A stretch of 64,000 nucleotides of DNA from Vibrio metschnikovii CIP 69.14 (GTDB lineage: Bacteria; Pseudomonadota; Gammaproteobacteria; Enterobacterales; Vibrionaceae), in the NCBI RefSeq assembly GCF_000176155.1, contig NZ_ACZO01000006.1, forward strand, positions 1,674,001 through 1,738,000, read 5' to 3'. Within the stretch, counting starts at the first letter, position 1; each line of letters begins with the position of its first letter. Under the pieces are notes generated by a model. That model saw nothing but the letters and a program-made list of their open reading frames with translations, was not told the DNA's origin and did not search any database. Shown here one piece after another: positions 1 to 64,000 of this stretch. Position numbers and translations under genes: made by a program.

Positions 1-526
1 CCGTGAATATTTGACACTCATCAGCTCTCAGTGCTCCCGCGAGTGTTACTGCACTCGTATCGGAGCCTCCTCGTCCTAAAGTGGTGATATCCCCATTATC
101 ATTAATACCTTGAAAACCAGCCACTATCACAATCTGATCTTGCTCTAGTAGCTCTGTAATCGTTTGAGTATCAATGTTCTTAATCGTTGCGTCATTGTGT
201 TGATTATCCGTCACAATCTTCGCCTGAGCTCCGGTTAGTGAGCGTGCTGCATAACCCAATTTATTTAAGGTCATTGCCAGCAGTGCCATCGACACTTGCT
301 CACCAGCAGAGAGCAAAACATCAAGTTCTCGAGCAGTAGGAACGCTATCGATTTGTTGGGCGAGACCCAATAAACGATTGGTTTCTCCTGACATTGCCGA
401 AACGACAACAACAACTTGATTACCATCATTCTTCGCTTTAATGATGTGCTCGGCTACGGTATGCATTCTTTCAATTGAACCAACCGACGTTCCGCCGAAC
501 TTTTGCACGATAAGAGGCTTTTTCAC
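1..526 (-). CDS. lysC: Aspartate kinase LysC, N-terminal part (cut by window edge)
   Basis: ATP-dependent phosphorylation of aspartate, the first step towards lysine, threonine and methionine. The visible 175 codons start with the kinase motif KFGGTSVG near residue 9 and contain the segment TTLGRGGSDTSAV, both typical of aspartokinases. The start is a GTG at 526; the upstream bases give only a modest ribosome site (AAGGTG). The gene runs off the left edge, so the C-terminal ACT regulatory domains are not visible and the isozyme class cannot be read. It lies 221 bp downstream of alaS on the same strand, the usual Vibrio order. Confidence 0.93.
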   Translation of the reverse strand, partial: MKKPLIVQKFGGTSVGSIERMHTVAEHIIKAKNDGNQVVVVVSAMSGETNRLLGLAQQIDSVPTARELDVLLSAGEQVSMALLAMTLNKLGYAARSLTGAQAKIVTDNQHNDATIKNIDTQTITELLEQDQIVIVAGFQGINDNGDITTLGRGGSDTSAVTLAGALRADECQIFT

Positions 527-701
527 CAGTATTCACCTTCCCAAGACCAAAGTCTCATTAGGTCCAAACAATATCATAATCAACCAGTACACTAATCAAC
601 CTATTGATTATTCGTTTGGAGAGTATAAACAACAAAACCAAGTGAGTAATTGGTTACGGTTAAAATAACGTCAATTACACCACTTGGTTAACCAGATAAA
701 G

Positions 702-735
702 TTACGCTCAATCAAAAAATAGTGATTGAGCGTAA
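702..735 (-). terminator. Hairpin after alaS
   Basis: A 13-bp perfect stem (TTACGCTCAATCA and its complement, 702-714 and 723-735) with an 8-base loop lies 12 bases past the alaS stop. There is no clean run of U after it, so it may be a weak terminator or an mRNA 3' end between alaS and lysC. A second inverted pair, AACCAAGTG at 636-644 and its complement at 681-689, lies further into the lysC leader. Confidence 0.5.
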
Positions 736-747
736 GTTATCATTACT

Positions 748-3330
748 TTATAAACGCTCAGCAATCCAAGCGTCTACCGACTCTAAAGCCAATGGCAATG
801 CCTGTGCATCGCTCCCTCCAGCTTGTGCCATGTCGGGACGACCACCACCTTTACCACCGACTTGCTGGGCAACGAGATTAACCAGCTCCCCCGCTTTGAC
901 TTTGGCGGTCAGATCGTTAGTCACGCCAGCAATTAAACCAACTTTGTCGTCAGCAACATTACCAAGCAAAATAATCCCGCTACCTAATTGGTTTTTAAGC
1001 TCATCCACCATACCACGTAAGGCTTTATTATCCGCGCCATTCAATTGCGCCACGAGGACTTTGACACCGGCGATTAATTTAACTTGATCGATCAAGTTGG
1101 CACTGGCTTGTGAAGCTAACTTATCTTTCAGTTGCTGGATTTCTTTTTCCAGCTGCTTAGTTTTTTGCATCGCTTCCGATAATTTCTCTTCGTACTTGTG
1201 CTGCTGAGTTTCCAATGCATCCAGTGCGGCTTCACCCGTTACAGCTTCAATGCGACGAATCCCTGCAGCAACCCCCCCTTCAGAGAGAATCTTAAATAGG
1301 CCAATATCACCGGTATGTGACGCATGAATACCACCACATAATTCGGTCGAAAAATCACCCATCGACAAGACACGAACTTGTTCATCGTATTTCTCGCCAA
1401 ACAGCGCCATCGCGCCTTTTTGCTTAGCGGACTCGATGTCCATCACATGAGTTTCAATTACATGATTCAAGCGAATTTGCGCGTTGACTAAACGTTCAAC
1501 TTGCTTAATTTCTGCTGCGGTCATGGCTTCTAAATGAGAGAAATCGAAGCGCAAATTTTCGGCTCTAACCAGTGAACCTTTTTGGGTCACATGCTCACCG
1601 AGTACTTGACGTAACGCAGCATGCAATAAGTGTGTCGCTGAGTGATTGAGTGAAATCGCATTGCGACGTTTTTCATCCACCAGAGCTTCAACATGATCGC
1701 TACTCGCTAATACGCCTTCTTGCATCACACCATAATGGGCAATGGCATTACCCAATTTCTGGGTATCTTCTACTTTAAACACACCCGAAGCGGTTCTCAG
1801 TAAGCCAGCATCACCGCATTGACCACCGGATTCAGCATAAAACGGCGTCGTTTCCAAAACCACAATCGCTTTATCACCCGCTGATAGCGCCGAAACTTCT
1901 TGTCCATCGACAAACAAGGCAGATACCGGACTCATTTTCTGGGTCGCGCTATAACCACAAAATTCCGTTTCTCCATCAACCTTAATCAGGCTGTTGTAAT
2001 CGGTGCCAAAATTGCCTGCATCGCGCGCACGCTGACGCTGCTCTTCCATCGCAGCTTCAAAGCCTTCTTCATCAATGGTGAAACCACGCTCACGCGCGAC
2101 ATCATTGGTTAAATCCGCCGGAAAGCCGTAAGTATCATAGAGTTTGAATACGGTATCACCGTCTAAAACCGAACCTTCAACCGCATCCAATGCATCGTTG
2201 AGAATCGCCATACCGCGCTCTAGTGTACGACCAAAGTTTTCTTCTTCGATACGCAGTACTTTTTCCACTAAAGCGTGCTGTCTTTTCAACTCTTCGCCAG
2301 CACTGCCCATCACCTCGGCTAACGGTGCCACAAGCTTATGGAAGAAAGCCCCTTGTGCTCCTAATTTGTTACCATGACGAACTGCACGGCGAATGATGCG
2401 GCGCAGCACATAACCACGACCTTCATTCGACGGCATCACACCATCAACAATCAAAAAGGCACAAGAGCGAATATGGTCAGCGACAACGCGTAATGATTGA
2501 TTAGCGAGATCTTGGTAACCAATCACTTCTGCCGCGGCTTTGATTAACGTTTGGAAGACGTCAATCTCATAGTTGGAATGAACCCCCTGAGTAATCGCCG
2601 AAATACGCTCAATACCCATTCCAGTGTCAACCGAAGGCTTAGGCAGCGGTTCCATTTTTCCGTCAGCGTGGCGATTAAACTGCATAAAGACTACGTTCCA
2701 GATTTCAATAAAACGATCGCCGTCTTCTTCAGCTGAACCTGGAGGACCACCCCAAATATGCTCACCATGATCGTAGAAAATTTCCGTACAAGGACCACAA
2801 GGTCCGGTGTCACCCATTTGCCAGAAGTTATCCGACTCGTAAGCTTTACCACCTGGCTTGTCGCCAATACGAATAATACGATCTTGTGGAATGCCAATTT
2901 GCTGATGCCAAATATTAAACGCTTCATCGTCGGTTTGATAAACGGTGACCAATAGACGCTCTTTAGGAAGCTTAACCACTTCGGTTAAAAACTCCCACGC
3001 ATACTGAATGGCATCTTCTTTGAAATAATCGCCAAAACTGAAGTTGCCTAGCATTTCAAAAAAAGTGTGGTGACGAGCAGTAAAGCCAACGTTTTCTAGA
3101 TCGTTGTGTTTACCACCAGCACGAACGCAGCGCTGAGCTGTCGTTGCGCGAGTATAGGCGCGTTTTTCTAGGCCTAAAAAGCAGTCTTTAAATTGGTTCA
3201 TCCCAGCATTAGTGAATAGCAGGGTCGGATCGTTTGCAGGCACCAATGACGAACTGTCAACGATTTGGTGTCCTTTACTTTCAAAGAATGAGAGGAACGC
3301 GCGGCGAACCTCATCGGTGCTCATAAACAT
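748..3330 (-). CDS. alaS: Alanyl-tRNA synthetase AlaS
   Basis: Charges tRNA-Ala with alanine in the cytoplasm and edits mischarged Ser/Gly. At 860 residues it has the full family length: class II catalytic core (starting [13 protein letters not shown], with the [20 protein letters not shown] region near residue 90), the editing domain with zinc-binding [11 protein letters not shown] near 570, and the C-terminal coiled coil plus [15 protein letters not shown] tail. ATG at 3330 has AGGA about 9 bases upstream; an in-frame ATG at 3324 is the alternative. It is followed by lysC and preceded by recX-recA, the standard gammaproteobacterial order. Confidence 0.98.
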
Positions 3331-3461
3331 GCAGCTCTTCCTGAATGACTCAAGTTAGAATTTTGCGTATTGTAAAGCATGGATAAGGCTTCGCCTAGTT
3401 TTCTTAAATAAAAGCCGCTGATGACAATAAAAAAGAGGCGTGATAGACGATTAATTAACGT

Positions 3462-3962
3462 TTAGTTTGTCTCTTCTTGATCACTCAAAGCGTAGTGAAT
3501 CTGTTCAAAACTGAATCCTCGAGACTGTAAAAATCGCACCCGCTTTGCCTGTTCTTTGGCTTCAATCGCAGGTTGAGCTTTAAACTTCTTCTCTGCTAGC
3601 TGTTTGGCTAGCTCAAACCAATCGGGGACAAGCTGCTCTAACGCGATATTGACCACGTCATCGGCAACTCGATTTTGCTGCAATAACTGACGAATTCTCC
3701 GCTCACCATGGCCTTTGTTCATGCCTTGGCGAATAGCACTCAAGGCATAACGTAAATCATCAAGATAACCATAATCTTGGCAATACATCATCACCGGTTG
3801 TATCTCTTCACGGCTAAAACCTTTAAGGAGTAATTTTTGAATAAGCTCGTATTCGCTGTGATCTCGACGCGACAATATCCGAAGAGCGGTTTCTTTAAGA
3901 TGACTCGGTGATGAGGCACGTTTATTTCGATTGGGGTAGCGCGAGGATGAAGGGCAATGCAT
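3462..3962 (-). CDS. recX: Recombination regulator RecX
   Basis: A 166-residue RecX, which caps RecA filaments and limits their extension. The repeated RecX helical modules are visible ([20 protein letters not shown], then [10 protein letters not shown], then [15 protein letters not shown] at the C terminus). The reading frame is open much further upstream into recA, but the real start is ATG 3962: GGAG lies about 8 bases before it and the protein then has normal family length. It is separated from recA by a terminator hairpin, so expression probably depends on readthrough from the recA promoter, as known in E. coli. Confidence 0.93.
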
Positions 3963-3981
3963 CGATTTAGCTCCAATAAGA

Positions 3982-4002
3982 AAGCCCTGCAAAGCAGGGC
4001 TT
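3982..4002 (-). terminator. recA terminator / recX attenuator
   Basis: A 9-bp perfect GC-rich stem (AAGCCCTGC and its complement, 3-base loop) is followed on the minus strand by TTTCTT. It sits between the recA stop and the recX start, where it would end most recA transcripts and let a fraction through to recX. Confidence 0.85.
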
Positions 4003-4023
4003 AAAGATAGGTCAGGGATTAGG

Positions 4024-5073
4024 TTACAGCTCTTCTTCCTGCTCAGGTATGACACCAAATTCAGGCTCATCGAGCGGAACTTGTTCAGGGCTGAGCAGCA
4101 TCTCACGCAATTTGCTATCAATCGCCTTGCTGGCTTCAGGATGCTCACGCAAGAACTTACAAGCATTGGCTTTACCTTGGCCAATTTTATCGCCATTGTA
4201 GCTGTACCAAGCACCGGATTTTTCAATCAGCTTATGTTTAACCCCTAAATCGACCAACTCACCCTCACGGTTAAACCCTTGTCCGTACATGATTTGAGTA
4301 TTGGCTTCTTTAAACGGGGCGGCGATTTTATTTTTAACGACTTTAATGCGAGTTTCATTACCGACCACTTCATCGCCTTCTTTAATCGCGCCTGTACGAC
4401 GAATATCTAAGCGAACCGAAGCGTAGAACTTCAGCGCGTTACCACCCGTTGTGGTTTCTGGGTTGCCAAACATCACACCAATTTTCATCCGAATTTGGTT
4501 GATGAAAATACACATACAGTTCGACTGCTTCAAGTTACCCGTCAGCTTACGCATCGCTTGAGAAAGCATACGAGCTTGGAGGCCCATGTGGCTATCACCC
4601 ATTTCACCTTCAATTTCGGCTTTCGGTGTTAGCGCAGCCACAGAGTCAACAACGATAACGTCGACCGCACCAGAACGCGCCAGTGCATCACAAATTTCTA
4701 GTGCTTGTTCACCAGTATCTGGCTGAGAGACGAGTAGATCGTTAATCTTCACACCCAGCTTCTGAGCATAAATAGGATCAAGAGCGTGTTCAGCATCAAT
4801 AAACGCACAAGTTTTACCTTCGCGTTGCGCAGAAGCAATTAACTCAAGAGTTAAGGTTGTTTTACCCGAAGATTCAGGACCGTAAACTTCAACAATCCGC
4901 CCCATCGGTAGACCGCCAGCACCCAAGGCGATATCGAGAGAAAGAGAACCGGTTGAAATCGTCTCGACGTCCATCGTGCGGTTATCACCCAGCAGCATGA
5001 TAGAGCCTTTACCGAATTGCTTTTCAATTTGACCAAGCGCTGCGGCTAAGGCTTTTTGTTTATTCTCGTCCAT
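4024..5073 (-). CDS. recA: Recombinase RecA
   Basis: DNA strand-exchange ATPase and co-protease that triggers LexA cleavage. Its 349 residues show Walker A GPESSGKT near residue 66, Walker [11 protein letters not shown] near 140, L1/L2 DNA-binding loops (the second around [21 protein letters not shown]) and the acidic C-terminal tail ending EQEEEL. It begins [24 protein letters not shown], the common gammaproteobacterial start. The promoter contains a consensus SOS box (5154-5169), so it is LexA-controlled. Confidence 0.99.
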
Positions 5074-5147
5074 TACTTTCTCCAGACTGTCACCTTACGG
5101 TGAAAGGTTTCGCGATTGAGTGCGACGTTATCGTCAACTTGCCACTT

Positions 5148-5175
5148 ATTATACTGTTGATTCATACAGTGTCCA
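5148..5175 (-). promoter_or_regulatory. recA promoter with embedded LexA (SOS) box
   Basis: On the minus strand a -35 TGGACA (5170-5175) is separated by exactly 16 bases from -10 TATAAT (5148-5153). Those 16 bases are CTGTATGAATCAACAG, a perfect CTGT-N8-ACAG LexA box (5154-5169). LexA would occupy the whole spacer and exclude polymerase. Confidence 0.93.
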
Positions 5176-5204
5176 GAGCTGTATGAAGATTTTTGCGCCT
5201 CAGC

Positions 5205-5696
5205 TCAAATCATTGAAGATAAATGGTCACTGATGATTTGCAATGCATGGATGATCGCTTGCTCGCGAACACTCGCCCTATCTCCTTGAAAATAAAATGT
5301 TTCCACTCTCTGCCAACCTTGATTGCTCGCCCAAGCAAAACACACGGTGCCGACGGGCTTGTCCTCCGTCGCCCCTGATGGCCCAGCGATACCACTGATC
5401 GCTACTCCGATGGTCGCTTGTGAATGCAACAGTGCTCCGTGGACCATTTCCACCACTACCGGTTCAGAAACCGCGCCATATTCAAGCAACGTTTGTGAAC
5501 GTACACCGAGCATCTCTTGCTTAGCTTGATTACTGTAAGTGACAAAAGCGCGATCAAACCAAGCCGAGCTGCCTGCTGTCTCAGTGATAGCATAGGCTAC
5601 CCCACCTCCCGTACATGATTCTGCGCTAGTCATCATTTGCTGAGCAGCCAATAACTGCTGTCCGACTTGTTGGCTTAGTGCGACGATGTGGTTCAT
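5205..5696 (-). CDS. pncC: Nicotinamide-nucleotide amidohydrolase PncC (CinA C-terminal family)
   Basis: Deamidates nicotinamide mononucleotide to nicotinic acid mononucleotide in the pyridine nucleotide cycle. The 163-residue protein is the stand-alone CinA C-terminal domain: MMTSAESCTGGGVAYAIT near residue 22, AISGIAGPSGATEDKPVGTV near 98. A strong purine run (AGGGGG) lies before ATG 5696. It sits upstream of recA as in other Vibrio and Enterobacteria, with its own stop 130 bases from the recA start. Confidence 0.93.
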   Translation of the reverse strand: MNHIVALSQQVGQQLLAAQQMMTSAESCTGGGVAYAITETAGSSAWFDRAFVTYSNQAKQEMLGVRSQTLLEYGAVSEPVVVEMVHGALLHSQATIGVAISGIAGPSGATEDKPVGTVCFAWASNQGWQRVETFYFQGDRASVREQAIIHALQIISDHLSSMI

Positions 5697-5795
5697 GCTA
5701 CCCCCTACTTATTTTCAATCCAATCATCCAACATCATAAAACATAATGGGCACCATTCGGTACCCATTGATTCACACCACACACCCTAATGATCG

Positions 5796-6923
5796 TTAAA
5801 TCTCAAACATCAAACTGTCTGCATCGAGGAACGGCCAGCGAATCACATGAGGAGACTGGCTCTGTTCGTCAAAAAAATACCCCACCTGTGGCGTAGCAAA
5901 CACTTTGTCACCGCGAGCAATAGGCTGCTCATTTAAAGCACGATGAGTCAGTTTCGCTTCCCATGGTTCAGGGCTTTGCCAACCGATAGGTGCAAGCTCG
6001 ACTCGTACCTCCGCACCAACAGGATTAATCGACAAGACTTCACAAGGTAAACACGCTTGACTGTTTTCTTTGAGAGAAACACTCAACTCATGACTACGGA
6101 CGTAAAGCGTCCCAGCTTGTTGAATCGCTCTCTGCTGAGGCGGCAAAATAAAAGCCTGCTCATTTTGCCAATGGGGATCCTGCCACTGAGCAGGAAAAAC
6201 ATTTACATTACCAAAAAAGTCGAACACAAAACGACTGTTTGGCTCAGCGTATAACTGAACAGGGGTATCGACTTGCTCAATTCGACCATTACTCATCACC
6301 ACCACACGATCCGAAAGCTCCAAGGCTTCATCTTGATCGTGGGTGACGAAAACGCTGGTAAAGCCGAGCTCATCATGCAAACTACGTAGCCAGCGACGCA
6401 GCTCTTTACGAACTTTGGCATCGAGCGCACCAAACGGCTCATCCAATAACAACACTTCTGGTTGAGTGGCCAATGCTCGAGCTAATGCGATACGCTGTTT
6501 TTGTCCACCTGACAACTGCTCTGGATAGCGATCGGCCAAATGACCAAGTTGAACAATCTCAAGCAGTTGTTTGACTCGTCGAGCGATTTCAGTCGACGTT
6601 GGACGTTGACGACGATCCATCACTTGTAAACCAAAGGCCACATTATCCGCAACCGTCATATGCCGAAACAGGGCGTAATTTTGAAACACAAACCCAACTC
6701 GGCGTTCACGAACATGAACATGGGTCACGTCACGATCACGAAAATGAATGTGTCCAGTGTCCGCCCCTTCCAAGCCAGCGATAATACGCAATAAGGTGGT
6801 TTTTCCTGAGCCAGATGGGCCTAATAAGCCTATCATTTCGCCATCATCGATGTGTAAAGAGAGCGGTGATAAAGCCTGAAAGGCTCCAAAGTTTTTGGAA
6901 ATATTATCTAAACGAATACTCAT
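5796..6923 (-). CDS. cysA: Sulfate/thiosulfate ABC transporter ATPase CysA
   Basis: Cytoplasmic ATP-hydrolysing subunit of the sulfate importer. The 375 residues show Walker [12 protein letters not shown] (about residue 35), Q-loop VFQNYALF, signature LSGGQKQR (about 138), Walker [14 protein letters not shown] and the switch histidine in [10 protein letters not shown]. The C-terminal third is the regulatory beta domain seen in CysA/MalK-type ATPases. Its start overlaps the cysW stop by 4 bases (ATGA), so it is translationally coupled as last gene of the operon sbp/cysP-cysT-cysW-cysA. Confidence 0.97.
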
Positions 6924-7783
6924 ACCGTCTCTTGCTCACTCTTGGTTTTGCTTTGATTATGTTCTTGTCGCCACTCAACAATCGCTTTTAATACTAATGT
7001 TAACAAGGCGATAAATGCCAATAATGACGCACTCGCGAACGCCGCTTGTGATTGGTAATCTTCATACAAGACTTGGACATGTAAAGGAAGCGTATTGGTC
7101 TCACCACGGATATTGCCAGACACCACCGCCACTGCACCAAATTCGCCAATCGCTCTGGCGTTGGTTAATATCACCCCGTAAATAAGGGCCCATTTTATGT
7201 TCGGCAACGTCACTCGACGAAACAGTTGCCACCACGATGCGCCCAAAATCACCGCCGCTTCTTCATCCGAACGGCCTTGCTGTTGCATCAGAGGAATCAG
7301 CTCTCGGGCAACAAATGGGCAGGTAACAAACACCGTGACCAATACGATACCCGGCCAGGCAAACATCACTTGTAAATCACGTTCAAACAGCCATTCACCT
7401 AACCAGCCGTTGCTGCCATAGAGCAGTAAATACAACAAACCGGCAACGACGGGAGAAACGGCAAAGGGAATATCAATGATCGTGGTCAGTACTTTACGTC
7501 CTGGAAATTCAAAACGCGTGACCGCCCAAGCGAGCAACACCCCAAACACTAAATTAATCGGCACCGTCAACAGGGCAACCAATAACGTCAAACTGATCGC
7601 ATGGCGCGTATCGGGTTCGAGTAAATGACCAATATAAGCCGATAACCCACTTGCGAACGCTTGCTGAAAAATACTGACTAATGGGATCACTAAAAGTAAA
7701 GTGACCCAAAATAGCGCCAATCCAATCAGGCTCCATTTCACCCAAGGCGTTTCACCGACTCGTTTCGGCTGTAATCCTTTCAT
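6920..7783 (-). CDS. cysW: Sulfate ABC transporter permease CysW
   Basis: Inner-membrane permease subunit of the sulfate importer, about 287 residues with six predicted hydrophobic segments and the EAA-type cytoplasmic loop ([22 protein letters not shown] near residue 175) that docks on CysA. The frame is open further upstream, but ATG 7783 has AAGGA about 10 bases before it and follows the cysT stop by 10 bases. [21 protein letters not shown] segment is characteristic of CysW. Confidence 0.95.
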
Positions 7784-7793
7784 CGCCTTTTCC

Positions 7794-8639
7794 TTAACGC
7801 CCATGAATACGACGTAAATAAGCACCTTGCCATACATTGATCGTCAACAGTAATAACAAAGAAGCAAGTAGCACTACAGAAGCAATCGCGCTCGCCGCAG
7901 GAAAATCAAATTCTTGCAAACGCACAAAAATCATTAATGACGTAATTTCACTCACATAAGGCATGTTGCCAGCAATGAAGATCACCGCGCCAAACTCTCC
8001 TAAACTGCGCGTAAATGAAAGCGCAACGCCAACCAGCAGAGCGGGCTTTAACGACGGCATGATCACTCGCCAAAATACCGCTCGATCCGTCGCACCAAGG
8101 GTCATACCAGCTTCTTCCTCCTCTTTAGAAATCTCTTCTAACACAGGCTGAACCGTACGAACCACAAAAGGCAAACTGGTAAACACCATTGCTAATACAA
8201 TCCCTAAAGGGGTGTAAGCGACCTTGATCCCGAGTTCACTAAGCACACTTCCTACCCATCCATTGGTTGAGTACAGCGTCGCTAAGGTTATTCCTGCCAC
8301 TGCCGTGGGGAGCGCAAAGGGTAAGTCGACTAACGCATCCAGGATCCGTTTGCCATAAAAGTCATAACGAACCAAAACCCACGCCAGCAATAGTCCTAGC
8401 AAGCCATTAAATAACGAGGCAATCAACGCGGCTCCAATGGTAACTTTATAACTGGCCACCACTCTTGGGTCGGCGATCACCTGCCAATATTCTGCCCAAG
8501 ACATATTGCTGGTTTGGATAATTAAGCCACTCGCCGGCAGTAATAAAATTAAACTGATAAAAAATAGCGAGGTCCCGAGACTGACCCCAAAACCGGGCAA
8601 TACTCGTTTATGACGTGGTCGCGTGAGAGAACGGCTCAT
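7794..8639 (-). CDS. cysT: Sulfate ABC transporter permease CysT (CysU)
   Basis: Partner permease of CysW, 281 residues, membrane segments from about residue 17 onward, with its own EAA loop (EEEEAGMTLGATDRAVFWRVIMP near 175) and the GEFGAVIFIAGNMP signature. GAGGG precedes ATG 8639 by about five bases. It lies 77 bp downstream of the periplasmic binding protein gene in the same transcription unit. Confidence 0.96.
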   Translation of the reverse strand: MSRSLTRPRHKRVLPGFGVSLGTSLFFISLILLLPASGLIIQTSNMSWAEYWQVIADPRVVASYKVTIGAALIASLFNGLLGLLLAWVLVRYDFYGKRILDALVDLPFALPTAVAGITLATLYSTNGWVGSVLSELGIKVAYTPLGIVLAMVFTSLPFVVRTVQPVLEEISKEEEEAGMTLGATDRAVFWRVIMPSLKPALLVGVALSFTRSLGEFGAVIFIAGNMPYVSEITSLMIFVRLQEFDFPAASAIASVVLLASLLLLLTINVWQGAYLRRIHGR

Positions 8640-8716
8640 AAACCCTCTGCAAAAACTTAAGCGTAAGTAAAATAGCCACTGAGTTAGATTAGTGAAACTA
8701 AGTGGCGAATAATCGG

Positions 8717-9718
8717 TTAACGACGTTGTAACTGATCCATTTTAGCGCCATTGGCAAAATGATCTTGCATGGCTTTTTCCCAACCACCCGCGATAGTCTC
8801 TACCGTTAATAGTTCGACATCAGGAAAACGATCGGCAAACTCGGCTTTCACTTTTTCATCATGAATTCGATAGCTGAAACCAGCTAATAAACGCTGTGCC
8901 TCTTCACTGTACAAATGAGAAAGGTATTCGTGAGCAACCTCATAAGTACCTTTACGTTTAGCGGTACGCTCGACAACCGCTACCGGAAATTCAGCCAAAA
9001 TAGAAGTTTTAGGCACCACGACTTGATAATCATCCATACCGTACTGCTGACGAATATTATTAACTTCAGATTCAAAGGTAATCAATACGTCCCCAAGACC
9101 ACGCTCAACAAAAGAAGTGGTTGCCCCTCGACCTCCGGTATCAAATACCGCGACATTAGCAAGAAACTGTCTTAAAAATCGGTCTTGTTCCGCTTGATTA
9201 TCAATACCAAATTCTTGCTGGGCAAAACCTAACGCGGCCAAATAGGTGTAACGCGCATTACCGGAAGTTTTCGGATTCGGGAATACGGATGACACATCGT
9301 CGCGAGCCAAATCATCCCAGTTCTGAATATTTTTCGGGTTACCTTTGCGAACTAAAAATGCGGTTGTTGAATAATAAGGTGAGCTCGCATTAGGAAATTT
9401 ATCTTGCCAATTAGCGTCGATTAATTTTCCCCGATCATGCAGAACTTGGACGTCGGTAACTTGGTTGAAAGTCACCACATCCGCTGCAAGCCCTTGTAAA
9501 ATAGAACGAGCTTGAGCGGAAGAACCGCCATGAGATTGGCGTATTTCTACCGTTTGCCCAGTTTTTTCTTGCCAATGCTTAACAAATAGCGGGTTATAAG
9601 CATTGAAAAGCTCACGAGCGATATCATACGATGAGTTAAGAATGGTTTGATCGGCGGCTGAAACATTCAATGATCCAACCATGAGTAATGTGGCTAACGC
9701 CGACTTAATAAACTTCAT
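8717..9718 (-). CDS. Periplasmic sulfate-binding protein (CysP/Sbp family)
   Basis: First gene of the sulfate importer operon. The 333-residue protein has a clear signal peptide (MKFIKSALATLLMVGSLNVSAA, cleavage expected after VSA-A) and the sulfate-binding fold motifs: SYDIARELF near residue 30, QSHGGSSAQARSIL near 60, PNPKTSGNARYTYLAA near 148 and DTGGRGATTSF near 193. CysP and Sbp are close paralogues and I cannot choose between them by eye. GGAG lies about 10 bases before ATG 9718. The operon is expected to respond to CysB, but I cannot mark an operator. Confidence 0.94.
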   Translation of the reverse strand: MKFIKSALATLLMVGSLNVSAADQTILNSSYDIARELFNAYNPLFVKHWQEKTGQTVEIRQSHGGSSAQARSILQGLAADVVTFNQVTDVQVLHDRGKLIDANWQDKFPNASSPYYSTTAFLVRKGNPKNIQNWDDLARDDVSSVFPNPKTSGNARYTYLAALGFAQQEFGIDNQAEQDRFLRQFLANVAVFDTGGRGATTSFVERGLGDVLITFESEVNNIRQQYGMDDYQVVVPKTSILAEFPVAVVERTAKRKGTYEVAHEYLSHLYSEEAQRLLAGFSYRIHDEKVKAEFADRFPDVELLTVETIAGGWEKAMQDHFANGAKMDQLQRR

Positions 9719-9986
9719 ATTTGATACTCCACAATTCCCGTTGCCAGCATGGCTTCCTATTGCTTAGAGTATTAGGTAAATGAATTATAACAAAGCTTAT
9801 TAATAGAACTTTTTGGAATAAAATCTAGCAATAAATTGTATGTCGATTAAACCGTGAGTTTTATAATAGACAGATGACCGAAGTATGATAAAACAGCTTA
9901 GTCTGAACGATACCTCCATCACTCAGACAACCAGACAACCTGCGGTGTACTGCTTAATCAAAAGATAAATGACTAAGGATAAACAT

Positions 9987-10877
9987 GTGACTGATTTTCC
10001 AACCATTGAAGCGTATGTCGGACAAACGCCATTAGTTCGTTTACAAAGATTAGCTCAAGATAGCTCGAGCACCGTTTTAGTCAAACTGGAAGGCAACAAT
10101 CCGGCAGGTTCAGTCAAAGACCGTCCGGCGTTGAATATGATTGTTCAGGCTGAGAAGCGCGGTGATATTCATCCTGGAGATAGGATCATCGAAGCCACCA
10201 GTGGTAATACAGGTATCGCGTTAGCCATGGCTGCAGCCATCAAAGGCTACAAAATGACCCTAATCATGCCTGATAACGCAACCCAAGAGCGTAAAGACTC
10301 CATGCGTGCCTATGGCTGTGAATTAATTCTGGTCAGTAAAGAACAAGGCATGGAAGGCGCTCGTGATTTAGCTCTGCAAATGCAAGCCCAAGGTCAAGGC
10401 AAAGTGCTGGATCAATTTAATAATCCAGATAATCCTTTGGCGCACTTTCAGTCAACCGGACCTGAAATTTGGCAGCAAAGCCAAGGACTGATTACTCATT
10501 TTGTCTCTAGCATGGGGACAACCGGCACCATCATGGGTACGTCACGTTATCTTAAACAGCAAAACTCACAAATCCAAATCATCGGCCTGCAACCGTCTGA
10601 AGGCAGCTCGATTCCTGGAATTCGCCGCTGGCCAAAGGAGTATCTACCGGGGATTTTTGAACAGTCTCGGGTCGATGTGGTGATGGACATCAGTGAACAG
10701 GATGCTGTTCAAACGGCGCGAGCATTAGCAACTCAAGAAGGGATCTGCGCTGGTGTAAGCTCTGGTGGCTCCGTATTTGCCGCGTTACAAATCGCTAAAC
10801 AGAACCCTGGTTCGGTGGTTGTCGCTATCGTGTGTGATCGCGGCGATCGTTATCTCTCTTCTGGTCTATTTTCTTGA
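9987..10877 (+). CDS. cysM: Cysteine synthase B (O-acetylserine sulfhydrylase) CysM
   Basis: PLP enzyme making cysteine from O-acetylserine and sulfide or thiosulfate. It has the CysM-type lysine motif KLEGNNPAGSVKDRPA, the substrate loop EATSGNTGIALAM, and SSMGTTGTIMGTSR for phosphate binding of PLP. I start at GTG 9987 because AAGGAT lies 9 bases before it; an in-frame ATG at 9969 would add six residues but has no good ribosome site. It is divergent from the sulfate uptake operon, placing import and assimilation side by side. Confidence 0.93.
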   Translation: MTDFPTIEAYVGQTPLVRLQRLAQDSSSTVLVKLEGNNPAGSVKDRPALNMIVQAEKRGDIHPGDRIIEATSGNTGIALAMAAAIKGYKMTLIMPDNATQERKDSMRAYGCELILVSKEQGMEGARDLALQMQAQGQGKVLDQFNNPDNPLAHFQSTGPEIWQQSQGLITHFVSSMGTTGTIMGTSRYLKQQNSQIQIIGLQPSEGSSIPGIRRWPKEYLPGIFEQSRVDVVMDISEQDAVQTARALATQEGICAGVSSGGSVFAALQIAKQNPGSVVVAIVCDRGDRYLSSGLFS

Positions 10878-11038
10878 AACCAAAAGAGTATTTTTAAATG
10901 ACATGATGAGCCTGTTCATCATGTCATTCACTACCTGCCCCATCGGTTGATTGCTCATTAATAGTGAAGTTTGTTATCCTCTGCGGCTGAGTTATTGACG
11001 CTCAGAACAAACAACTGGCTAACCGAGTAACTAATACC

Positions 11039-13622
11039 ATGAGTACATCCAACGCTTCTTGCATCGAGTCTTCCTCATCTCATACCCCGATGATGAGACA
11101 GTATCTTAAACTCAAAGCAGAAAACCCCGATATTTTGCTGTTTTATCGCATGGGTGATTTTTATGAACTGTTTTATGATGATGCAAAACGTGCCTCGCAA
11201 TTATTAGATATCTCTCTCACCAAACGCGGCGCTTCTGCCGGTGAACCTATCCCCATGGCCGGCGTACCTTACCATGCTGTGGAAGGCTACTTAGCCAAAC
11301 TAGTGCAGCTGGGAGAATCCATCGCTATTTGCGAGCAAATAGGCGATCCGGCAACCAGTAAAGGGCCGGTTGAACGCAAAGTGGTACGCATTATTACCCC
11401 TGGCACCATCACTGACGAAGCCTTATTGTCTGAGCGTAGCGATAACTTGATTGCGGCGATTTATCATCAGGGCGGTAAATTTGGTTATGCGACCTTGGAT
11501 ATCACCTCTGGCCGTTTTCAACTCTCTGAACCAGATTCGGTAGAATCAATGTGTGCTGAACTGCAACGCACCGCACCGCGCGAATTGCTCTTTCCTGAAG
11601 ATTTTAGCCCTGTACAGGTTCTAGCCAACCGCAAAGGTAACCGCCGCCGCCCGATTTGGGAATTCGAACTCGACACCGCAAAACAACAGTTGAATCAACA
11701 ATTTGGCACTCGTGACTTGGTAGGTTTTGGTGTAGAAAAAGCCAAACTCGGTTTATGTGCAGCAGGCTGCTTAATTCAATACGTAAAAGATACTCAGCGC
11801 ACTGCCCTACCCCATATTCGTGCTCTGACTTTTGATCGCCAAGATCAATCGGTTATTTTAGATGCTGCCACTCGTCGTAACTTAGAATTAACCCAAAATT
11901 TAGCGGGCGGACAAGAGCACACCTTAGCGGAAGTCTTAGATCACTGTGCAACCGCGATGGGCAGCCGTATGCTCAAACGTTGGATTCACCAACCTACGCG
12001 TCATATCGACACCATCAATCAACGTTTGGGATGGGATAACCGAGCTCAAACAAGACGCGCTATTTGCTGAACTTTCCCCAATATTAAAACAAATTGGCGA
12101 TATCGAGCGTATTTTGGCTCGTTTAGCACTGCGCTCTGCTCGCCCACGTGATTTAGCTCGCCTGCGAAATGCACTGCAGCAGTTACCTGAGCTCAACCAG
12201 CAAATGGCATCACTGAAACACCCGTATTTATGTCAACTACGTCAAGATGCTCAGCCAATTGAAGTACTCTCTCAACTGCTGGAGCGAGCGATAAAAGACA
12301 ACCCTCCAGTGGTGATCCGTGATGGTGGCGTGATTGCTGATGGTTATGATGCGGAACTGGACGAGTGGCGTAAATTGGCCGCTGGTGCTACCGAGTATCT
12401 CGATCAATTAGAAGCCGATGAACGTGAACGTCACGGTATTGACAGCTTGAAAGTCGGTTACAACAATGTGCACGGCTTTTATATCCAAGTCAGCCGCGGA
12501 CAAAGCCAACTGGTGCCTCCGCACTATGTTCGTCGCCAAACCTTAAAAAATGCTGAGCGCTATATTATTCCTGAGCTCAAAGCACATGAAGACAAAGTAT
12601 TAAATTCCAAATCAAAAGCTTTAGCATTAGAGAAACAGCTTTGGGAACAATTATTTGATCTGTTACTGCCTCATTTAGAGCGTTTGCAGGCGTTAGCTTC
12701 AGCCCTTTCACAGTTGGATGTACTACAAAATTTAGCCGAAAGAGCAGAAAGTTTAGATTATTGTCGGCCAACCTTAACTGAGAATATTGGTTTACAGATT
12801 CAAGCTGGTCGCCATCCGGTGGTTGAGCAAGTGATGAAAGATCCCTTTATTGCCAACCCAATCACGCTCCACCAGCAACGTAAAATGTTGATCATTACCG
12901 GGCCGAACATGGGGGGTAAATCGACTTATATGCGCCAAACCGCCTTGATCGCCTTGATGGCACATATGGGCAGTTATGTGCCAGCGCAATCGGCGACAAT
13001 TGGTTTGTTAGATCGGATTTTCACTCGGATTGGTGCCTCTGATGATCTGGCTTCAGGTCGTTCCACGTTTATGGTTGAAATGACCGAAACCGCGAATATC
13101 CTGCATAATGCAACGCAGCATAGTTTGGTATTGATGGATGAGATTGGCCGAGGCACCAGTACTTATGATGGACTCTCTTTAGCATGGGCCAGTGCCGAAT
13201 GGTTAGCCACTAAAATTGGGGCGATGACTCTGTTTGCTACTCACTATTTTGAGTTAACTGAACTGCCCAGCACTTTACCGCACTTGGCGAATGTTCATCT
13301 CGATGCGGTTGAGCATGGTGAAAACATCGCCTTCATGCACGCCGTACAAGAAGGGGCGGCCAGTAAATCCTACGGTTTAGCCGTCGCGAGCTTAGCGGGC
13401 GTACCTAAGGCTGTGATTACCAATGCCAAAAACAAACTCGCACAGCTTGAGCAACAGCGAGAGACGACGAAGAAACCATCAGCATCACTGGCTATAACTG
13501 ATCAAATGAGCTTAATTCCTGAACCAAGTGAAGTTGAACAGCTACTCGCCGGTATTGATCCCGATGAGCTGACGCCACGTCAAGCATTAGAAGCCCTATA
13601 TCGCTTAAAAAAATGCTTATAG
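11039..13622 (+). pseudogene. mutS: DNA mismatch repair protein MutS, frameshifted
   Basis: Mismatch-recognition ATPase. The first 330 codons (starting near [32 protein letters not shown], the mismatch-wedging FYE motif) read in one frame to about 12030; the rest (Walker [40 protein letters not shown]-terminal helix) reads in the +1 frame to 13622. The break is a GGG run at 12028-12030: removing one G restores [10 protein letters not shown], the expected sequence. As it stands the first frame stops at 12070 after 343 residues, lacking the ATPase. Total length otherwise matches the family (about 860). Confidence 0.9.
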
Positions 13623-13641
13623 ATGCAGCAGTATTAAAGCA

Positions 13642-13666
13642 AAAAGGCACCGTCGAGGTGCCTTTT
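13642..13666 (+). terminator. Bidirectional terminator between mutS and rpoS
   Basis: Perfect 10-bp stem AAAAGGCACC with its complement and a 5-base loop, ending in TTTT. It lies 19 bases after the mutS stop and before the convergent rpoS stop, with A/T runs on both sides so it can serve both genes. Confidence 0.88.
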
Positions 13667-13684
13667 CTACATCATTAAAGCCAA

Positions 13685-14661
13685 TTAATTGTCGTTATCG
13701 ACATTAAACAACGCTTCCATATTCAGCCCTTGTTTAACGAGGATCTCGCGTAGGCGACGTAAGCCTTCTACTTGGATCTGTCTGACTCGCTCACGGGTAA
13801 GATTAATTTCTCGCCCGACTTCTTCCAGCGTTGAAGGTTCATAACCCAGTAATCCAAACGGCGCGCCAAGACTTCTTTTTGCTTTGGATTGAGCTCATCG
13901 AGCCAATTAAGCAAAGATAAGCGAATATCTTCATCTTGAGTCGACACTTCTGGATCCGAGTGATTAGAGTCAGGCAGAATATCCAATAATGCTTTATCAC
14001 CATCGCCACCAATCGGAGTATCAACAGAACTGATTCGCTCATTCAAACGTAGCATTTTATTGACATCTTCAACTGGCTTGTCCAGCTCAGCGGCAATTTC
14101 TTCTGCCGTAGGTTCATGGTCCAAACGCTGTGAAAGTTCACGAGCTGTGCGCAAATAGATATTGAGCTCTTTGACGACATGAATCGGTAGACGAATGGTA
14201 CGAGTTTGATTCATCAGCGCCCGTTCGATGGTTTGACGAATCCACCACGTGGCATAAGTCGAAAAACGAAAGCCTCGTTCTGGGTCAAACTTCTCAACCG
14301 CTCTGATCAAACCTAGATTGCCTTCTTCAATCAAATCGAGCAACGCTAGACCACGGTTACTGTAACGGCGAGAGATTTTCACCACCAAGCGTAGGTTACT
14401 TTCAATCATTCGCTTGCGCGCGGCCTCATCGCCACGTAATGCACGTCGAGCGTAGAGAACTTCTTCTTCGGCGGTTAAAAGGGGTGAAAAACCAATTTCA
14501 CTCAAATACATCTGTGTTGCATCTAAGCTTTTGCTCGATGCATCGTATTCTTCTTTGAGGTTAATGGCGGATAGTTGCTCAACGTCAGACTCCGCTGCGT
14601 TGATAACTTCAGGATCAAAATCAAAATCTTCGACTTTAGTGACTGAATTGCTGATACTCAT
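13685..14661 (-). pseudogene. rpoS: Stationary-phase sigma factor RpoS, frameshifted near the 3' end
   Basis: Sigma-38, master regulator of the general stress response. Regions 1.2 to 4.1 are intact: [21 protein letters not shown], then region 2 ([37 protein letters not shown]), then region 3. After [11 protein letters not shown] the frame is lost: the A-run at 13856-13858 has three A where four are needed. Adding one restores [28 protein letters not shown] and a normal end (VDNDN, stop 13685). As written the protein continues with unrelated residues to a stop at 13768 and lacks the region 4.2 helix-turn-helix. Upstream is nlpD, within which rpoS promoters usually lie. Confidence 0.88.
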
Positions 14662-14733
14662 AACGCCTCCCCTGGCGAGCTAGCAAGACATTACAACTTC
14701 AAATGTCGGCTACATAACTCATCACAAGCATGT

Positions 14734-15702
14734 TTATGGTAAGTAGCGTTGTGGATTCACTGGCTTACCTTGGTAACGAATTTCAAAATGTAAGCGAACA
14801 CTGGTGGTTCCTGAGCTGCCCATGGTCGCAATTTTTTGACCGGCAGTTACATTCTGACCTTCTTGAACCAGCAGTTGATCATTGTGAGCATAGGCACTTA
14901 GATAGTCATCATTGTGCTTAATAATGATCAAATTGCCGTAGCCGCGTAGCGCATTACCTGAATACACCACCGTCCCAGCCGCGGTAGAAACAATCGATTG
15001 ACCTCGCTGACCTGCAATATCAATACCTTTGTTTCCTTGATCTCCTGCGGAGAAACCTTTAATTACTCTCCCTTTGGTTGGCCATAGCCACTTAGCGATT
15101 TTATCGTTATTTTGTGTCGGTTTAGTGACAGGCTGATTAGTAACATTCACTTTAGGTGTAGATTCAACATACCTGTTTGTTTTCGGTTGTTCAATAGCCG
15201 TTGTAGGCGATTTGCTGACCGTTGTAGGGAGTTTCTTACTGTTTTGAGAGATCGATACAGGATTAGAGTCTTTGCTCTTCACGGACACCGAGGGAGCGAT
15301 AACAACAGGCGTTGGCACAACCACAGGAGTCGATGCTGAAGCAACGCTACCAACCGAACTGACATTCGCTTTAGGCCGAGGACCAGCGCCCGTTCCAGCA
15401 TAAGCAGGAGGCGTATAAGCCGGCCCCCATAAACGCAACTTTTGCCCAGGATGGATCACATAAGGTGCTTGCAGGCGATTAAAACGGATAATATCGTTAA
15501 CATCTTTATCGGTGATGTAAGAGATAAAATATAAAGTATCGCCTTTTTTTACCTCATAGTAACTGCCTCGATAACTGCCACGAGGTATTGAGTTATAGTC
15601 TTTGTTCAGCCCCGAAACTGGCGCAGGAGTGTTAACCGCACAGCCAAGCAGTAAGCAGCACAAACCAATCAGCCATCCATTTCGACACTGCCGCTTCTTC
15701 AT
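14734..15702 (-). CDS. nlpD: Murein hydrolase activator NlpD
   Basis: Lipoprotein that activates the septal amidase AmiC. It has a lipobox LLLGC with Cys21, a LysM domain (YYEVKKGDTLYFISYITD to PGQKLRLW, about residues 48-93), a long Ser/Thr/Pro/Val-rich linker, and a C-terminal LytM/M23 domain (about 215-322). The LytM domain lacks the zinc ligands of active peptidases (GIDIAG replaces the H-x3-D motif; only the late LHFEIR histidine remains), as expected for NlpD/EnvC activators. It overlaps the pcm stop by one base. Confidence 0.95.
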   Translation of the reverse strand: MKKRQCRNGWLIGLCCLLLGCAVNTPAPVSGLNKDYNSIPRGSYRGSYYEVKKGDTLYFISYITDKDVNDIIRFNRLQAPYVIHPGQKLRLWGPAYTPPAYAGTGAGPRPKANVSSVGSVASASTPVVVPTPVVIAPSVSVKSKDSNPVSISQNSKKLPTTVSKSPTTAIEQPKTNRYVESTPKVNVTNQPVTKPTQNNDKIAKWLWPTKGRVIKGFSAGDQGNKGIDIAGQRGQSIVSTAAGTVVYSGNALRGYGNLIIIKHNDDYLSAYAHNDQLLVQEGQNVTAGQKIATMGSSGTTSVRLHFEIRYQGKPVNPQRYLP

Positions 15703-16328
15703 TAAGCTAATTCACCTGCCACTAAAGGTACAAAACGTACCGTTTCTACGCTTTGAGTTATCCACTCATCACCTTGACGAATAATGCACAGCAATTGCTG
15801 CTCTTCCTCTCCGACTGGAATCACTAAACGGCCACCATCGGTTAACTGCTCAAGTAAAGCTTGCGGAACTATCGGAGCAGCCGCAGTGACGATAATCGCA
15901 TCAAAAGGCGCTTTAGCCGCCCACCCTTGCCAGCCATCGCCATGTTTAGTTGAGACATTATAAATATCCAATTGTTTCAAACGGCGTTTCGCTTCCCATT
16001 GTAAAAATTTAATACGTTCAATCGAAAAAACGTGATCAACCAATTGAGCAAGTACGGCCGTTTGATACCCCGATCCGGTGCCAACTTCTAAAACTCGGCT
16101 ATGTGGCTTTAAAGACAATATTTGAGTCATTTTGGCCACAATGTAAGGTTGTGAGATCGTTTGTCCAAGACCAATCGGTAACGCATGGTTATCATAAGCT
16201 TGATGCATCATCGCTTGTGACACAAACCGCTCTCTCGGTAAAGCGTGGATGGCAGATAATACCGCTTGATCATCAATTCCTTGCCGCACTAAATACTCAA
16301 TCAGTTTATCCGCCTTAGGATTACTCAT
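15702..16328 (-). CDS. pcm: Protein-L-isoaspartate O-methyltransferase Pcm
   Basis: Methylates isoaspartyl residues with SAM to repair damaged proteins. The 208 residues contain the family motifs [15 protein letters not shown] (residue 53), SAM motif [17 protein letters not shown] (about 80), and [21 protein letters not shown] precedes ATG 16328. It lies three bases after surE in the truD-surE-pcm-nlpD operon. Confidence 0.96.
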
Positions 16329-16331
16329 CTT

Positions 16332-17087
16332 TTATACCTTTAACCACGTCGCCATTACACCGAGCGACTCATGAGCAGTTAAATCAACCAGTATCGGCGT
16401 CACTGACACACATTTTTGCTCAACCGCATAAAAGTCGGTGCCTTCTCCCGCGTCTTGCTCTCTTCCTGGAGGTCCGAGCCAGTAGATCTCATGCCCTCGT
16501 GGATCTTTTTGTTTGATCATATTTTCAGCATGATGACGAGCGCCAAGTCGGGTGACTTGCGTTCCGGTTAATTGATCAAAAGGAACATCTGGAATATTTA
16601 TATTAATCAATCGATTCGTTGGAATGGGTGAGGATAAGTGCTGCAAGACGATTTGACGAGCAATCTTACCTGCTGTCGCGAAATGGGTATTACCGACCAA
16701 AGAGAAGGCAATCGACTGTACGCCCAGAAAATGCCCTTCCATGGCCGCAGCAACCGTCCCAGAATAAAGCACATCATCCCCTAAGTTAGCTCCATGATTA
16801 ATCCCGCTTAATACTAAATCGGGTAAATCATGTTTGAGTAATTCGTTAAGAGCAAAATGAACGCAGTCGGTTGGCGTACCTTGTACAGAATAGGTATTCG
16901 GCTCAATTTTTGTTACTCGTAATGGTTGCTCTAAAGTCAGAGAATTTGAGGCACCTGAGCGATTTCTATCCGGAGCAACAATGATAATCTCAGCCAAATC
17001 GGCTAATGCATAAGCCAGCGCCCGAATACCTTCGGCATAGACACCATCATCATTACTCAATAAAATTTTTAATTTTTTATTAGTCAT
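16332..17087 (-). CDS. surE: 5'/3'-nucleotidase SurE
   Basis: Metal-dependent survival phosphatase acting on nucleoside monophosphates. It has the N-terminal metal site [17 protein letters not shown] (Asp-Asp pair), then [15 protein letters not shown], and [28 protein letters not shown]. The reading frame is open to 17114 inside truD, but starting at ATG 17087 ([10 protein letters not shown]) gives the family's usual short N terminus; it overlaps the truD stop by 8 bases. Confidence 0.95.
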
Positions 17088-18126
17088 AAACTCGTTCAAC
17101 TGGAATTTCTTCAATTAATTCACGGACGACAGAGGTCGCAAAGCTGCCCGCATCCAAAGTAAAGCTAAGCAATATATTATTATTGTCGACTTGCCACTGA
17201 AGTTGCTGAGGATGTAAAGCAATCACTCGTCTGTCGTGACGCATCCGGTTGCCGCGAATCAGTTTCATTAGATCCGGCTCTGCATCGAGTGCTTGTTGCT
17301 CCAAGGCTTGCGCAGTACCTTGAGTGGGCAAAGCATTATCTCCCGCCAGTGCCGCGGTAATTTGGACTTTCTGATCAGCTAACTGTTGATTGAATTCCGT
17401 CAGTTGTTCGTCGCTAACCAGTTCAGAGACTCCGTCTTTTAATGCTATATCACCCTCAATAAAAGACTCAAAACATCCAGACTGAATTCGAGCTGAGACA
17501 ATATGATTAAAAATCCACGAACGGGCAGCAGATAAATACAGACTACGTTGATTTTGATTACGAGAGCGCACATTGTCACGCCCCCAGCGCCGCGCTTCAT
17601 GGAGATTGTTGCCATCTTTACCAAAGCGCTGTTGACCAAAATAATTAGGTACGCCCTGCTCAGCAAGCACCTGCAAACGCTGCACAACATTATCGATATC
17701 GGTCACTTCGCTGAGTGTCAATTCAAAGTGATTTCCCTGCAAATCACCGGGACGCAACTTTTTATGATGACGAGTCATCGCCAGCACTTGAATACTTGGG
17801 TATTGCTTTTCAAATGCGGTCAAATTCGGTAATTTTCCATCCGGGAGATAGACACTAAGCCACTGTTCCGTCACAGCATGTCGGTCTTTGAGCCCTGCCC
17901 AACCGATATCTTTGGATTTAACACCACACGCCTTGGCCAGTTCATTCGCAACAAAACTGGTATTTTCTCCGGTTTTCCTAATACACACCATGACGTGCTC
18001 GCCTTCACCAGAAAAGGAATACCCCAAATCTTCGGTGACTTTAAAGTGTTCTGGTCGTGCTTTAATTTTTGCTTTCGCCGTTGGCTGACCACATAAGTAC
18101 GCCAGAGAAGAGAGAAGATCAGTCAT
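17080..18126 (-). CDS. truD: tRNA pseudouridine(13) synthase TruD
   Basis: Makes pseudouridine 13 in tRNA-Glu. 348 residues, with the catalytic segment [20 protein letters not shown] (Asp in GLKDRHA) and the TruD signature [18 protein letters not shown] 18126 follows a weak GGAA. It is upstream of and overlaps surE, the conserved gammaproteobacterial gene order, and is preceded by ispF after a 162-bp gap. Confidence 0.95.
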
Positions 18127-18288
18127 TTTTTATTCCAATATCTGCCTACTCAACGCTCGTTAACGAAAACCTGAATTCATGGTAGGCAGTGAATGTATCC
18201 CATCGCTATCGTTAGATAACAATCTAGGAGTAAGATAAACAGACGGTATACGACTCCACATTCCATCATGCGGAGCGTTCACCAAGTC

Positions 18289-18765
18289 TTAAGCTTTTAT
18301 TAATAATACCACGGCTTCGCAAGCGATCCCTTCTTTACGGCCAGTAAAGCCTAACCGTTCGGTGGTGGTTGCTTTGACATTAATGTTACTCGTTGCTGTT
18401 TGTAAGTCCTCAGCGATCACTTGACACATCGATTCAATATAAGGCGCCATTTTCGGCGCTTGAGCAATCAGCGTAATATCGGCATTGCCCAACTGATACC
18501 CCTGTTTGAGAACACGTTGATACACATCGCGCAGTAAAGCTCGACTATCAGCACCTTTCCATTGCTCATCCGTATCGGGGAAATGACGGCCAATATCACC
18601 GGCGGCAATCGCGCCTAAAAGCGCATCACACAAAGCATGCAACGCCACATCACCATCAGAGTGAGCAATCAGGCCCTGCTCATAAGGGATAGAAACACCA
18701 CCAATTATCACCGGGCCTTCACCGCCAAATTTATGCACATCAAAACCGTGGCCAATACGTATCAT
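18289..18765 (-). CDS. ispF: 2-C-methyl-D-erythritol 2,4-cyclodiphosphate synthase IspF
   Basis: Fifth step of the MEP isoprenoid pathway. The 158 residues begin [13 protein letters not shown] (metal ligands D8 and H10), followed by [18 protein letters not shown], the second metal site, and [18 protein letters not shown] at the C terminus. The start overlaps the ispD stop by four bases. Confidence 0.97.
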
Positions 18766-19466
18766 GCTGTTTCCTTTTTTCGACTTAAATAGAACTCAGC
18801 CAATGCCAGATCTTCTGGCTGAGTAATTTTAATATTATCCGCTCGCCCGCTCACTAAACCTGGAGATAAACCTTGCCACTCAAAAGCAGAGGCTTCATCG
18901 GTAATGATCGCTTTTTGTTCTAAGGCTTGTTGTAGCGCCTGTAATAAAGGCTGGCAACGAAACATCTGCGGCGTTAGCGCATGCCATAACGCTTGACGTT
19001 CAACGGTATGCAAAATATTACCGTCCCCGTCACCACGCTTCATCGTATCGCGGACAGGGCTAGCAAGTATCGCCCCTACCGGATGAGATAATGCACGCTG
19101 AATTAACTGCGTAATATCACGCTCAGTGACGCAGGGTCTTGCCGCATCATGCGCCATCACCCATTCGCCTAATTGCTGTTCATCCACCAAACGTAGCGCG
19201 TTGAGTACCGACTCTGCACGCTCTTTTCCGCCATTGACCACCTTCACTCGGGGATGACTTGCTAATGATAAGGAAGAAAAGTAAGGGTCTTGCTGACTGA
19301 TAGCAATAACAACCTGTCCTATCTGTGGGTGAGCCAATAACTGCTCAACCGTATGCTCTAATACCGTTTTTCCATTAAGCAGGAGATATTGCTTAGGACG
19401 ATCAGCCTGCATTCGACTGCCAATCCCAGCGGCGGGAACAATGGCGGTAATTAATGGAACGTTCAA
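18762..19466 (-). CDS. ispD: 2-C-methyl-D-erythritol 4-phosphate cytidylyltransferase IspD
   Basis: Third step of the MEP pathway (CTP + MEP). The nucleotide-binding loop [20 protein letters not shown] is at residues 9-28; further motifs are [25 protein letters not shown] and [10 protein letters not shown]. At 234 residues it is full length. It overlaps ftsB upstream and ispF downstream by four bases each, forming ftsB-ispD-ispF. Confidence 0.97.
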
Positions 19467-19753
19467 GGCGTTACCTCACCGATAATCCGATAAAAGGTTT
19501 CATTGTCTTTGACCATTCCTAACTCATGGCGGGCGCGCTCTTCAATCGCATCAAGCCCCTGCCGTAAATCATCGATTTCAGCAAACATCTCTTGGTTTCG
19601 TTGGTGCAAATTACTGTTCACTTGTTCTTGTACGTTAATTTCACTCGAGACCATTCGAAAGTCTACGATGCCATTTTTACTTAACCATAAATGGTATTGT
19701 AGCCAGCCAAATAGCAAAAATAAGGCTATCGCCAATACTCGCATCTTTTTCAC
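19463..19753 (-). CDS. ftsB: Cell division protein FtsB
   Basis: Small bitopic divisome protein that pairs with FtsL and FtsQ. The 96 residues contain one N-terminal membrane helix ([18 protein letters not shown], residues 5-22) and a periplasmic coiled coil ([20 protein letters not shown] and on), ending with the conserved [20 protein letters not shown]. It overlaps ispD, the usual neighbour. Confidence 0.94.
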
Positions 19754-20050
19754 CTTACTGATGGGAGCGGTACCTAATGAGAAGTACCGTCTACATTGAC
19801 TGTTTACTTGCCCGCTTACTTATATCATAAGCGCCAAAATCAGGCGAGTAAGCTCACGCTTTAAGTCGTTGTCAATGAACAACTATCTCGAACGATTTAA
19901 CCGACAATCTCCAAACGACTTAGATCTGAAGCGAGACGACAAGTTAGGCAATCACTACTCACATGAAAACCCTATCTGAGTAGCATTAACGATCCTAGCT
20001 CCTAGCCAACACCACCGCGCTTAATACGGATGGCTGCTGACTAAAAAGTA
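19754..20050. other. Non-coding gap between ftsB and uppP
   Basis: 297 bases with no open frame of note, no tRNA-like fold and no clear terminator. It should hold the ftsB promoter (minus strand, near 19760-19830) and the 3' end of the uppP operon. Confidence 0.5.
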
Positions 20051-20854
20051 TTAATTCATCGATAAAAACAGAAGTAATCCAAAACCTAAAATTAAACGAT
20101 AAATCACAAAAGGAGTCATCCCCATTCGAGAAATGAGCTTTAAGAAAAAGAAAATACACAAATAGGCGCTAATAAACGAGGTGATCACGCCAGTAATTAA
20201 GAAATTAATCTGAATCGGTTCACCGCTCGTGATTAACTTAAGACCTAGGTATCCACCAGCTAAAGTAATAATTGGAATCGACATTAAAAATGAAAATCGC
20301 GCCGCAGCCTCGCGGGTAAAACCTAAATACAGCGCAGCCGTAATGGTTGCACCTGAGCGTGATGTACCGGGAATAATCGCTAACGCTTGTGCGACACCAA
20401 CAAAAAGAGCCTGCTTCCATCCCGCTTGATACTCATCTTGGGCAAGACGAGCGTGCCTATCCACATACAAAAGCAGTAAGCCAAAAATGATCGTCGTTGT
20501 GGCAATCACCCACGCACTACGCAGATACAGCTCAACAATATCTTTCATTAATAAACCAAAAATACACGCGGGAATGGTCGCGAGAATGATCAACCAAGCC
20601 AGTTTTGCTTCTTTGCTGCGATCACCTTTGAAAATGGACGCAAAAAATGCTCGTAATAAGCTCACCACTTCATGGCGAAAATAAATGATCACCGCAGCTA
20701 AGGTGCCAACATGCACTGCCACATCAAAAGCTAAACCTTGATCTTCCCAGCCTAAAATAGCCGAAGGCAAAATAAGATGAGCAGAGCTAGAGATGGGTAA
20801 GAATTCAGTTAAGCCTTGGATCAACGCCAATATAAACGCTTCAAAATAAGTCAT
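20051..20854 (-). CDS. uppP: Undecaprenyl-diphosphatase UppP (BacA)
   Basis: Inner-membrane phosphatase that recycles the lipid carrier for peptidoglycan and confers bacitracin resistance. 267 residues with about eight membrane helices. Both signature regions are present: [15 protein letters not shown] (residues 14-28) with the catalytic Glu and Ser cluster, and [20 protein letters not shown] (about 160-180) with the catalytic Arg. It is nine bases downstream of folK. Confidence 0.97.
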
Positions 20855-20863
20855 GATTATTCT

Positions 20864-21367
20864 CTAATTAACGGATTTACGGATGGAAAACCACAAAGGA
20901 ATGGGGGTTAAAGAATCGAGATCTGGCGTTGCTTGCCACACCTCTTGAACCGTTTGCTCGCTGCCAGGAATCAGCAACTGGGGCGACAATTCGTACAAAG
21001 GTTGGATAACAAAAGGATAATGATAAATATCCCGTCTTGGCAAGACGGGCGCTTCGCTCGAGACTTGCTCACCATAAAGTAGTAAATCCAAATCTAACGT
21101 TCGATCTTGAAACTTCTTTGCGTTAATCTCTCTTCCCCAACGCCGTTCTATATCCCGTAATTTCTCTAGCAAAACGGGTAAAGAGAGCGTGGTAGTGATC
21201 TCCGCAACCAGATTATAAAAAGCATGGCTATCAAAGCCGACAGATGGGCACTCATAAACCGACGATAAGCGCAGTCGATCCGTTAACGTCGCTAATTCAC
21301 GACATCCAGCTTCAATATGTCGATGGCGTTGAACATTGGAACCAATACCAACATAGCAAGTTATCAT
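20864..21367 (-). CDS. folK: Hydroxymethyldihydropterin pyrophosphokinase FolK
   Basis: Transfers pyrophosphate from ATP to 6-hydroxymethyl-7,8-dihydropterin in folate synthesis. The 167 residues have YVGIGSNVQRHRHIEAG at the N terminus, FYNLVAEITTTLS, and the signature DRTLDLDLLLYG (about residue 93). It overlaps the folB stop by 4 bases, so folB-folK-uppP look like one unit. Confidence 0.95.
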   Translation of the reverse strand: MITCYVGIGSNVQRHRHIEAGCRELATLTDRLRLSSVYECPSVGFDSHAFYNLVAEITTTLSLPVLLEKLRDIERRWGREINAKKFQDRTLDLDLLLYGEQVSSEAPVLPRRDIYHYPFVIQPLYELSPQLLIPGSEQTVQEVWQATPDLDSLTPIPLWFSIRKSVN

Positions 21368-21717
21368 GCCTGTCCTCGTTCAATCACCACACCAACCCCT
21401 TTTGCTTGTGCCACCGCTCCCGGCTTGGTTAAACGGACCTTAACCCAAGGCACAGAAAAACGCTGCATAATCAGCTCTGCCACTTCTTCGGCAACTCGCT
21501 CTACCAATAAAAAACGTCCCTGCTCAATATGCTCAATCACCGCTTGACTGACTTGGGCATAATCCAATGCATCAGCCACATCATCGCTTTTGCCAGCAGG
21601 TTGATTATTATGAGCCATCTCCAAATCAAGCACTAATTTTTGCTTAATGGTCTGCTCCCAGTCATAAACACCAATGGTTGTGATCACAGTTAACTGCTCG
21701 ATAAAAACTTTATCCAT
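21364..21717 (-). CDS. folB: Dihydroneopterin aldolase FolB
   Basis: Folate pathway aldolase/epimerase, 117 residues: begins MDKVFIEQLTVITTIGVYDWEQ, with the catalytic region FLLVERVAEEVAELIM and C-terminal VKVRLTKPGAV. The frame is open to 21810, but ATG 21717 is preceded by AAGGAGG and matches the family N terminus. Confidence 0.95.
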   Translation of the reverse strand: MDKVFIEQLTVITTIGVYDWEQTIKQKLVLDLEMAHNNQPAGKSDDVADALDYAQVSQAVIEHIEQGRFLLVERVAEEVAELIMQRFSVPWVKVRLTKPGAVAQAKGVGVVIERGQA

Positions 21718-22033
21718 GGCAATATTGCCTCCTTTTTGCTGGTCGGATATCCAAATTGAGTAAAAAAACGGACTATTGGGGTTTATCACGATATCATATA
21801 CCCAAACCACCTATTGATGCGAAACTCTCAAGATTTTTTGTTTCTTCATTGCCTTAATGACTATTTTTCAGGCTATTTAACAATTGCTTGCAATGATAAC
21901 CGGCAACGCATGCCATTATTAAAAAACCGTCAGGTTGTCATTTTTTATCAGCAGGAAAAGTTAACGTGATGACCGCATCCAAGACAACTTTTATCAGGTT
22001 TGGGTCACGTTAAAAATAAAGAAATCCTGAGAC
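21718..22033. other. Non-coding region between divergent folB and plsY
   Basis: About 316 bases, AT-rich, between the divergently transcribed folB and plsY. I see no supported gene. It must hold the folB promoter. The plsY-proximal part is taken up by an ERIC-like repeat (22034-22150). Confidence 0.5.
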
Positions 22034-22150
22034 TATACCCAAACGACTTGGGGTTGCACGCCGTCGGCAAGTGAGTACATCGCCATGATATGTGATTGGG
22101 ATAAACGAACGCAGCCAACACCGCTGTAGCTTCAATTAAGAAGGGGATAT
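22034..22150 (+). repeat. ERIC-like intergenic repeat, copy 1 (diverged)
   Basis: Starts TATACCCAAACGACTTG and contains ATATGTGATTGGGATAAACG and CAGCCAACACCGCTGTAGC, the landmarks of the ERIC/IRU family. It shares these with the copy at 30149-30281. It lies about 85 bases upstream of plsY and is more diverged than copy 2. Confidence 0.75.
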
Positions 22151-22234
22151 TCGTCGCATTAGAGAGAGTCCCCCGCTAAACATTGGCTTACCTTACAAAC
22201 AATACGTAGCCAAACAACGACGGTAGAGGCCGCT

Positions 22235-22828
22235 ATGACGCCACTAGCACTGATCATGATTATTTGCGCCTATTTACTGGGGTCAATTTCCAGTGCGGTA
22301 TTGATCTGCCGATTACTGCGTTTGCCTGATCCTCGCGGCGTAGGCTCTCATAATCCCGGAGCCACCAATGTACTGCGCATTGCCGGTAAGAAAACCGCCT
22401 TGGCAGTACTGATTTGTGACATGCTCAAAGGAACGATTCCTGTCTGGGGCGGCTATTACCTCAACATTGATCCTCTCATGCTCGGCTTAATCGGTATCGC
22501 GGCCTGCCTTGGCCACATGTATCCCCTATTTTTCCATTTCAAAGGCGGTAAGGGCGTGGCGACAGCACTAGGCGCCATTGCACCAATAGGCTTAGAATTA
22601 ACCGCCATGGTCATTGTAACTTGGTTAGTGGTGGTCTTTATTTTCCGTTATTCCTCCCTTGCCGCACTGGTCACCGTTTTATTGACGCCTTTTTATACCT
22701 GGATGATCAAACCACACTATACATTGCCCGTCGCGATGCTCTGCTGCTTAATCGTGCTTCGTCATCAAGAGAACATTAAGCGCCTTTTTATCGGCACAGA
22801 GCCGAAAGTGGGCGAGAAAAAACCATAA
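22235..22828 (+). CDS. plsY: Glycerol-3-phosphate acyltransferase PlsY
   Basis: Membrane enzyme moving acyl from acyl-phosphate to glycerol-3-phosphate, the first step of phosphatidic acid synthesis. 197 residues, five hydrophobic spans, with the three conserved loops: [24 protein letters not shown] (about residue 38) and [13 protein letters not shown] (about 102). Divergent from folB and convergent with tsaD. Confidence 0.96.
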
Positions 22829-22832
22829 AAAA

Positions 22833-22855
22833 ACGGCCATGGCTATGACCGTTTC
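22833..22855 (+). terminator. plsY terminator
   Basis: Stem AAACGGCC / GACCGTTT (one G-T pair) starting five bases after the plsY stop, followed by a short T/C tract; the upstream A run also suits the convergent tsaD. Confidence 0.6.
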
Positions 22856-22882
22856 CAATGAGAACCGTTACTGCTTGATTGA

Positions 22883-23899
22883 TTAAGCAATCGGAGTGAG
22901 TTGGTCAATCGGCCAACGAGGCCGCGCTTGAACGCTGAGCTCTGTAACATCACCATTTTTTAAGCGTTGCATACCCGCATACGCAATCATCGCGCCATTA
23001 TCGGTACAAAATTCGGTACGTGGATAAAACACCTCACCGCCAATTTTCTCGGCTAGCTTCGCTAAATCGGCACGTAACTGCTTATTCGCACTCACCCCAC
23101 CAGCAATCACAATACGCTTCATTCCCGTTTGCTCGAGTGCACGTCGACATTTGATCACCAAAGTATCACACACTGCATCTTGGAAAGCATAAGCAATATC
23201 AGCTCGAGTTTGCTCATCGTCACCATTGGCAGCAATGGTATTGGCAGTAAAGGTTTTTAAACCTGAAAAACTCATGTCTAAGCCTGGGCGATCCGTCATA
23301 GGGCGAGGAAACTTAAAGCGTCCAGGCGTGCCTTTTTCTGCCAAGCGAGCCAGCATCGGTCCTCCTGGATAATCGAGCCCCATCAACTTAGCCGTTTTAT
23401 CAAACGCTTCGCCTGCAGCATCATCAATCGATTCACCCAAAATCGTATAATCGCCAATTCCCTTAACTTCTACCATCATCGAGTGGCCACCAGAAACCAA
23501 TACCGCAACAAAGGGAAACGGCGGTGGATTATCTTCCAGCATTGGCGCCAACAAATGCCCTTCCATATGATGAACCGCCACCGCAGGGATATTCCAAGCA
23601 TACGCCAAACTACGACCAATCGTCGCTCCGACCAATAAAGCGCCCACCAAACCGGGGCCAGCAGTATAAGCTATGCCGTCGATATCGGCGGGAGTCAGCT
23701 TAGCCTCCGCCATGGCGGCTTTAATCAGTGGAATGGTTTTTTTCACGTGATCACGCGAAGCCAGCTCCGGTACCACACCACCATAATCGGCGTGCAGTTT
23801 TACTTGGCTATACAATTGATGAGATAAAAGACCTTTCTCATCATCATAAATCGCGATTCCAGTTTCATCGCAAGAGGTTTCAATTCCAATAATGCGCAT
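22883..23899 (-). CDS. tsaD: tRNA N6-adenosine threonylcarbamoyltransferase TsaD
   Basis: Catalytic subunit that forms t6A37 in ANN-decoding tRNAs together with TsaBCE. Starting at ATG 23899 it is 338 residues: [27 protein letters not shown] with metal ligands H111 and H115, ALVSGGHS-type loop [13 protein letters not shown], and the Asp ligand late in [15 protein letters not shown]. An upstream in-frame extension to 23956 has no family counterpart. It is divergent from rpsU. Confidence 0.96.
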
Positions 23900-24171
23900 A
23901 GTATTCTCAGCATGCTGTCTGCTAGAAGCTGTTGACCGTGGTCGAACAGCCGCCAATAATCAAAATTCCGCTCATGTTACCTCGGCTTGGCATGACAAAC
24001 AAACTTTGTACAGACAGTAAACAACAAAGTACTTTACAAAGCGGTCACGATAGGATTAAAATTCCGCACCATTTTTGATCAAGCTGGTTATCGCTCTAGT
24101 CGACAAGCTATCTTGTTACTTTGGCCACAAAATACCAGCGTTAACGAATTAACCCCTGAGGTGAAAGGCAT

Positions 24172-24387
24172 ATGCCAATAGTTAAAGTACGTGAAAACGA
24201 ACCGTTCGACGTAGCACTACGTCGTTTCAAGCGCTCTTGCGAAAAAGCAGGTATCCTTTCTGAAGTGCGTCGTCGTGAGCACTACGAAAAGCCAACTACT
24301 GTTCGCAAACGTGCTAAAGCAGCAGCTCAAAAGCGTCACGCTAAGAAGCTAGCTCGCGAAAACGCTCGTCGCGTTCGCCTGTACTAA
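24172..24387 (+). CDS. rpsU: 30S ribosomal protein S21 RpsU
   Basis: 71-residue basic protein, first gene of the macromolecular synthesis operon. Sequence [20 protein letters not shown] and ending ENARRVRLY is essentially that of E. coli S21. GAGGTG lies about 10 bases before the ATG. Confidence 0.99.
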
Positions 24388-24415
24388 TAACTGATTCCAA
24401 AAAAGGAATAAAGTT

Positions 24416-24859
24416 ATGGCTCTGATTGACACTCTCAAAGAAGAGCAAAAATTAGCGATGAAAGCCAAGGACAAAGCGCGCCTTGGCACTATTCGTTTGG
24501 CCTTAGCCGCCATTAAGCAACGTGAAGTTGACGAACAGATTACTCTGAACGACGACGACATTTTGGCTGTGCTGGTGAAAATGGTTAAACAACGTCGCGA
24601 CTCTGTTACGCAATATGAAGCCGCTAATCGTCAAGATTTAGCAGATGTGGAAAAAGCGGAAATCACCGTTCTTGAGGAATTTATGCCTCAACCATTGAGT
24701 GAAGAAGACGTTATCGCCCTGATTGACAGTGCGGTGGCCGAATCTCAAGCCAGTGGCATGCAAGACATGGGTAAAGTGATGGCGCTGATCAAACCACATA
24801 TTCAAGGGCGTGCAGATATGGGTAGAGTAAGCAGTTTAGTTCGCGCTAAACTCGTTTAA
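24416..24859 (+). CDS. GatB/YqeY domain protein
   Basis: 147-residue YqeY-family protein, related to the tRNA-binding tail of the amidotransferase GatB; its exact role is unknown. Motifs: MALIDTLKEEQKLAMKAKD, RLGTIRLALAAIKQREVDE, and the C-terminal GMGKVM-like segment MQDMGKVMALIKPHIQGRAD. In many gammaproteobacteria it sits between rpsU and dnaG, as here (28 bases after rpsU). Confidence 0.93.
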   Translation: MALIDTLKEEQKLAMKAKDKARLGTIRLALAAIKQREVDEQITLNDDDILAVLVKMVKQRRDSVTQYEAANRQDLADVEKAEITVLEEFMPQPLSEEDVIALIDSAVAESQASGMQDMGKVMALIKPHIQGRADMGRVSSLVRAKLV

Positions 24860-24878
24860 TCCCACACCCAAATGCATC

Positions 24879-24909
24879 AAGCCGTGCTATCCTCTGGTAG
24901 GCACGGCTT
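24879..24909 (+). terminator. Hairpin between yqeY and dnaG
   Basis: A perfect 9-bp stem AAGCCGTGC/GCACGGCTT with a 13-base loop. It corresponds in position to the intra-operon terminator that keeps dnaG expression far below rpsU in the E. coli operon. Only a broken T tract follows (TTGTTCGT), so it may be leaky. Confidence 0.7.
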
Positions 24910-24954
24910 GTTCGTATCTACACTTTTGGTTTTTCTCTCTTTCTTTTAGGTTGT

Positions 24955-26718
24955 ATGGCAGGACAAATTCCTCGTAGTTTCATTGATGATCTCCTTGCTC
25001 GACTCGATATTGTCGACATCATCGACGCACGTGTAAAACTTAAAAAAAAGGGCAAAAACTACGGCGCTTGCTGTCCATTTCATAATGAGAAAACCCCTTC
25101 GTTTAGCGTCAGCCAGGAAAAGCAGTTTTATCACTGCTTTGGTTGTGGTGTGCATGGCAACGCGATTGATTTCCTTATGGAATACGAGCGACTGGAATTC
25201 CCTGAAGCCATTGAAGAGCTTGCTTCTTATCTAGGATTAGAGGTTCCACGCGAAGAGCGCTACAACAACAGTCAGTCGGCATCAAATTCAACACCGCGCG
25301 TTAATAACGATGAAAAACGCACGCTGTATGATTTACTGAGTAACATCGCACAGTTTTATCGTCAGCAATTAAAAACCCCAGCCGGGCGAGGCGCAATCGA
25401 GTATCTCAAAGATCGAGGCTTATCCGGTGACATTGCACAACAGTTTGGCATTGGTTATGTACCTGACGAGTGGGACTTAATACGTCGTAATTTTGGCCAA
25501 CACCCGCAAGCTCAAGAGATGCTGGTGACTGGCGGAATGCTGATAGAGAACGAGAGTGGCAAACGCTACGACCGTTTTCGTGGTCGAGTCATGTTTCCGA
25601 TTAGAGATCGCCGAGGTCGCGTGATTGGCTTTGGTGGTCGAGTGATTGGTAATGGCACACCTAAATACCTTAACTCGCCAGAAACACCGATCTTCCATAA
25701 AGGTAAAGAGCTTTACGGCCTGTATGAAGTGATGCAAGCCCATCGCGATCCAGTACAGATACTGGTCGTTGAGGGCTATATGGATGTGGTCGCTTTAGCC
25801 CAATATGGTGTTGATTATGCGGTTGCCTCACTGGGTACCGCGACCACTGGCGACCACTTACAACTGCTGTTTCGTCAAACCAATACCGTGGTCTGTTGCT
25901 ATGATGGTGACCGAGCCGGTAGAGAAGCGGCCTGGCGAGCTTTAGAAAATGCGCTAAGCTATCTTAAAAGTGGCAATATTCTTAAGTTTCTTTTCTTGCC
26001 CGATGGTGAGGATCCTGACAGCTACATCAGAAAGCACGGTAAAGAAAATTTTGAACACGCTGTACAGCATGCGAAGCCTCTCTCGAGTTATCTTTTTGAA
26101 AACCTGATTGAGACCCACAAACTCAACTTAGGTACCGTAGAAGGGAAATCAACCCTGCGCACCTTAGCGAATGAGTTGATTAATAAAATCCCAGATATTG
26201 GCTTTCAACAAGAGTTGGATGAAAAGCTCGATAAACTCACGGGCTTTATGAGCCATGGAAAACAACGTCGAACTCAACCAACAAGCGAGCGACCACAACC
26301 GCACAAAGAGCTAAAACGCACCCCAATGCGTGAAGTTATCGCTTTGCTTGTGCAAAATCCGAGCTATGCTGAAATGGTGCCGGAACTGTCGAGTGTCAAA
26401 CACTTAGCCATTCCCGGTTTAAGTTTGCTGGTCAATGTGGTTGAAAATTGTCAGCAACACCCCCATATCACTACCGGTCAATTGCTCGAGCATTGGCGTA
26501 ATAATGAACATGAAGCACTGCTGTCTCGTCTGGCAAGTTGGGAAATCCCCCTTGTCGAAGACAACCAAGAAGAACTATTTTTAGACTCATTGGACAAAAT
26601 TCTTGCCCAGTGTGTAGAAAAACAAATTGAAAACTTGCAGGCGAAAGAAAGAAGCGTCGGTTTATCAACCGATGAAAAAAGGGAGCTCATAGCATTAATG
26701 CTAGAATTGAAAGCGTAA
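24955..26718 (+). CDS. dnaG: DNA primase DnaG
   Basis: Makes RNA primers at the replication fork. 587 residues: N-terminal zinc domain with C40, H43, C61, C64 (CCPFHNEKTPSF ... YHCFGCG), TOPRIM catalytic core (VVEGYMDVVALAQYG about residue 268, CYDGDRAG about 313, PDGEDPDSY about 351), and the C-terminal DnaB-interacting domain. Second-last gene of the macromolecular synthesis operon. Confidence 0.98.
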   Translation: MAGQIPRSFIDDLLARLDIVDIIDARVKLKKKGKNYGACCPFHNEKTPSFSVSQEKQFYHCFGCGVHGNAIDFLMEYERLEFPEAIEELASYLGLEVPREERYNNSQSASNSTPRVNNDEKRTLYDLLSNIAQFYRQQLKTPAGRGAIEYLKDRGLSGDIAQQFGIGYVPDEWDLIRRNFGQHPQAQEMLVTGGMLIENESGKRYDRFRGRVMFPIRDRRGRVIGFGGRVIGNGTPKYLNSPETPIFHKGKELYGLYEVMQAHRDPVQILVVEGYMDVVALAQYGVDYAVASLGTATTGDHLQLLFRQTNTVVCCYDGDRAGREAAWRALENALSYLKSGNILKFLFLPDGEDPDSYIRKHGKENFEHAVQHAKPLSSYLFENLIETHKLNLGTVEGKSTLRTLANELINKIPDIGFQQELDEKLDKLTGFMSHGKQRRTQPTSERPQPHKELKRTPMREVIALLVQNPSYAEMVPELSSVKHLAIPGLSLLVNVVENCQQHPHITTGQLLEHWRNNEHEALLSRLASWEIPLVEDNQEELFLDSLDKILAQCVEKQIENLQAKERSVGLSTDEKRELIALMLELKA

Positions 26719-26815
26719 CCCAGTTTAAATAGTCAGCAACGAATAAATTTGTTAATATACATGGTTTGCATTTCGCACACTATTCTTTCACCAGATACGA
26801 AGTTGGATACCGTCT

Positions 26816-28687
<1,872 letters not shown>

Positions 28688-28706
28688 CTAAAAACCAACG
28701 TGTTTA

Positions 28707-28734
28707 AAAGGTGAGCAAATGCTCGCCTTTTTTT
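28707..28734 (+). terminator. rpoD terminator
   Basis: 10-bp stem AAAGGTGAGC / GCTCGCCTTT (one G-T pair) with a 4-base loop, followed by seven T. It starts 19 bases after the rpoD stop. Confidence 0.92.
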
Positions 28735-28789
28735 ATTACCCCAAATGCTAAGTGAATAAAAACTAAGCGCTATTACCCTATTTTCCGGC

Positions 28790-28818
28790 TAGACAGACAC
28801 CCAGCCTTCCCCTATAAT
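28790..28818 (+). promoter_or_regulatory. tRNA promoter
   Basis: -35 like TAGACA (28790-28795), 17-base spacer, perfect -10 TATAAT (28813-28818), 12 bases ahead of the mature tRNA start. Confidence 0.75.
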
Positions 28819-28830
28819 CACACACCTATC

Positions 28831-28906
28831 GGCCCCTTAGCTCAGTGGTTAGAGCAGTCGACTCATAATCGATTGGTCCGCAGTTCAAGTCTGCGAGGGG
28901 CCACCA
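28831..28906 (+). tRNA. ileX: tRNA-Ile2 (anticodon CAT, lysidine-modified)
   Basis: 76-nt cloverleaf with encoded CCA end. Acceptor arms GGCCCCT/AGGGGCC pair perfectly; anticodon CAT at 28864-28866; T-loop GTTCAAGTC. The sequence closely resembles E. coli ileX, whose C34 becomes lysidine to read AUA, and it sits downstream of rpoD like ileX. Automated tools often name this tRNA Met. As I recall, the equivalent V. cholerae tRNA is where the VSP-II island integrates; here no integrase follows. Confidence 0.9.
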
Positions 28907-28915
28907 AATTCCAGA

Positions 28916-28950
28916 AGGTTAGTAAGCGTAGTGTTTACTAACCTTTTTTT
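28916..28950 (+). terminator. tRNA transcript terminator
   Basis: 11-bp stem AAGGTTAGTAA / TTACTAACCTT with a 9-base loop, followed by TTTTT, starting 10 bases after the tRNA. Confidence 0.9.
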
Positions 28951-29034
28951 ATACCTGACGATTTTGGGTCAGGTAAGCCCCGCTCACACACTCTTCTCTT
29001 TCTCACTCAAGCTACTTTTTAGTACTCTGTATCA

Positions 29035-29196
29035 TTACCGATGAGAGCGGAGATTGTGCTTATTGATAACCGCAAGAGAGAAAGGTTTTGCGCCAGATTC
29101 AAGAGCTTGTGCCAATTCTGAGACCTTTCGGTAATAAGTTACTCTTCGCCCCGATAAAGTGGTGAGCTTTAGTGCTACTGGTTGATGTGCTTTCAT
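29035..29196 (-). CDS. Small basic protein, 53 residues, coupled to the ACT gene
   Basis: An ORF too short for standard length cut-offs: starts MKAHQPVALKLTTLSGRRVT, ends KHNLRSHR. Its ATG overlaps the stop of the upstream ACT-domain gene as ATGA (29193-29196), the classic arrangement for translational coupling. It is basic, has no membrane segment and no family I recognise. The overlap is the only evidence that it is real. Confidence 0.45.
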   Translation of the reverse strand: MKAHQPVALKLTTLSGRRVTYYRKVSELAQALESGAKPFSLAVINKHNLRSHR

Positions 29197-29612
29197 TGTG
29201 TGTTCTCATTACCTGTTTGCTGAGTAAATTCTTGCAAGGCCTGTAGCGCCTTTTCAGCCAGAGTGCTTTGCACAAAAATATGGTCATGATAATAACCAGC
29301 AATCACATTAGCACTGATCCCATAAGACGCTAACTTAGTCGCGAACGCAGCGGTTAAACCTACCGCCTCTAAACTAGAATGCACGGTAAGTGTGATTAAG
29401 CTAAAAACACTATCAAACTTGAGTTGGGCAGCTTTGGCTTGTTGTTCTAATAACACTAAGGTTAACCCCTCTTGCTCTCGACATGTTGCGATTGGATCTA
29501 AGTGCCAATACTCAGATAACGGCCCCTTCACGGTACAAAATACGTAATTGCCCTCGATGATCTGTGGTGACATCGACTTTAGTAATACCTCTAACTCGCT
29601 AATTGCTGACAT
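29193..29612 (-). CDS. ACT-domain protein of unknown function
   Basis: 139 residues beginning MSAISELEVLLKSMSPQIIE. The second half, LITLTVHSSLEAVGLTAAFATKLASYGISANVIAGYYHDHIFV, has the pattern of an ACT-like regulatory fold (small-ligand, usually amino-acid, binding). The widespread family of stand-alone two-ACT proteins has no established function. It is the first gene of a short unit with a 53-residue ORF. Confidence 0.7.
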   Translation of the reverse strand: MSAISELEVLLKSMSPQIIEGNYVFCTVKGPLSEYWHLDPIATCREQEGLTLVLLEQQAKAAQLKFDSVFSLITLTVHSSLEAVGLTAAFATKLASYGISANVIAGYYHDHIFVQSTLAEKALQALQEFTQQTGNENTQ

Positions 29613-30148
29613 TTTCTAACCTTATCTACTACCTACAAACGTGAAGAATATACGGTGAAATAAAATAAGTTTAATTCATAATATTAATCAAACATTAGGA
29701 AAGATAATATCCAGCACCCAATAGGAGAAAGAGAGGAATAGATTGCTGTTACATGGTTGCTTTAACGTTTGGCTACGACAAAAAACTTACTTATCATCAT
29801 TACAATCATTCACTCAACAATGGATTCCAACAGGATAAAAAACTGAAAAATACAGATTAAATAGCATTTAAAATAAAGAATACTTCACAAAACAAACGCC
29901 CACCAAATCCAGGTTAATTCTTGAAATTAAGATTCAAAATAAAATCAATAATCAGACTTTAATTTCAATTAAAAACAAAAAACCAGATAAAAACACCAAT
30001 AACAACAAATCAAGCAGTCACATATTCCAAATTTTTAAAAGCGCGTTATGATACACGAAAATGACCTAGAAATGAGCCATCTCCAAGGGCACCTAGCCAC
30101 TCCTTCAGGGCCTTTTGAACAATAAAATCTATTTTTATTAAATGGTTA
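29613..30148. other. Long AT-rich intergenic stretch
   Basis: About 535 bases, strongly A-rich, with no open frame longer than about 20 codons that has a plausible ribosome site and no tRNA-like structure. It should hold the promoter of the ACT gene. The ERIC repeat follows directly. Confidence 0.5.
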
Positions 30149-30281
30149 TATACCCAAACGACTTGAAATTGCAGGTAGGCGGCCAGTGTGTGAATCCCCA
30201 TGAGCATAGACAAACTATGTGATTGTGGGGTGAACGAGCACAGCCAACACCGCTTTAGCTTCAACAAGTAGGAAGGGTATA
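30149..30281 (+). repeat. ERIC-like intergenic repeat, copy 2
   Basis: 133 bases from TATACCCAAACGACTTG to AGGAAGGGTATA, with near-complementary ends. The core GTGAATCCCCATGAGC and TGTGATTGTGGGGTGAACG matches the published ERIC consensus closely, and it shares long blocks with copy 1. It ends 39 bases before the leuE-like start and would form a long hairpin in its leader. Confidence 0.85.
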
Positions 30282-30319
30282 CCGATGTACTTTGATTGAA
30301 ATTATTGGGTAAGAATCAT

Positions 30320-30958
30320 ATGTTGGAAAGCATTGGCATCGTCAACCTTTGGGCCTATTTGGTCGGCGTTTTTTTAATTGTTATTGTTCCAGGGCCAAAT
30401 TCTATTTTCGTGCTAACGGCTAGCGCAAAGTATGGTGTGCGTGGCGGATATAAAGCAGCAATGGGCGTCTTTACTGGTGACGCACTGCTGATTTTTTTAG
30501 CCTTTTTGGGCGTGGCTACCGTGGTCAAAAACTCACCGGCCCTGTTTCATGCCATTCAATATTTGGGTGCGGCCTACCTACTTTATCTCGGTATAAAAAC
30601 CATTACCCAGAGTTTACGAGTTAAAGAATCTCAGCCTGAAGTGAAATCAGTTCAAAGCAGTAAAGGGATCTATTTTAAAGCGTTAGGACTGAGTATCCTC
30701 AATCCTAAGATGATTATTTTTTATGTCTCATTTTTTATTCAATTCATTGATTTTAATGCGCAAAGTACCGGTCTATCGTTTTTAGTTTTGGGCGCAATTT
30801 TGCAGCTGTGTAGCATGCTTTATCTCTCGCTACTGATTTTTGCTGGTTTTGGGATCACGAATAAAGTTAAACAACATAAAAAACTAGCGACGCTATCCAA
30901 TACTTTTATTGGCTCACTGTTTGTTATGTTTGCGCTAAGACTGGCTTTAACCGCTTAA
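30320..30958 (+). CDS. leuE: LysE/RhtB-family exporter, LeuE type
   Basis: 212-residue inner-membrane amino-acid exporter with about six helices. The family motif VIVPGPNSIFVL (residues 22-33) and the second half SILNPKMIIFYVSFFIQFIDFNA match E. coli LeuE (leucine efflux) well. I start at ATG 30320, which aligns with LeuE; the frame is open to 30296. An ERIC repeat lies just upstream. Confidence 0.85.
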   Translation: MLESIGIVNLWAYLVGVFLIVIVPGPNSIFVLTASAKYGVRGGYKAAMGVFTGDALLIFLAFLGVATVVKNSPALFHAIQYLGAAYLLYLGIKTITQSLRVKESQPEVKSVQSSKGIYFKALGLSILNPKMIIFYVSFFIQFIDFNAQSTGLSFLVLGAILQLCSMLYLSLLIFAGFGITNKVKQHKKLATLSNTFIGSLFVMFALRLALTA

Positions 30959-31048
30959 TCTTTCGCCATAAAAACTTCATCACAATGCCGCCTCGCTGAC
31001 ACAAACCCCACTTAGCATAACGTCAACATCACAGTTTGTGAGGACGTT

Positions 31049-32806
31049 ATGCTATCTACGAGCCCTTTTAAATTACCCCGAAAAACCCCTTTTGGACTGG
31101 CTGAACACTTTGCAGAATGGGCAACAGGATTAAGTCAACTCGATAAATTTTATCATCAGCGTCCCGCACAGTGCTCCAGCGCGGAATTTTTACGTTTTAC
31201 CTTAGAGATATTAGGGATTGATTATCGCGTCACTAAGGGCTGTGTATCACAGATACCAACAACGGGCACGACCATTGTTGTCGCTAATCATCCTCTCGGA
31301 TGTGTTGAAGGCATTATCCTTGCTGAACTGCTGCTATCGGTTCGTAATGACGTCAAAATTCTCGCCAATCACTATTTAAAAACGGTGCCAGAGATCGATG
31401 AGCTGTTTATTGGTATCGATGTATTTGCCAGCGAGAATGCCAGTCATGCCAATCTCTCTGCGTTACGTCAAGCTCATCAGCATCTTGCCAATGGGGGCGT
31501 TTTATTGATGTTTCCTGCTGGGGAAGTCTCACGGTGGGTAAACAATAAACCGCAGCGAGTCGAGGATAAAGAGTGGAGCCAATCAGTCAGCCGTTTAGTG
31601 AAAAAACATCAAGCCACCGTCTTACCAATCTATATTGATGGCCAAAACTCAAAACGATTCTATATGGCTGGAAAAATACACCCATTACTTCGCACACTCT
31701 TACTGGGTAGAGAGCTACTCAACAAACAACAAAGTTGTATTGAAATAGCGATTGGAGAGACCATTGCTTGCTCAGAAATCGCTACCTTAGATGATCAACA
31801 ACTGGTTAATTATTTACGCTTAAACACCTATTTACTACAAAACCAACGCTGGATAACTCGTGATAAAACGCAGCAAGATCGAAGCCTACCGCCTATCGTT
31901 GAACGGCTAAGTCTCGAGATGTTACAACAAGATATTGATACCCTGCCTCAAGAATGTCATTTGTTGGATCATCAAAACTTTGCCGTATATTGTGCCAGTG
32001 CCGAGCAAATTCCGGCAATCTTGCATGAAATTGGTCGAGTCAGAGAATTGAATTTTCGCCACGTCGGTGAAGGAACTGGACTGGCCTTAGATATTGATCA
32101 CTTTGATCGCGATTACCTGCATCTTTTTATTTGGGATCGGACAGCACATGCGTTAGTTGGCGCTTATCGTCTCGGATTGGTCGATAAATTAGTCGAGCGA
32201 CACGGTATGCATGGCTTATACACACGCACTTTGTTTCATTACGATCAGAGTTTTATCGATAACATGGGTAAATCTATTGAGATGGGGCGTTCGGTGATCG
32301 ACAGAACTTATCAAAAAAGCGTCGCGCCATTACTGCTGCTCTGGAAAGGCATTGCAACCTATATTGATCGCCACCCTGAATACACACACCTTTTTGGCCC
32401 AGTCAGCATCAGTAGCGATTACAGTGAACTTGCGCGTCAACTATTAGCTGACACCATGACACTGCACTACTACGATCAAGAGCAGGCCAATTTAGTCAGT
32501 GCCAGCCACCCGCTATCAAGTACCCATCAGCTATGGAATGCCAGCTTACTATCAGCCTTAGCTGATCTTCAGCTTTTATCACGAGTGATCGCGCGTATTG
32601 ATGATGGTAAAGGGATTCCTGTATTGCTGCGCCAATATTTAGGCTTAAATGGTCGCTTAGTTTGCTTTAACGTTGACCCTGATTTTAATGACTCATTAGA
32701 TGGGTTAATTATGGTCGATTTACGTCAAGTTCCGGTAAGAACGCTCGCCCGTTATATGGGGGTTGAAGCCGCTCATCGCTATTTAACGCGATATAAAATG
32801 GATTAA
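31049..32806 (+). CDS. olsF: Bifunctional ornithine-lipid synthase, OlsF type
   Basis: 585 residues in two acyltransferase domains. N-terminal PlsC-like domain (about 60-270): VVANHPLGCVEGI with H81 and E87 in place of the usual H-x4-D, and LLMFPAGEVSRW near 152. C-terminal GNAT/hemolysin-type domain (about 300-580): RVRELNFRHVGEGTGLALDIDHFDRDYLHLFIWD and YRLGLVD. This combination is that of OlsF, which makes ornithine lipids; V. cholerae has such a gene close to glmS, often annotated as putative hemolysin and phosphate-controlled. I could not find a convincing Pho box. GAGGA precedes the ATG. Confidence 0.8.
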   Translation: MLSTSPFKLPRKTPFGLAEHFAEWATGLSQLDKFYHQRPAQCSSAEFLRFTLEILGIDYRVTKGCVSQIPTTGTTIVVANHPLGCVEGIILAELLLSVRNDVKILANHYLKTVPEIDELFIGIDVFASENASHANLSALRQAHQHLANGGVLLMFPAGEVSRWVNNKPQRVEDKEWSQSVSRLVKKHQATVLPIYIDGQNSKRFYMAGKIHPLLRTLLLGRELLNKQQSCIEIAIGETIACSEIATLDDQQLVNYLRLNTYLLQNQRWITRDKTQQDRSLPPIVERLSLEMLQQDIDTLPQECHLLDHQNFAVYCASAEQIPAILHEIGRVRELNFRHVGEGTGLALDIDHFDRDYLHLFIWDRTAHALVGAYRLGLVDKLVERHGMHGLYTRTLFHYDQSFIDNMGKSIEMGRSVIDRTYQKSVAPLLLLWKGIATYIDRHPEYTHLFGPVSISSDYSELARQLLADTMTLHYYDQEQANLVSASHPLSSTHQLWNASLLSALADLQLLSRVIARIDDGKGIPVLLRQYLGLNGRLVCFNVDPDFNDSLDGLIMVDLRQVPVRTLARYMGVEAAHRYLTRYKMD

Positions 32807-32896
32807 AAAACAGGCACGCCTATAAAATGGCGTGCCTGATTATTATATTTTTAATCTATAGTAGCTCTTTGCTAGCATGACCAACCGACACTCTCA

Positions 32897-34951
32897 TTAG
32901 GTGGACGATGTCGCTGTACTAGGATCTTCGCTTTGTAAATCATCATCATGCTCTTCCATTCGCCAAGGCAAACTCCCCGGTGAAATATGTAAAAAGTGCA
33001 GATACTTCTCAAATTGATCCAAAATATCATTGATGATGTCGCGCTCTTCATAACCGTAGACATCGTAAGCTTGGCCTCCGCGACGAAGAAACACTTCCGC
33101 TCGATAATAGTAATCATCATCGATTTGTTTCTCTTGCTCGGAAGCAAACTCGGGCATCTCATAAGCACGCAGGCGAATCTCATAAATAAACTCCACTTCG
33201 CCCGCTTTCTCAACATCAATAATGCAGCGAGTATTGAGATCATCAAAGGTCACTTTTGCTTGCCAACCTTTATTTTCAAGCTCCTGCTTAACCGTATTCA
33301 TTGCGGTAAGGCCAGTCTGCTCAATAAATTTCTCCACACTGGTTTTAGATGGGAAATCAATAAGATGCGACAGTCGCTTTTTCCAATTGGTTTTACCTTG
33401 TAGATGCACAGGTAACTTCATATCGTGCTGTAAACTGGTCTCATGATGCCCTTCAATCACTAACGCTCGCCACATACCAATGCCACCGATTAACATGATA
33501 ATTGCAAATGGTAAGGCACTCACGATTGATGCCGTTTGCAAAGCGCTGAGCCCTCCTGCCAGTAGTAGCACCGAGGCAACCAGTCCTTGCGTCACTACCC
33601 AAAATGTACGCTGCCAGACTGGCGTATGCATTGCACCACCCGATGCAAGTGAATCAATCACCAATGAACCGGAATCTGAAGAGGTGACAAAGAAAGTGAT
33701 GATCAGTAATACCGTAATAAAAGACACTACGGAAGAGAGAGGCAACAGCTCAAATAACTGAAAAAGCGCGACAGCATGATCGGCCTGAACATAGGTAATC
33801 AGCGAGCTATAGCCTTCAACCATAATTAAATGCAGTGCGGTATCGCCAAAAATAGAGAACCAAAGAAAGGTAAAGATAGACGGAACCAACATGACTCCAA
33901 CCACAAATTGTCGAATCGTTCGACCGCGACTTATTTTGGCAATAAATAAGCCGACAAATGGAGCCCAAGCTATCGTCCAGCCAAAAATAAATAGGGTCCA
34001 GTTACCAATCCAGTCACTCGATTCATAAGCTTGCAAACTAAATGTTCGTTCAACAATATTACTTAAATAACTTCCCGTATTTTCTAAAAAGGTCTCTAAT
34101 ATAAAGATGGTCGGTCCAACGACAAATACAAATAGCATCAAACTGATTGCTAACAGCATATTAATAATCGATAAACGCTTAACACCTTTATCCATACCTG
34201 CGAGCACTGAAAATAAAGCTAAGCAAGTAATCACCGCAATCGCACCAATTTGGAAAGGTACTCCCACTTCGACACTTGGCCATAAATAATTGACTCCGGC
34301 ATTAATTTGGGCAACCGATAAACCTAATGTCGTAGCAATACCAAATAAGGTACCAAGAATAGCGAAGATATCGACAATATGACCAATTGGACCATGAATA
34401 CGTTCACCAATCAAAGGATATAAGGTTGATCGCATTGATAAAGGCAAACCATGCCGGAAAGCAAAATAGGCTAAACACAAGCCGACCAAACCATAAATAG
34501 CCCAAATATGAAATCCCCAATGGAAATAGGCAATTTGCATGGCTTGTTTAGCCGCTTCAATGGTTTCACCGCTGCCTGTCGGTGGTGAGGCATAATGCAA
34601 TACTGGCTCGGCGACACCAAAGAAAAGTAAAGCAATACCGTATCCTGCGGAGAAGAGCATCGCGAACCAAGCTGGAAAGCTATATTCAGGCTCCGCATGA
34701 TCGGGACCAAGTTTTATATTTCCCCAGCGCGTAAAAGCTAACGAGACAATAAAAATTAAAAATAGGGCCACCGCTAACATATAGAACCAACCAAAGGTTT
34801 CGGTTATATAGGCTAGCGTCGTCGAAAAAACGTTACCCGCGAGACTAGGATTTGATATGGTTCCTACTACCATTAGTGCTATGACAATTACCGCCGGAAT
34901 AAAAACCGGAATAAGCACTGTCGAGTTAGATTTCTCTAACTTATCTATCAT
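32897..34951 (-). CDS. BCCT-family betaine/choline transporter
   Basis: 684 residues, 12 membrane helices, with the BCCT signature FGWTIAWAPFVGLFIAKISRGRTIRQF about residue 330 and the Gly-rich helix region FAILGTLFGIATTLGLSVAQINAG. It has a 150-residue hydrophilic C-terminal tail (EFIYEIRLRAYEMPEFASEQE and on) of the type found in BetT/OpuD-class, osmotically regulated carriers. Substrate is most likely choline or glycine betaine; no bet genes lie nearby. Confidence 0.88.
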   Translation of the reverse strand: MIDKLEKSNSTVLIPVFIPAVIVIALMVVGTISNPSLAGNVFSTTLAYITETFGWFYMLAVALFLIFIVSLAFTRWGNIKLGPDHAEPEYSFPAWFAMLFSAGYGIALLFFGVAEPVLHYASPPTGSGETIEAAKQAMQIAYFHWGFHIWAIYGLVGLCLAYFAFRHGLPLSMRSTLYPLIGERIHGPIGHIVDIFAILGTLFGIATTLGLSVAQINAGVNYLWPSVEVGVPFQIGAIAVITCLALFSVLAGMDKGVKRLSIINMLLAISLMLFVFVVGPTIFILETFLENTGSYLSNIVERTFSLQAYESSDWIGNWTLFIFGWTIAWAPFVGLFIAKISRGRTIRQFVVGVMLVPSIFTFLWFSIFGDTALHLIMVEGYSSLITYVQADHAVALFQLFELLPLSSVVSFITVLLIITFFVTSSDSGSLVIDSLASGGAMHTPVWQRTFWVVTQGLVASVLLLAGGLSALQTASIVSALPFAIIMLIGGIGMWRALVIEGHHETSLQHDMKLPVHLQGKTNWKKRLSHLIDFPSKTSVEKFIEQTGLTAMNTVKQELENKGWQAKVTFDDLNTRCIIDVEKAGEVEFIYEIRLRAYEMPEFASEQEKQIDDDYYYRAEVFLRRGGQAYDVYGYEERDIINDILDQFEKYLHFLHISPGSLPWRMEEHDDDLQSEDPSTATSST

Positions 34952-35182
34952 AAAGCCTCCTGCTTTATTAGTTCTTATTGAAAAAAAACCTCCTCATCAT
35001 ATAACATTTTGCCTCTCACTGCGAATAACACTATCAATTCAATAAAAATAACCATCATAAAAACAAGCATCAACAACAATTAAATTCTTTTTAAAACAGT
35101 GGGTTAAACAAAATTAGCGTGTCATTTTAAAATAATCAAACTCAGGCAATAAATAGCTATATTTACAGGTAATATTATGCAA

Positions 35183-35734
35183 TTACTCGGAATTATCACT
35201 CGATAACTCCGCTACAAAATATTCCGCTAACACTGCTAAATAATAATAAAAATCATCTTCATCACAGGTGGATTTTAAGCGTTGTAAATAGAGTGTCGCC
35301 CAAGGAAAAAGATGATCCGTTAATAACTCAATAACCGCAGATTCTTGACCTTGTTCGAGGAAATGAGCAAGGGCTAATAACATTAATCCAAATTGATCTT
35401 CTGGTTCCTGACGGGCGAGTTGCACCGCTAAACCATGACGCTGAAGAAATTGACGATAAGCCAAGGTACTTTCGCCCATCACGATATGCTCAGGATCTAA
35501 GTATACCGATCCCCAAGGCGGAGCGGGCATATCCCCTAGCCCTTCAAATAGTACACTAAAGCGCTCAGGTTGTGGTTCCGGTAGACGATGACACAGGGTT
35601 TCGATCGCCTTAGGATCGCTCCAAGAGAAATAATGGGCTAATTGAGGCAGATCGTGTAACGCATACTGCGCAGGCTCACTCTGCGGTGGATAGTAAAATA
35701 AACTACCAAGGATTCGAGGAACAATGGCTAACAT
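35183..35734 (-). CDS. TorD/DmsD-family redox-enzyme maturation chaperone
   Basis: 183-residue all-alpha cytoplasmic protein. The segment FEGLGDMPAPPWGSVYLDPEHIVMGESTLAYRQFL is the core of the TorD/DmsD family, which binds the twin-arginine leader of molybdoenzymes during cofactor loading. It is the last gene downstream of dmsABC and most probably serves DmsA. Confidence 0.88.
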   Translation of the reverse strand: MLAIVPRILGSLFYYPPQSEPAQYALHDLPQLAHYFSWSDPKAIETLCHRLPEPQPERFSVLFEGLGDMPAPPWGSVYLDPEHIVMGESTLAYRQFLQRHGLAVQLARQEPEDQFGLMLLALAHFLEQGQESAVIELLTDHLFPWATLYLQRLKSTCDEDDFYYYLAVLAEYFVAELSSDNSE

Positions 35735-35874
35735 TGGCTTTCCTTTCTGTTGTAAAAAGTGCTCAGCCCGTGAGCCAACTCCCAGCGTATTCGCTTAAGG
35801 TCGCCGCTCTCACAGGCTGAACGGTACATGCTGTTTAGGAGAAGAATACGCTCAAAGTATCCTCCCAACTGCCA

Positions 35875-36687
35875 CTACATGGTTATCCACCATAAGTTAT
35901 AGAAGGTAATACGTGAAGCCAGCTCGCCAAGGATCATCAGTGCCGCACCGCTAAAAAGCAAAGGTTTAACGGCTTGTTTTTTCAGTAAGACCCACAAAGC
36001 AAGTACCAGCGCGATAGCCATCGCGAACAAATAGGTGTACCAAAACATCGTTTGTGCATTCACTAAATGCGGTACTTGCTCGGTTAAAAACGCCATATAA
36101 CCGGTACGAGTCGCAAACGAAATCGCTGCCCCAACGATGACCGCTAACGCACCGAGTCGTTTAGCACCGAGTGCTAAAGCACACATCCCACCAGAGATAG
36201 CAACGGTTAGCCACAAATGTAGCGACGTATAATGGCTATTCCAAGCCGGGACGGTGGCCAATTGATAAACCTGCGTAATCGACCAAGCAAACGCAAGGCC
36301 TAATAATACCGCAATCCCATTCAACCATTGGTGCAATGTATCGGTAACGGTAACGTTAAACTTGGTTTTCAGTATATCGCGTAGGCGAGGTGCACTGAGT
36401 GCTACCGTTAAAAAAGCACAACCAAAATAGAGACCACTTAAAACAATTTCATTACTCATCGGTGAACGGAATAAACCAAACAGCAAGTTAAACGCACGCT
36501 GAGGTTGTCCCATATGTAAGCCACCAATTGCCATGCCTACAGCAAATAAAATTACGGCAACCAGATTGATTTTATGACGCTGAGCATTGGTAATTTGTCC
36601 AACAAGACCAGCAAGAAAAGCCAATAACATCATACCAACCGCGGTTTGGCCTAACACCGTAAAAAAGACTAAAGGTAATTCATGCAT
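35875..36687 (-). CDS. dmsC: DMSO reductase membrane anchor DmsC
   Basis: 270 residues, eight predicted membrane helices, beginning MHELPLVFFTVLGQTAVGMML, typical of DmsC, which anchors DmsAB and oxidises menaquinol. It follows dmsB by three bases. Confidence 0.92.
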   Translation of the reverse strand: MHELPLVFFTVLGQTAVGMMLLAFLAGLVGQITNAQRHKINLVAVILFAVGMAIGGLHMGQPQRAFNLLFGLFRSPMSNEIVLSGLYFGCAFLTVALSAPRLRDILKTKFNVTVTDTLHQWLNGIAVLLGLAFAWSITQVYQLATVPAWNSHYTSLHLWLTVAISGGMCALALGAKRLGALAVIVGAAISFATRTGYMAFLTEQVPHLVNAQTMFWYTYLFAMAIALVLALWVLLKKQAVKPLLFSGAALMILGELASRITFYNLWWITM

Positions 36688-36690
36688 CTT

Positions 36691-37308
36691 TTACACCTCT
36701 GAAGGGTTTTGAACAGCACCGGTTTTATCACCAGTCATACGGGCATCCGCGTGCGCTTTGATGACTAAACTGGGTTTGGTCAGCTGCGGATCCGGTAAGG
36801 GTGCGACCGCATTGGTATCGCCATATTTGGCGCGTAATGTGGCTATCTCATCAAAATCAAGCGCGCGCTGTGGGCAAGACTCGACACACACGGGTTTTAA
36901 ACCTTGAGCCACTCGCTCATAACAGCCATCGCACTTCGACATCACTTTCTTTTGTTCATCAAACTGCGGCGCACCATAAGGACAACGCATTTCACAATAG
37001 CGACAACCAATGCATTTATCTTGATCAACCACCACTAAACCATCTTGTTTCCGCTTATGCATCGCTCCTGTCGGGCAACCTTTCACACACGTTGGTTCAG
37101 CACAGTGATTACAGGAGATGGATAAGTAGTAGTTGAAGGTATTTTGCTGCCAAGCATTGCCTACTTTCTGCCACTCACCACCACCATACTCGTATACTCG
37201 GCGATATTTGGGGCCTACCTCTTGCGCCTTCTCATCTTTACAACTGATTTGGCACGTTTTGCAGCCAGTACATTTGGATGAGTCGACAAAAAAGCCATAT
37301 TGTTTCAT
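36691..37308 (-). CDS. dmsB: DMSO reductase iron-sulfur subunit DmsB
   Basis: 205 residues with four [4Fe-4S] cysteine motifs: CTGCKTCQISC (residue 14), CNHCAEPTCVKGCP (about 67), CIGCRYCEMRCP (about 99) and CDGCYERVAQGLKPVCVESCP (about 126). Passes electrons from DmsC to DmsA. No signal peptide, consistent with export as a complex on the DmsA leader. Confidence 0.95.
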   Translation of the reverse strand: MKQYGFFVDSSKCTGCKTCQISCKDEKAQEVGPKYRRVYEYGGGEWQKVGNAWQQNTFNYYLSISCNHCAEPTCVKGCPTGAMHKRKQDGLVVVDQDKCIGCRYCEMRCPYGAPQFDEQKKVMSKCDGCYERVAQGLKPVCVESCPQRALDFDEIATLRAKYGDTNAVAPLPDPQLTKPSLVIKAHADARMTGDKTGAVQNPSEV

Positions 37309-37320
37309 TTAAAAATCTCC

Positions 37321-39759
37321 TCAGATGCGCTTAACGTCGACCAAATTGGTGTGTTGTGGGTTACCTTTAGCTAACGCCGTTGGCCGTAGCGAGGTGAGGC
37401 GGTTGATACAGCCACCAACATCAACACCTTGTTTATTAGTCTGCGCCCATGCGCCCTCTGGCATCGCCGTTACACCGGGCATGATTCGTGGTGATACCTT
37501 CGCTTTAATTCGCACTCTTCCTCTGTCATTAAAGACTTCGACAAAGTCATCATTGTGAATACCTCTCGCTTGTGCATCGATGGGGTTGATCCACAAAACA
37601 TCCGGCGCAACTTCTTTCAATTGAGCAACGGACGAATACGTTGAGTGGCAATGGCCTTTGGTATGAAACCCTGTCAATTGCAACGGATATTTATTCAGCA
37701 TCGGTTTATCTTCGATACCTTCGACGGCTGGCCAGTATTCTGGGATCGCCGAAATTTTATCTCCGGGCAGTAATTGCCATTGAGTCGCCAATTCTGCTAA
37801 CTGCTCTGAATAAATCTCAACTTTTCCTGATGGCGTTTTCAACGGATGTTGCAAAGGATCATCACGAAAATCTTTCAACGCAATATGTTTACTGCTATCT
37901 GCGATCCGGCGATCAATCACGCCCATACCATCGGTTTGCTCAAACGGAGGCAAATGCGGTTCTTGTTTACGCACTTGGTTATAAGCGTGTTCAATCCACT
38001 CTTGGTAGGTGCGACCTTCGGTAAACGCCTCTTTCAAACCCATTTTATCGGCGATTTCTGCCAAGACATCGTAAGTCGGCCGATTTTCCCACATCGGCTC
38101 AATCGCTTTTTGTAAGCGAACCAAATAATGATAAGAGCCTGATTGATAAGAGTTATTAATTAACTCATCGGATTCTAAGGTTGAAACATCGGGCAATAAT
38201 AAGTCGGCATATTTAGCGCTGGCTGTCATGTGGTTATCCCATACCAGAATAAATTCACACAAAGACTCATCACGCAGCACTTTATCGACTTGGTTAAGAT
38301 CCGAATGCTGATTAGCGGTGATATTAGACGCGTAATTCCATAGAAACTTCACATTGGTCGTTAAACGATCACGACCTTTGATGTAATCTTTTTCTGGTGT
38401 CATCTCGGTGCCGCGAGTAATCGCATCGACCCAGCTAAAACATGGAATCGACACTTTGACTGGGTTTGGTATCGCCAGACCCGCTAGTGGATAATTGACA
38501 CTGCCTCCCCAAGTACCAATATTGGTTCCAGGACGACCAAACTGCCCGGTCATAATTGGTAGCATCATGATCGCGCGCGCAGCATGCTCACCGTTTTGTG
38601 TGCGTTGCACTCCCCAACCTTGAGAAATCCACGCCGCTTTAGCGCTAGCAATTTCACGAGCCAACTGACGAATACGTTGCGCGGGAATTTCGGTCAATGC
38701 TTCCGCCCATTCTGGCGTTTTTTCAATCTTGTCTTCCCCAAGACCGAGAATATAAGCTTTATATGATGAGTTCGCTGGCGCACTGGCGGGTAAGGTTTCT
38801 TCACTCCACCCTACCGTATATTGGTTAAGCATAGCCTCATCGAGCAGATTTTCTTTGATTAAGGTATGGCCAATTGCCGCGACTAACGCCGCATCGGTTC
38901 CCGGGCGAATCGGTAACCATTCGGCATTAAATGCCGTCACGCTATCGGTGCGGCGAGGATCTATCAAAATAACCTTCGCGCCGCTTTGTTCGAGAGCATG
39001 ATAAATTTCCGCAATTTGTCCGCCCCCTGACATGCGTGTTTCTGCCAAGTTTTGACCAAACATCACCACTAAATCAGAGTTTTTGATCTCAGCAAAAAGC
39101 GTTTGTTGCTCAGTGCCGTAAATATTCCCTGCTTGTCCAAAAACAAACGGCTGAATCCGGTTAAGTTGAGCTTCTGAATAGGTATTGTGCATATCTAAGA
39201 AGCCACCAGCTAAATTAAGCAGGCGCTTACACGTATTACGGCCTTGTAAATTCGCCCCTGTCGTTCCACTACCATATTGATAGTAAATGGCTTCATTACC
39301 ATAAGTGTTGATCACTCGTTGCAATTGCTCAGCCACAATGGTGGTGGCTTCATCCCAACTGATGCGCTTGAATTTACCTTCACCACGTTCACCGACCCGC
39401 TTCATTGGGTACTTTAAACGGTCAGGGTTATAGGTACGAAAACGAGCTGAGCGCCCCCGTAAACAAGGGCGAATTTGATGCTGACCAAAAATAGCTTCAT
39501 TGACCCCATCTTCTGGAGAGATCTTAACGGCCACACCATCGCGCACATGAACTTTAAATGGACAACGACTGCCACAGTTCACTAAACAAGCGCTATAACG
39601 GATCTGTTCTGGGCTCAGCGAGGATGATGGTGTTGGTGCAGCCAGCGCATTAAATGGCAAGCTGATCGAACTGGCAGCAATCGCTGCGCCAGAAGCAACC
39701 GCAGAGCTTTGTATAAACTCACGGCGCGTAAATAGTTTTTTGATTATTGATGTGGACAT
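37321..39759 (-). CDS. dmsA: DMSO reductase-type molybdoenzyme, catalytic subunit DmsA
   Basis: 812 residues. Twin-arginine leader TRREFIQSS (residues 11-19) followed by an Ala-rich segment ending ALA. The N-terminal cysteine cluster CLVNCGSRCPFKVHV and CLRGRSARF bind a [4Fe-4S]; the molybdopterin-guanine-dinucleotide domains follow (MFGQNLAETRMSGGG, ILIDPRRTDSV, LTGFHTKGHCHSTYSS). Reduces DMSO or a related S/N-oxide in anaerobic respiration. An FNR-like box lies upstream. Confidence 0.94.
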   Translation of the reverse strand: MSTSIIKKLFTRREFIQSSAVASGAAIAASSISLPFNALAAPTPSSSLSPEQIRYSACLVNCGSRCPFKVHVRDGVAVKISPEDGVNEAIFGQHQIRPCLRGRSARFRTYNPDRLKYPMKRVGERGEGKFKRISWDEATTIVAEQLQRVINTYGNEAIYYQYGSGTTGANLQGRNTCKRLLNLAGGFLDMHNTYSEAQLNRIQPFVFGQAGNIYGTEQQTLFAEIKNSDLVVMFGQNLAETRMSGGGQIAEIYHALEQSGAKVILIDPRRTDSVTAFNAEWLPIRPGTDAALVAAIGHTLIKENLLDEAMLNQYTVGWSEETLPASAPANSSYKAYILGLGEDKIEKTPEWAEALTEIPAQRIRQLAREIASAKAAWISQGWGVQRTQNGEHAARAIMMLPIMTGQFGRPGTNIGTWGGSVNYPLAGLAIPNPVKVSIPCFSWVDAITRGTEMTPEKDYIKGRDRLTTNVKFLWNYASNITANQHSDLNQVDKVLRDESLCEFILVWDNHMTASAKYADLLLPDVSTLESDELINNSYQSGSYHYLVRLQKAIEPMWENRPTYDVLAEIADKMGLKEAFTEGRTYQEWIEHAYNQVRKQEPHLPPFEQTDGMGVIDRRIADSSKHIALKDFRDDPLQHPLKTPSGKVEIYSEQLAELATQWQLLPGDKISAIPEYWPAVEGIEDKPMLNKYPLQLTGFHTKGHCHSTYSSVAQLKEVAPDVLWINPIDAQARGIHNDDFVEVFNDRGRVRIKAKVSPRIMPGVTAMPEGAWAQTNKQGVDVGGCINRLTSLRPTALAKGNPQHTNLVDVKRI

Positions 39760-39809
39760 AGACCCTCCAATGTATCGGCCTATTATCCAAACCTTGCATG
39801 ATCTTCCCT

Positions 39810-39823
39810 ATGATCACTATCAA
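39810..39823 (-). promoter_or_regulatory. FNR-like box upstream of dmsA
   Basis: On the minus strand TTGAT-AGTG-ATCAT, one mismatch from the TTGAT-N4-ATCAA consensus. A GATAAT hexamer at 39783-39788 lies 31 bases downstream centre to centre, the spacing expected when FNR sits at -41.5. It predicts anaerobic induction of dmsABC. Confidence 0.75.
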
Positions 39824-39889
39824 TGAAAATGTAATTAGCGGTTACACTTTTAAACATTTACTACCAAATAGTAACAATAATAGTTATCA

Positions 39890-40417
39890 TTATTTTTCTG
39901 TTGATTTACGAAATTGCCACTCAATCGCATTAGCAGGACAAATCGGACGGCATTGACCGCACCCATTGCATAAGTCCTCATTCACTACGGGTTGTTGATT
40001 CGGCTCGCACTGAATCGCTTGAGTTGGGCACTGCTCAATACACAATTCACAATAACCCAATAAACGATTATGACACTGATAAGCAAAGGTCGGTAAGAGC
40101 TCAGTTTTCGTGGCAGGCAGCAGCGCCCCGGTTGGACACACTTGCGCGCACTGAGTACACAATTGGCAATGATTGTAATCTAGACATAACTCAGGCCACT
40201 GGCCTGTTAACTGGATAACGGAGCTTGGGCACGCTTCAACACACAGACCACAGCCATCACATAACTGCCTGAACGTTGCCTCTGCTAATGCCCCCGGTGG
40301 ACGAGGTATGGCGCGTTTCGGCTGATCATCCACCTCATGATAAGCGGCCTTACCTCTGGCAACTAAACCACGAAAAAGATCACGGCGACTAAAATTACGG
40401 GGACTCTGACTCATCAT
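39890..40417 (-). CDS. NapF-like ferredoxin
   Basis: About 175 residues beginning MMSQSPRNFSRRDLFRGL (start at 40417 preferred; the frame is open to 40447). It has four cysteine clusters: CDGCGLCVEACP, CQLCTQCAQVCP, CELCIEQCP and CNGCGQCRPICP, the NapF layout of cytoplasmic [4Fe-4S] maturation ferredoxins. E. coli NapF assists maturation of the nitrate reductase NapA; here it sits upstream of dmsABC on the same strand and may serve DmsA. Confidence 0.82.
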   Translation of the reverse strand: MMSQSPRNFSRRDLFRGLVARGKAAYHEVDDQPKRAIPRPPGALAEATFRQLCDGCGLCVEACPSSVIQLTGQWPELCLDYNHCQLCTQCAQVCPTGALLPATKTELLPTFAYQCHNRLLGYCELCIEQCPTQAIQCEPNQQPVVNEDLCNGCGQCRPICPANAIEWQFRKSTEK

Positions 40418-40627
40418 CACCAAGCTACGATAAACAACACTCTTCAATCATAGCGCGAAAAGACGTAAAGCTAAAAGTCTTGTTCATGTTCAAAAAGCAG
40501 ATGACCTTGCTTGCGCTTACTGACTTGCGACAATTTTGAATATTTGCTCTATTTATGTTAAAAAACAAGTCAAAGCATACACCAAAACTAGGTTATTTAG
40601 CCTCATTCAACTAAAAGGAGTATTACG

Positions 40628-41758
40628 TTGAATCTTTCTTCGCAGCACCATACCGCTCGTAGCGCATTAACGAGCCTGACAACACCATTTATCTACACCA
40701 CATTAGGCGTTATTGGCGCACTCTCATTATCAGGCTGCTCAAGCACATCATCGACACTGTCAGCACCGCTTTCTATTCCAGACAACGCGATTATTGCTCA
40801 TCGCGGCGATTCTTATAACGCACCAGAAGCGACCTTACCGGCTTATCAATTAGCCTGTGAATTTGGGGCAGACTACCTTGAAGTCGATCTACAACGCAGT
40901 AAAGATGGCGTTTTAATTGCCGTACATGATAATAATTTACGCAATAAAACCAATATTGCGGAGATTTACCCAGGACGAGCCGATAGTCCAGTAAGCAGTT
41001 TTACTTGGGCTGAATTAGAGAAATTAGATGCGGGATCTTGGTTCAATAGCGCCTATCCAGAACGCGCAAGAGAAAGTTATCGTGGCTTGCAATTAATGAC
41101 CTTAGATCAAGTCAGAGAGGTTGCTGAAAATTGCTCACATCAACCTGGCCTTTATATCGAAACCAAATTACCTGAACTGTTTCCAGGTATCGAAGCGGAT
41201 CTGAGAGCGAACTTGCAACAGCACGGCTGGCTAGATAAGGAAATGAAAGGTAAGGTTATTTTGCAAACTTTTGAAAAAGAGAGCTTAATTCAACTGCAAG
41301 CGGAAATGCCTGATATCCCTAAAGTCCTTCTGCTATGGACTGGCGACGGTTATATCGATATGAAACCCACAGAGCCAAAACAAGATGATGAAAGCTGGGC
41401 GGCTTACTACGCACGAGTGCAAGTCGCATCAAAATCGGCTTATGAAGAATGGATAGATTTTGCTAAAGACAATGGCGCGATTGGCGTTGGCCCATCAGGA
41501 ACTCAAACCAACTTTGCTGACTCGTGGTCGAGTAATTTTAGTTATATGGATCTCGCTAAACCTTGGATGATAGAGATGAATCAGCAAAAAGGGTTAGTGA
41601 CTCATATTTACACCTTAGATGATGCTGAAGATCTTATCCGCTATCGCGATCGAGGAGTCACCGGCTTTTTCACTAACCGTCCTAATCTCGCCGTCGAAGT
41701 GTTAACTGGACGTCCAGCGAAAAACGTTACCGCAACGCTAGTGAAACTTGGTTATTAA
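40628..41758 (+). CDS. Lipoprotein glycerophosphodiester phosphodiesterase (GlpQ family)
   Basis: 376 residues. Lipobox LSLSGC with Cys37 after a long N-region. GDPD catalytic motifs: IAHRGDSYNAPEATLPAYQLA (about 52), DYLEVDLQRSKDGVLIAVHD (about 80) and LYIETKLPE. Hydrolyses deacylated phospholipid head groups to glycerol-3-phosphate on the periplasmic side of a membrane. The start is TTG at 40628 with AAAAGGAG eight bases before. The long insert between core motifs matches the GlpQ rather than UgpQ type. Confidence 0.87.
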   Translation: MNLSSQHHTARSALTSLTTPFIYTTLGVIGALSLSGCSSTSSTLSAPLSIPDNAIIAHRGDSYNAPEATLPAYQLACEFGADYLEVDLQRSKDGVLIAVHDNNLRNKTNIAEIYPGRADSPVSSFTWAELEKLDAGSWFNSAYPERARESYRGLQLMTLDQVREVAENCSHQPGLYIETKLPELFPGIEADLRANLQQHGWLDKEMKGKVILQTFEKESLIQLQAEMPDIPKVLLLWTGDGYIDMKPTEPKQDDESWAAYYARVQVASKSAYEEWIDFAKDNGAIGVGPSGTQTNFADSWSSNFSYMDLAKPWMIEMNQQKGLVTHIYTLDDAEDLIRYRDRGVTGFFTNRPNLAVEVLTGRPAKNVTATLVKLGY

Positions 41759-41784
41759 TCTCAATCAACGTTGATGGTTTCTAT

Positions 41785-41816
41785 AAAAAAATCCCGTATC
41801 AATACGGGATTTTTTA
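41785..41816 (+). terminator. glpQ-like gene terminator
   Basis: AAAAATCCCGTA / TACGGGATTTTT stem with a 4-base loop and T tract, 26 bases past the stop; symmetrical, so also usable by the convergent ugpQ-like gene. Confidence 0.92.
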
Positions 41817-41863
41817 TTTATCTGGCAATAACTTGCTTCACTCAAGCTACCGATTTAACGCGG

Positions 41864-42616
41864 CTAATTGGTCGCAGAGAAGAATGAACGAGGGAATGTC
41901 TGAGCGATATCGGTAAAGACACCATCCACGCCCCAGTTAAATAATTGGTTGGCTCTTAGTAGGCTATTGACGGTATAAACGTTCACTTTGTAGCCTTTGG
42001 CTTTAAAAGCAGCAACCTGCTCACGAGACAATCCTTCATTTTCTGGGTGAATATATTCAGCTTGGCATGCCTGTAAAATGGATTCCCAATCTTCCGACAG
42101 TGTCTCTTTAGTAAATAAACAAGCGGTCGGATAGTGCGGCGCACGCCGTTTAAATTCATAGAGAGCAATATGATTAAAACTCGAAATGATCACTTTTCTG
42201 TCACTATCAAGCTGTTTTAGTCCCTCAATCACGCCCTCAATTAATTTGAGCGTTTTCTCCCACCCTGCCGTACAGGATTTTATCTCAATATTAGCGTCGA
42301 GTTTTAGCTCATTAAGCAGTTCAATAAATTGGCGAAAGGTCGGGATCGGCTCACCAGCAAACGCATCAGAGAACCAGCCACCAGCATCAATATTCGCTAG
42401 ATCCTGTTGACTCAATTCATACAGGCTACCACTGCGATTGGTGCAACGATCTAATGTGTCATCGTGAGAGATCACTATCGTATCATCACCAAGGATATCA
42501 ACATCACATTCCAGCCACTGCACCTTATGTGTATGGCAAAGACGAAAAGCAGCTAAGGTATTTTCAGGGGCTAACGATGACATGCCACGATGGGCAAAAA
42601 GTGTGTTCATTTTCAA
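41864..42616 (-). CDS. ugpQ: Cytoplasmic glycerophosphodiester phosphodiesterase (UgpQ family)
   Basis: 250 residues without signal peptide: MKMNTLFAHRGMSSLAPENT, WLECDVDILGDDTIVISHDDTLDR, NIEIKSC and the C-terminal VYTVNSLLRANQLFNWGVDGVFTD. These are the full GDPD signature of a short UgpQ-like enzyme. It is convergent with the lipoprotein GDPD, giving two paralogues for outside and inside substrate. A 12-bp imperfect inverted repeat (42636-42679) lies in its upstream region. Confidence 0.9.
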   Translation of the reverse strand: MKMNTLFAHRGMSSLAPENTLAAFRLCHTHKVQWLECDVDILGDDTIVISHDDTLDRCTNRSGSLYELSQQDLANIDAGGWFSDAFAGEPIPTFRQFIELLNELKLDANIEIKSCTAGWEKTLKLIEGVIEGLKQLDSDRKVIISSFNHIALYEFKRRAPHYPTACLFTKETLSEDWESILQACQAEYIHPENEGLSREQVAAFKAKGYKVNVYTVNSLLRANQLFNWGVDGVFTDIAQTFPRSFFSATN

Positions 42617-42635
42617 TCAACTCTCTGTGAATTGT

Positions 42636-42679
42636 TGCATTTCGAGCGCAGATAATCGCTCGTTCGAGCTTGAAATGCA
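42636..42679. promoter_or_regulatory. Inverted repeat upstream of ugpQ
   Basis: Arms TGCATTTCGAGC (42636-42647) and GCTTGAAATGCA (42668-42679), one mismatch, 20-base spacer. It could be an operator or leader hairpin for ugpQ; nothing identifies the regulator. Confidence 0.4.
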
Positions 42680-42766
42680 CTATACCGGAGTCAAATTGTT
42701 AACAATAGAGTGGACGGTTCAGAAATGTGATTAGCCGTTGAAAATCAGCCAATACACAACGCAACC

Positions 42767-42771
42767 TAAGC
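42767..42771 (+). repeat. Left target duplication of the older Tn7-like element (degenerate)
   Basis: TAAGC immediately left of the element; the copy at its right end (47430-47434) is TCAGC, four of five identical. Confidence 0.65.
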
Positions 42772-42788
42772 TGTAGGACAGAAATAAA

Positions 42789-42797
42789 GTATCATAC
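42789..42797 (-). repeat. TnsB-like site, left end of older element
   Basis: GTATCATAC inside AAAGTATCATACT, 17 bases from the TGTA tip; identical core to the first site of the complete element. Further left-end sites are not recognisable. Confidence 0.7.
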
Positions 42798-42946
42798 TGA
42801 TTGTCTTGAGCATCACAATTGATCATCCACTGCCTTGGCACGTTTCTGGACAAAAGTGAGTCAGTGAAATACCTAATTTAGATAGTTCAGGATTAGCTAA
42901 ATTATGGAGTAGTAAAGCTCGAATAGCTCTCCAAAAGTTATCGAAT

Positions 42947-44581
42947 TCAGAATTTACCGATTCGGAGATCGTTCAATGGGCTAGACTTTCCTATTTCATT
43001 TATAGCCCCACCAATCTTCTCAGCTAGCTCTTGGCTACCAGAGGATAGTAACTTACAGGCTCTGATATATAATGTTAGGTCTTCCCCCTTAAATCCTTTG
43101 AATAGCTCAACAAACTGCTCCTGAGAAAGCTTATTCAGCACTTCAACTTCTGACGAGTTATAGCTATTAGTGCCTTTCCTCAACTCAAGAATTTCCATAA
43201 CCATTGGTTCAGGTTTTAACTTTAGGTACTGCTCCCTTAGCTTTTCTTCGAACTTCTTATCTTCAATACCAAAAGGATTTGCATCTATGCTATCAACATT
43301 AAACACTTCTGGATTATCTTTTCTAGATTCGATGAAGAATTTAATAAGCTCATCAGCTTTATCGTTTCGCCCAATAGTTCGTAAGACCGTCAATCCAGAG
43401 CTATATTGAGAGACCGAAGCATTAGGTCCTATATCTCGCATTCCATCTTCAAAAGCTAAAGCAATATCGTTTTCGTTATTGTCAAAAGAACCGTGAAATA
43501 GCTTCCAAGCCTCATCCCACTTAGCACTAGCATGTTGAATTTCAAACTCTTTCTGCTTATGCTTACAAAGAGGAATCAACTTTTCTTTGTCAAGAAAACC
43601 TTGCTCAATACCACGAGCAACAGCCAAGTCGATTTCATCGGTATATACGTAACCATATCGATTTAACGTCATATTCCAACGAACGGTTTTTTCTGGCGTC
43701 CATCCCAATTTTTCGTTTTCCTTTCTAGTCCCTGATTGGTTTACAAACGCAAAATCTGGAATGTACGCCTCATCAGCACCATGGCAGTAGTAACACCAAC
43801 TGAGCACTATAGTGGAGTGAATCACTTTCTTCTTGATACTTTCATCGAAGCCATCAACAAGCTCCAAAAACTCATTTGTGTGCTCGACTATTTTTCTGAT
43901 GACTCGTTTGTTTTTGATGTTCAATCCAATACAGCAATCACGAACATAATCTCTAAACTCGAAGTTTTCAGCACACATTATATCGAAGCACTGTTCAGCG
44001 GTTGGTTCGAAGTGAAGTTGTCTATCTACGATTTTCTCTTTGTACTTCCTGTAATCTTTGAAAGTATTGTCACCAGCATCCTCATTAAGCAACAAGACAA
44101 CCTTGCAACCTTTTTGCTCCTTGAAGAAAGAAACTAACCCCATGAAGTCTTTGATAGTGATTCCCTCGCTATGACGCTCTAAGTCATCAAAGCAAATTAT
44201 TGTCTTGTTCATCGCCAGCTGAGAAATTGAATTAATAAGACTGCCAATACCCCCAACATACTTACTCACATAGGGAATTTTTGTATCCTTCACCAAGTCA
44301 GCAACTTTCTTTGAATAGCCTTTGATGTTAGGCGCTTCTCCAATTCGATTTGTATCAATCGTGTTTAAGAACGTAGTTTGCTTTAGCTCAGCAATAGAAT
44401 TAATCCCAAACAATGAAACGTAGGAGTATGATTTTAAAGCGCATTCAATTTTGAACTCTTCGATGTACTGTTCCCAACTATAAGTCTTACCGACCCCCCA
44501 ATCGCCTTTGATAGCAAGTACTTCGGGAGTATCGGTGGAAAGAAACCTTCGTACTTGCTCTTTAACTAATTCAACTGACAT
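42947..44581 (-). CDS. KAP-like P-loop NTPase, probable defence protein
   Basis: 544 residues from ATG 44581 (AAGGAAA about 12 bases upstream; the frame is open to 44641 but the extra 20 residues have no ribosome site). Walker A GDWGVGKT at 26-33 and a Walker B TIICFDDLE at 127-135, in an arrangement typical of KAP/NACHT-related STAND-like ATPases. The remainder is helical with no recognisable nuclease or membrane domain. Such proteins are common in phage-defence islands, and the location as Tn7-like cargo fits, but the activity is inferred. Confidence 0.7.
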   Translation of the reverse strand: MSVELVKEQVRRFLSTDTPEVLAIKGDWGVGKTYSWEQYIEEFKIECALKSYSYVSLFGINSIAELKQTTFLNTIDTNRIGEAPNIKGYSKKVADLVKDTKIPYVSKYVGGIGSLINSISQLAMNKTIICFDDLERHSEGITIKDFMGLVSFFKEQKGCKVVLLLNEDAGDNTFKDYRKYKEKIVDRQLHFEPTAEQCFDIMCAENFEFRDYVRDCCIGLNIKNKRVIRKIVEHTNEFLELVDGFDESIKKKVIHSTIVLSWCYYCHGADEAYIPDFAFVNQSGTRKENEKLGWTPEKTVRWNMTLNRYGYVYTDEIDLAVARGIEQGFLDKEKLIPLCKHKQKEFEIQHASAKWDEAWKLFHGSFDNNENDIALAFEDGMRDIGPNASVSQYSSGLTVLRTIGRNDKADELIKFFIESRKDNPEVFNVDSIDANPFGIEDKKFEEKLREQYLKLKPEPMVMEILELRKGTNSYNSSEVEVLNKLSQEQFVELFKGFKGEDLTLYIRACKLLSSGSQELAEKIGGAINEIGKSSPLNDLRIGKF

Positions 44582-45041
44582 GTATGCAAATTTCCTTACA
44601 AAACAGAATGGTACTCCGACAACTATAAGCCTGTTAATCAATATATTGAATAGAAAAAGGTGTGTTCATAGGCATTTATCAAAAAAGCGCAGGGGAGCAG
44701 ATCTTTTGTTTGTCCATTATTTTTAGTATGGAAAAAACCGACAAGCAGAATAAGGTGTATTATCGTTCTAACTCACTTTGGGGCAAAAGTGTTTTTGAAT
44801 TTTTAACAAATTAGCAACCCCGTATTAGGTTGATTATAGCAATCGCATAGTAGCTCAAGGAAAAATCAAGCATGTATGAAAAACAGGCTCACAGGAGCCT
44901 TATCAACGTTAACTCCTGAGATACCCATACATTTCATTTACTAATGTCGTAAATGGAAATACCTGTTGTCATAAAGGTAACGCGCCAAGTTCAGATATGT
45001 CTCATATTATCCTCGTAACCCCAACCACTTATGAGACCACC
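44582..45041. other. Intergenic region between KAP gene and mdtL
   Basis: About 460 bases, divergent promoters expected. It holds a small hairpin GGCTC-ACAG-GAGCC (44886-44899) and a motif CTCACTTTGGGGCAAAAG at 44772 that recurs in related form elsewhere in the element. No supported gene. Confidence 0.5.
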
Positions 45042-46250
45042 ATGAAACCTGCGGCTAATGTATCCCGATATCTGCTATGCAGCTTTGCCTTTGTGCTGCT
45101 CTATCCCACAGCCATCGATCTCTATTTGGTTGCCTTGCCACAAATTGCCAACGATCTTTCTGCAAGTGAATCCCAACTTCATATCGCCTTTTCTGTTTAT
45201 CTTGCGGGTATGGCTTCTACTATGATGTTTGTAGGACGAGCTGCTGACCGTTTTGGCCGTAAACCTGTCGCCATGTGTGGGGCAGTGATCTTCTCGCTTG
45301 CTTCGACGTTGGCGGGTTCAGCTGAAACCAGTGATAGCTTCCTAGTTATGCGATTCTTCCAAGGCGTTGGAGCGGCATGTTGCTATGTTGTGGCCTTCGC
45401 TATTTTGCGTGATACCTTAGATGATCAAAAGCGCGCTAAAGTGCTTTCAATGCTTAATGGCATAACTTGTTCTATTCCCGTGCTAGCACCTGTTATCGGT
45501 AATCTGATCATGATTAAGTTTCCGTGGCCCGTGTTATTCACCGCCATGACGATGATGGGTGTTGCGATAGGTTTAATTGCTTGCTTTGTCTTGAAAGAAA
45601 CCTTGCCGAAAGCCAAATGCACCGTTTTAGTTGTTAGTGAAGGCTCGAACGAATCTCTGTGTAACCGCTTTTTTATCTCGCGCGTTATTTATACTTCTTT
45701 AGGCGTCACCGCGATTCTCTCTTATGTAAATACATCACCAATGATCATAATGGATTTACTTGGCTTTACTCGAAGTGAATACTCAACGGCAATGGCACTA
45801 CTCGCGATAGTAGGTATGACAACATCGTTTTCAGTGCCATTTGCTCTGTCTTACTTCAAACAAACCACATTAATGTTCGCAGCACAAATCTCCAGTTTGC
45901 TGTCGGCTATCGTTATTCTTGCGGCTCACTTGAATAGCGATAGTTCGACACTCTATATGGTAGGATTTATTTTGGTCAGCATGAGTTTTTCAATGGGATT
46001 TGGCGTGGCGATGAGTCAGGCGTTAAGTCAGTTCTCTCGCAAAACTGGACTGGCAAGCTCTATGCTTGGCATAGGACAGGTTTCTTGGTCTGCATTTTAC
46101 ATTTGGTTCATGGCAACATTAGGTGTGTCGGCCGTGATGATGTTAATGATAGCGTTGGTTGCGAGTGGAGTTATTGGACTCTCTATAATATTATTATTTC
46201 CAAATCATAACGTTAGTGAGCTTCATGAAGAAATCTCTTGCCCGACTTGA
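45042..46250 (+). CDS. mdtL: MFS multidrug efflux transporter MdtL
   Basis: About 402 residues, 12 membrane helices, drug/H+ antiporter. It aligns along its length with E. coli MdtL ([51 protein letters not shown], and the C-terminal ELHEEI). Known role: chloramphenicol tolerance on overexpression. Start at ATG 45042 fits the family; the frame is open to 44997. It overlaps yidZ by 26 bases. Carried as cargo of the older Tn7-like element. Confidence 0.92.
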
Positions 46251-47181
46251 TCTCAATTTATTGCTCACTCTGCAGTTGCTCTTGCAAGAGCAAAGTGTCA
46301 CGAAAACGGCGAAAAAACTGAATGTAACCCCCTCATCGGTGAGTAAGTCACTGGCTAAATTACGTGATTGGTTTGACGACCCTTTATTTGTGAACACACC
46401 GCTGGGACTTAAACCAACAACGCTTGCAACGAGCATGCAAGAAAGCTTGTCAGACTGGATGCAAATCGGTAATCAGATTGCATCGCGACGCGGTGATGAT
46501 GCGCCGAGTGGTGTGAAGTTTCACCTTGGCGTCGAGTCGCCATTGTCACTCATTATGGTGGATGAACTGACTAAACGAATTCATGACACGTATCCCGATT
46601 CTAAAGTGAAGTATCACAATTGGGATTACGATTCATTAGACGCGATTACGCGCGGTGAAGTGGATATCGGTTTTACGGGGCGTGAGAGCCATCCTCGCTC
46701 TAAGGAGTCGCTAGAACTGCTGCCATATTTCATCAATTTTGAAGTTCTATTTTCCGACCTGCCTATGGTGTATATCCGAAAAGACCATCCAGCGCTCAAG
46801 CAAGAGTGGAATTTAGATACTTTCTTAAGCTATGCCCATATCAATGTTACATGGGAGAAAAATGACAGTTGGGCATTGGATGAGATCTTGGCTGAGCAGG
46901 GGTACACCCGAAATGTTAGATTAACAATGGCGAGTTTCGAACAAGCTTTGTTTGTTGCCGAAAAGCCCGACCATCAAATGTTAACTACGGCACCAAAGTA
47001 TTGTCAGCGGTACTGCGAGCAGATTCACCCTAATTTGCTGGCGTTGCCTATCCCAATTACGGAAGATTGTCAGCATAAACTACTGATCCCGTTTACTATG
47101 ATTTGGCACAAACGTAATAATCAGAATCCTAAAATCGTATGGTTGAGGGAGACGATTAAGAACCTATATGGCACAAGTTAA
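46225..47181 (+). CDS. yidZ: LysR-family regulator YidZ
   Basis: 318 residues. Helix-turn-helix at 7-65 ([39 protein letters not shown]) followed by the effector domain ([25 protein letters not shown] about 130). The whole sequence tracks E. coli YidZ, including the end [14 protein letters not shown] start at ATG 46225 ([13 protein letters not shown]); a GTG at 46216 is possible. YidZ is linked to nitric-oxide tolerance under anaerobiosis in E. coli, and is mdtL's neighbour there too. Confidence 0.92.
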
Positions 47182-47345
47182 ACTATTAATTTTGAAGTAA
47201 AGTAATGAACAGCCTCCCACCTTGATGCTATCAATAGCCGTAGGAGTGAGGTCTTGCCTTCCATTAGATTAAGTATTTTAAAATCTTGAACTCCATTATC
47301 CACTTCGACGTTGGTCTCAGCTCATTTTGGGGGCATAAACGTTTT

Positions 47346-47382
47346 AAAAATGGCAGCGTACCGATGTGAACGCTGCCATTTT
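47346..47382 (+). terminator. yidZ-side terminator abutting the element's right end
   Basis: Perfect 13-bp stem AAAAATGGCAGCG / CGCTGCCATTTTT with an 11-base loop. It lies just inside the older element's right end and overlaps the place where a third TnsB site would be expected. Confidence 0.85.
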
Positions 47383-47383
47383 T

Positions 47384-47429
47384 GTATGATACGTGAATAC
47401 TCAGTATGAGACTTTATTCCTCTCCTACA
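47384..47429 (+). repeat. Right end of the older Tn7-like element (two TnsB-like sites)
   Basis: GTATGATAC at 47384 and AGTATGAGACTTTATT at 47403, then ...CTACA at the tip. From site to tip is 25 bases, the same as in the complete element. 18 of the last 27 bases match the complete element's right end. Confidence 0.78.
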
Positions 47430-47434
47430 TCAGC
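47430..47434 (+). repeat. Shared target duplication TCAGC, left copy
   Basis: TCAGC between the two elements. It is the left duplication of the complete element and also the right duplication of the older element. The right copy is 62649-62653. Confidence 0.92.
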
Positions 47435-47583
47435 TGTAAACACACAAAAAAGTATCATACTTTTTTGTGTCATAACTCATTGATTTATAATGATGGGATT
47501 TTCGAGTCAATTTAAAAAGTATCATACTTTCATTCTCGATTCATACTAACACCAAATAAACTTATGACAAAAAAGTATCACAC
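47435..47583 (-). repeat. Left end with three TnsB-like sites
   Basis: Sites GTATCATAC at 47452, GTATCATAC at 47519 and GTATCACAC at 47575, each within A-rich/T-rich arms. The outermost is a perfect 29-base palindrome (47442-47470, arm ACACAAAAAAGTAT around a central C). Confidence 0.88.
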
Positions 47584-47923
47584 TTTTTTATCACATTGTA
47601 TTCGAACAGAATTAGAGCGAATGGTTGTCTTACATCGGAGAAGGATAAATTGTCCTTAACACTTCAAGCATATTATGCATACTATTCGTTACTAACTAGT
47701 CAACAAAATACTGGTCTCACTGTTGAATACTCCATCCAACTCTCGAACCACACGCAGTATAGAATCAAAGCTCTGCAGATCGCTGGTGCGAATTAAATCC
47801 CTAAGATCAGTACTGAATCCACTTGAGTTTTTTCAAATAAATTGCATGTGCCCATGAACTGAGACTTTTCAATAGGTGAGGCAGGATAGGCAAAAATCGA
47901 TTGTAAATTAAATTGCTTGGAAT
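47584..47923. other. Non-coding strip between left end and cargo
   Basis: 340 bases without a supported gene. A 66-codon frame starting TTG at 47596 has no ribosome site and no family pattern, so I leave it out. Downstream end of the HNH gene. Confidence 0.5.
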
Positions 47924-48787
47924 TTATAAATAAACTGCATCAAGTACGCCTTCATATTCGGGTTTATGCATGAATTCATCCATGTAAGCTATACAAAAAC
48001 TGGAAAATGGAGCTTCTTTGCTGCGCATTTTGCACAAGCGGTAAATTGCTTGCTCATACGCGAGGTCATTGTCTGCGTCGCCAGTCTCTAATTTGTTGAA
48101 GTACCTCTTTGCAGCACTAACGTCCTTATCAATTTTGTTACGTAATTCAATGCGGCAACGAACGAAATCTGAGTGATTGAGGTTATAAAATACAATCGAT
48201 TGGTCTGCACGCATAAACTTACGAGCATGTTTTTCTTTAGAAAACCGGGGCATAGCTTCACCATCAGGCTTAAATTGTAGCAACTGCACATCGGTAGCTT
48301 TCAGAGGATCAAGCAGTACGGCTTGTTCATCCTCTAAATCGCAGTCAGGAGTCTGAGCTCGCTTGCTTTCATCGCAAAGCGGGAAGTGGTCGGCTTTGCC
48401 GCCAGTCACGCCAGTTACCACATCGGTTCGGCGCCGATTTGCAACTATACAGCTGTATCGATAATTTTGAAGGCAGAATGCTAACCACCAGTAACCCTCA
48501 TGAGGTGTTACTGTCGATAGTGTTTCTTGCACACGCTTCTTAGGACGAAAATGGTCGACATCAACATCTGTCCCCTGCTGAGGTGCTTCTGTGTACCAGC
48601 ATTTATAGTTGAACAGGGAGGCTAATAATGGTTTAACCACTTTCCAGTGATCCTGATTCTTATTTATAATATCAGATCGTTGTTTTTCATTTTTTGCATC
48701 TCTCAGTGAGTCTGAAAGCTGCTGAGCTTTATCTCTCCAGCCTTGCGGAAGTTCGAGCTGGCTGAAATCAATGTCTAAGTGCCTCAT
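47924..48787 (-). CDS. HNH endonuclease-like protein (PtuB/TIGR02646 type)
   Basis: 287 residues. An HNH-type core: C63 in YKCWYTE, DVDHFRPKKR with D78-H79, then WWLAFCLQNYRYSC and ANRRR (N117). The DVDHFRPK...NYR..C..AN pattern is that of the HNH partner in Septu (PtuB) and in retron-associated PtuAB systems. It overlaps the upstream ATPase gene by four bases (ATGA), and it is the last gene of the hsdM operon. Predicted DNA or RNA nuclease effector; substrate unknown. Confidence 0.8.
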   Translation of the reverse strand: MRHLDIDFSQLELPQGWRDKAQQLSDSLRDAKNEKQRSDIINKNQDHWKVVKPLLASLFNYKCWYTEAPQQGTDVDVDHFRPKKRVQETLSTVTPHEGYWWLAFCLQNYRYSCIVANRRRTDVVTGVTGGKADHFPLCDESKRAQTPDCDLEDEQAVLLDPLKATDVQLLQFKPDGEAMPRFSKEKHARKFMRADQSIVFYNLNHSDFVRCRIELRNKIDKDVSAAKRYFNKLETGDADNDLAYEQAIYRLCKMRSKEAPFSSFCIAYMDEFMHKPEYEGVLDAVYL

Positions 48788-50445
48788 TTGCTGTCTTCTT
48801 CCTCTTCGGCAGCCAGCATCCGCTGAACAATCGCTTTGGCTCGCTCCTTTCGAATCTGTTTAAGTTCTGGCGTTTCAGTAACGACTTCAGATTCCCGTTC
48901 CACTTCTCTGCGCATACGCAAATATTGTGCATATTCTTCATCCCAGTGGGCAGTGGTGAAACCTAAACCTTCTATTGCTTTGTCGATCTTCCTCAAACGC
49001 CCTGCCTGAATAGGTGATAATTCAGTCTTTTCGGTAAAACGTCGACGTAAGCGAAGTAATCGCTCTGTTGAATTATCCAGCGTTGTACGCAAACCAAACA
49101 TATCACTAGTGAGTATTCCGCCGTATCCCATACCTCTGGGGCTTTCTTCGGGTTCTTGAGCATATACCTGAAGGCTAGAATCACGCCACATGACCTGCAC
49201 TTGCTCCTTCTTTAATTCAGCAATAGCAAGTGGGTGATGTGTCACCATCAGCAAATGGCTGGTTTCGTGGTTAGGCACAAACTCGCTCAGAAATTTAAGA
49301 TATTTCACTGCCCATGAGGGGTTGAGATGAGTGTCCGGCTCGTCAAGTAAAAACAAGGAGTCTTTTCCTCCAGTAAACTTGAGCAAACCTAATACGGTAA
49401 GAAGTTGTTGCTCACCTTCACTGAGCTCTCGGAAAGTGAGTGGCTCTTTGCTACTAGATACCTTCACCCTAATACTTACTTCAGAGATGATTTCGGAAAG
49501 TAGTGTACTTTCGAGCATTTTAAACAGTTCATCAGGGCTAAGGTCTTTGGCAAACTCTCTGAGTGCGTTTACATCGGACAAAAACAGGTGAAAGAACTCA
49601 TTGCGAATATTGCTGCCAGTCAAAGAGGTGTCTTCTTGGCGCGTGACCTTAACGGGTGACAGCGTGTACTTTATCAGCTCATCTAAAAAGCGACGAACAA
49701 CGCCTCGTGCACCCCAGAACAATTCACCTTTCTGTTTGGCCCAACCGGGTTGGCGCATCACAAAATGAATACTATCTAGGCCTTCGATATCTAGGTGCTC
49801 GCGCAAAAAGGCTTTTTCTGCGCTGTCTTGCTCAGACAAGAAAAAAGCTAATAGAACAAATTGACTGTGATGGGGTTTGGCATAGAACAGCGGACGTATA
49901 TCACCTTTAAGGTCAAGTTCATCTTTTAATAAACGACGGTAAAAATCGGTGCGATGTTTCTTAAAATGGTTTTCCAAACGATCACTGGGGCCTGAATAGT
50001 AGGCAAATACATAATTTGGCAAATACGGAGCTTTACCTTCTTTGTCGCGCTTCACTTTTGAAAACGGAATGGCGCTGCCTGAAGGTTTCTCACCAAACAT
50101 GTCATCATCTGTGTCATCTGCTAATAAGTCGCGCACATGTACTTGGTACTGCTTGGCGGTTGTGCCACGTGTTGGGTCGGCATCAATCGTTATTTCCAGC
50201 CAGCGCTCACTGGGCTGCTTGGGTTTGTGGGGTTCGCCAAGCCGATAAACTAACTCGTATGAAAACGGTGGTACTTCCCCCAAATCGAGGTTACGAAATA
50301 TCGCGACCAAGGCTTCCAGCACGTTGGATTTACCCGAGCCATTACGGCCTACCACAACAGTCATCAGGTGGTCTTCGTCAAAGTCCACAGTTACGTTTTC
50401 AAGGTTTTTAAAACGGGAGCGAATATGTAATTTATCGACTTTCAT
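48784..50445 (-). CDS. SMC/ABC-like AAA ATPase (PtuA-like, restriction-associated)
   Basis: 553 residues. Walker A GRNGSGKSN at 33-41, ABC-type signature LSEGEQQLL at 341-349, Walker B LFLLDEPDTHLNP from 364, switch VTHHP at 401-405. This is an OLD/RecF/SMC-like ATPase without coiled-coil arms, the class of PtuA. Similar ATPases are known beside type I restriction genes. AAGGA lies about 9 bases before ATG 50445, 15 bases after hsdS. The gene order ATPase then HNH, with ATGA overlap, is the Septu order. Confidence 0.8.
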   Translation of the reverse strand: MKVDKLHIRSRFKNLENVTVDFDEDHLMTVVVGRNGSGKSNVLEALVAIFRNLDLGEVPPFSYELVYRLGEPHKPKQPSERWLEITIDADPTRGTTAKQYQVHVRDLLADDTDDDMFGEKPSGSAIPFSKVKRDKEGKAPYLPNYVFAYYSGPSDRLENHFKKHRTDFYRRLLKDELDLKGDIRPLFYAKPHHSQFVLLAFFLSEQDSAEKAFLREHLDIEGLDSIHFVMRQPGWAKQKGELFWGARGVVRRFLDELIKYTLSPVKVTRQEDTSLTGSNIRNEFFHLFLSDVNALREFAKDLSPDELFKMLESTLLSEIISEVSIRVKVSSSKEPLTFRELSEGEQQLLTVLGLLKFTGGKDSLFLLDEPDTHLNPSWAVKYLKFLSEFVPNHETSHLLMVTHHPLAIAELKKEQVQVMWRDSSLQVYAQEPEESPRGMGYGGILTSDMFGLRTTLDNSTERLLRLRRRFTEKTELSPIQAGRLRKIDKAIEGLGFTTAHWDEEYAQYLRMRREVERESEVVTETPELKQIRKERAKAIVQRMLAAEEEEDSK

Positions 50446-50460
50446 GGGCGGTCCTTAGCG

Positions 50461-52218
50461 CTAAGCCTTGTTCATTTCTTCTGTTTCAGCTAAAGCAAAC
50501 CAATCTTGGCCATTGTCACTGCGCTCAAGCTTGACAATAGACTTTTCGATAGCAAGAGCGTTACGAATATCTAGAAAGAACGATTCAAGTTGATCGGTGC
50601 TGCTGTCGCTGGGGTAGCCAGCTGCCGCTAACAATTGCTGGCCACTAAGCGGCTTTCCAGTTTGTTTTAATGCTTCAACTACTTTTATAATCTGTTTGTT
50701 CATGCGGTTACCTGCCTTCTTTTTTGCAGTGGTTCGTTTCAGCTTAGGTTGCTTTTCGATAGCTCCACGTTCGGCTTTTATTTTTTCTAACAAGGCCTTA
50801 GCGCTATTTTTACCGCTGATCAACTCTGGGTTAGCGCTACGCCAATCGGCGGTTAGGTCCCCGCGAAAGGCTTTGGTGAAAATGGATTGAGGAAGATTAT
50901 TCACTAGCTCTGTAGCCATATTGACTTTTTGCTCAATATTGTCAGCACAAGCAAAAAGCTCTTCAACTCGACGGACGATTTCAACCTGTTCGTCAATTGG
51001 AGGAATAATTGCGAACAATGAGTAGTGCGCCGTAATAGGAACAAAGTCTCTTGTTGTTTGGGACTTTATAGCATCTACTTGTGATGTAAATGCATTAGAC
51101 TTGAGCATTAGTGCATAATATTGATTCAAAACATATTTTTGGTTTAATCTTATGTATGTAGTTTGAGGGTTTAAAACAGATGCTCTGTCTGCGATACCTA
51201 CTTTACCTATAGTTCCTTTATGAGAATAAATGACATCTTCAGCCTCAGAAAAACCTACTTTTAACTTCTCTAAAGGTTTTCCAGAAACCTTCGGGGCTCC
51301 ATCATAATCAATCTTGCCATTGTCGCTCATCTGAGCCGCGGTAATAAAAGGAAGCCCTTTTTCAGTAAACTCTAATGATTTTGGATGGTTGGACCCATGA
51401 TTGCCATCTTTAAGGTCTATTATTACGCCCTTACGTAACAATGATGCTACTGAAAGAATACTCCAACTTTCAGGGAACCTAGATTCTTTTAGTGCATCAG
51501 GTAACGCAACACTATCTGGCAATCCTCTTCTCGTTTTATTGTTTTCTGGTAGTTCACGAACAGTCCAAGCCGATTTTAAACTAGAAGCTCGCCAATTCCC
51601 TGTCAACTTGCCACTCACCGCAGCAGTGAGGATAGATTGGCGAAAGGTTTTTAGAATGTTGGGAATGCGTTCGAGACGAACTTTGGTGGTCGCCACCTGT
51701 GCCAGCATGAGGTCGAGTTTGTCGGCGATGGCTTTTTGTTCGGCTAAAGGGGGGAGTAGGAACGGTAACGTTTTTGCTACGGCACCGGAGATTTCCTTAA
51801 AGGTAGTACCTGTTCCTAAACTCTCTGCTAAATCCCTTATACTTCTTAGGTAGTAATACGCATAGTCCGAATCAACCCCACAGGGAAAAACGAAGTTCTT
51901 AAACCCTTGATTGGTTGATATATCATTTTGTGCGATAGCAACATATCCAATCGGCGCACGGCTGCTGAACAGTAGGCTACCTTTCGGCAATATTTTCGCA
52001 GAGCTTGAATTGTATCCTTGGTGGCTCAAGTCTCTGGCACCCAAACTAATATATTTTCTTGTATAACCACTCAAGTCCGCTGGTGTTAACCAAGCAATTC
52101 CGGTCCCAGGTGTTTTAAAGTTATCAGGGTTACCTGCTTTCGGAGTGCCACCTGCTACAACTTCCGCGACTTCGCCAATTTTTAGCTCGATCCAGTTGTA
52201 TGAATTGACTGAACTCAT
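50461..52218 (-). CDS. hsdS: Type I restriction-modification specificity subunit HsdS
   Basis: 585 residues from ATG 52218 (TGATG overlap with hsdM). Two target-recognition domains: the first opens NWIELKIGEVAEVVAGGTPK (about residue 9), the second FPESWSILSVASLL (about 245); each is followed by a conserved helical spacer (PPLAEQKAIADKLDLMLAQV and PPIDEQVEIVRRVEELFA). An extra C-terminal part of about 90 residues (KQIIKVVEALKQTGKPLSGQQ on) looks like a winged helix and goes beyond ordinary HsdS. It sets the DNA sequence for methylation. Confidence 0.93.
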   Translation of the reverse strand: MSSVNSYNWIELKIGEVAEVVAGGTPKAGNPDNFKTPGTGIAWLTPADLSGYTRKYISLGARDLSHQGYNSSSAKILPKGSLLFSSRAPIGYVAIAQNDISTNQGFKNFVFPCGVDSDYAYYYLRSIRDLAESLGTGTTFKEISGAVAKTLPFLLPPLAEQKAIADKLDLMLAQVATTKVRLERIPNILKTFRQSILTAAVSGKLTGNWRASSLKSAWTVRELPENNKTRRGLPDSVALPDALKESRFPESWSILSVASLLRKGVIIDLKDGNHGSNHPKSLEFTEKGLPFITAAQMSDNGKIDYDGAPKVSGKPLEKLKVGFSEAEDVIYSHKGTIGKVGIADRASVLNPQTTYIRLNQKYVLNQYYALMLKSNAFTSQVDAIKSQTTRDFVPITAHYSLFAIIPPIDEQVEIVRRVEELFACADNIEQKVNMATELVNNLPQSIFTKAFRGDLTADWRSANPELISGKNSAKALLEKIKAERGAIEKQPKLKRTTAKKKAGNRMNKQIIKVVEALKQTGKPLSGQQLLAAAGYPSDSSTDQLESFFLDIRNALAIEKSIVKLERSDNGQDWFALAETEEMNKA

Positions 52219-53750
52219 CAATTCATCTCCAAAGCGGTTAGCAATCCGTCGAGCTCCCTCAGAGCTGCTTCCAATTCTTCTTTTGCCTCTTGCGCCAATA
52301 CGTCCGGCTCTGACAAACCGGTTACATCAATACTGTTTTTATCTTTCAACCAACTGATATCTAGCGAGTCGCCTTTGGTGTTGGCAATCCACTTGCGGCT
52401 AAAGCAACGCCAGCGGGAATGAGCGAGTCGGTCATCGCCCCTCTGGTTTTCTTCCACGGCATCTTTATCGACCTCGATCTCCTGTGCGCCGAAGCTGAAT
52501 TCACCTTCGGTGCGTTTGCTAGTGCCGTCAGGCTTATCACCAAACACTTTCTCAAAGGCCCCCATGTGTGGGTCTGTGCCCAACTCTTCTGGCGTAAAGC
52601 CAATATCAGAATTGCCAAAGGGGGTTCGCTTGCCAAAGCTTGGCATATTGGTACGTAGATCGTAGACCCAGACATTCTGAGTGCAGCTTTCTTCCTGATA
52701 TTTGTCTTTGACTGATCCCTTGGTGAAAAACAGCACATTGGTATTTACGCCCTGAGCGTAAAAGATACCGGTGGGCAAGCGCAAAATAGTGTGCAGGTTG
52801 CACTTGTTCATCAGGTCGCGGCGCACCTCGGTGCCGACACCGGCTTCAAATAACACGTTGTCAGGCAATACTACGGCAGCACGGCCACCGGGTTTGAGCC
52901 CCAAATAAATATGCTGTAAAAAAGCAAGTTGCTTGTTCACATTCGGGAATGGAATATCGTTACGCAAAGGACGTTGCCCCCCAGCTTTATTACCAAAAGG
53001 AGGGTTAGCTATGATTACATCTGCTTCTGCCAATTCAGCCACGTCATCAGTCAGTGCATCACCATAAATAATATTTGCATCTAATTCATGTAGGAATGTA
53101 TTCATTAAGCAAATTCGACGAGTATTTTTCTCTATTTCCACCCCTTGATATTTAGGAGGATTAGCTTTGTATTTTTCTCGTAAATATTTGTTTCTAATAT
53201 AGCTGTCAGCAGAAACCAAGAAGCCACCGCTTCCGGTTGCAGGGTCTTGAATTAATTCACCAAGGTTGGGCTGTATTAATCTCACTATAGTGTTAACTAA
53301 AGAGCGTGGAGTGAAGTACTGACCAGCTCCAGAACGAGTATCCTGAGCACTCTTATCAATTAACCCGCTGTATACGTCACCAAACCCATCTTTTCCTACT
53401 TGGTGCCACTCTATTTTTGAAATGCCATCTATTACAGCTTTTAAATTCTCGGAGTGTGAAAAAACTGTTGTAGGAAAAGCATAAATTGCCTTTACAACTT
53501 CATTTTCAACAGAAGCACCTAAGTGAGTAAGCATTTCTTGATAAAACCCTAATAGCCCATCTCCTTTATAAGATTCCAGATCTACCCAGCGATAACCTTT
53601 AGGTATCAACTTTTCTGAACCATTTTCCTGAGCAATTTTAAGAAACAGCAGATAACTTAGTTCAGATACATACTGGTAATAAGTGATCCCATCGCCACGA
53701 AGTATGTTACAGAGGCTCCATATCTTTTGAATGATGTTATCTTGCTTCAT
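52218..53750 (-). CDS. hsdM: Type I DNA methyltransferase subunit HsdM
   Basis: 510 residues starting ATG 53750 (GGAG seven bases upstream; the frame is open to a TTG at 53762). N-terminal HsdM domain (about 5-120), then the SAM site DPATGSGGFLVSA and catalytic NPPF in ADVIIANPPFGNKAG: N6-adenine methyltransferase. No hsdR follows anywhere in the element; the next genes are hsdS, the ATPase and the HNH protein. Confidence 0.95.
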   Translation of the reverse strand: MKQDNIIQKIWSLCNILRGDGITYYQYVSELSYLLFLKIAQENGSEKLIPKGYRWVDLESYKGDGLLGFYQEMLTHLGASVENEVVKAIYAFPTTVFSHSENLKAVIDGISKIEWHQVGKDGFGDVYSGLIDKSAQDTRSGAGQYFTPRSLVNTIVRLIQPNLGELIQDPATGSGGFLVSADSYIRNKYLREKYKANPPKYQGVEIEKNTRRICLMNTFLHELDANIIYGDALTDDVAELAEADVIIANPPFGNKAGGQRPLRNDIPFPNVNKQLAFLQHIYLGLKPGGRAAVVLPDNVLFEAGVGTEVRRDLMNKCNLHTILRLPTGIFYAQGVNTNVLFFTKGSVKDKYQEESCTQNVWVYDLRTNMPSFGKRTPFGNSDIGFTPEELGTDPHMGAFEKVFGDKPDGTSKRTEGEFSFGAQEIEVDKDAVEENQRGDDRLAHSRWRCFSRKWIANTKGDSLDISWLKDKNSIDVTGLSEPDVLAQEAKEELEAALRELDGLLTALEMN

Positions 53751-53778
53751 TAGCAACTCCAATCTATTAATATTCGAT

Positions 53779-54003
53779 TTATAGTCGAAATTCTTTTACA
53801 TCAAGAACCTTCATGCATTGCATAAAAAAAACGAAGCTAAATGTTCCTCTATTAATTTTATTAGCCACACCTTTATAACTCTCATTAACACCAATAATTG
53901 CTAAACGTCGGCATAATTCGGCATAACCGACACCCGCGCGTCGCAACTCTGCTTTGAGCAAATTTGAAGCTCGAATATTCAATGCATCCTTATCCATCGT
54001 CAT
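53779..54003 (-). CDS. Small predicted regulator, about 74 residues
   Basis: MTMDKDALNIRASNLLKAEL through ELCRRLAIIGVNESYKGVANKINRGTFSFVFFMQCMKVL: a compact helical protein of the DUF6471/helix-turn-helix look (pattern AELCRRLAIIGV...VANKINRGTFS). Start placed at ATG 54003; the frame is open to 54069 but that would cover the operator. It lies 28 bases upstream of hsdM and under a perfect inverted repeat, so it probably autoregulates itself and the operon, like restriction controller proteins. Confidence 0.65.
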   Translation of the reverse strand: MTMDKDALNIRASNLLKAELRRAGVGYAELCRRLAIIGVNESYKGVANKINRGTFSFVFFMQCMKVLDVKEFRL

Positions 54004-54033
54004 TACATAATGTACAATAATGACCTCAATATA

Positions 54034-54088
54034 CCACATATATGTAGATATATCAACGTAAAAATACAATAAATCTACATATATGTGG
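54034..54088. promoter_or_regulatory. Perfect inverted-repeat operator of the hsd operon
   Basis: CCACATATATGTAGAT at 54034-54049 and its exact complement at 54073-54088 (16-bp arms, 23-base spacer). Each arm itself contains the 10-base palindrome ACATATATGT, so these look like two operator sites 39 bases apart. Position is directly upstream of the small regulator gene, where the promoter must lie. Confidence 0.75.
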
Positions 54089-54184
54089 ATTTATTGTAAC
54101 CATTTTGTGAGTAGACTTTGCTGAACAAATAGAATGAATTTATGCCACAACAGCTGATCAGATCCCGAGACAATGGTCTTGCTC

Positions 54185-54745
54185 ATATCCAAGAAGCTTG
54201 CCAAAACGCAACTGAAAGAGAAACCAAAGTACAAGGAATTCAACTAGCCAGTGTATAAAAGAGCTTTCTAATACATAGGCTTGGTAACCTTCTGGCTGGA
54301 TGAACAGGCACTGTCCAATTGGTGATATACACAACCTAACGGCAAACGTGGGTGGGACTTATACCTACTGTGATTTAGCAAATCAGACCTTTCTGACGCT
54401 TTAGGGAGTGATGCTGAAAAGCCCCGATTACAGTACGTCAGCAAACAAGTGGGTATCAAGCCCCAAAATTCAAAAGTACGGTTACTCACCTCGTGTTGGA
54501 TGTCACCGACCTAATGGTTTTTGGCGAAGGGGAATGCAAGGTGCGTAAAAATGGCAAAGAAAGGCACCGTACATCGCGCAAAGCACACTTGGCTGTAGAT
54601 GCTGCTAGCCAGCAAATTCTTTGAGCCAAGATGTCTTTGGATAATATCGGCAACAACTGCAAAAAAATTGGCAAAGTATCCGACGACGTTACCTATAATA
54701 CCAAAGCCTGCTATCAAAACGAGCAGCGCAAAGGAGCAACAACTA
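54185..54745 (+). pseudogene. IS5-family transposase remnant
   Basis: Broken frames on the plus strand read like the IS5-group transposase: PKYKEFN*PVYKRAF..LVTFWLDEQAL near 54210, then, frame-shifted, VTDLMVFGEGECKVRKNGKERHRTSRKAHLAVDAASQQIL near 54500 with stops within and after, then SLDNIGNN and CYQNEQRKGA. Multiple stops and shifts, the 5' and 3' ends and terminal repeats are missing. It lies between tnsE and the cargo. Confidence 0.75.
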
Positions 54746-54752
54746 ATACAAT

Positions 54753-56396
54753 TTATAACACTAATATTTTTTCTGCAGACCTAGCCACCCAGGACTCAAG
54801 CGCTTCATTTTCACTCTTTACCTTATTATCCGGATGCCCAAGATAAGAGCATACTTTGGTATTTGCTGAATTAAATTGTCGCTTCCAGCTCATAGCATTG
54901 AGCCCTTTGTCTTTATCTCGGCTCATCAATTCTTCAAGTATATTTTGGCAGCCAGTTCCGGAATTTTTCGTTCGGAAGAACAGAGTTGATAAACTTTCAT
55001 CTTTGGTTAACTCAATTTCCAAAATTTGAACGGTTGTCGTGTCATCACGTTGGATAGTTGCGTGACAAAACTGCCGGGGCCGACCGTCAATCAAATGAGC
55101 ACTACGACAACTCTGCTTCGGTACATCACCCATTTGATAATCAATCTTCCAACTATATTTGGATTCAAGTTGCTCAAGCATAACTTGGAAAAATGCTATT
55201 TTCTCAGGCGATTCGATTAACTTGGGAGGTTCTAGATTATCAACATCGGCACGTACGCCTTTACCGGTATCTTTCCCTTCTTGTAAACTCGCTAACTCTT
55301 CCTCTGACTGCTCCTGATTATCATCCAATTCAGGTTTCGTATATGGTGGTAATGCTCTTACATGGCGAGGGCTTCTTCTATAATCAGGCTCAACATCAAA
55401 GTTCAAACCAGATCTTCCCAGTTTGACAAGATACCGTTTTTTACTCGCTTTAGGATTGCCATCCGGATCAAGTTCTTTGATATTAACAAGTGGTTTATTC
55501 GGTTTTCGGGGCTTATCTCCATTATCAGGCTCTTCCGAATCAGATTCGATATAAAGAACATCATCAGGATGTGAGAATACTACGGTATATAATTCTGGGG
55601 ATTGTAGACCCGAAATGGAGCGGATTTCACGGATATAAATGTGCTCGTTTGACTCACCGCCAGTAAATCCAGCATACGAAATTTCACAATTCCCTAGGTC
55701 AGGAGGTGAAAAATCAAACGTCCACCTTTCTCCGTTATCAATATCTCTTGCTGTTCGGTTTATTTGTGCAAAGATAGAGCAAAAACTTTCCTCGGCTTCA
55801 GGAACAAAGAATAACCAAGTGAAAAACTTTCTAAACTGCAAGCTATTCAGATATCTAATAGGTATATTAGAGGACAACTCAACCTCCCCAATCCAATCCT
55901 GAGCGGATGACTTACCTAATTGCCAAGTATTTCCCTGATACACAGAAGCTCTTGCCACTTCTGCTGAATGGAAAAATAGCATTCGCGCCAATTCAATAGC
56001 AGGTAGCCAATAAGTTCGTCCCGCTGAATCAAGGCGATAAACAACCAAATCATCAACTTGTTCCGAATACTGTCCGGCCCGGTGTAAAGAACTGGGAATA
56101 TCCCCATATCGGAATTTTTTCCAGTGACTGATACCGGGGACTTGAAATGTCCCACTCCATCCCTGAGCGACATTCTCAATTGACTCTCTTGGGAATTTAG
56201 TGCCGGCCGTTAGGGTTGGCAGCATATCAATCGGTAACGGTTTACGAATCGTATGCTTTTCATCATGCCAAAAATAGCAGACGACCTGCCAGTCATGCCC
56301 AGATTTTCGATACCAATCACCGAGTAATACAAGCTTTGAACCTCTGGGAATGCTACGAATTCCAACCTCATCCAACTCACTCATTTCTGACGTCAT
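54753..56396 (-). CDS. tnsE: Transposition protein TnsE
   Basis: 547 residues, close to the 538 of Tn7 TnsE, in the tnsE position. It directs insertion to lagging-strand-like structures in conjugating plasmids, with the sliding clamp as partner. The C-terminal third (IAFFQVMLEQLESKYSWKIDYQMGDVPKQSC, ILEIELTKDESLSTLFFR, LEELMSRDKDKGLNAMSWKRQF) resembles the conserved TnsE DNA-binding domain. Its ATG overlaps the tnsD stop by four bases (ATGA). Confidence 0.82.
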   Translation of the reverse strand: MTSEMSELDEVGIRSIPRGSKLVLLGDWYRKSGHDWQVVCYFWHDEKHTIRKPLPIDMLPTLTAGTKFPRESIENVAQGWSGTFQVPGISHWKKFRYGDIPSSLHRAGQYSEQVDDLVVYRLDSAGRTYWLPAIELARMLFFHSAEVARASVYQGNTWQLGKSSAQDWIGEVELSSNIPIRYLNSLQFRKFFTWLFFVPEAEESFCSIFAQINRTARDIDNGERWTFDFSPPDLGNCEISYAGFTGGESNEHIYIREIRSISGLQSPELYTVVFSHPDDVLYIESDSEEPDNGDKPRKPNKPLVNIKELDPDGNPKASKKRYLVKLGRSGLNFDVEPDYRRSPRHVRALPPYTKPELDDNQEQSEEELASLQEGKDTGKGVRADVDNLEPPKLIESPEKIAFFQVMLEQLESKYSWKIDYQMGDVPKQSCRSAHLIDGRPRQFCHATIQRDDTTTVQILEIELTKDESLSTLFFRTKNSGTGCQNILEELMSRDKDKGLNAMSWKRQFNSANTKVCSYLGHPDNKVKSENEALESWVARSAEKILVL

Positions 56397-57928
56397 CTTA
56401 TCCCCAACATTTCCAACGCGATAATTTCTAGTTCAATTCTTTCAGTAACTAATTCTTCTCTAATGTTCGCTGCTCTAATCAGTTTCCAGCGTTTGATTGT
56501 TTGATTCTGTTCGAGCAAATGATGAAAAGCCGATTTAAGCCTAATTATTTGATAGTCTTCTAATGATTCAGAATGTAAATCCAACCACTGCTTAGTCAAA
56601 GGTAAATCGACCAAATGTTTCTGAACTGAATTTGCTCTTGGCAACTGCTGAATCAAATGACTTGCAGTCAAACGTGGTCGTCCTTCAACTTGAAATAAAT
56701 GTTCATAAATGACCGTCAATGCCTTTACATTTTTTCTGTCCCAACCAGGATAGTCGACGTTTCTAAATAATTCAAAAGCGGGGTATTTTTCAGGATGATG
56801 GCACATTAACCATGTATAGTCGTTGCGGTATAACCACGCATAAACACGGCCACCTGAATTAAGTTTACGTAATTTCTTCACCCCAAAATCAGAATGTTCG
56901 GCCATCAATTTAACCCATGCATTTCTATGTACTTTAATTTCTGCCGAAGACTTACCAGTAGCGATGAACACTGGTGTAAATCGTTCTTGCTCAGCAGGAA
57001 ACTGTTTCACCTGCTTTAATATTTTGGACAAACTTTTATCCGGGGTTAATGCAGCTATAACCATAAGATGACGGAGCGGATTAAATGATTTTCGATGCTT
57101 ACGAAACAGATTGATGAGCCAACTTTTTTCGTTCATTTCAGGTAAAAATGAATCCAAGAATGAGTTTTCCCAAACTTGTTTTAGGCTCTGATGAATGTCT
57201 TGATGTTGAACACGACTTTTATGAGTAAACCCAAGATCGTTAGCAAGTTGTTGGTAATATAGTGACCAACGGTTTACCCCTAAACCTTCCAAAGAAGATG
57301 TATTCAGTAGTTCTTGGTGATATTCAATGACCCGTTTTTCCGAATGTGTGAGATCAACACCTAGCGTCTGGCGCGAATGGCATTCAATAATAGCGGCGTG
57401 ATAATGGTGCTTTTCTTGGGGATGAAAGGGAGCTGTGGTATCTTCAAGTTTACAGTGATGATCAATACAAACATCAATACCAGGCAATTGATGCATACGC
57501 CTCCAATAAGGTTCTCCCAATTCAACTAATTGCTCTTCGAAACATTGTGGACAATATCGAAAATAGGCAGGTATCGGCACACGACTCGCCACTATACCCA
57601 CACGCGTATGAATTCCCCCCCCATCCTCAGACCCCATTGAGGAAATAACACCTCTTGTCTGCTGATCAGATAAGAATGGAAAATACAACGGTGCTAACGT
57701 AAATTGAGTAATCAGCTCTTTGATACTGATTTGCCAAACAGCTCCAGCATTATCAATGAAATATTGTAAATGGCTAGGCAAATCAGGAATAGCCACTGCA
57801 CTATCAGTTCCCCAAACATCTCTGACTACAGCTTTTTGGTTATGCGCTTGCCCGGTATGACACCCATAACGGGCAATACAGCTATAAAGCAGCTCATCTT
57901 CATATGGTACGGGGAAATAAGTTAGCAT
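56393..57928 (-). CDS. tnsD: Target-selector TnsD (TniQ family)
   Basis: 511 residues (Tn7 TnsD: 508). It has an N-terminal TniQ domain (MLTYFPVPYEDELLYSCIARYG) and a zinc finger C126-x2-C129...C154-x2-H157, the same residues as in Tn7 TnsD, shifted by two. It binds the glmS 3' end and recruits TnsC, and the insertion 25 bases past glmS agrees. It follows tnsC with a one-base gap. Confidence 0.96.
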   Translation of the reverse strand: MLTYFPVPYEDELLYSCIARYGCHTGQAHNQKAVVRDVWGTDSAVAIPDLPSHLQYFIDNAGAVWQISIKELITQFTLAPLYFPFLSDQQTRGVISSMGSEDGGGIHTRVGIVASRVPIPAYFRYCPQCFEEQLVELGEPYWRRMHQLPGIDVCIDHHCKLEDTTAPFHPQEKHHYHAAIIECHSRQTLGVDLTHSEKRVIEYHQELLNTSSLEGLGVNRWSLYYQQLANDLGFTHKSRVQHQDIHQSLKQVWENSFLDSFLPEMNEKSWLINLFRKHRKSFNPLRHLMVIAALTPDKSLSKILKQVKQFPAEQERFTPVFIATGKSSAEIKVHRNAWVKLMAEHSDFGVKKLRKLNSGGRVYAWLYRNDYTWLMCHHPEKYPAFELFRNVDYPGWDRKNVKALTVIYEHLFQVEGRPRLTASHLIQQLPRANSVQKHLVDLPLTKQWLDLHSESLEDYQIIRLKSAFHHLLEQNQTIKRWKLIRAANIREELVTERIELEIIALEMLGIR

Positions 57929-57929
57929 C

Positions 57930-59588
57930 TTAACCAGCCAGCAATTCGTCGATCGGATAAATCAACTGTCGCTCTAATAATGCTTCGTACTGCGATCCTG
58001 TTTTATCAATATAAATTTTCCTTAAATCATGATCGGATAATTGCCCCCAATCACTTGAACTCGTATAGACAGGTTTCTCTTTCTTTTTCTTCGCGTTAAC
58101 TGGTTGATGAGCATCTTGAGTTAAAGAAGTCGTCACCAATTGCATTAAATGAAGAAGTTGGAGGTCTGGGTTTCTGGCCAAGGCATCGGTAACTAAAGGG
58201 CGAGCAATATCTTCTGCAACTCCCATAGAAACGATTGCACTAATCGCTGAGTTAGCCACATTATTTTCAGAGGAATCACCAAGCTCGACGGGTTTCGGTT
58301 TTGGTAATGGTTGAGAGACAAGTCTATCAAAAGCACCGATTATGCTTTCTTCCAATTTAGGAAAAACAAGATCATTGCACTCTTCAACTTTCTTCTTATT
58401 CCCACTTCTTAACGCTTCCAACATCGGTCGGACAATTGAAAATTCCTCTTCAAACACATCATTGAATAGTTCAACAGACAACATCTCGTCTTCGGCGCTG
58501 CCTGCTAACAAAATGGCACGCGCCTGAGCCAAACAAAACAGTTTTACAACAATATCCGGGATGCCCTGACTCAGTTCATAAAGCTTATTGGTTAAGGGTT
58601 CTGTTCTTTCTACTTTGTTGTTCAGCCATTGATAGGGCCAGAGTTCGGTCAGAAAGTCCTCCCAGCTTTCATCAAATGGCAATCGGTCCCAAACAATACT
58701 TCCATCACCGCTCGCTCGGCGGGCTTGGCGAAACTCACTGGTAAAGAGCCTCAACGCTTTGGGAGTGCCAATTAGAACCACTGAAACCTCAACAACGTTA
58801 ACCAATGTGACCAGAAAATTAATCATTTTCTTTTCACCGCCACTCTTAGCAAGATTCATGTGCTGAAACTCATCAATAACGAGCAAGCCAATCGCATGGA
58901 TCAGGCAAAGGTCTGCAACATCTGCCATCATTTTACCGATAGTTGGTCGGCCAGAAGCATATTTAGCCCGATAATCAATATTTAGGCGTCGCCCTAAAGC
59001 GATAAAGAAGCTCAGACAAAAATCCGAAAGTGATCCGTCGTGTGGGCAATCAATTTTTAACCATGGAACCTGAAGTAAATGATACTCAGGATGATAAATT
59101 ACTCGATCGTAAGTATTAAGTACCAGATTTACAGTAGTCGATTTACCCGCTCCTGATATACCAGCAATAGCCATAGAAGATGCAGGAGAGTCGACTTCAT
59201 CATGAATATAAGCGGTTAAATCTTCACGTTGAACTAAATCTCTGATCGTATTGAGCTTACGTTTAAAAGTGGCCGTATTCGGATTTCTGTTCAGGTAGCT
59301 GGAGCGAATTAACTTAGACAGTTTTTGCTCCACAACAATATGATTGGTCTGCGGTACAAAAAACGACCTAGTCAACCGGTTAATCGCATGCGTTCGAATA
59401 TGGCTTTCCAAATTCAATTCAGCAGAATGATAGTCAGGTCGTTTCCTTAGAGTTTTAGCTACATCAACGGGACTCATAATTATCGGCAAAGCAGCAATAA
59501 GCGGATTATCATTGTATTCTGGTAATCCTTGATCTTTATAATCAGCTTCAGGATAACGAGTGTTATTATAGTTATTCATCTGAGTCAT
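57930..59588 (-). CDS. tnsC: Transposition regulator ATPase TnsC
   Basis: 552 residues. AAA+ ATPase that links target-bound TnsD or TnsE to the TnsAB transposase. Walker A GISGAGKST at 143-151, Walker B LLVIDE at 235-240, followed by FQHM. It overlaps tnsB by 17 bases. Confidence 0.96.
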   Translation of the reverse strand: MTQMNNYNNTRYPEADYKDQGLPEYNDNPLIAALPIIMSPVDVAKTLRKRPDYHSAELNLESHIRTHAINRLTRSFFVPQTNHIVVEQKLSKLIRSSYLNRNPNTATFKRKLNTIRDLVQREDLTAYIHDEVDSPASSMAIAGISGAGKSTTVNLVLNTYDRVIYHPEYHLLQVPWLKIDCPHDGSLSDFCLSFFIALGRRLNIDYRAKYASGRPTIGKMMADVADLCLIHAIGLLVIDEFQHMNLAKSGGEKKMINFLVTLVNVVEVSVVLIGTPKALRLFTSEFRQARRASGDGSIVWDRLPFDESWEDFLTELWPYQWLNNKVERTEPLTNKLYELSQGIPDIVVKLFCLAQARAILLAGSAEDEMLSVELFNDVFEEEFSIVRPMLEALRSGNKKKVEECNDLVFPKLEESIIGAFDRLVSQPLPKPKPVELGDSSENNVANSAISAIVSMGVAEDIARPLVTDALARNPDLQLLHLMQLVTTSLTQDAHQPVNAKKKKEKPVYTSSSDWGQLSDHDLRKIYIDKTGSQYEALLERQLIYPIDELLAG

Positions 59589-61686
59589 CCTCTTTAAGCA
59601 AATCTTTTAATCTCGTTGGCAACTTAAAGCTTTTCTGAGCTGGTTTTGCTCCATGAATCGGTGTAACCGTTGCTAATGAATCACCAGATTCCTGATCATT
59701 CTTGGCCGACTTTTTGTCTCGCTCATATTGTCTTTCGCTACTTTTATTACCCGAGATACCTTTCGCTCTTTGTGCTTTTTCTGCTTTGGTGTACTTAGGT
59801 TGCTTTGCTTTTGCTTCATCAGCAATTTGTTCAAGATCAGTCACCAGGTTAACGGAACCAGCTCGGGCTTTTAATCTAGATGTCGCCGCTGCCGTGTTTT
59901 GCTCATCACGAGTAGTCCAAAGCTCCCACATTGTCATGTTGGCAAATGCTCGGCTCCGCTCAGTAAGGTGTGCAGGAATAAAATCAGCATAAGAGTCAGA
60001 TGGTCTCAAATAAATCGTATTTGTGGTATACAAGTCATACGCCACTGTAACTGATTTGGGGCCTAGATAATTACCTTCGAACCATCCCCAATCTAACGCC
60101 TCTTTACAACTGTAGTAACAACCAAAAAGCTTTAGTCCATGTTCAGTGATAGTCGCCGTAGTATGCGGTAGCAGATTTACGTTAACTAACTTCGGATCTG
60201 GTCTACGAAGTAAGCCGGTCCGATATTCAATCCCCCAGTTCCACAGAGTAAGAGGATTTGCCGGCAGATCTTTAGGAATGCCAGAATCAATATCGTAAGT
60301 ACTAATCACATGCTCATTGTTGTAGAAAAGAACAATCTTAATCATCATCTTAGTGAATTCTTTCAGGGTAAGAATTCCATCCTGACGATAGTCGTTGCCA
60401 TGCCGTTTTTTACCTATCGGATTTTTTGTCACATACCCTTCAACAAACGGCTTCATCTTGGTTTGAGTGGTCCGGAAATATCGTTCAACAGACCCTTTCC
60501 AATCTGCGCGAAAAGACGGAGTATTTTGAATATCTACATGAAAAGCTTTACTGAGCACTTCTACATGCCGTCCCAGTATTTCACCTTTATCACCAATAAG
60601 ATTTTCAGGTAGTCCTTGCATCGGCCACATATCTGGAGTGATCTCGATATCAAACTGGGCGCAATATTCGACCTTGTCGGCCATCGACGCACTGAGTGCC
60701 TCCATAGCCGCAACCCACGATGGATTCTCCAAACCGATATACATTCCAACGATAGCGCGACTGAAAACATCCACAACAAAATAGAGAGTTGGACGACCTA
60801 TTATTTCTTCACGATTTAGCTCTGAAACCAGATAGACATCAGCAATAGTCGCATCAATTTGATATAAATATCCCGGACCGGGAACTTCCGCTGTTGATGT
60901 ACTGAGAACAGGCCGATGATCTTTTAGGTAACTAATTTCTCCTTCTCTTTTTCTAGTCACTTCGATAGATGTGTACTCTTTTTTATAAAAGTAACCAAAT
61001 TGCCTTTCAGTCGGTACATCAATTAAATCTTCTGGCTTACAAGGTAACTTTATACCGTAAGCAATAAGTAATTGATTGTACGCGTAATCAAATTCATATT
61101 TACCCTGATTTAGCAGGCACTTTTCAATCACAACTCTAAAAAGCGACTTCATTTGCTCGGTAACTGGCACCCCCTCCCCAGAGGCTCTAGTACGACGACG
61201 ACCGTTACGTTTATCTTGAAATTTTTTAGATTTACCAAGGCCACCACAGAGATAATACCGCCCACTTAATGCATTTTTGCACATGCCAAACTGCCAGTAA
61301 CGTCTAAGCCACCGATATATCGTCTGCTTAGTTGCCCCTGATTGCTCCAGTACTTGATTGAAAAGTTCGCCTCTGGTTTTTCTCTGATATATAGCTGGCT
61401 CAGCTTTAATCACCAAGCCAATAGCATTCCAGGCTTTTTCCTGAACAGCTTCAGCCTTTGAACCTGTTTTCGGGGAAGTCATACTGAATTTGATATAAGG
61501 ATCGGCTATGGACAGCAGTTCTCTCCTTGCCATAAAATGTTCAAAATCAGATTTTGACGCAATCTGTGGAAGGGCACGGTCATCGTCAATGTCTATCCAG
61601 AAGATAGCTTGCTGATTACTCCACAAAATTCGGATTCTTTTTTCATCCCAGGCGTAGACATCGTTAGGCATGAACATATTGAGCAT
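59572..61686 (-). CDS. tnsB: Transposase TnsB (DDE)
   Basis: 704 residues (Tn7 TnsB: 702). It cuts and joins the 3' ends. The DDE triad is D278 (YLYQIDATIADVY), D366 (LIGDKGEI) and E401 (SVERYF). Spacings D-D 88 and D-E 35 equal those of Tn7 TnsB (273/361/396). N-terminal helix-turn-helix region (TKQTIYRWLRRYW about 119-131). It overlaps tnsA by 23 bases. Confidence 0.97.
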   Translation of the reverse strand: MLNMFMPNDVYAWDEKRIRILWSNQQAIFWIDIDDDRALPQIASKSDFEHFMARRELLSIADPYIKFSMTSPKTGSKAEAVQEKAWNAIGLVIKAEPAIYQRKTRGELFNQVLEQSGATKQTIYRWLRRYWQFGMCKNALSGRYYLCGGLGKSKKFQDKRNGRRRTRASGEGVPVTEQMKSLFRVVIEKCLLNQGKYEFDYAYNQLLIAYGIKLPCKPEDLIDVPTERQFGYFYKKEYTSIEVTRKREGEISYLKDHRPVLSTSTAEVPGPGYLYQIDATIADVYLVSELNREEIIGRPTLYFVVDVFSRAIVGMYIGLENPSWVAAMEALSASMADKVEYCAQFDIEITPDMWPMQGLPENLIGDKGEILGRHVEVLSKAFHVDIQNTPSFRADWKGSVERYFRTTQTKMKPFVEGYVTKNPIGKKRHGNDYRQDGILTLKEFTKMMIKIVLFYNNEHVISTYDIDSGIPKDLPANPLTLWNWGIEYRTGLLRRPDPKLVNVNLLPHTTATITEHGLKLFGCYYSCKEALDWGWFEGNYLGPKSVTVAYDLYTTNTIYLRPSDSYADFIPAHLTERSRAFANMTMWELWTTRDEQNTAAATSRLKARAGSVNLVTDLEQIADEAKAKQPKYTKAEKAQRAKGISGNKSSERQYERDKKSAKNDQESGDSLATVTPIHGAKPAQKSFKLPTRLKDLLKEDDSDE

Positions 61687-62530
61687 CCTTTCCTAACCAA
61701 TACTCTGAAGCAATGATATTTTTAGCTTTTAAGCTTGTGTGCAGGTAATTCTGCATGTCCCACTGGAAAGCGTTTTGTGCGGCAAGATGCCTGAAATATT
61801 TTAGGTTTGTACCGCGCTCAAGTCCTTGTTTTTGATCCAACTCGCTAAGCACCACTGGGAGCTTTTCTTCCCGGTTGGCATCCAGCATCTGAAGGATACT
61901 CTCAAATACGAACATTCTTCGAGAGTCATCAAGATCATAGCTGTGCATGTGGGGAGCCAGCCAACGGATATTTTTCACAAAATGAACTGGCACTTCATGT
62001 TCAGTGAAGATAAACCATTCGATGCCTTCTCCCTCCCAAAATCGCCGTTCCAATTCTAGCTTCTCAATTGTCCGTTCATCTTCAAGATCCTGCGCATACT
62101 TGACCGATATTGCTTTGCTCAGCTGCTGCTCATCTGAATTGAAATCAACAAGTAAGTCAGTTGTCATTACTTGGATAACACCTTGATAGGCTGGGTGTTT
62201 AATCCCCAACCGTTTTGCTATAGAAATCGTTGCTTCAGGATTAAGAGGGAATTGCTCTCGGATATCGATAACCGAGTGTTGCCAGTCGAAGATAAGAAAT
62301 GCTGCTAATTCAAGATCAGAAAGTAAATGAACAATACGATTATGAGTAAGAGCTGGTCGTCGATGAACCCTTCCTTTACTGGGAACATCCCGAACGGTAA
62401 GGAACGGCTTGTAATGTTTGCCAACTCCCTGACCTAGCTTCTCTTTTTGTAAACGCTTGAGAATAGCAGGTTCGAGTAGATTAGTGATTTCCCGAGGATG
62501 AGGGGTAAGAAACGAAGTGTCTTGTTTCAT
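61664..62530 (-). CDS. tnsA: Transposase endonuclease TnsA
   Basis: 288 residues. It cleaves the 5' ends so that transposition is cut-and-paste. The catalytic residues, as in Tn7 TnsA E63/D114/K132, are E74 (SDLELAAF), D125 (MTTDLLVDF) and K144 (ISVKYAQD); E-D spacing 51 is identical. First gene of tnsABCDE, adjacent to the right end. ATG at 62530 with only a weak upstream ribosome site, just past a strong palindrome. Confidence 0.96.
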   Translation of the reverse strand: MKQDTSFLTPHPREITNLLEPAILKRLQKEKLGQGVGKHYKPFLTVRDVPSKGRVHRRPALTHNRIVHLLSDLELAAFLIFDWQHSVIDIREQFPLNPEATISIAKRLGIKHPAYQGVIQVMTTDLLVDFNSDEQQLSKAISVKYAQDLEDERTIEKLELERRFWEGEGIEWFIFTEHEVPVHFVKNIRWLAPHMHSYDLDDSRRMFVFESILQMLDANREEKLPVVLSELDQKQGLERGTNLKYFRHLAAQNAFQWDMQNYLHTSLKAKNIIASEYWLGKDAQYVHA

Positions 62531-62540
62531 CTTATAGTAT

Positions 62541-62573
62541 CCGAGCTATGCTTATTTATTAAGCATAGCTCGG
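62541..62573. promoter_or_regulatory. Palindrome between right end and tnsA
   Basis: CCGAGCTATGCTT and its exact complement (13-bp arms, 7-base loop ATTTATT), 10 bases from the tnsA start. In RNA it would form a strong hairpin just before the tnsA ribosome site; it could be an operator or a barrier to transcription entering from glmS. Confidence 0.65.
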
Positions 62574-62583
62574 AAAGACTAAA

Positions 62584-62648
62584 GTATGATAATTTTTTGT
62601 TCAGTGTGATACTTTTTTGTAAGTATGATAATTTTTTGTATATCTACA
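62584..62648 (+). repeat. Right end with three TnsB-like sites
   Basis: GTATGATA at 62584, GTGTGATA at 62604 and GTATGATA at 62623, each followed by TTTTTTGT, 20 and 19 bases apart, then the tip TATCTACA. Confidence 0.92.
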
Positions 62649-62653
62649 TCAGC
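62649..62653 (+). repeat. Shared target duplication TCAGC, right copy
   Basis: TCAGC directly flanking the right tip of the complete element, identical to 47430-47434. It lies 21 bases downstream of the glmS stop. Confidence 0.93.
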
Positions 62654-62673
62654 TCAGCATCATCGAAGCATGA

Positions 62674-62710
62674 TTATTCCACCGTCACCGCTTTGGCGAG
62701 GTTACGTGGC
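62674..62710 (-). other. attTn7 recognition region in glmS 3' end
   Basis: The final glmS codons ([11 protein letters not shown] and stop) correspond to the segment bound by TnsD in E. coli. Insertion occurred 25 bases beyond, as expected. Confidence 0.85.
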
Positions 62711-64000
62711 TGATCAACATCTGTCCCTTTGATCAAGGCGACGTGATAAGACAATAACTGCATCGGAATCGTGTAATAGATCGGCGCAGTAATGGTACTA
62801 ACAGGCGGCATAGTAATGATTTTCATCGTCGCATCTTCAGCAAAACCAGCGTCTTGATCGGCAAAGACATACAACAAACCACCACGCGCTCGCACTTCTT
62901 CGATGTTTGATTTGAGCTTTTCAAGTAAATCATTACTTGGAGCCACAACAACGACTGGCATATCAGCATCAATCAGCGCGAGTGGCCCATGTTTTAACTC
63001 ACCCGCCGCATAAGCTTCTGCGTGAATGTAAGAGATTTCTTTGAGTTTTAATGACGCTTCAACGGCAATAGGGTAAAACTCACCACGGCCTAAAAATAGC
63101 GTGTGGTGTTTATCGGCAAACTCTTCGGCAATCGCTTCAATCTGTTTTTCACAGCCAAGGGCTTGCTCTATTTGTCTTGGTAGAGCATGGAGAGCTTGGA
63201 CAATCTCCGTCTCTAGTACACGATCTATCACTTGCTTTTGTTTGCCCAATGCTGTGACTAACATTAATAGAGCGGCGAGCTGAGTGGTAAAGGCTTTGGT
63301 TGATGCAACACCAATTTCCGTTCCGGCACGAGTCATAAAGGCAAAATCAGACTCGCGCACTAAAGATGAACCCGCGACGTTACAAATCGTCATCGCCGCC
63401 ATGTAACCTTTCTCTTTCGCTAGACGCAGTGCTGCCAGTGTATCGGCGGTTTCGCCTGATTGAGATAAGGTGATTAATAGGCTATTGGGGCGAGTAACAA
63501 ATTTACGGTAGCGAAATTCAGAGGCAATTTCCACATCGCAGCTCACGCCGGATAAAGCTTCAAACCAGTAACGAGCCGTCATACCTGCGTTGTACGACGT
63601 ACCACAGGCGACAATTTGGATATGCTCAACTTGCGCTAAAATTTCCGCGGCATTGACACCAATACTCTCGGTGATCACGCTATCGTGAGTGATGCGCCCT
63701 TCCATGGTATTGATCAACGCTGTGGGTTGCTCGAAAATTTCTTTTTGCATAAAGTGGCGAAACTTACCTTTATCACCAGCATCGTGTTCAGCGTTCGACT
63801 CAATCACTTCACGCATTACCTGCTCGCCATTGGCAGCAAAAATATTCACCTCACGGCGCGTCACTTCAGCAACATCGCCCTCTTCAAGGAACATAAAACG
63901 GCGAGTCACATTGAGTAACGCCAATTGATCAGAAGCTAAGAAGTTTTCACCCACACCTAAACCAATCACAATTGGGCTGCCTGAACGAGCCACGACAACT
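62674..64000 (-). CDS. glmS: Glutamine-fructose-6-phosphate aminotransferase GlmS, C-terminal part
   Basis: About 441 codons of the isomerising glucosamine-6-phosphate synthase visible; the N-terminal glutaminase domain is past the right edge. SIS domains: [22 protein letters not shown] and [13 protein letters not shown], then [27 protein letters not shown], and the terminal [13 protein letters not shown], nearly identical to E. coli. The last codons are the TnsD binding site (attTn7). The gene's own terminator has been pushed away by the insertions. Confidence 0.98.

Follow-up and report, generated by a model that had tools for sequence, protein, structure and literature searches.

We consider it likely that the DUF6471 protein encoded at the head of a defense operon in Vibrio metschnikovii CIP 69.14 is a small autoregulator with an XRE-type DNA-binding fold whose mode of action resembles that of the controller (C) protein of a restriction-modification (RM) system. 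The gene lies in a 64,000-nucleotide stretch of the genome (positions 1,674,001 to 1,738,000 of contig NZ_ACZO01000006.1; here called the window, in whose numbering all coordinates are given). Gene and operator together form a conserved module, which most likely works like a C protein although its regulator belongs to a separate family.

The regulator gene occupies positions 53779 to 54003 of the minus strand, as a 74-amino-acid reading frame from the ATG at 54003. Its product matched the Pfam family DUF6471 (PF20075) over residues 9 to 71 with an E value of 1.4e-26 and 92.6 bits, against a curated cut-off of 26.8, and a scan with NCBIfam assigned it to no family. The start codon is uncertain: between 54003 and 54025 the window has an ATT behind a GAGG where the homologues L037 and L038 have ATG, and the true start may therefore lie a few codons 5' of the ATG at 54003. 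The AlphaFold2 model of the protein contains four helices (residues 5 to 23, 27 to 36, 43 to 52, and 57 to 66), with a mean pLDDT of 93.7 and a pTM of 0.81; the reading frame and the model thus agree with the helical protein of 74 residues described in the initial annotation. A Foldseek search of the model against solved structures gave no match at an E value of 0.001 or below, and the best chains were those of C.BclI (TM 0.74), C.Esp1396I (0.71), and C.AhdI (0.68), all with E values above 0.1 (C.BclI matches, TM 0.73 to 0.74, E 0.19 to 0.42). Alignment with VIA-align gave Z 9.0, an rmsd of 1.5, and 64 aligned residues for C.Esp1396I, Z 8.9, an rmsd of 1.8, and 68 aligned residues for C.BclI, and Z 8.2 for C.AhdI, a range in which the program warns, for Z below about 13, of an arrangement that may be common among helical bundles. 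Sequence identity to the C proteins in the structural alignments was 15 to 16%, and XRE and POU proteins from outside RM systems scored as well as the C proteins. Given these equal scores, and Z values that helical bundles commonly reach, the predicted structure indicates an XRE-like DNA-binding protein and not a C protein in particular. A profile search of PDB sequences returned six weak matches (E 0.37 to 0.66), none of them a C protein; the RptR structure 9R2Z was absent from the six, and the PDB copy searched may lack it. We found no mention of DUF6471 or PF20075 in the literature searched, a search that lay apart from the published catalogue of C-protein sites.

Upstream of the gene, the 16-mers CCACATATATGTAGAT (54034 to 54049) and ATCTACATATATGTGG (54073 to 54088) are exact reverse complements of each other and share the self-palindromic core ACATATATGT, which bears out the earlier description of a perfect 16-bp inverted repeat with palindromic arms. 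A repeat search returned the pair as 20-nucleotide arms, 95% complementary and 15 nucleotides apart. Repeat and site scans define a putative proximal operator, ATCTACATATATGTGGTA, at 54032 to 54049, and the top-scoring site, the putative distal operator ATCCACATATATGTAGAT, lies at 54073 to 54090, with its center 41 bp upstream of that of the proximal operator; both are given on the minus strand. The spacing in homologues suggests a weak middle site (score 4.8) at 54052 to 54069 of the same strand, 21 bp from the distal site, which gives the window a strong site at 0, a weak one at 21, and a second strong one at 41. The distal operator lies within a near-perfect palindrome of 34 bp (54065 to 54098, no strand) with arms that are 94% complementary. 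The outer arms of this palindrome (pairs 9 to 14) pair at 6/6 positions in the window and L038, at 5/6 in L032 and L046, and at 1/6 in L039 and L040, and the letters differ between loci though the pairing is kept in L032, L038, and L046; extended contacts or a hairpin are possible explanations of this pairing.

The only sigma-70-like match between positions 53700 and 54300 was TTGATA-17-TATATT on the minus strand (54056 to 54028), which matches at 10 of 12 positions and has a TG before the -10 element. The promoter scan found this single match against a mean of 3.4 in shuffled sequences, so that the predicted promoter draws its weight only from its fit to the operators and from similar hexamers, each pair 17 nucleotides apart, in three homologues (ATGATA/TATGCT in L032, AGGATA/TATTAT in L037, and TTGATA/CATACC in L038). 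The proximal operator spans the spacer between the -35 and -10 elements and abuts the -10 element. If transcription starts about 7 nucleotides after the -10 element, the operator centers would lie near -20 (proximal) and about -60 (distal). The symmetric operator consensus is TCYACATATATGTRGA, and only two sites in the 3.8-Mb genome, the promoter pair, match it with two mismatches or fewer; the 15 further sites with three mismatches correspond to the control level (17 forward matches in total versus 19 for the reversed pattern). That the two promoter sites stand alone in the genome suggests that the regulator acts locally, on its own promoter, and not globally.

We compared the window with DUF6471 relatives from plasmids (15 records), whole genomes of the order (30 of 394, of which 25 were over the cut-off), genome contigs (80 of 101 loci retained), and viral contigs (4 loci). 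The comparison set comprised the window and 89 loci, and all 90 were counted, none being dropped for a short upstream region; control regions and control genes came from mechanically called open reading frames of the same loci, not from curated genes. The 16 best-matching loci (E ≤ 8e-21) are the window, L032, L036 (a larger stretch of L002), and L037 to L049; L056, at 57% identity and with a weaker E value, falls outside this group. A site matching the consensus at 14/16 positions or better within 200 bp upstream was present in 10/16 best-matching loci, in 0/74 other DUF6471 loci, and in 0/1089 control regions. The 10 loci are the window, a Pseudoalteromonas donghaensis plasmid (L032), Advenella (L037), Aeromonas salmonicida (L038), Pseudomonas oleovorans (L039), Tolumonas (L040), an Oxalobacteraceae metagenome-assembled genome (MAG; L041), Methylomonas (L042), a proteobacterial MAG (L044), and a Nitrosomonadales MAG (L046). 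No site of this quality was found in the other six best-matching loci (L036, L043, L045, L047, L048, and L049), and L117, a viral contig outside the group, has a 13/16 site. These counts support a putative operator specific to the best-matching DUF6471 group. As a stand-alone predictor, the exact 16-mer was rejected: it occurs in 2/369 genomes of the class, the second of which (G710) has no DUF6471 gene in a 3-kb stretch, and also in 46 viral contigs, where the stretches examined have no DUF6471 gene.

The arrangement of the sites recurs as well. In all 10 loci with a site of at least 14/16, the top-scoring site is farther upstream than the promoter-proximal one. The second-best site fell within 1.5 bp of a distance of 20.5, 41.5, or 62.5 bp in 11/14 loci, compared with an average of 2.38 and at most 6 in 100 shuffles. 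The test was not blind, because the intervals were picked after the site distances were known, and it excluded L040, which nearly duplicates L039, and L049, which has no site. The observed distances were 20, 40 to 43, or 62 to 63 bp, approximately multiples of two helical turns. L038 carries sites at 0, 20, and 40 bp, and L042 and L044 carry sites, some of them weak, at 0, 20, 43, and 63 bp.

Across the wider family, a palindrome with a CA-N4-TG core and at least 7/9 pairs was found within 180 bp upstream in 36/89 loci versus 14/1089 controls (37/90 with the window counted, and 28/74 outside the best-matching group), under a core criterion set after looking at the data and with some near-duplicate loci. 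The left half-sites read TTATCATA in L050 and L051, AATCCCATA in L054 and L058 to L060, GTCTCATA or GTCTCACA in L062 and L057, TATCGCATA in L102, TATGTCATA in L109, and TTTTGCATA in L113. A generic excess of palindromes, sought without the core, was significant (p ≤ 0.05) in just 14/90 loci and was set aside. We likewise rejected the idea that helix 3 and the half-site are related by a simple recognition code, for which the rank correlation was 0.17 (permutation p 0.012) and the partial correlation 0.13 (p 0.03), the same partial correlation for the rest of the protein being 0.07 (p 0.13); the test used 24 nonredundant sites of 27 found among 66 aligned proteins. In L045 the residues ESYKG are kept although the site differs, and L046 shows the opposite combination, altered residues and the same site. 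The link between recognition helix and half-site sequence is weak. Four sub-threshold DUF6471 matches (L027 to L030) were also seen, at the N terminus of proteins of about 250 amino acids in three of the four, the fourth being cut by the contig end.

The regulator heads a row of genes, all on the minus strand, that begins 16 nucleotides downstream (28 nucleotides if hsdM starts at its own ATG). They encode the N6-adenine methyltransferase subunit of a type I system, HsdM (52218 to 53762; N6_Mtase, 9.5e-70; HsdM_N, 8.3e-07; PADLOC MTase_I), the type I specificity subunit HsdS (50461 to 52221; Methylase_S, 1.2e-33), a PtuA-like AAA ATPase (48784 to 50445; PADLOC PtuA, 8.5e-215; sub-cut-off match to TIGR04435, restriction system-associated AAA ATPase), and a PtuB-like partner (47924 to 48787; PADLOC PtuB, 1e-104; no Pfam match). 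The last two resemble the Septu-type PtuA/PtuB pair and the restriction-associated AAA ATPases of TIGR04435. No HsdR was found among the ten window proteins scanned with Pfam, and the PtuA- and PtuB-like genes occupy its place. Because hsdM, hsdS, ptuA, and ptuB follow the regulator on the same strand, with 16 nucleotides to hsdM, modification and effectors are probably under joint regulation. Elsewhere in the window, a 564-amino-acid protein (42947 to 44641) matches the PADLOC candidate defense family PDC-S49 (3e-27).

The operon sits, as cargo of a mobile element would, among Tn7-like transposition genes, in line with the initial annotation. Pfam matches identify TnsA, TnsB-like, TnsC-like, and TnsD/TniQ genes, which together with a 547-amino-acid gene occupy 54753 to 62530 of the minus strand, and beside them lies a glmS-like SIS-domain gene (62674 to 63993), which we take to be glmS, reading the whole as an element inserted at the Tn7 site. 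The 547-amino-acid gene (54753 to 56396), which follows tnsD, has no Pfam or NCBIfam match, and its position suggests a transposition accessory gene. Between it and the regulator, the decayed stretch from 54100 to 54750 is presumably the remnant of an insertion sequence transposase.

The complete operon, with the regulator, hsdM, hsdS, and the PtuA- and PtuB-like genes, is also present in the P. donghaensis plasmid (L032) and in Advenella (L037), with respective identities to the window of 91% and 89% for hsdM, 97% and 89% for the PtuA-like gene, and just 42% and 58% for hsdS, while the A. salmonicida contig (L038) stops after an hsdM that is 94% identical. All three have operator sites; the search for the 16-mer upstream of homologous operons, proposed as a check when the repeat was first described, thus returned sites at these loci and, at 14/16 or better, in 10/16 of the best-matching group. 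Of the six plasmid records with a PtuA-like gene, the sixth being from Vibrio anguillarum, we examined five: L032, Vibrio vulnificus (L125), Pseudoalteromonas KG3 (L126), Pantoea (L127), and Roseomonas (L128). L125 to L128 keep the M, S-like, PtuA-like, and PtuB-like genes; in the stretches examined they have no DUF6471 gene and no operator site better than 13/16, and upstream they carry Fic, Abi, FRG, or MarR genes, possibly alternative regulators or partners. With three operons having both and four having neither, gene and operator are present or absent together among the seven. Homologous operons that lack gene and repeat, which the initial annotation had named as evidence against its proposal, do therefore exist among the plasmid relatives, and in light of these operons we read the regulator as an exchangeable, not an obligatory, module. 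In the search of 394 genomes across the order, no other genome with DUF6471 was labeled as belonging to the genus of the window.

We also examined which genes follow DUF6471 across the family. A same-strand gene lies within 350 bp downstream in 66/89 loci, and the first such gene was methyltransferase-like in 21/89 loci compared with 4/522 control genes (first genes of at least 100 amino acids; control genes of at least 150 amino acids and more than 4.5 kb away). The phmmer queries for methyltransferases were taken from the same loci, and 14/21 matches were confirmed by Pfam; L048 was scanned and had no Pfam match. L032, L035, and L002 (the same locus as L036), which have RM neighbors, were part of the query alignment, and without them the first gene was methyltransferase-like in 18/84 scan-derived loci. 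The Pfam types found downstream were N6_Mtase, Eco57I-like, N6_N4_Mtase, EcoRI_methylase, and C5 DNA_methylase; in L035 an N6_N4_Mtase gene is followed by a DEAD/DEAH helicase gene in a type III-like arrangement, and in L045 a D12 methylase is the second gene. Since 45/66 same-strand downstream neighbors are not methyltransferase-like, DUF6471 is not RM specific and serves other cargo too.

Comparison with known regulators places the window protein closest to C proteins (C.Esp1396I, C.AhdI, C.BclI, and C.PvuII) and to two regulators of type I operons. Like the C proteins, the DUF6471 protein is small, with a single domain of predicted XRE fold, and its gene stands at the head of an RM operon behind several palindromic sites with a TATA center, the proximal one within the promoter; the higher-scoring distal site corresponds to the high-affinity distal site reported for C.Esp1396I (PMC4041747). 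In contrast, C proteins belong to a separate Pfam family, and the classical C-box core AGTC/GACT is absent from positions 54028 to 54098, yet the L038 site reads AGTCC...GGACT. The window also differs in its spacing of about 20, 41, and 63 bp and in having methyltransferase and effectors inside the regulated operon, whereas C.Esp1396I is described as driving a joint unit of C and R, with M standing apart (PMC4041747). RptR, the RMS-proximal transcriptional regulator of an Escherichia coli type I island, is like the window protein all-helical (9 kDa) and encoded at the head of a type I RM operon, and several copies of its operator lie at the promoter (PMC12255303). It is reported to bind 6-bp TAGCTA palindromes in direct repeats (PMC12255303), whereas the window site is a palindrome of 16 to 18 bp and TAGCTA does not occur between positions 54004 and 54100; its authors report that a search of the PDB gave no structure closely homologous to it (PMC12255303), while the window protein has a predicted XRE-like fold. 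HsdC, a C-protein homologue described for type I hsd operons of Mollicutes and studied there by gel shift, resembles the window in having repeats that overlap the promoter (PMC5282649), but its commonest sites are given as direct repeats (GTGTTA and AACGA types), unlike the palindromes of the window (PMC5282649).

From these observations we propose that a regulator dimer would bind each palindrome TCYACATATATGTRGA, with the distal, high-affinity site, centered at about -60, occupied first. Dimers on the same face of the helix, in steps of 20 to 21 bp, would then reach the weaker proximal site in the -35/-10 spacer, and occupancy of that site would shut the promoter; the distal dimer might also activate at low dose, as in C proteins. 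A single transcript would run from the regulator through hsdM, hsdS, ptuA, and ptuB, so that the whole defense operon would be kept within limits after arrival of the element. The initial annotation had likened the system to controller circuits that delay nuclease expression in a new host. The controller part of that proposal is favored by the predicted XRE fold, the group-specific double operator, and the methyltransferase genes behind the regulator, while the nuclease delay is unproven because methyltransferase and effectors share the regulator's operon.

Within this proposal, it is slightly less than an even proposition that the protein is a plain negative autoregulator, its strong sites being bound cooperatively or looped over about four helical turns, with repression only and neither an activation phase nor entry timing. 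The position of the proximal operator across the spacer and against the -10 element fits such a role, and the predicted promoter, with its 10 of 12 matches and TG, is already good enough to make an activator needless. Repression alone is also plausible because RptR, likewise a small protein, is reported to repress a type I operon (PMC12255303). On the other hand, a strong upstream site would be superfluous for pure repression, and the higher score of that site in the 10 good-site loci is the order expected if activation precedes repression. That same order, strong distal and weaker proximal, leads us to entertain, more tentatively, a strict dual circuit of the C-protein kind, in which a distal dimer near -60 would activate and a proximal one repress in a delayed, self-limiting burst. 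The predicted fold resembles that of C proteins, and C.AhdI reportedly activates from a position upstream of -35 and represses from one between -35 and -10 (PMC5282649), which is the geometry seen in the predicted promoter of the window. Against a dual circuit, this promoter does not look activator dependent, the 41-bp center spacing is longer than the 35-bp operator reported to hold two adjacent C.Esp1396I dimers (PMC4041747), the middle site scores poorly, and with methyltransferase and effectors in one operon a timing of M before R is not obvious.

Two further readings depart from control of the cargo. DUF6471 might mainly serve the transposon, IS1595 or Tn7-like, by regulating transposition, with coregulation of RM genes an accident of position, as would be suggested by a divergent IS1595-type transposase gene in 33/87 loci (9 of these with a methyltransferase behind DUF6471), by a divergent TnsA-like gene in 4/87 (L055, L072, L082, and L102, in which the link to Tn7-like elements thus recurs), and by the strong site of L039, which lies between the two divergent genes. 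We regard this as unlikely: the tns genes of the window are on the regulator's own strand at a distance of about 0.75 kb, and 12/21 methyltransferase loci have no IS1595-type upstream neighbor. It is very improbable that the palindromes are not the regulator's operator at all but, for instance, a hairpin terminating transcription at the edge of the operon or AT-rich repeats that arose by chance. Although the 34-bp palindrome gives one plus-strand hit in a terminator search (0.3 on average in shuffled sequence) and its outer arms are largely palindromic in L032, L038, and L046 too, the hairpin has just three G-C pairs, the 16-mer recurs before diverged DUF6471 genes and in 0/1089 control regions, and the sites recur in steps of about two turns.

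Returning to DUF6471 as a controller of its cargo, we advance a broader reading with somewhat less than even confidence: that the family comprises unrecognized, widespread, portable C-protein-like controllers on IS1595- and Tn7-like transposons, each subfamily with its own palindrome built on the common CA-N4-TG core, arranged in two-turn steps on one face of the DNA in at least the subfamily of the window, and controlling the cargo that follows, prominently several unrelated types of methyltransferase, thereby letting it establish in a new host. If this is true, a domain of unknown function, DUF6471, would gain a role and an operator, and the reach of C-protein-type control would widen to transposon-borne operons with methyltransferases of the type I-like, type III-like, Eco57I-like, EcoRI-type, and C5 kinds. 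The DUF6471 homologues, with their differing predicted operators, would then form a natural series for recognition studies.
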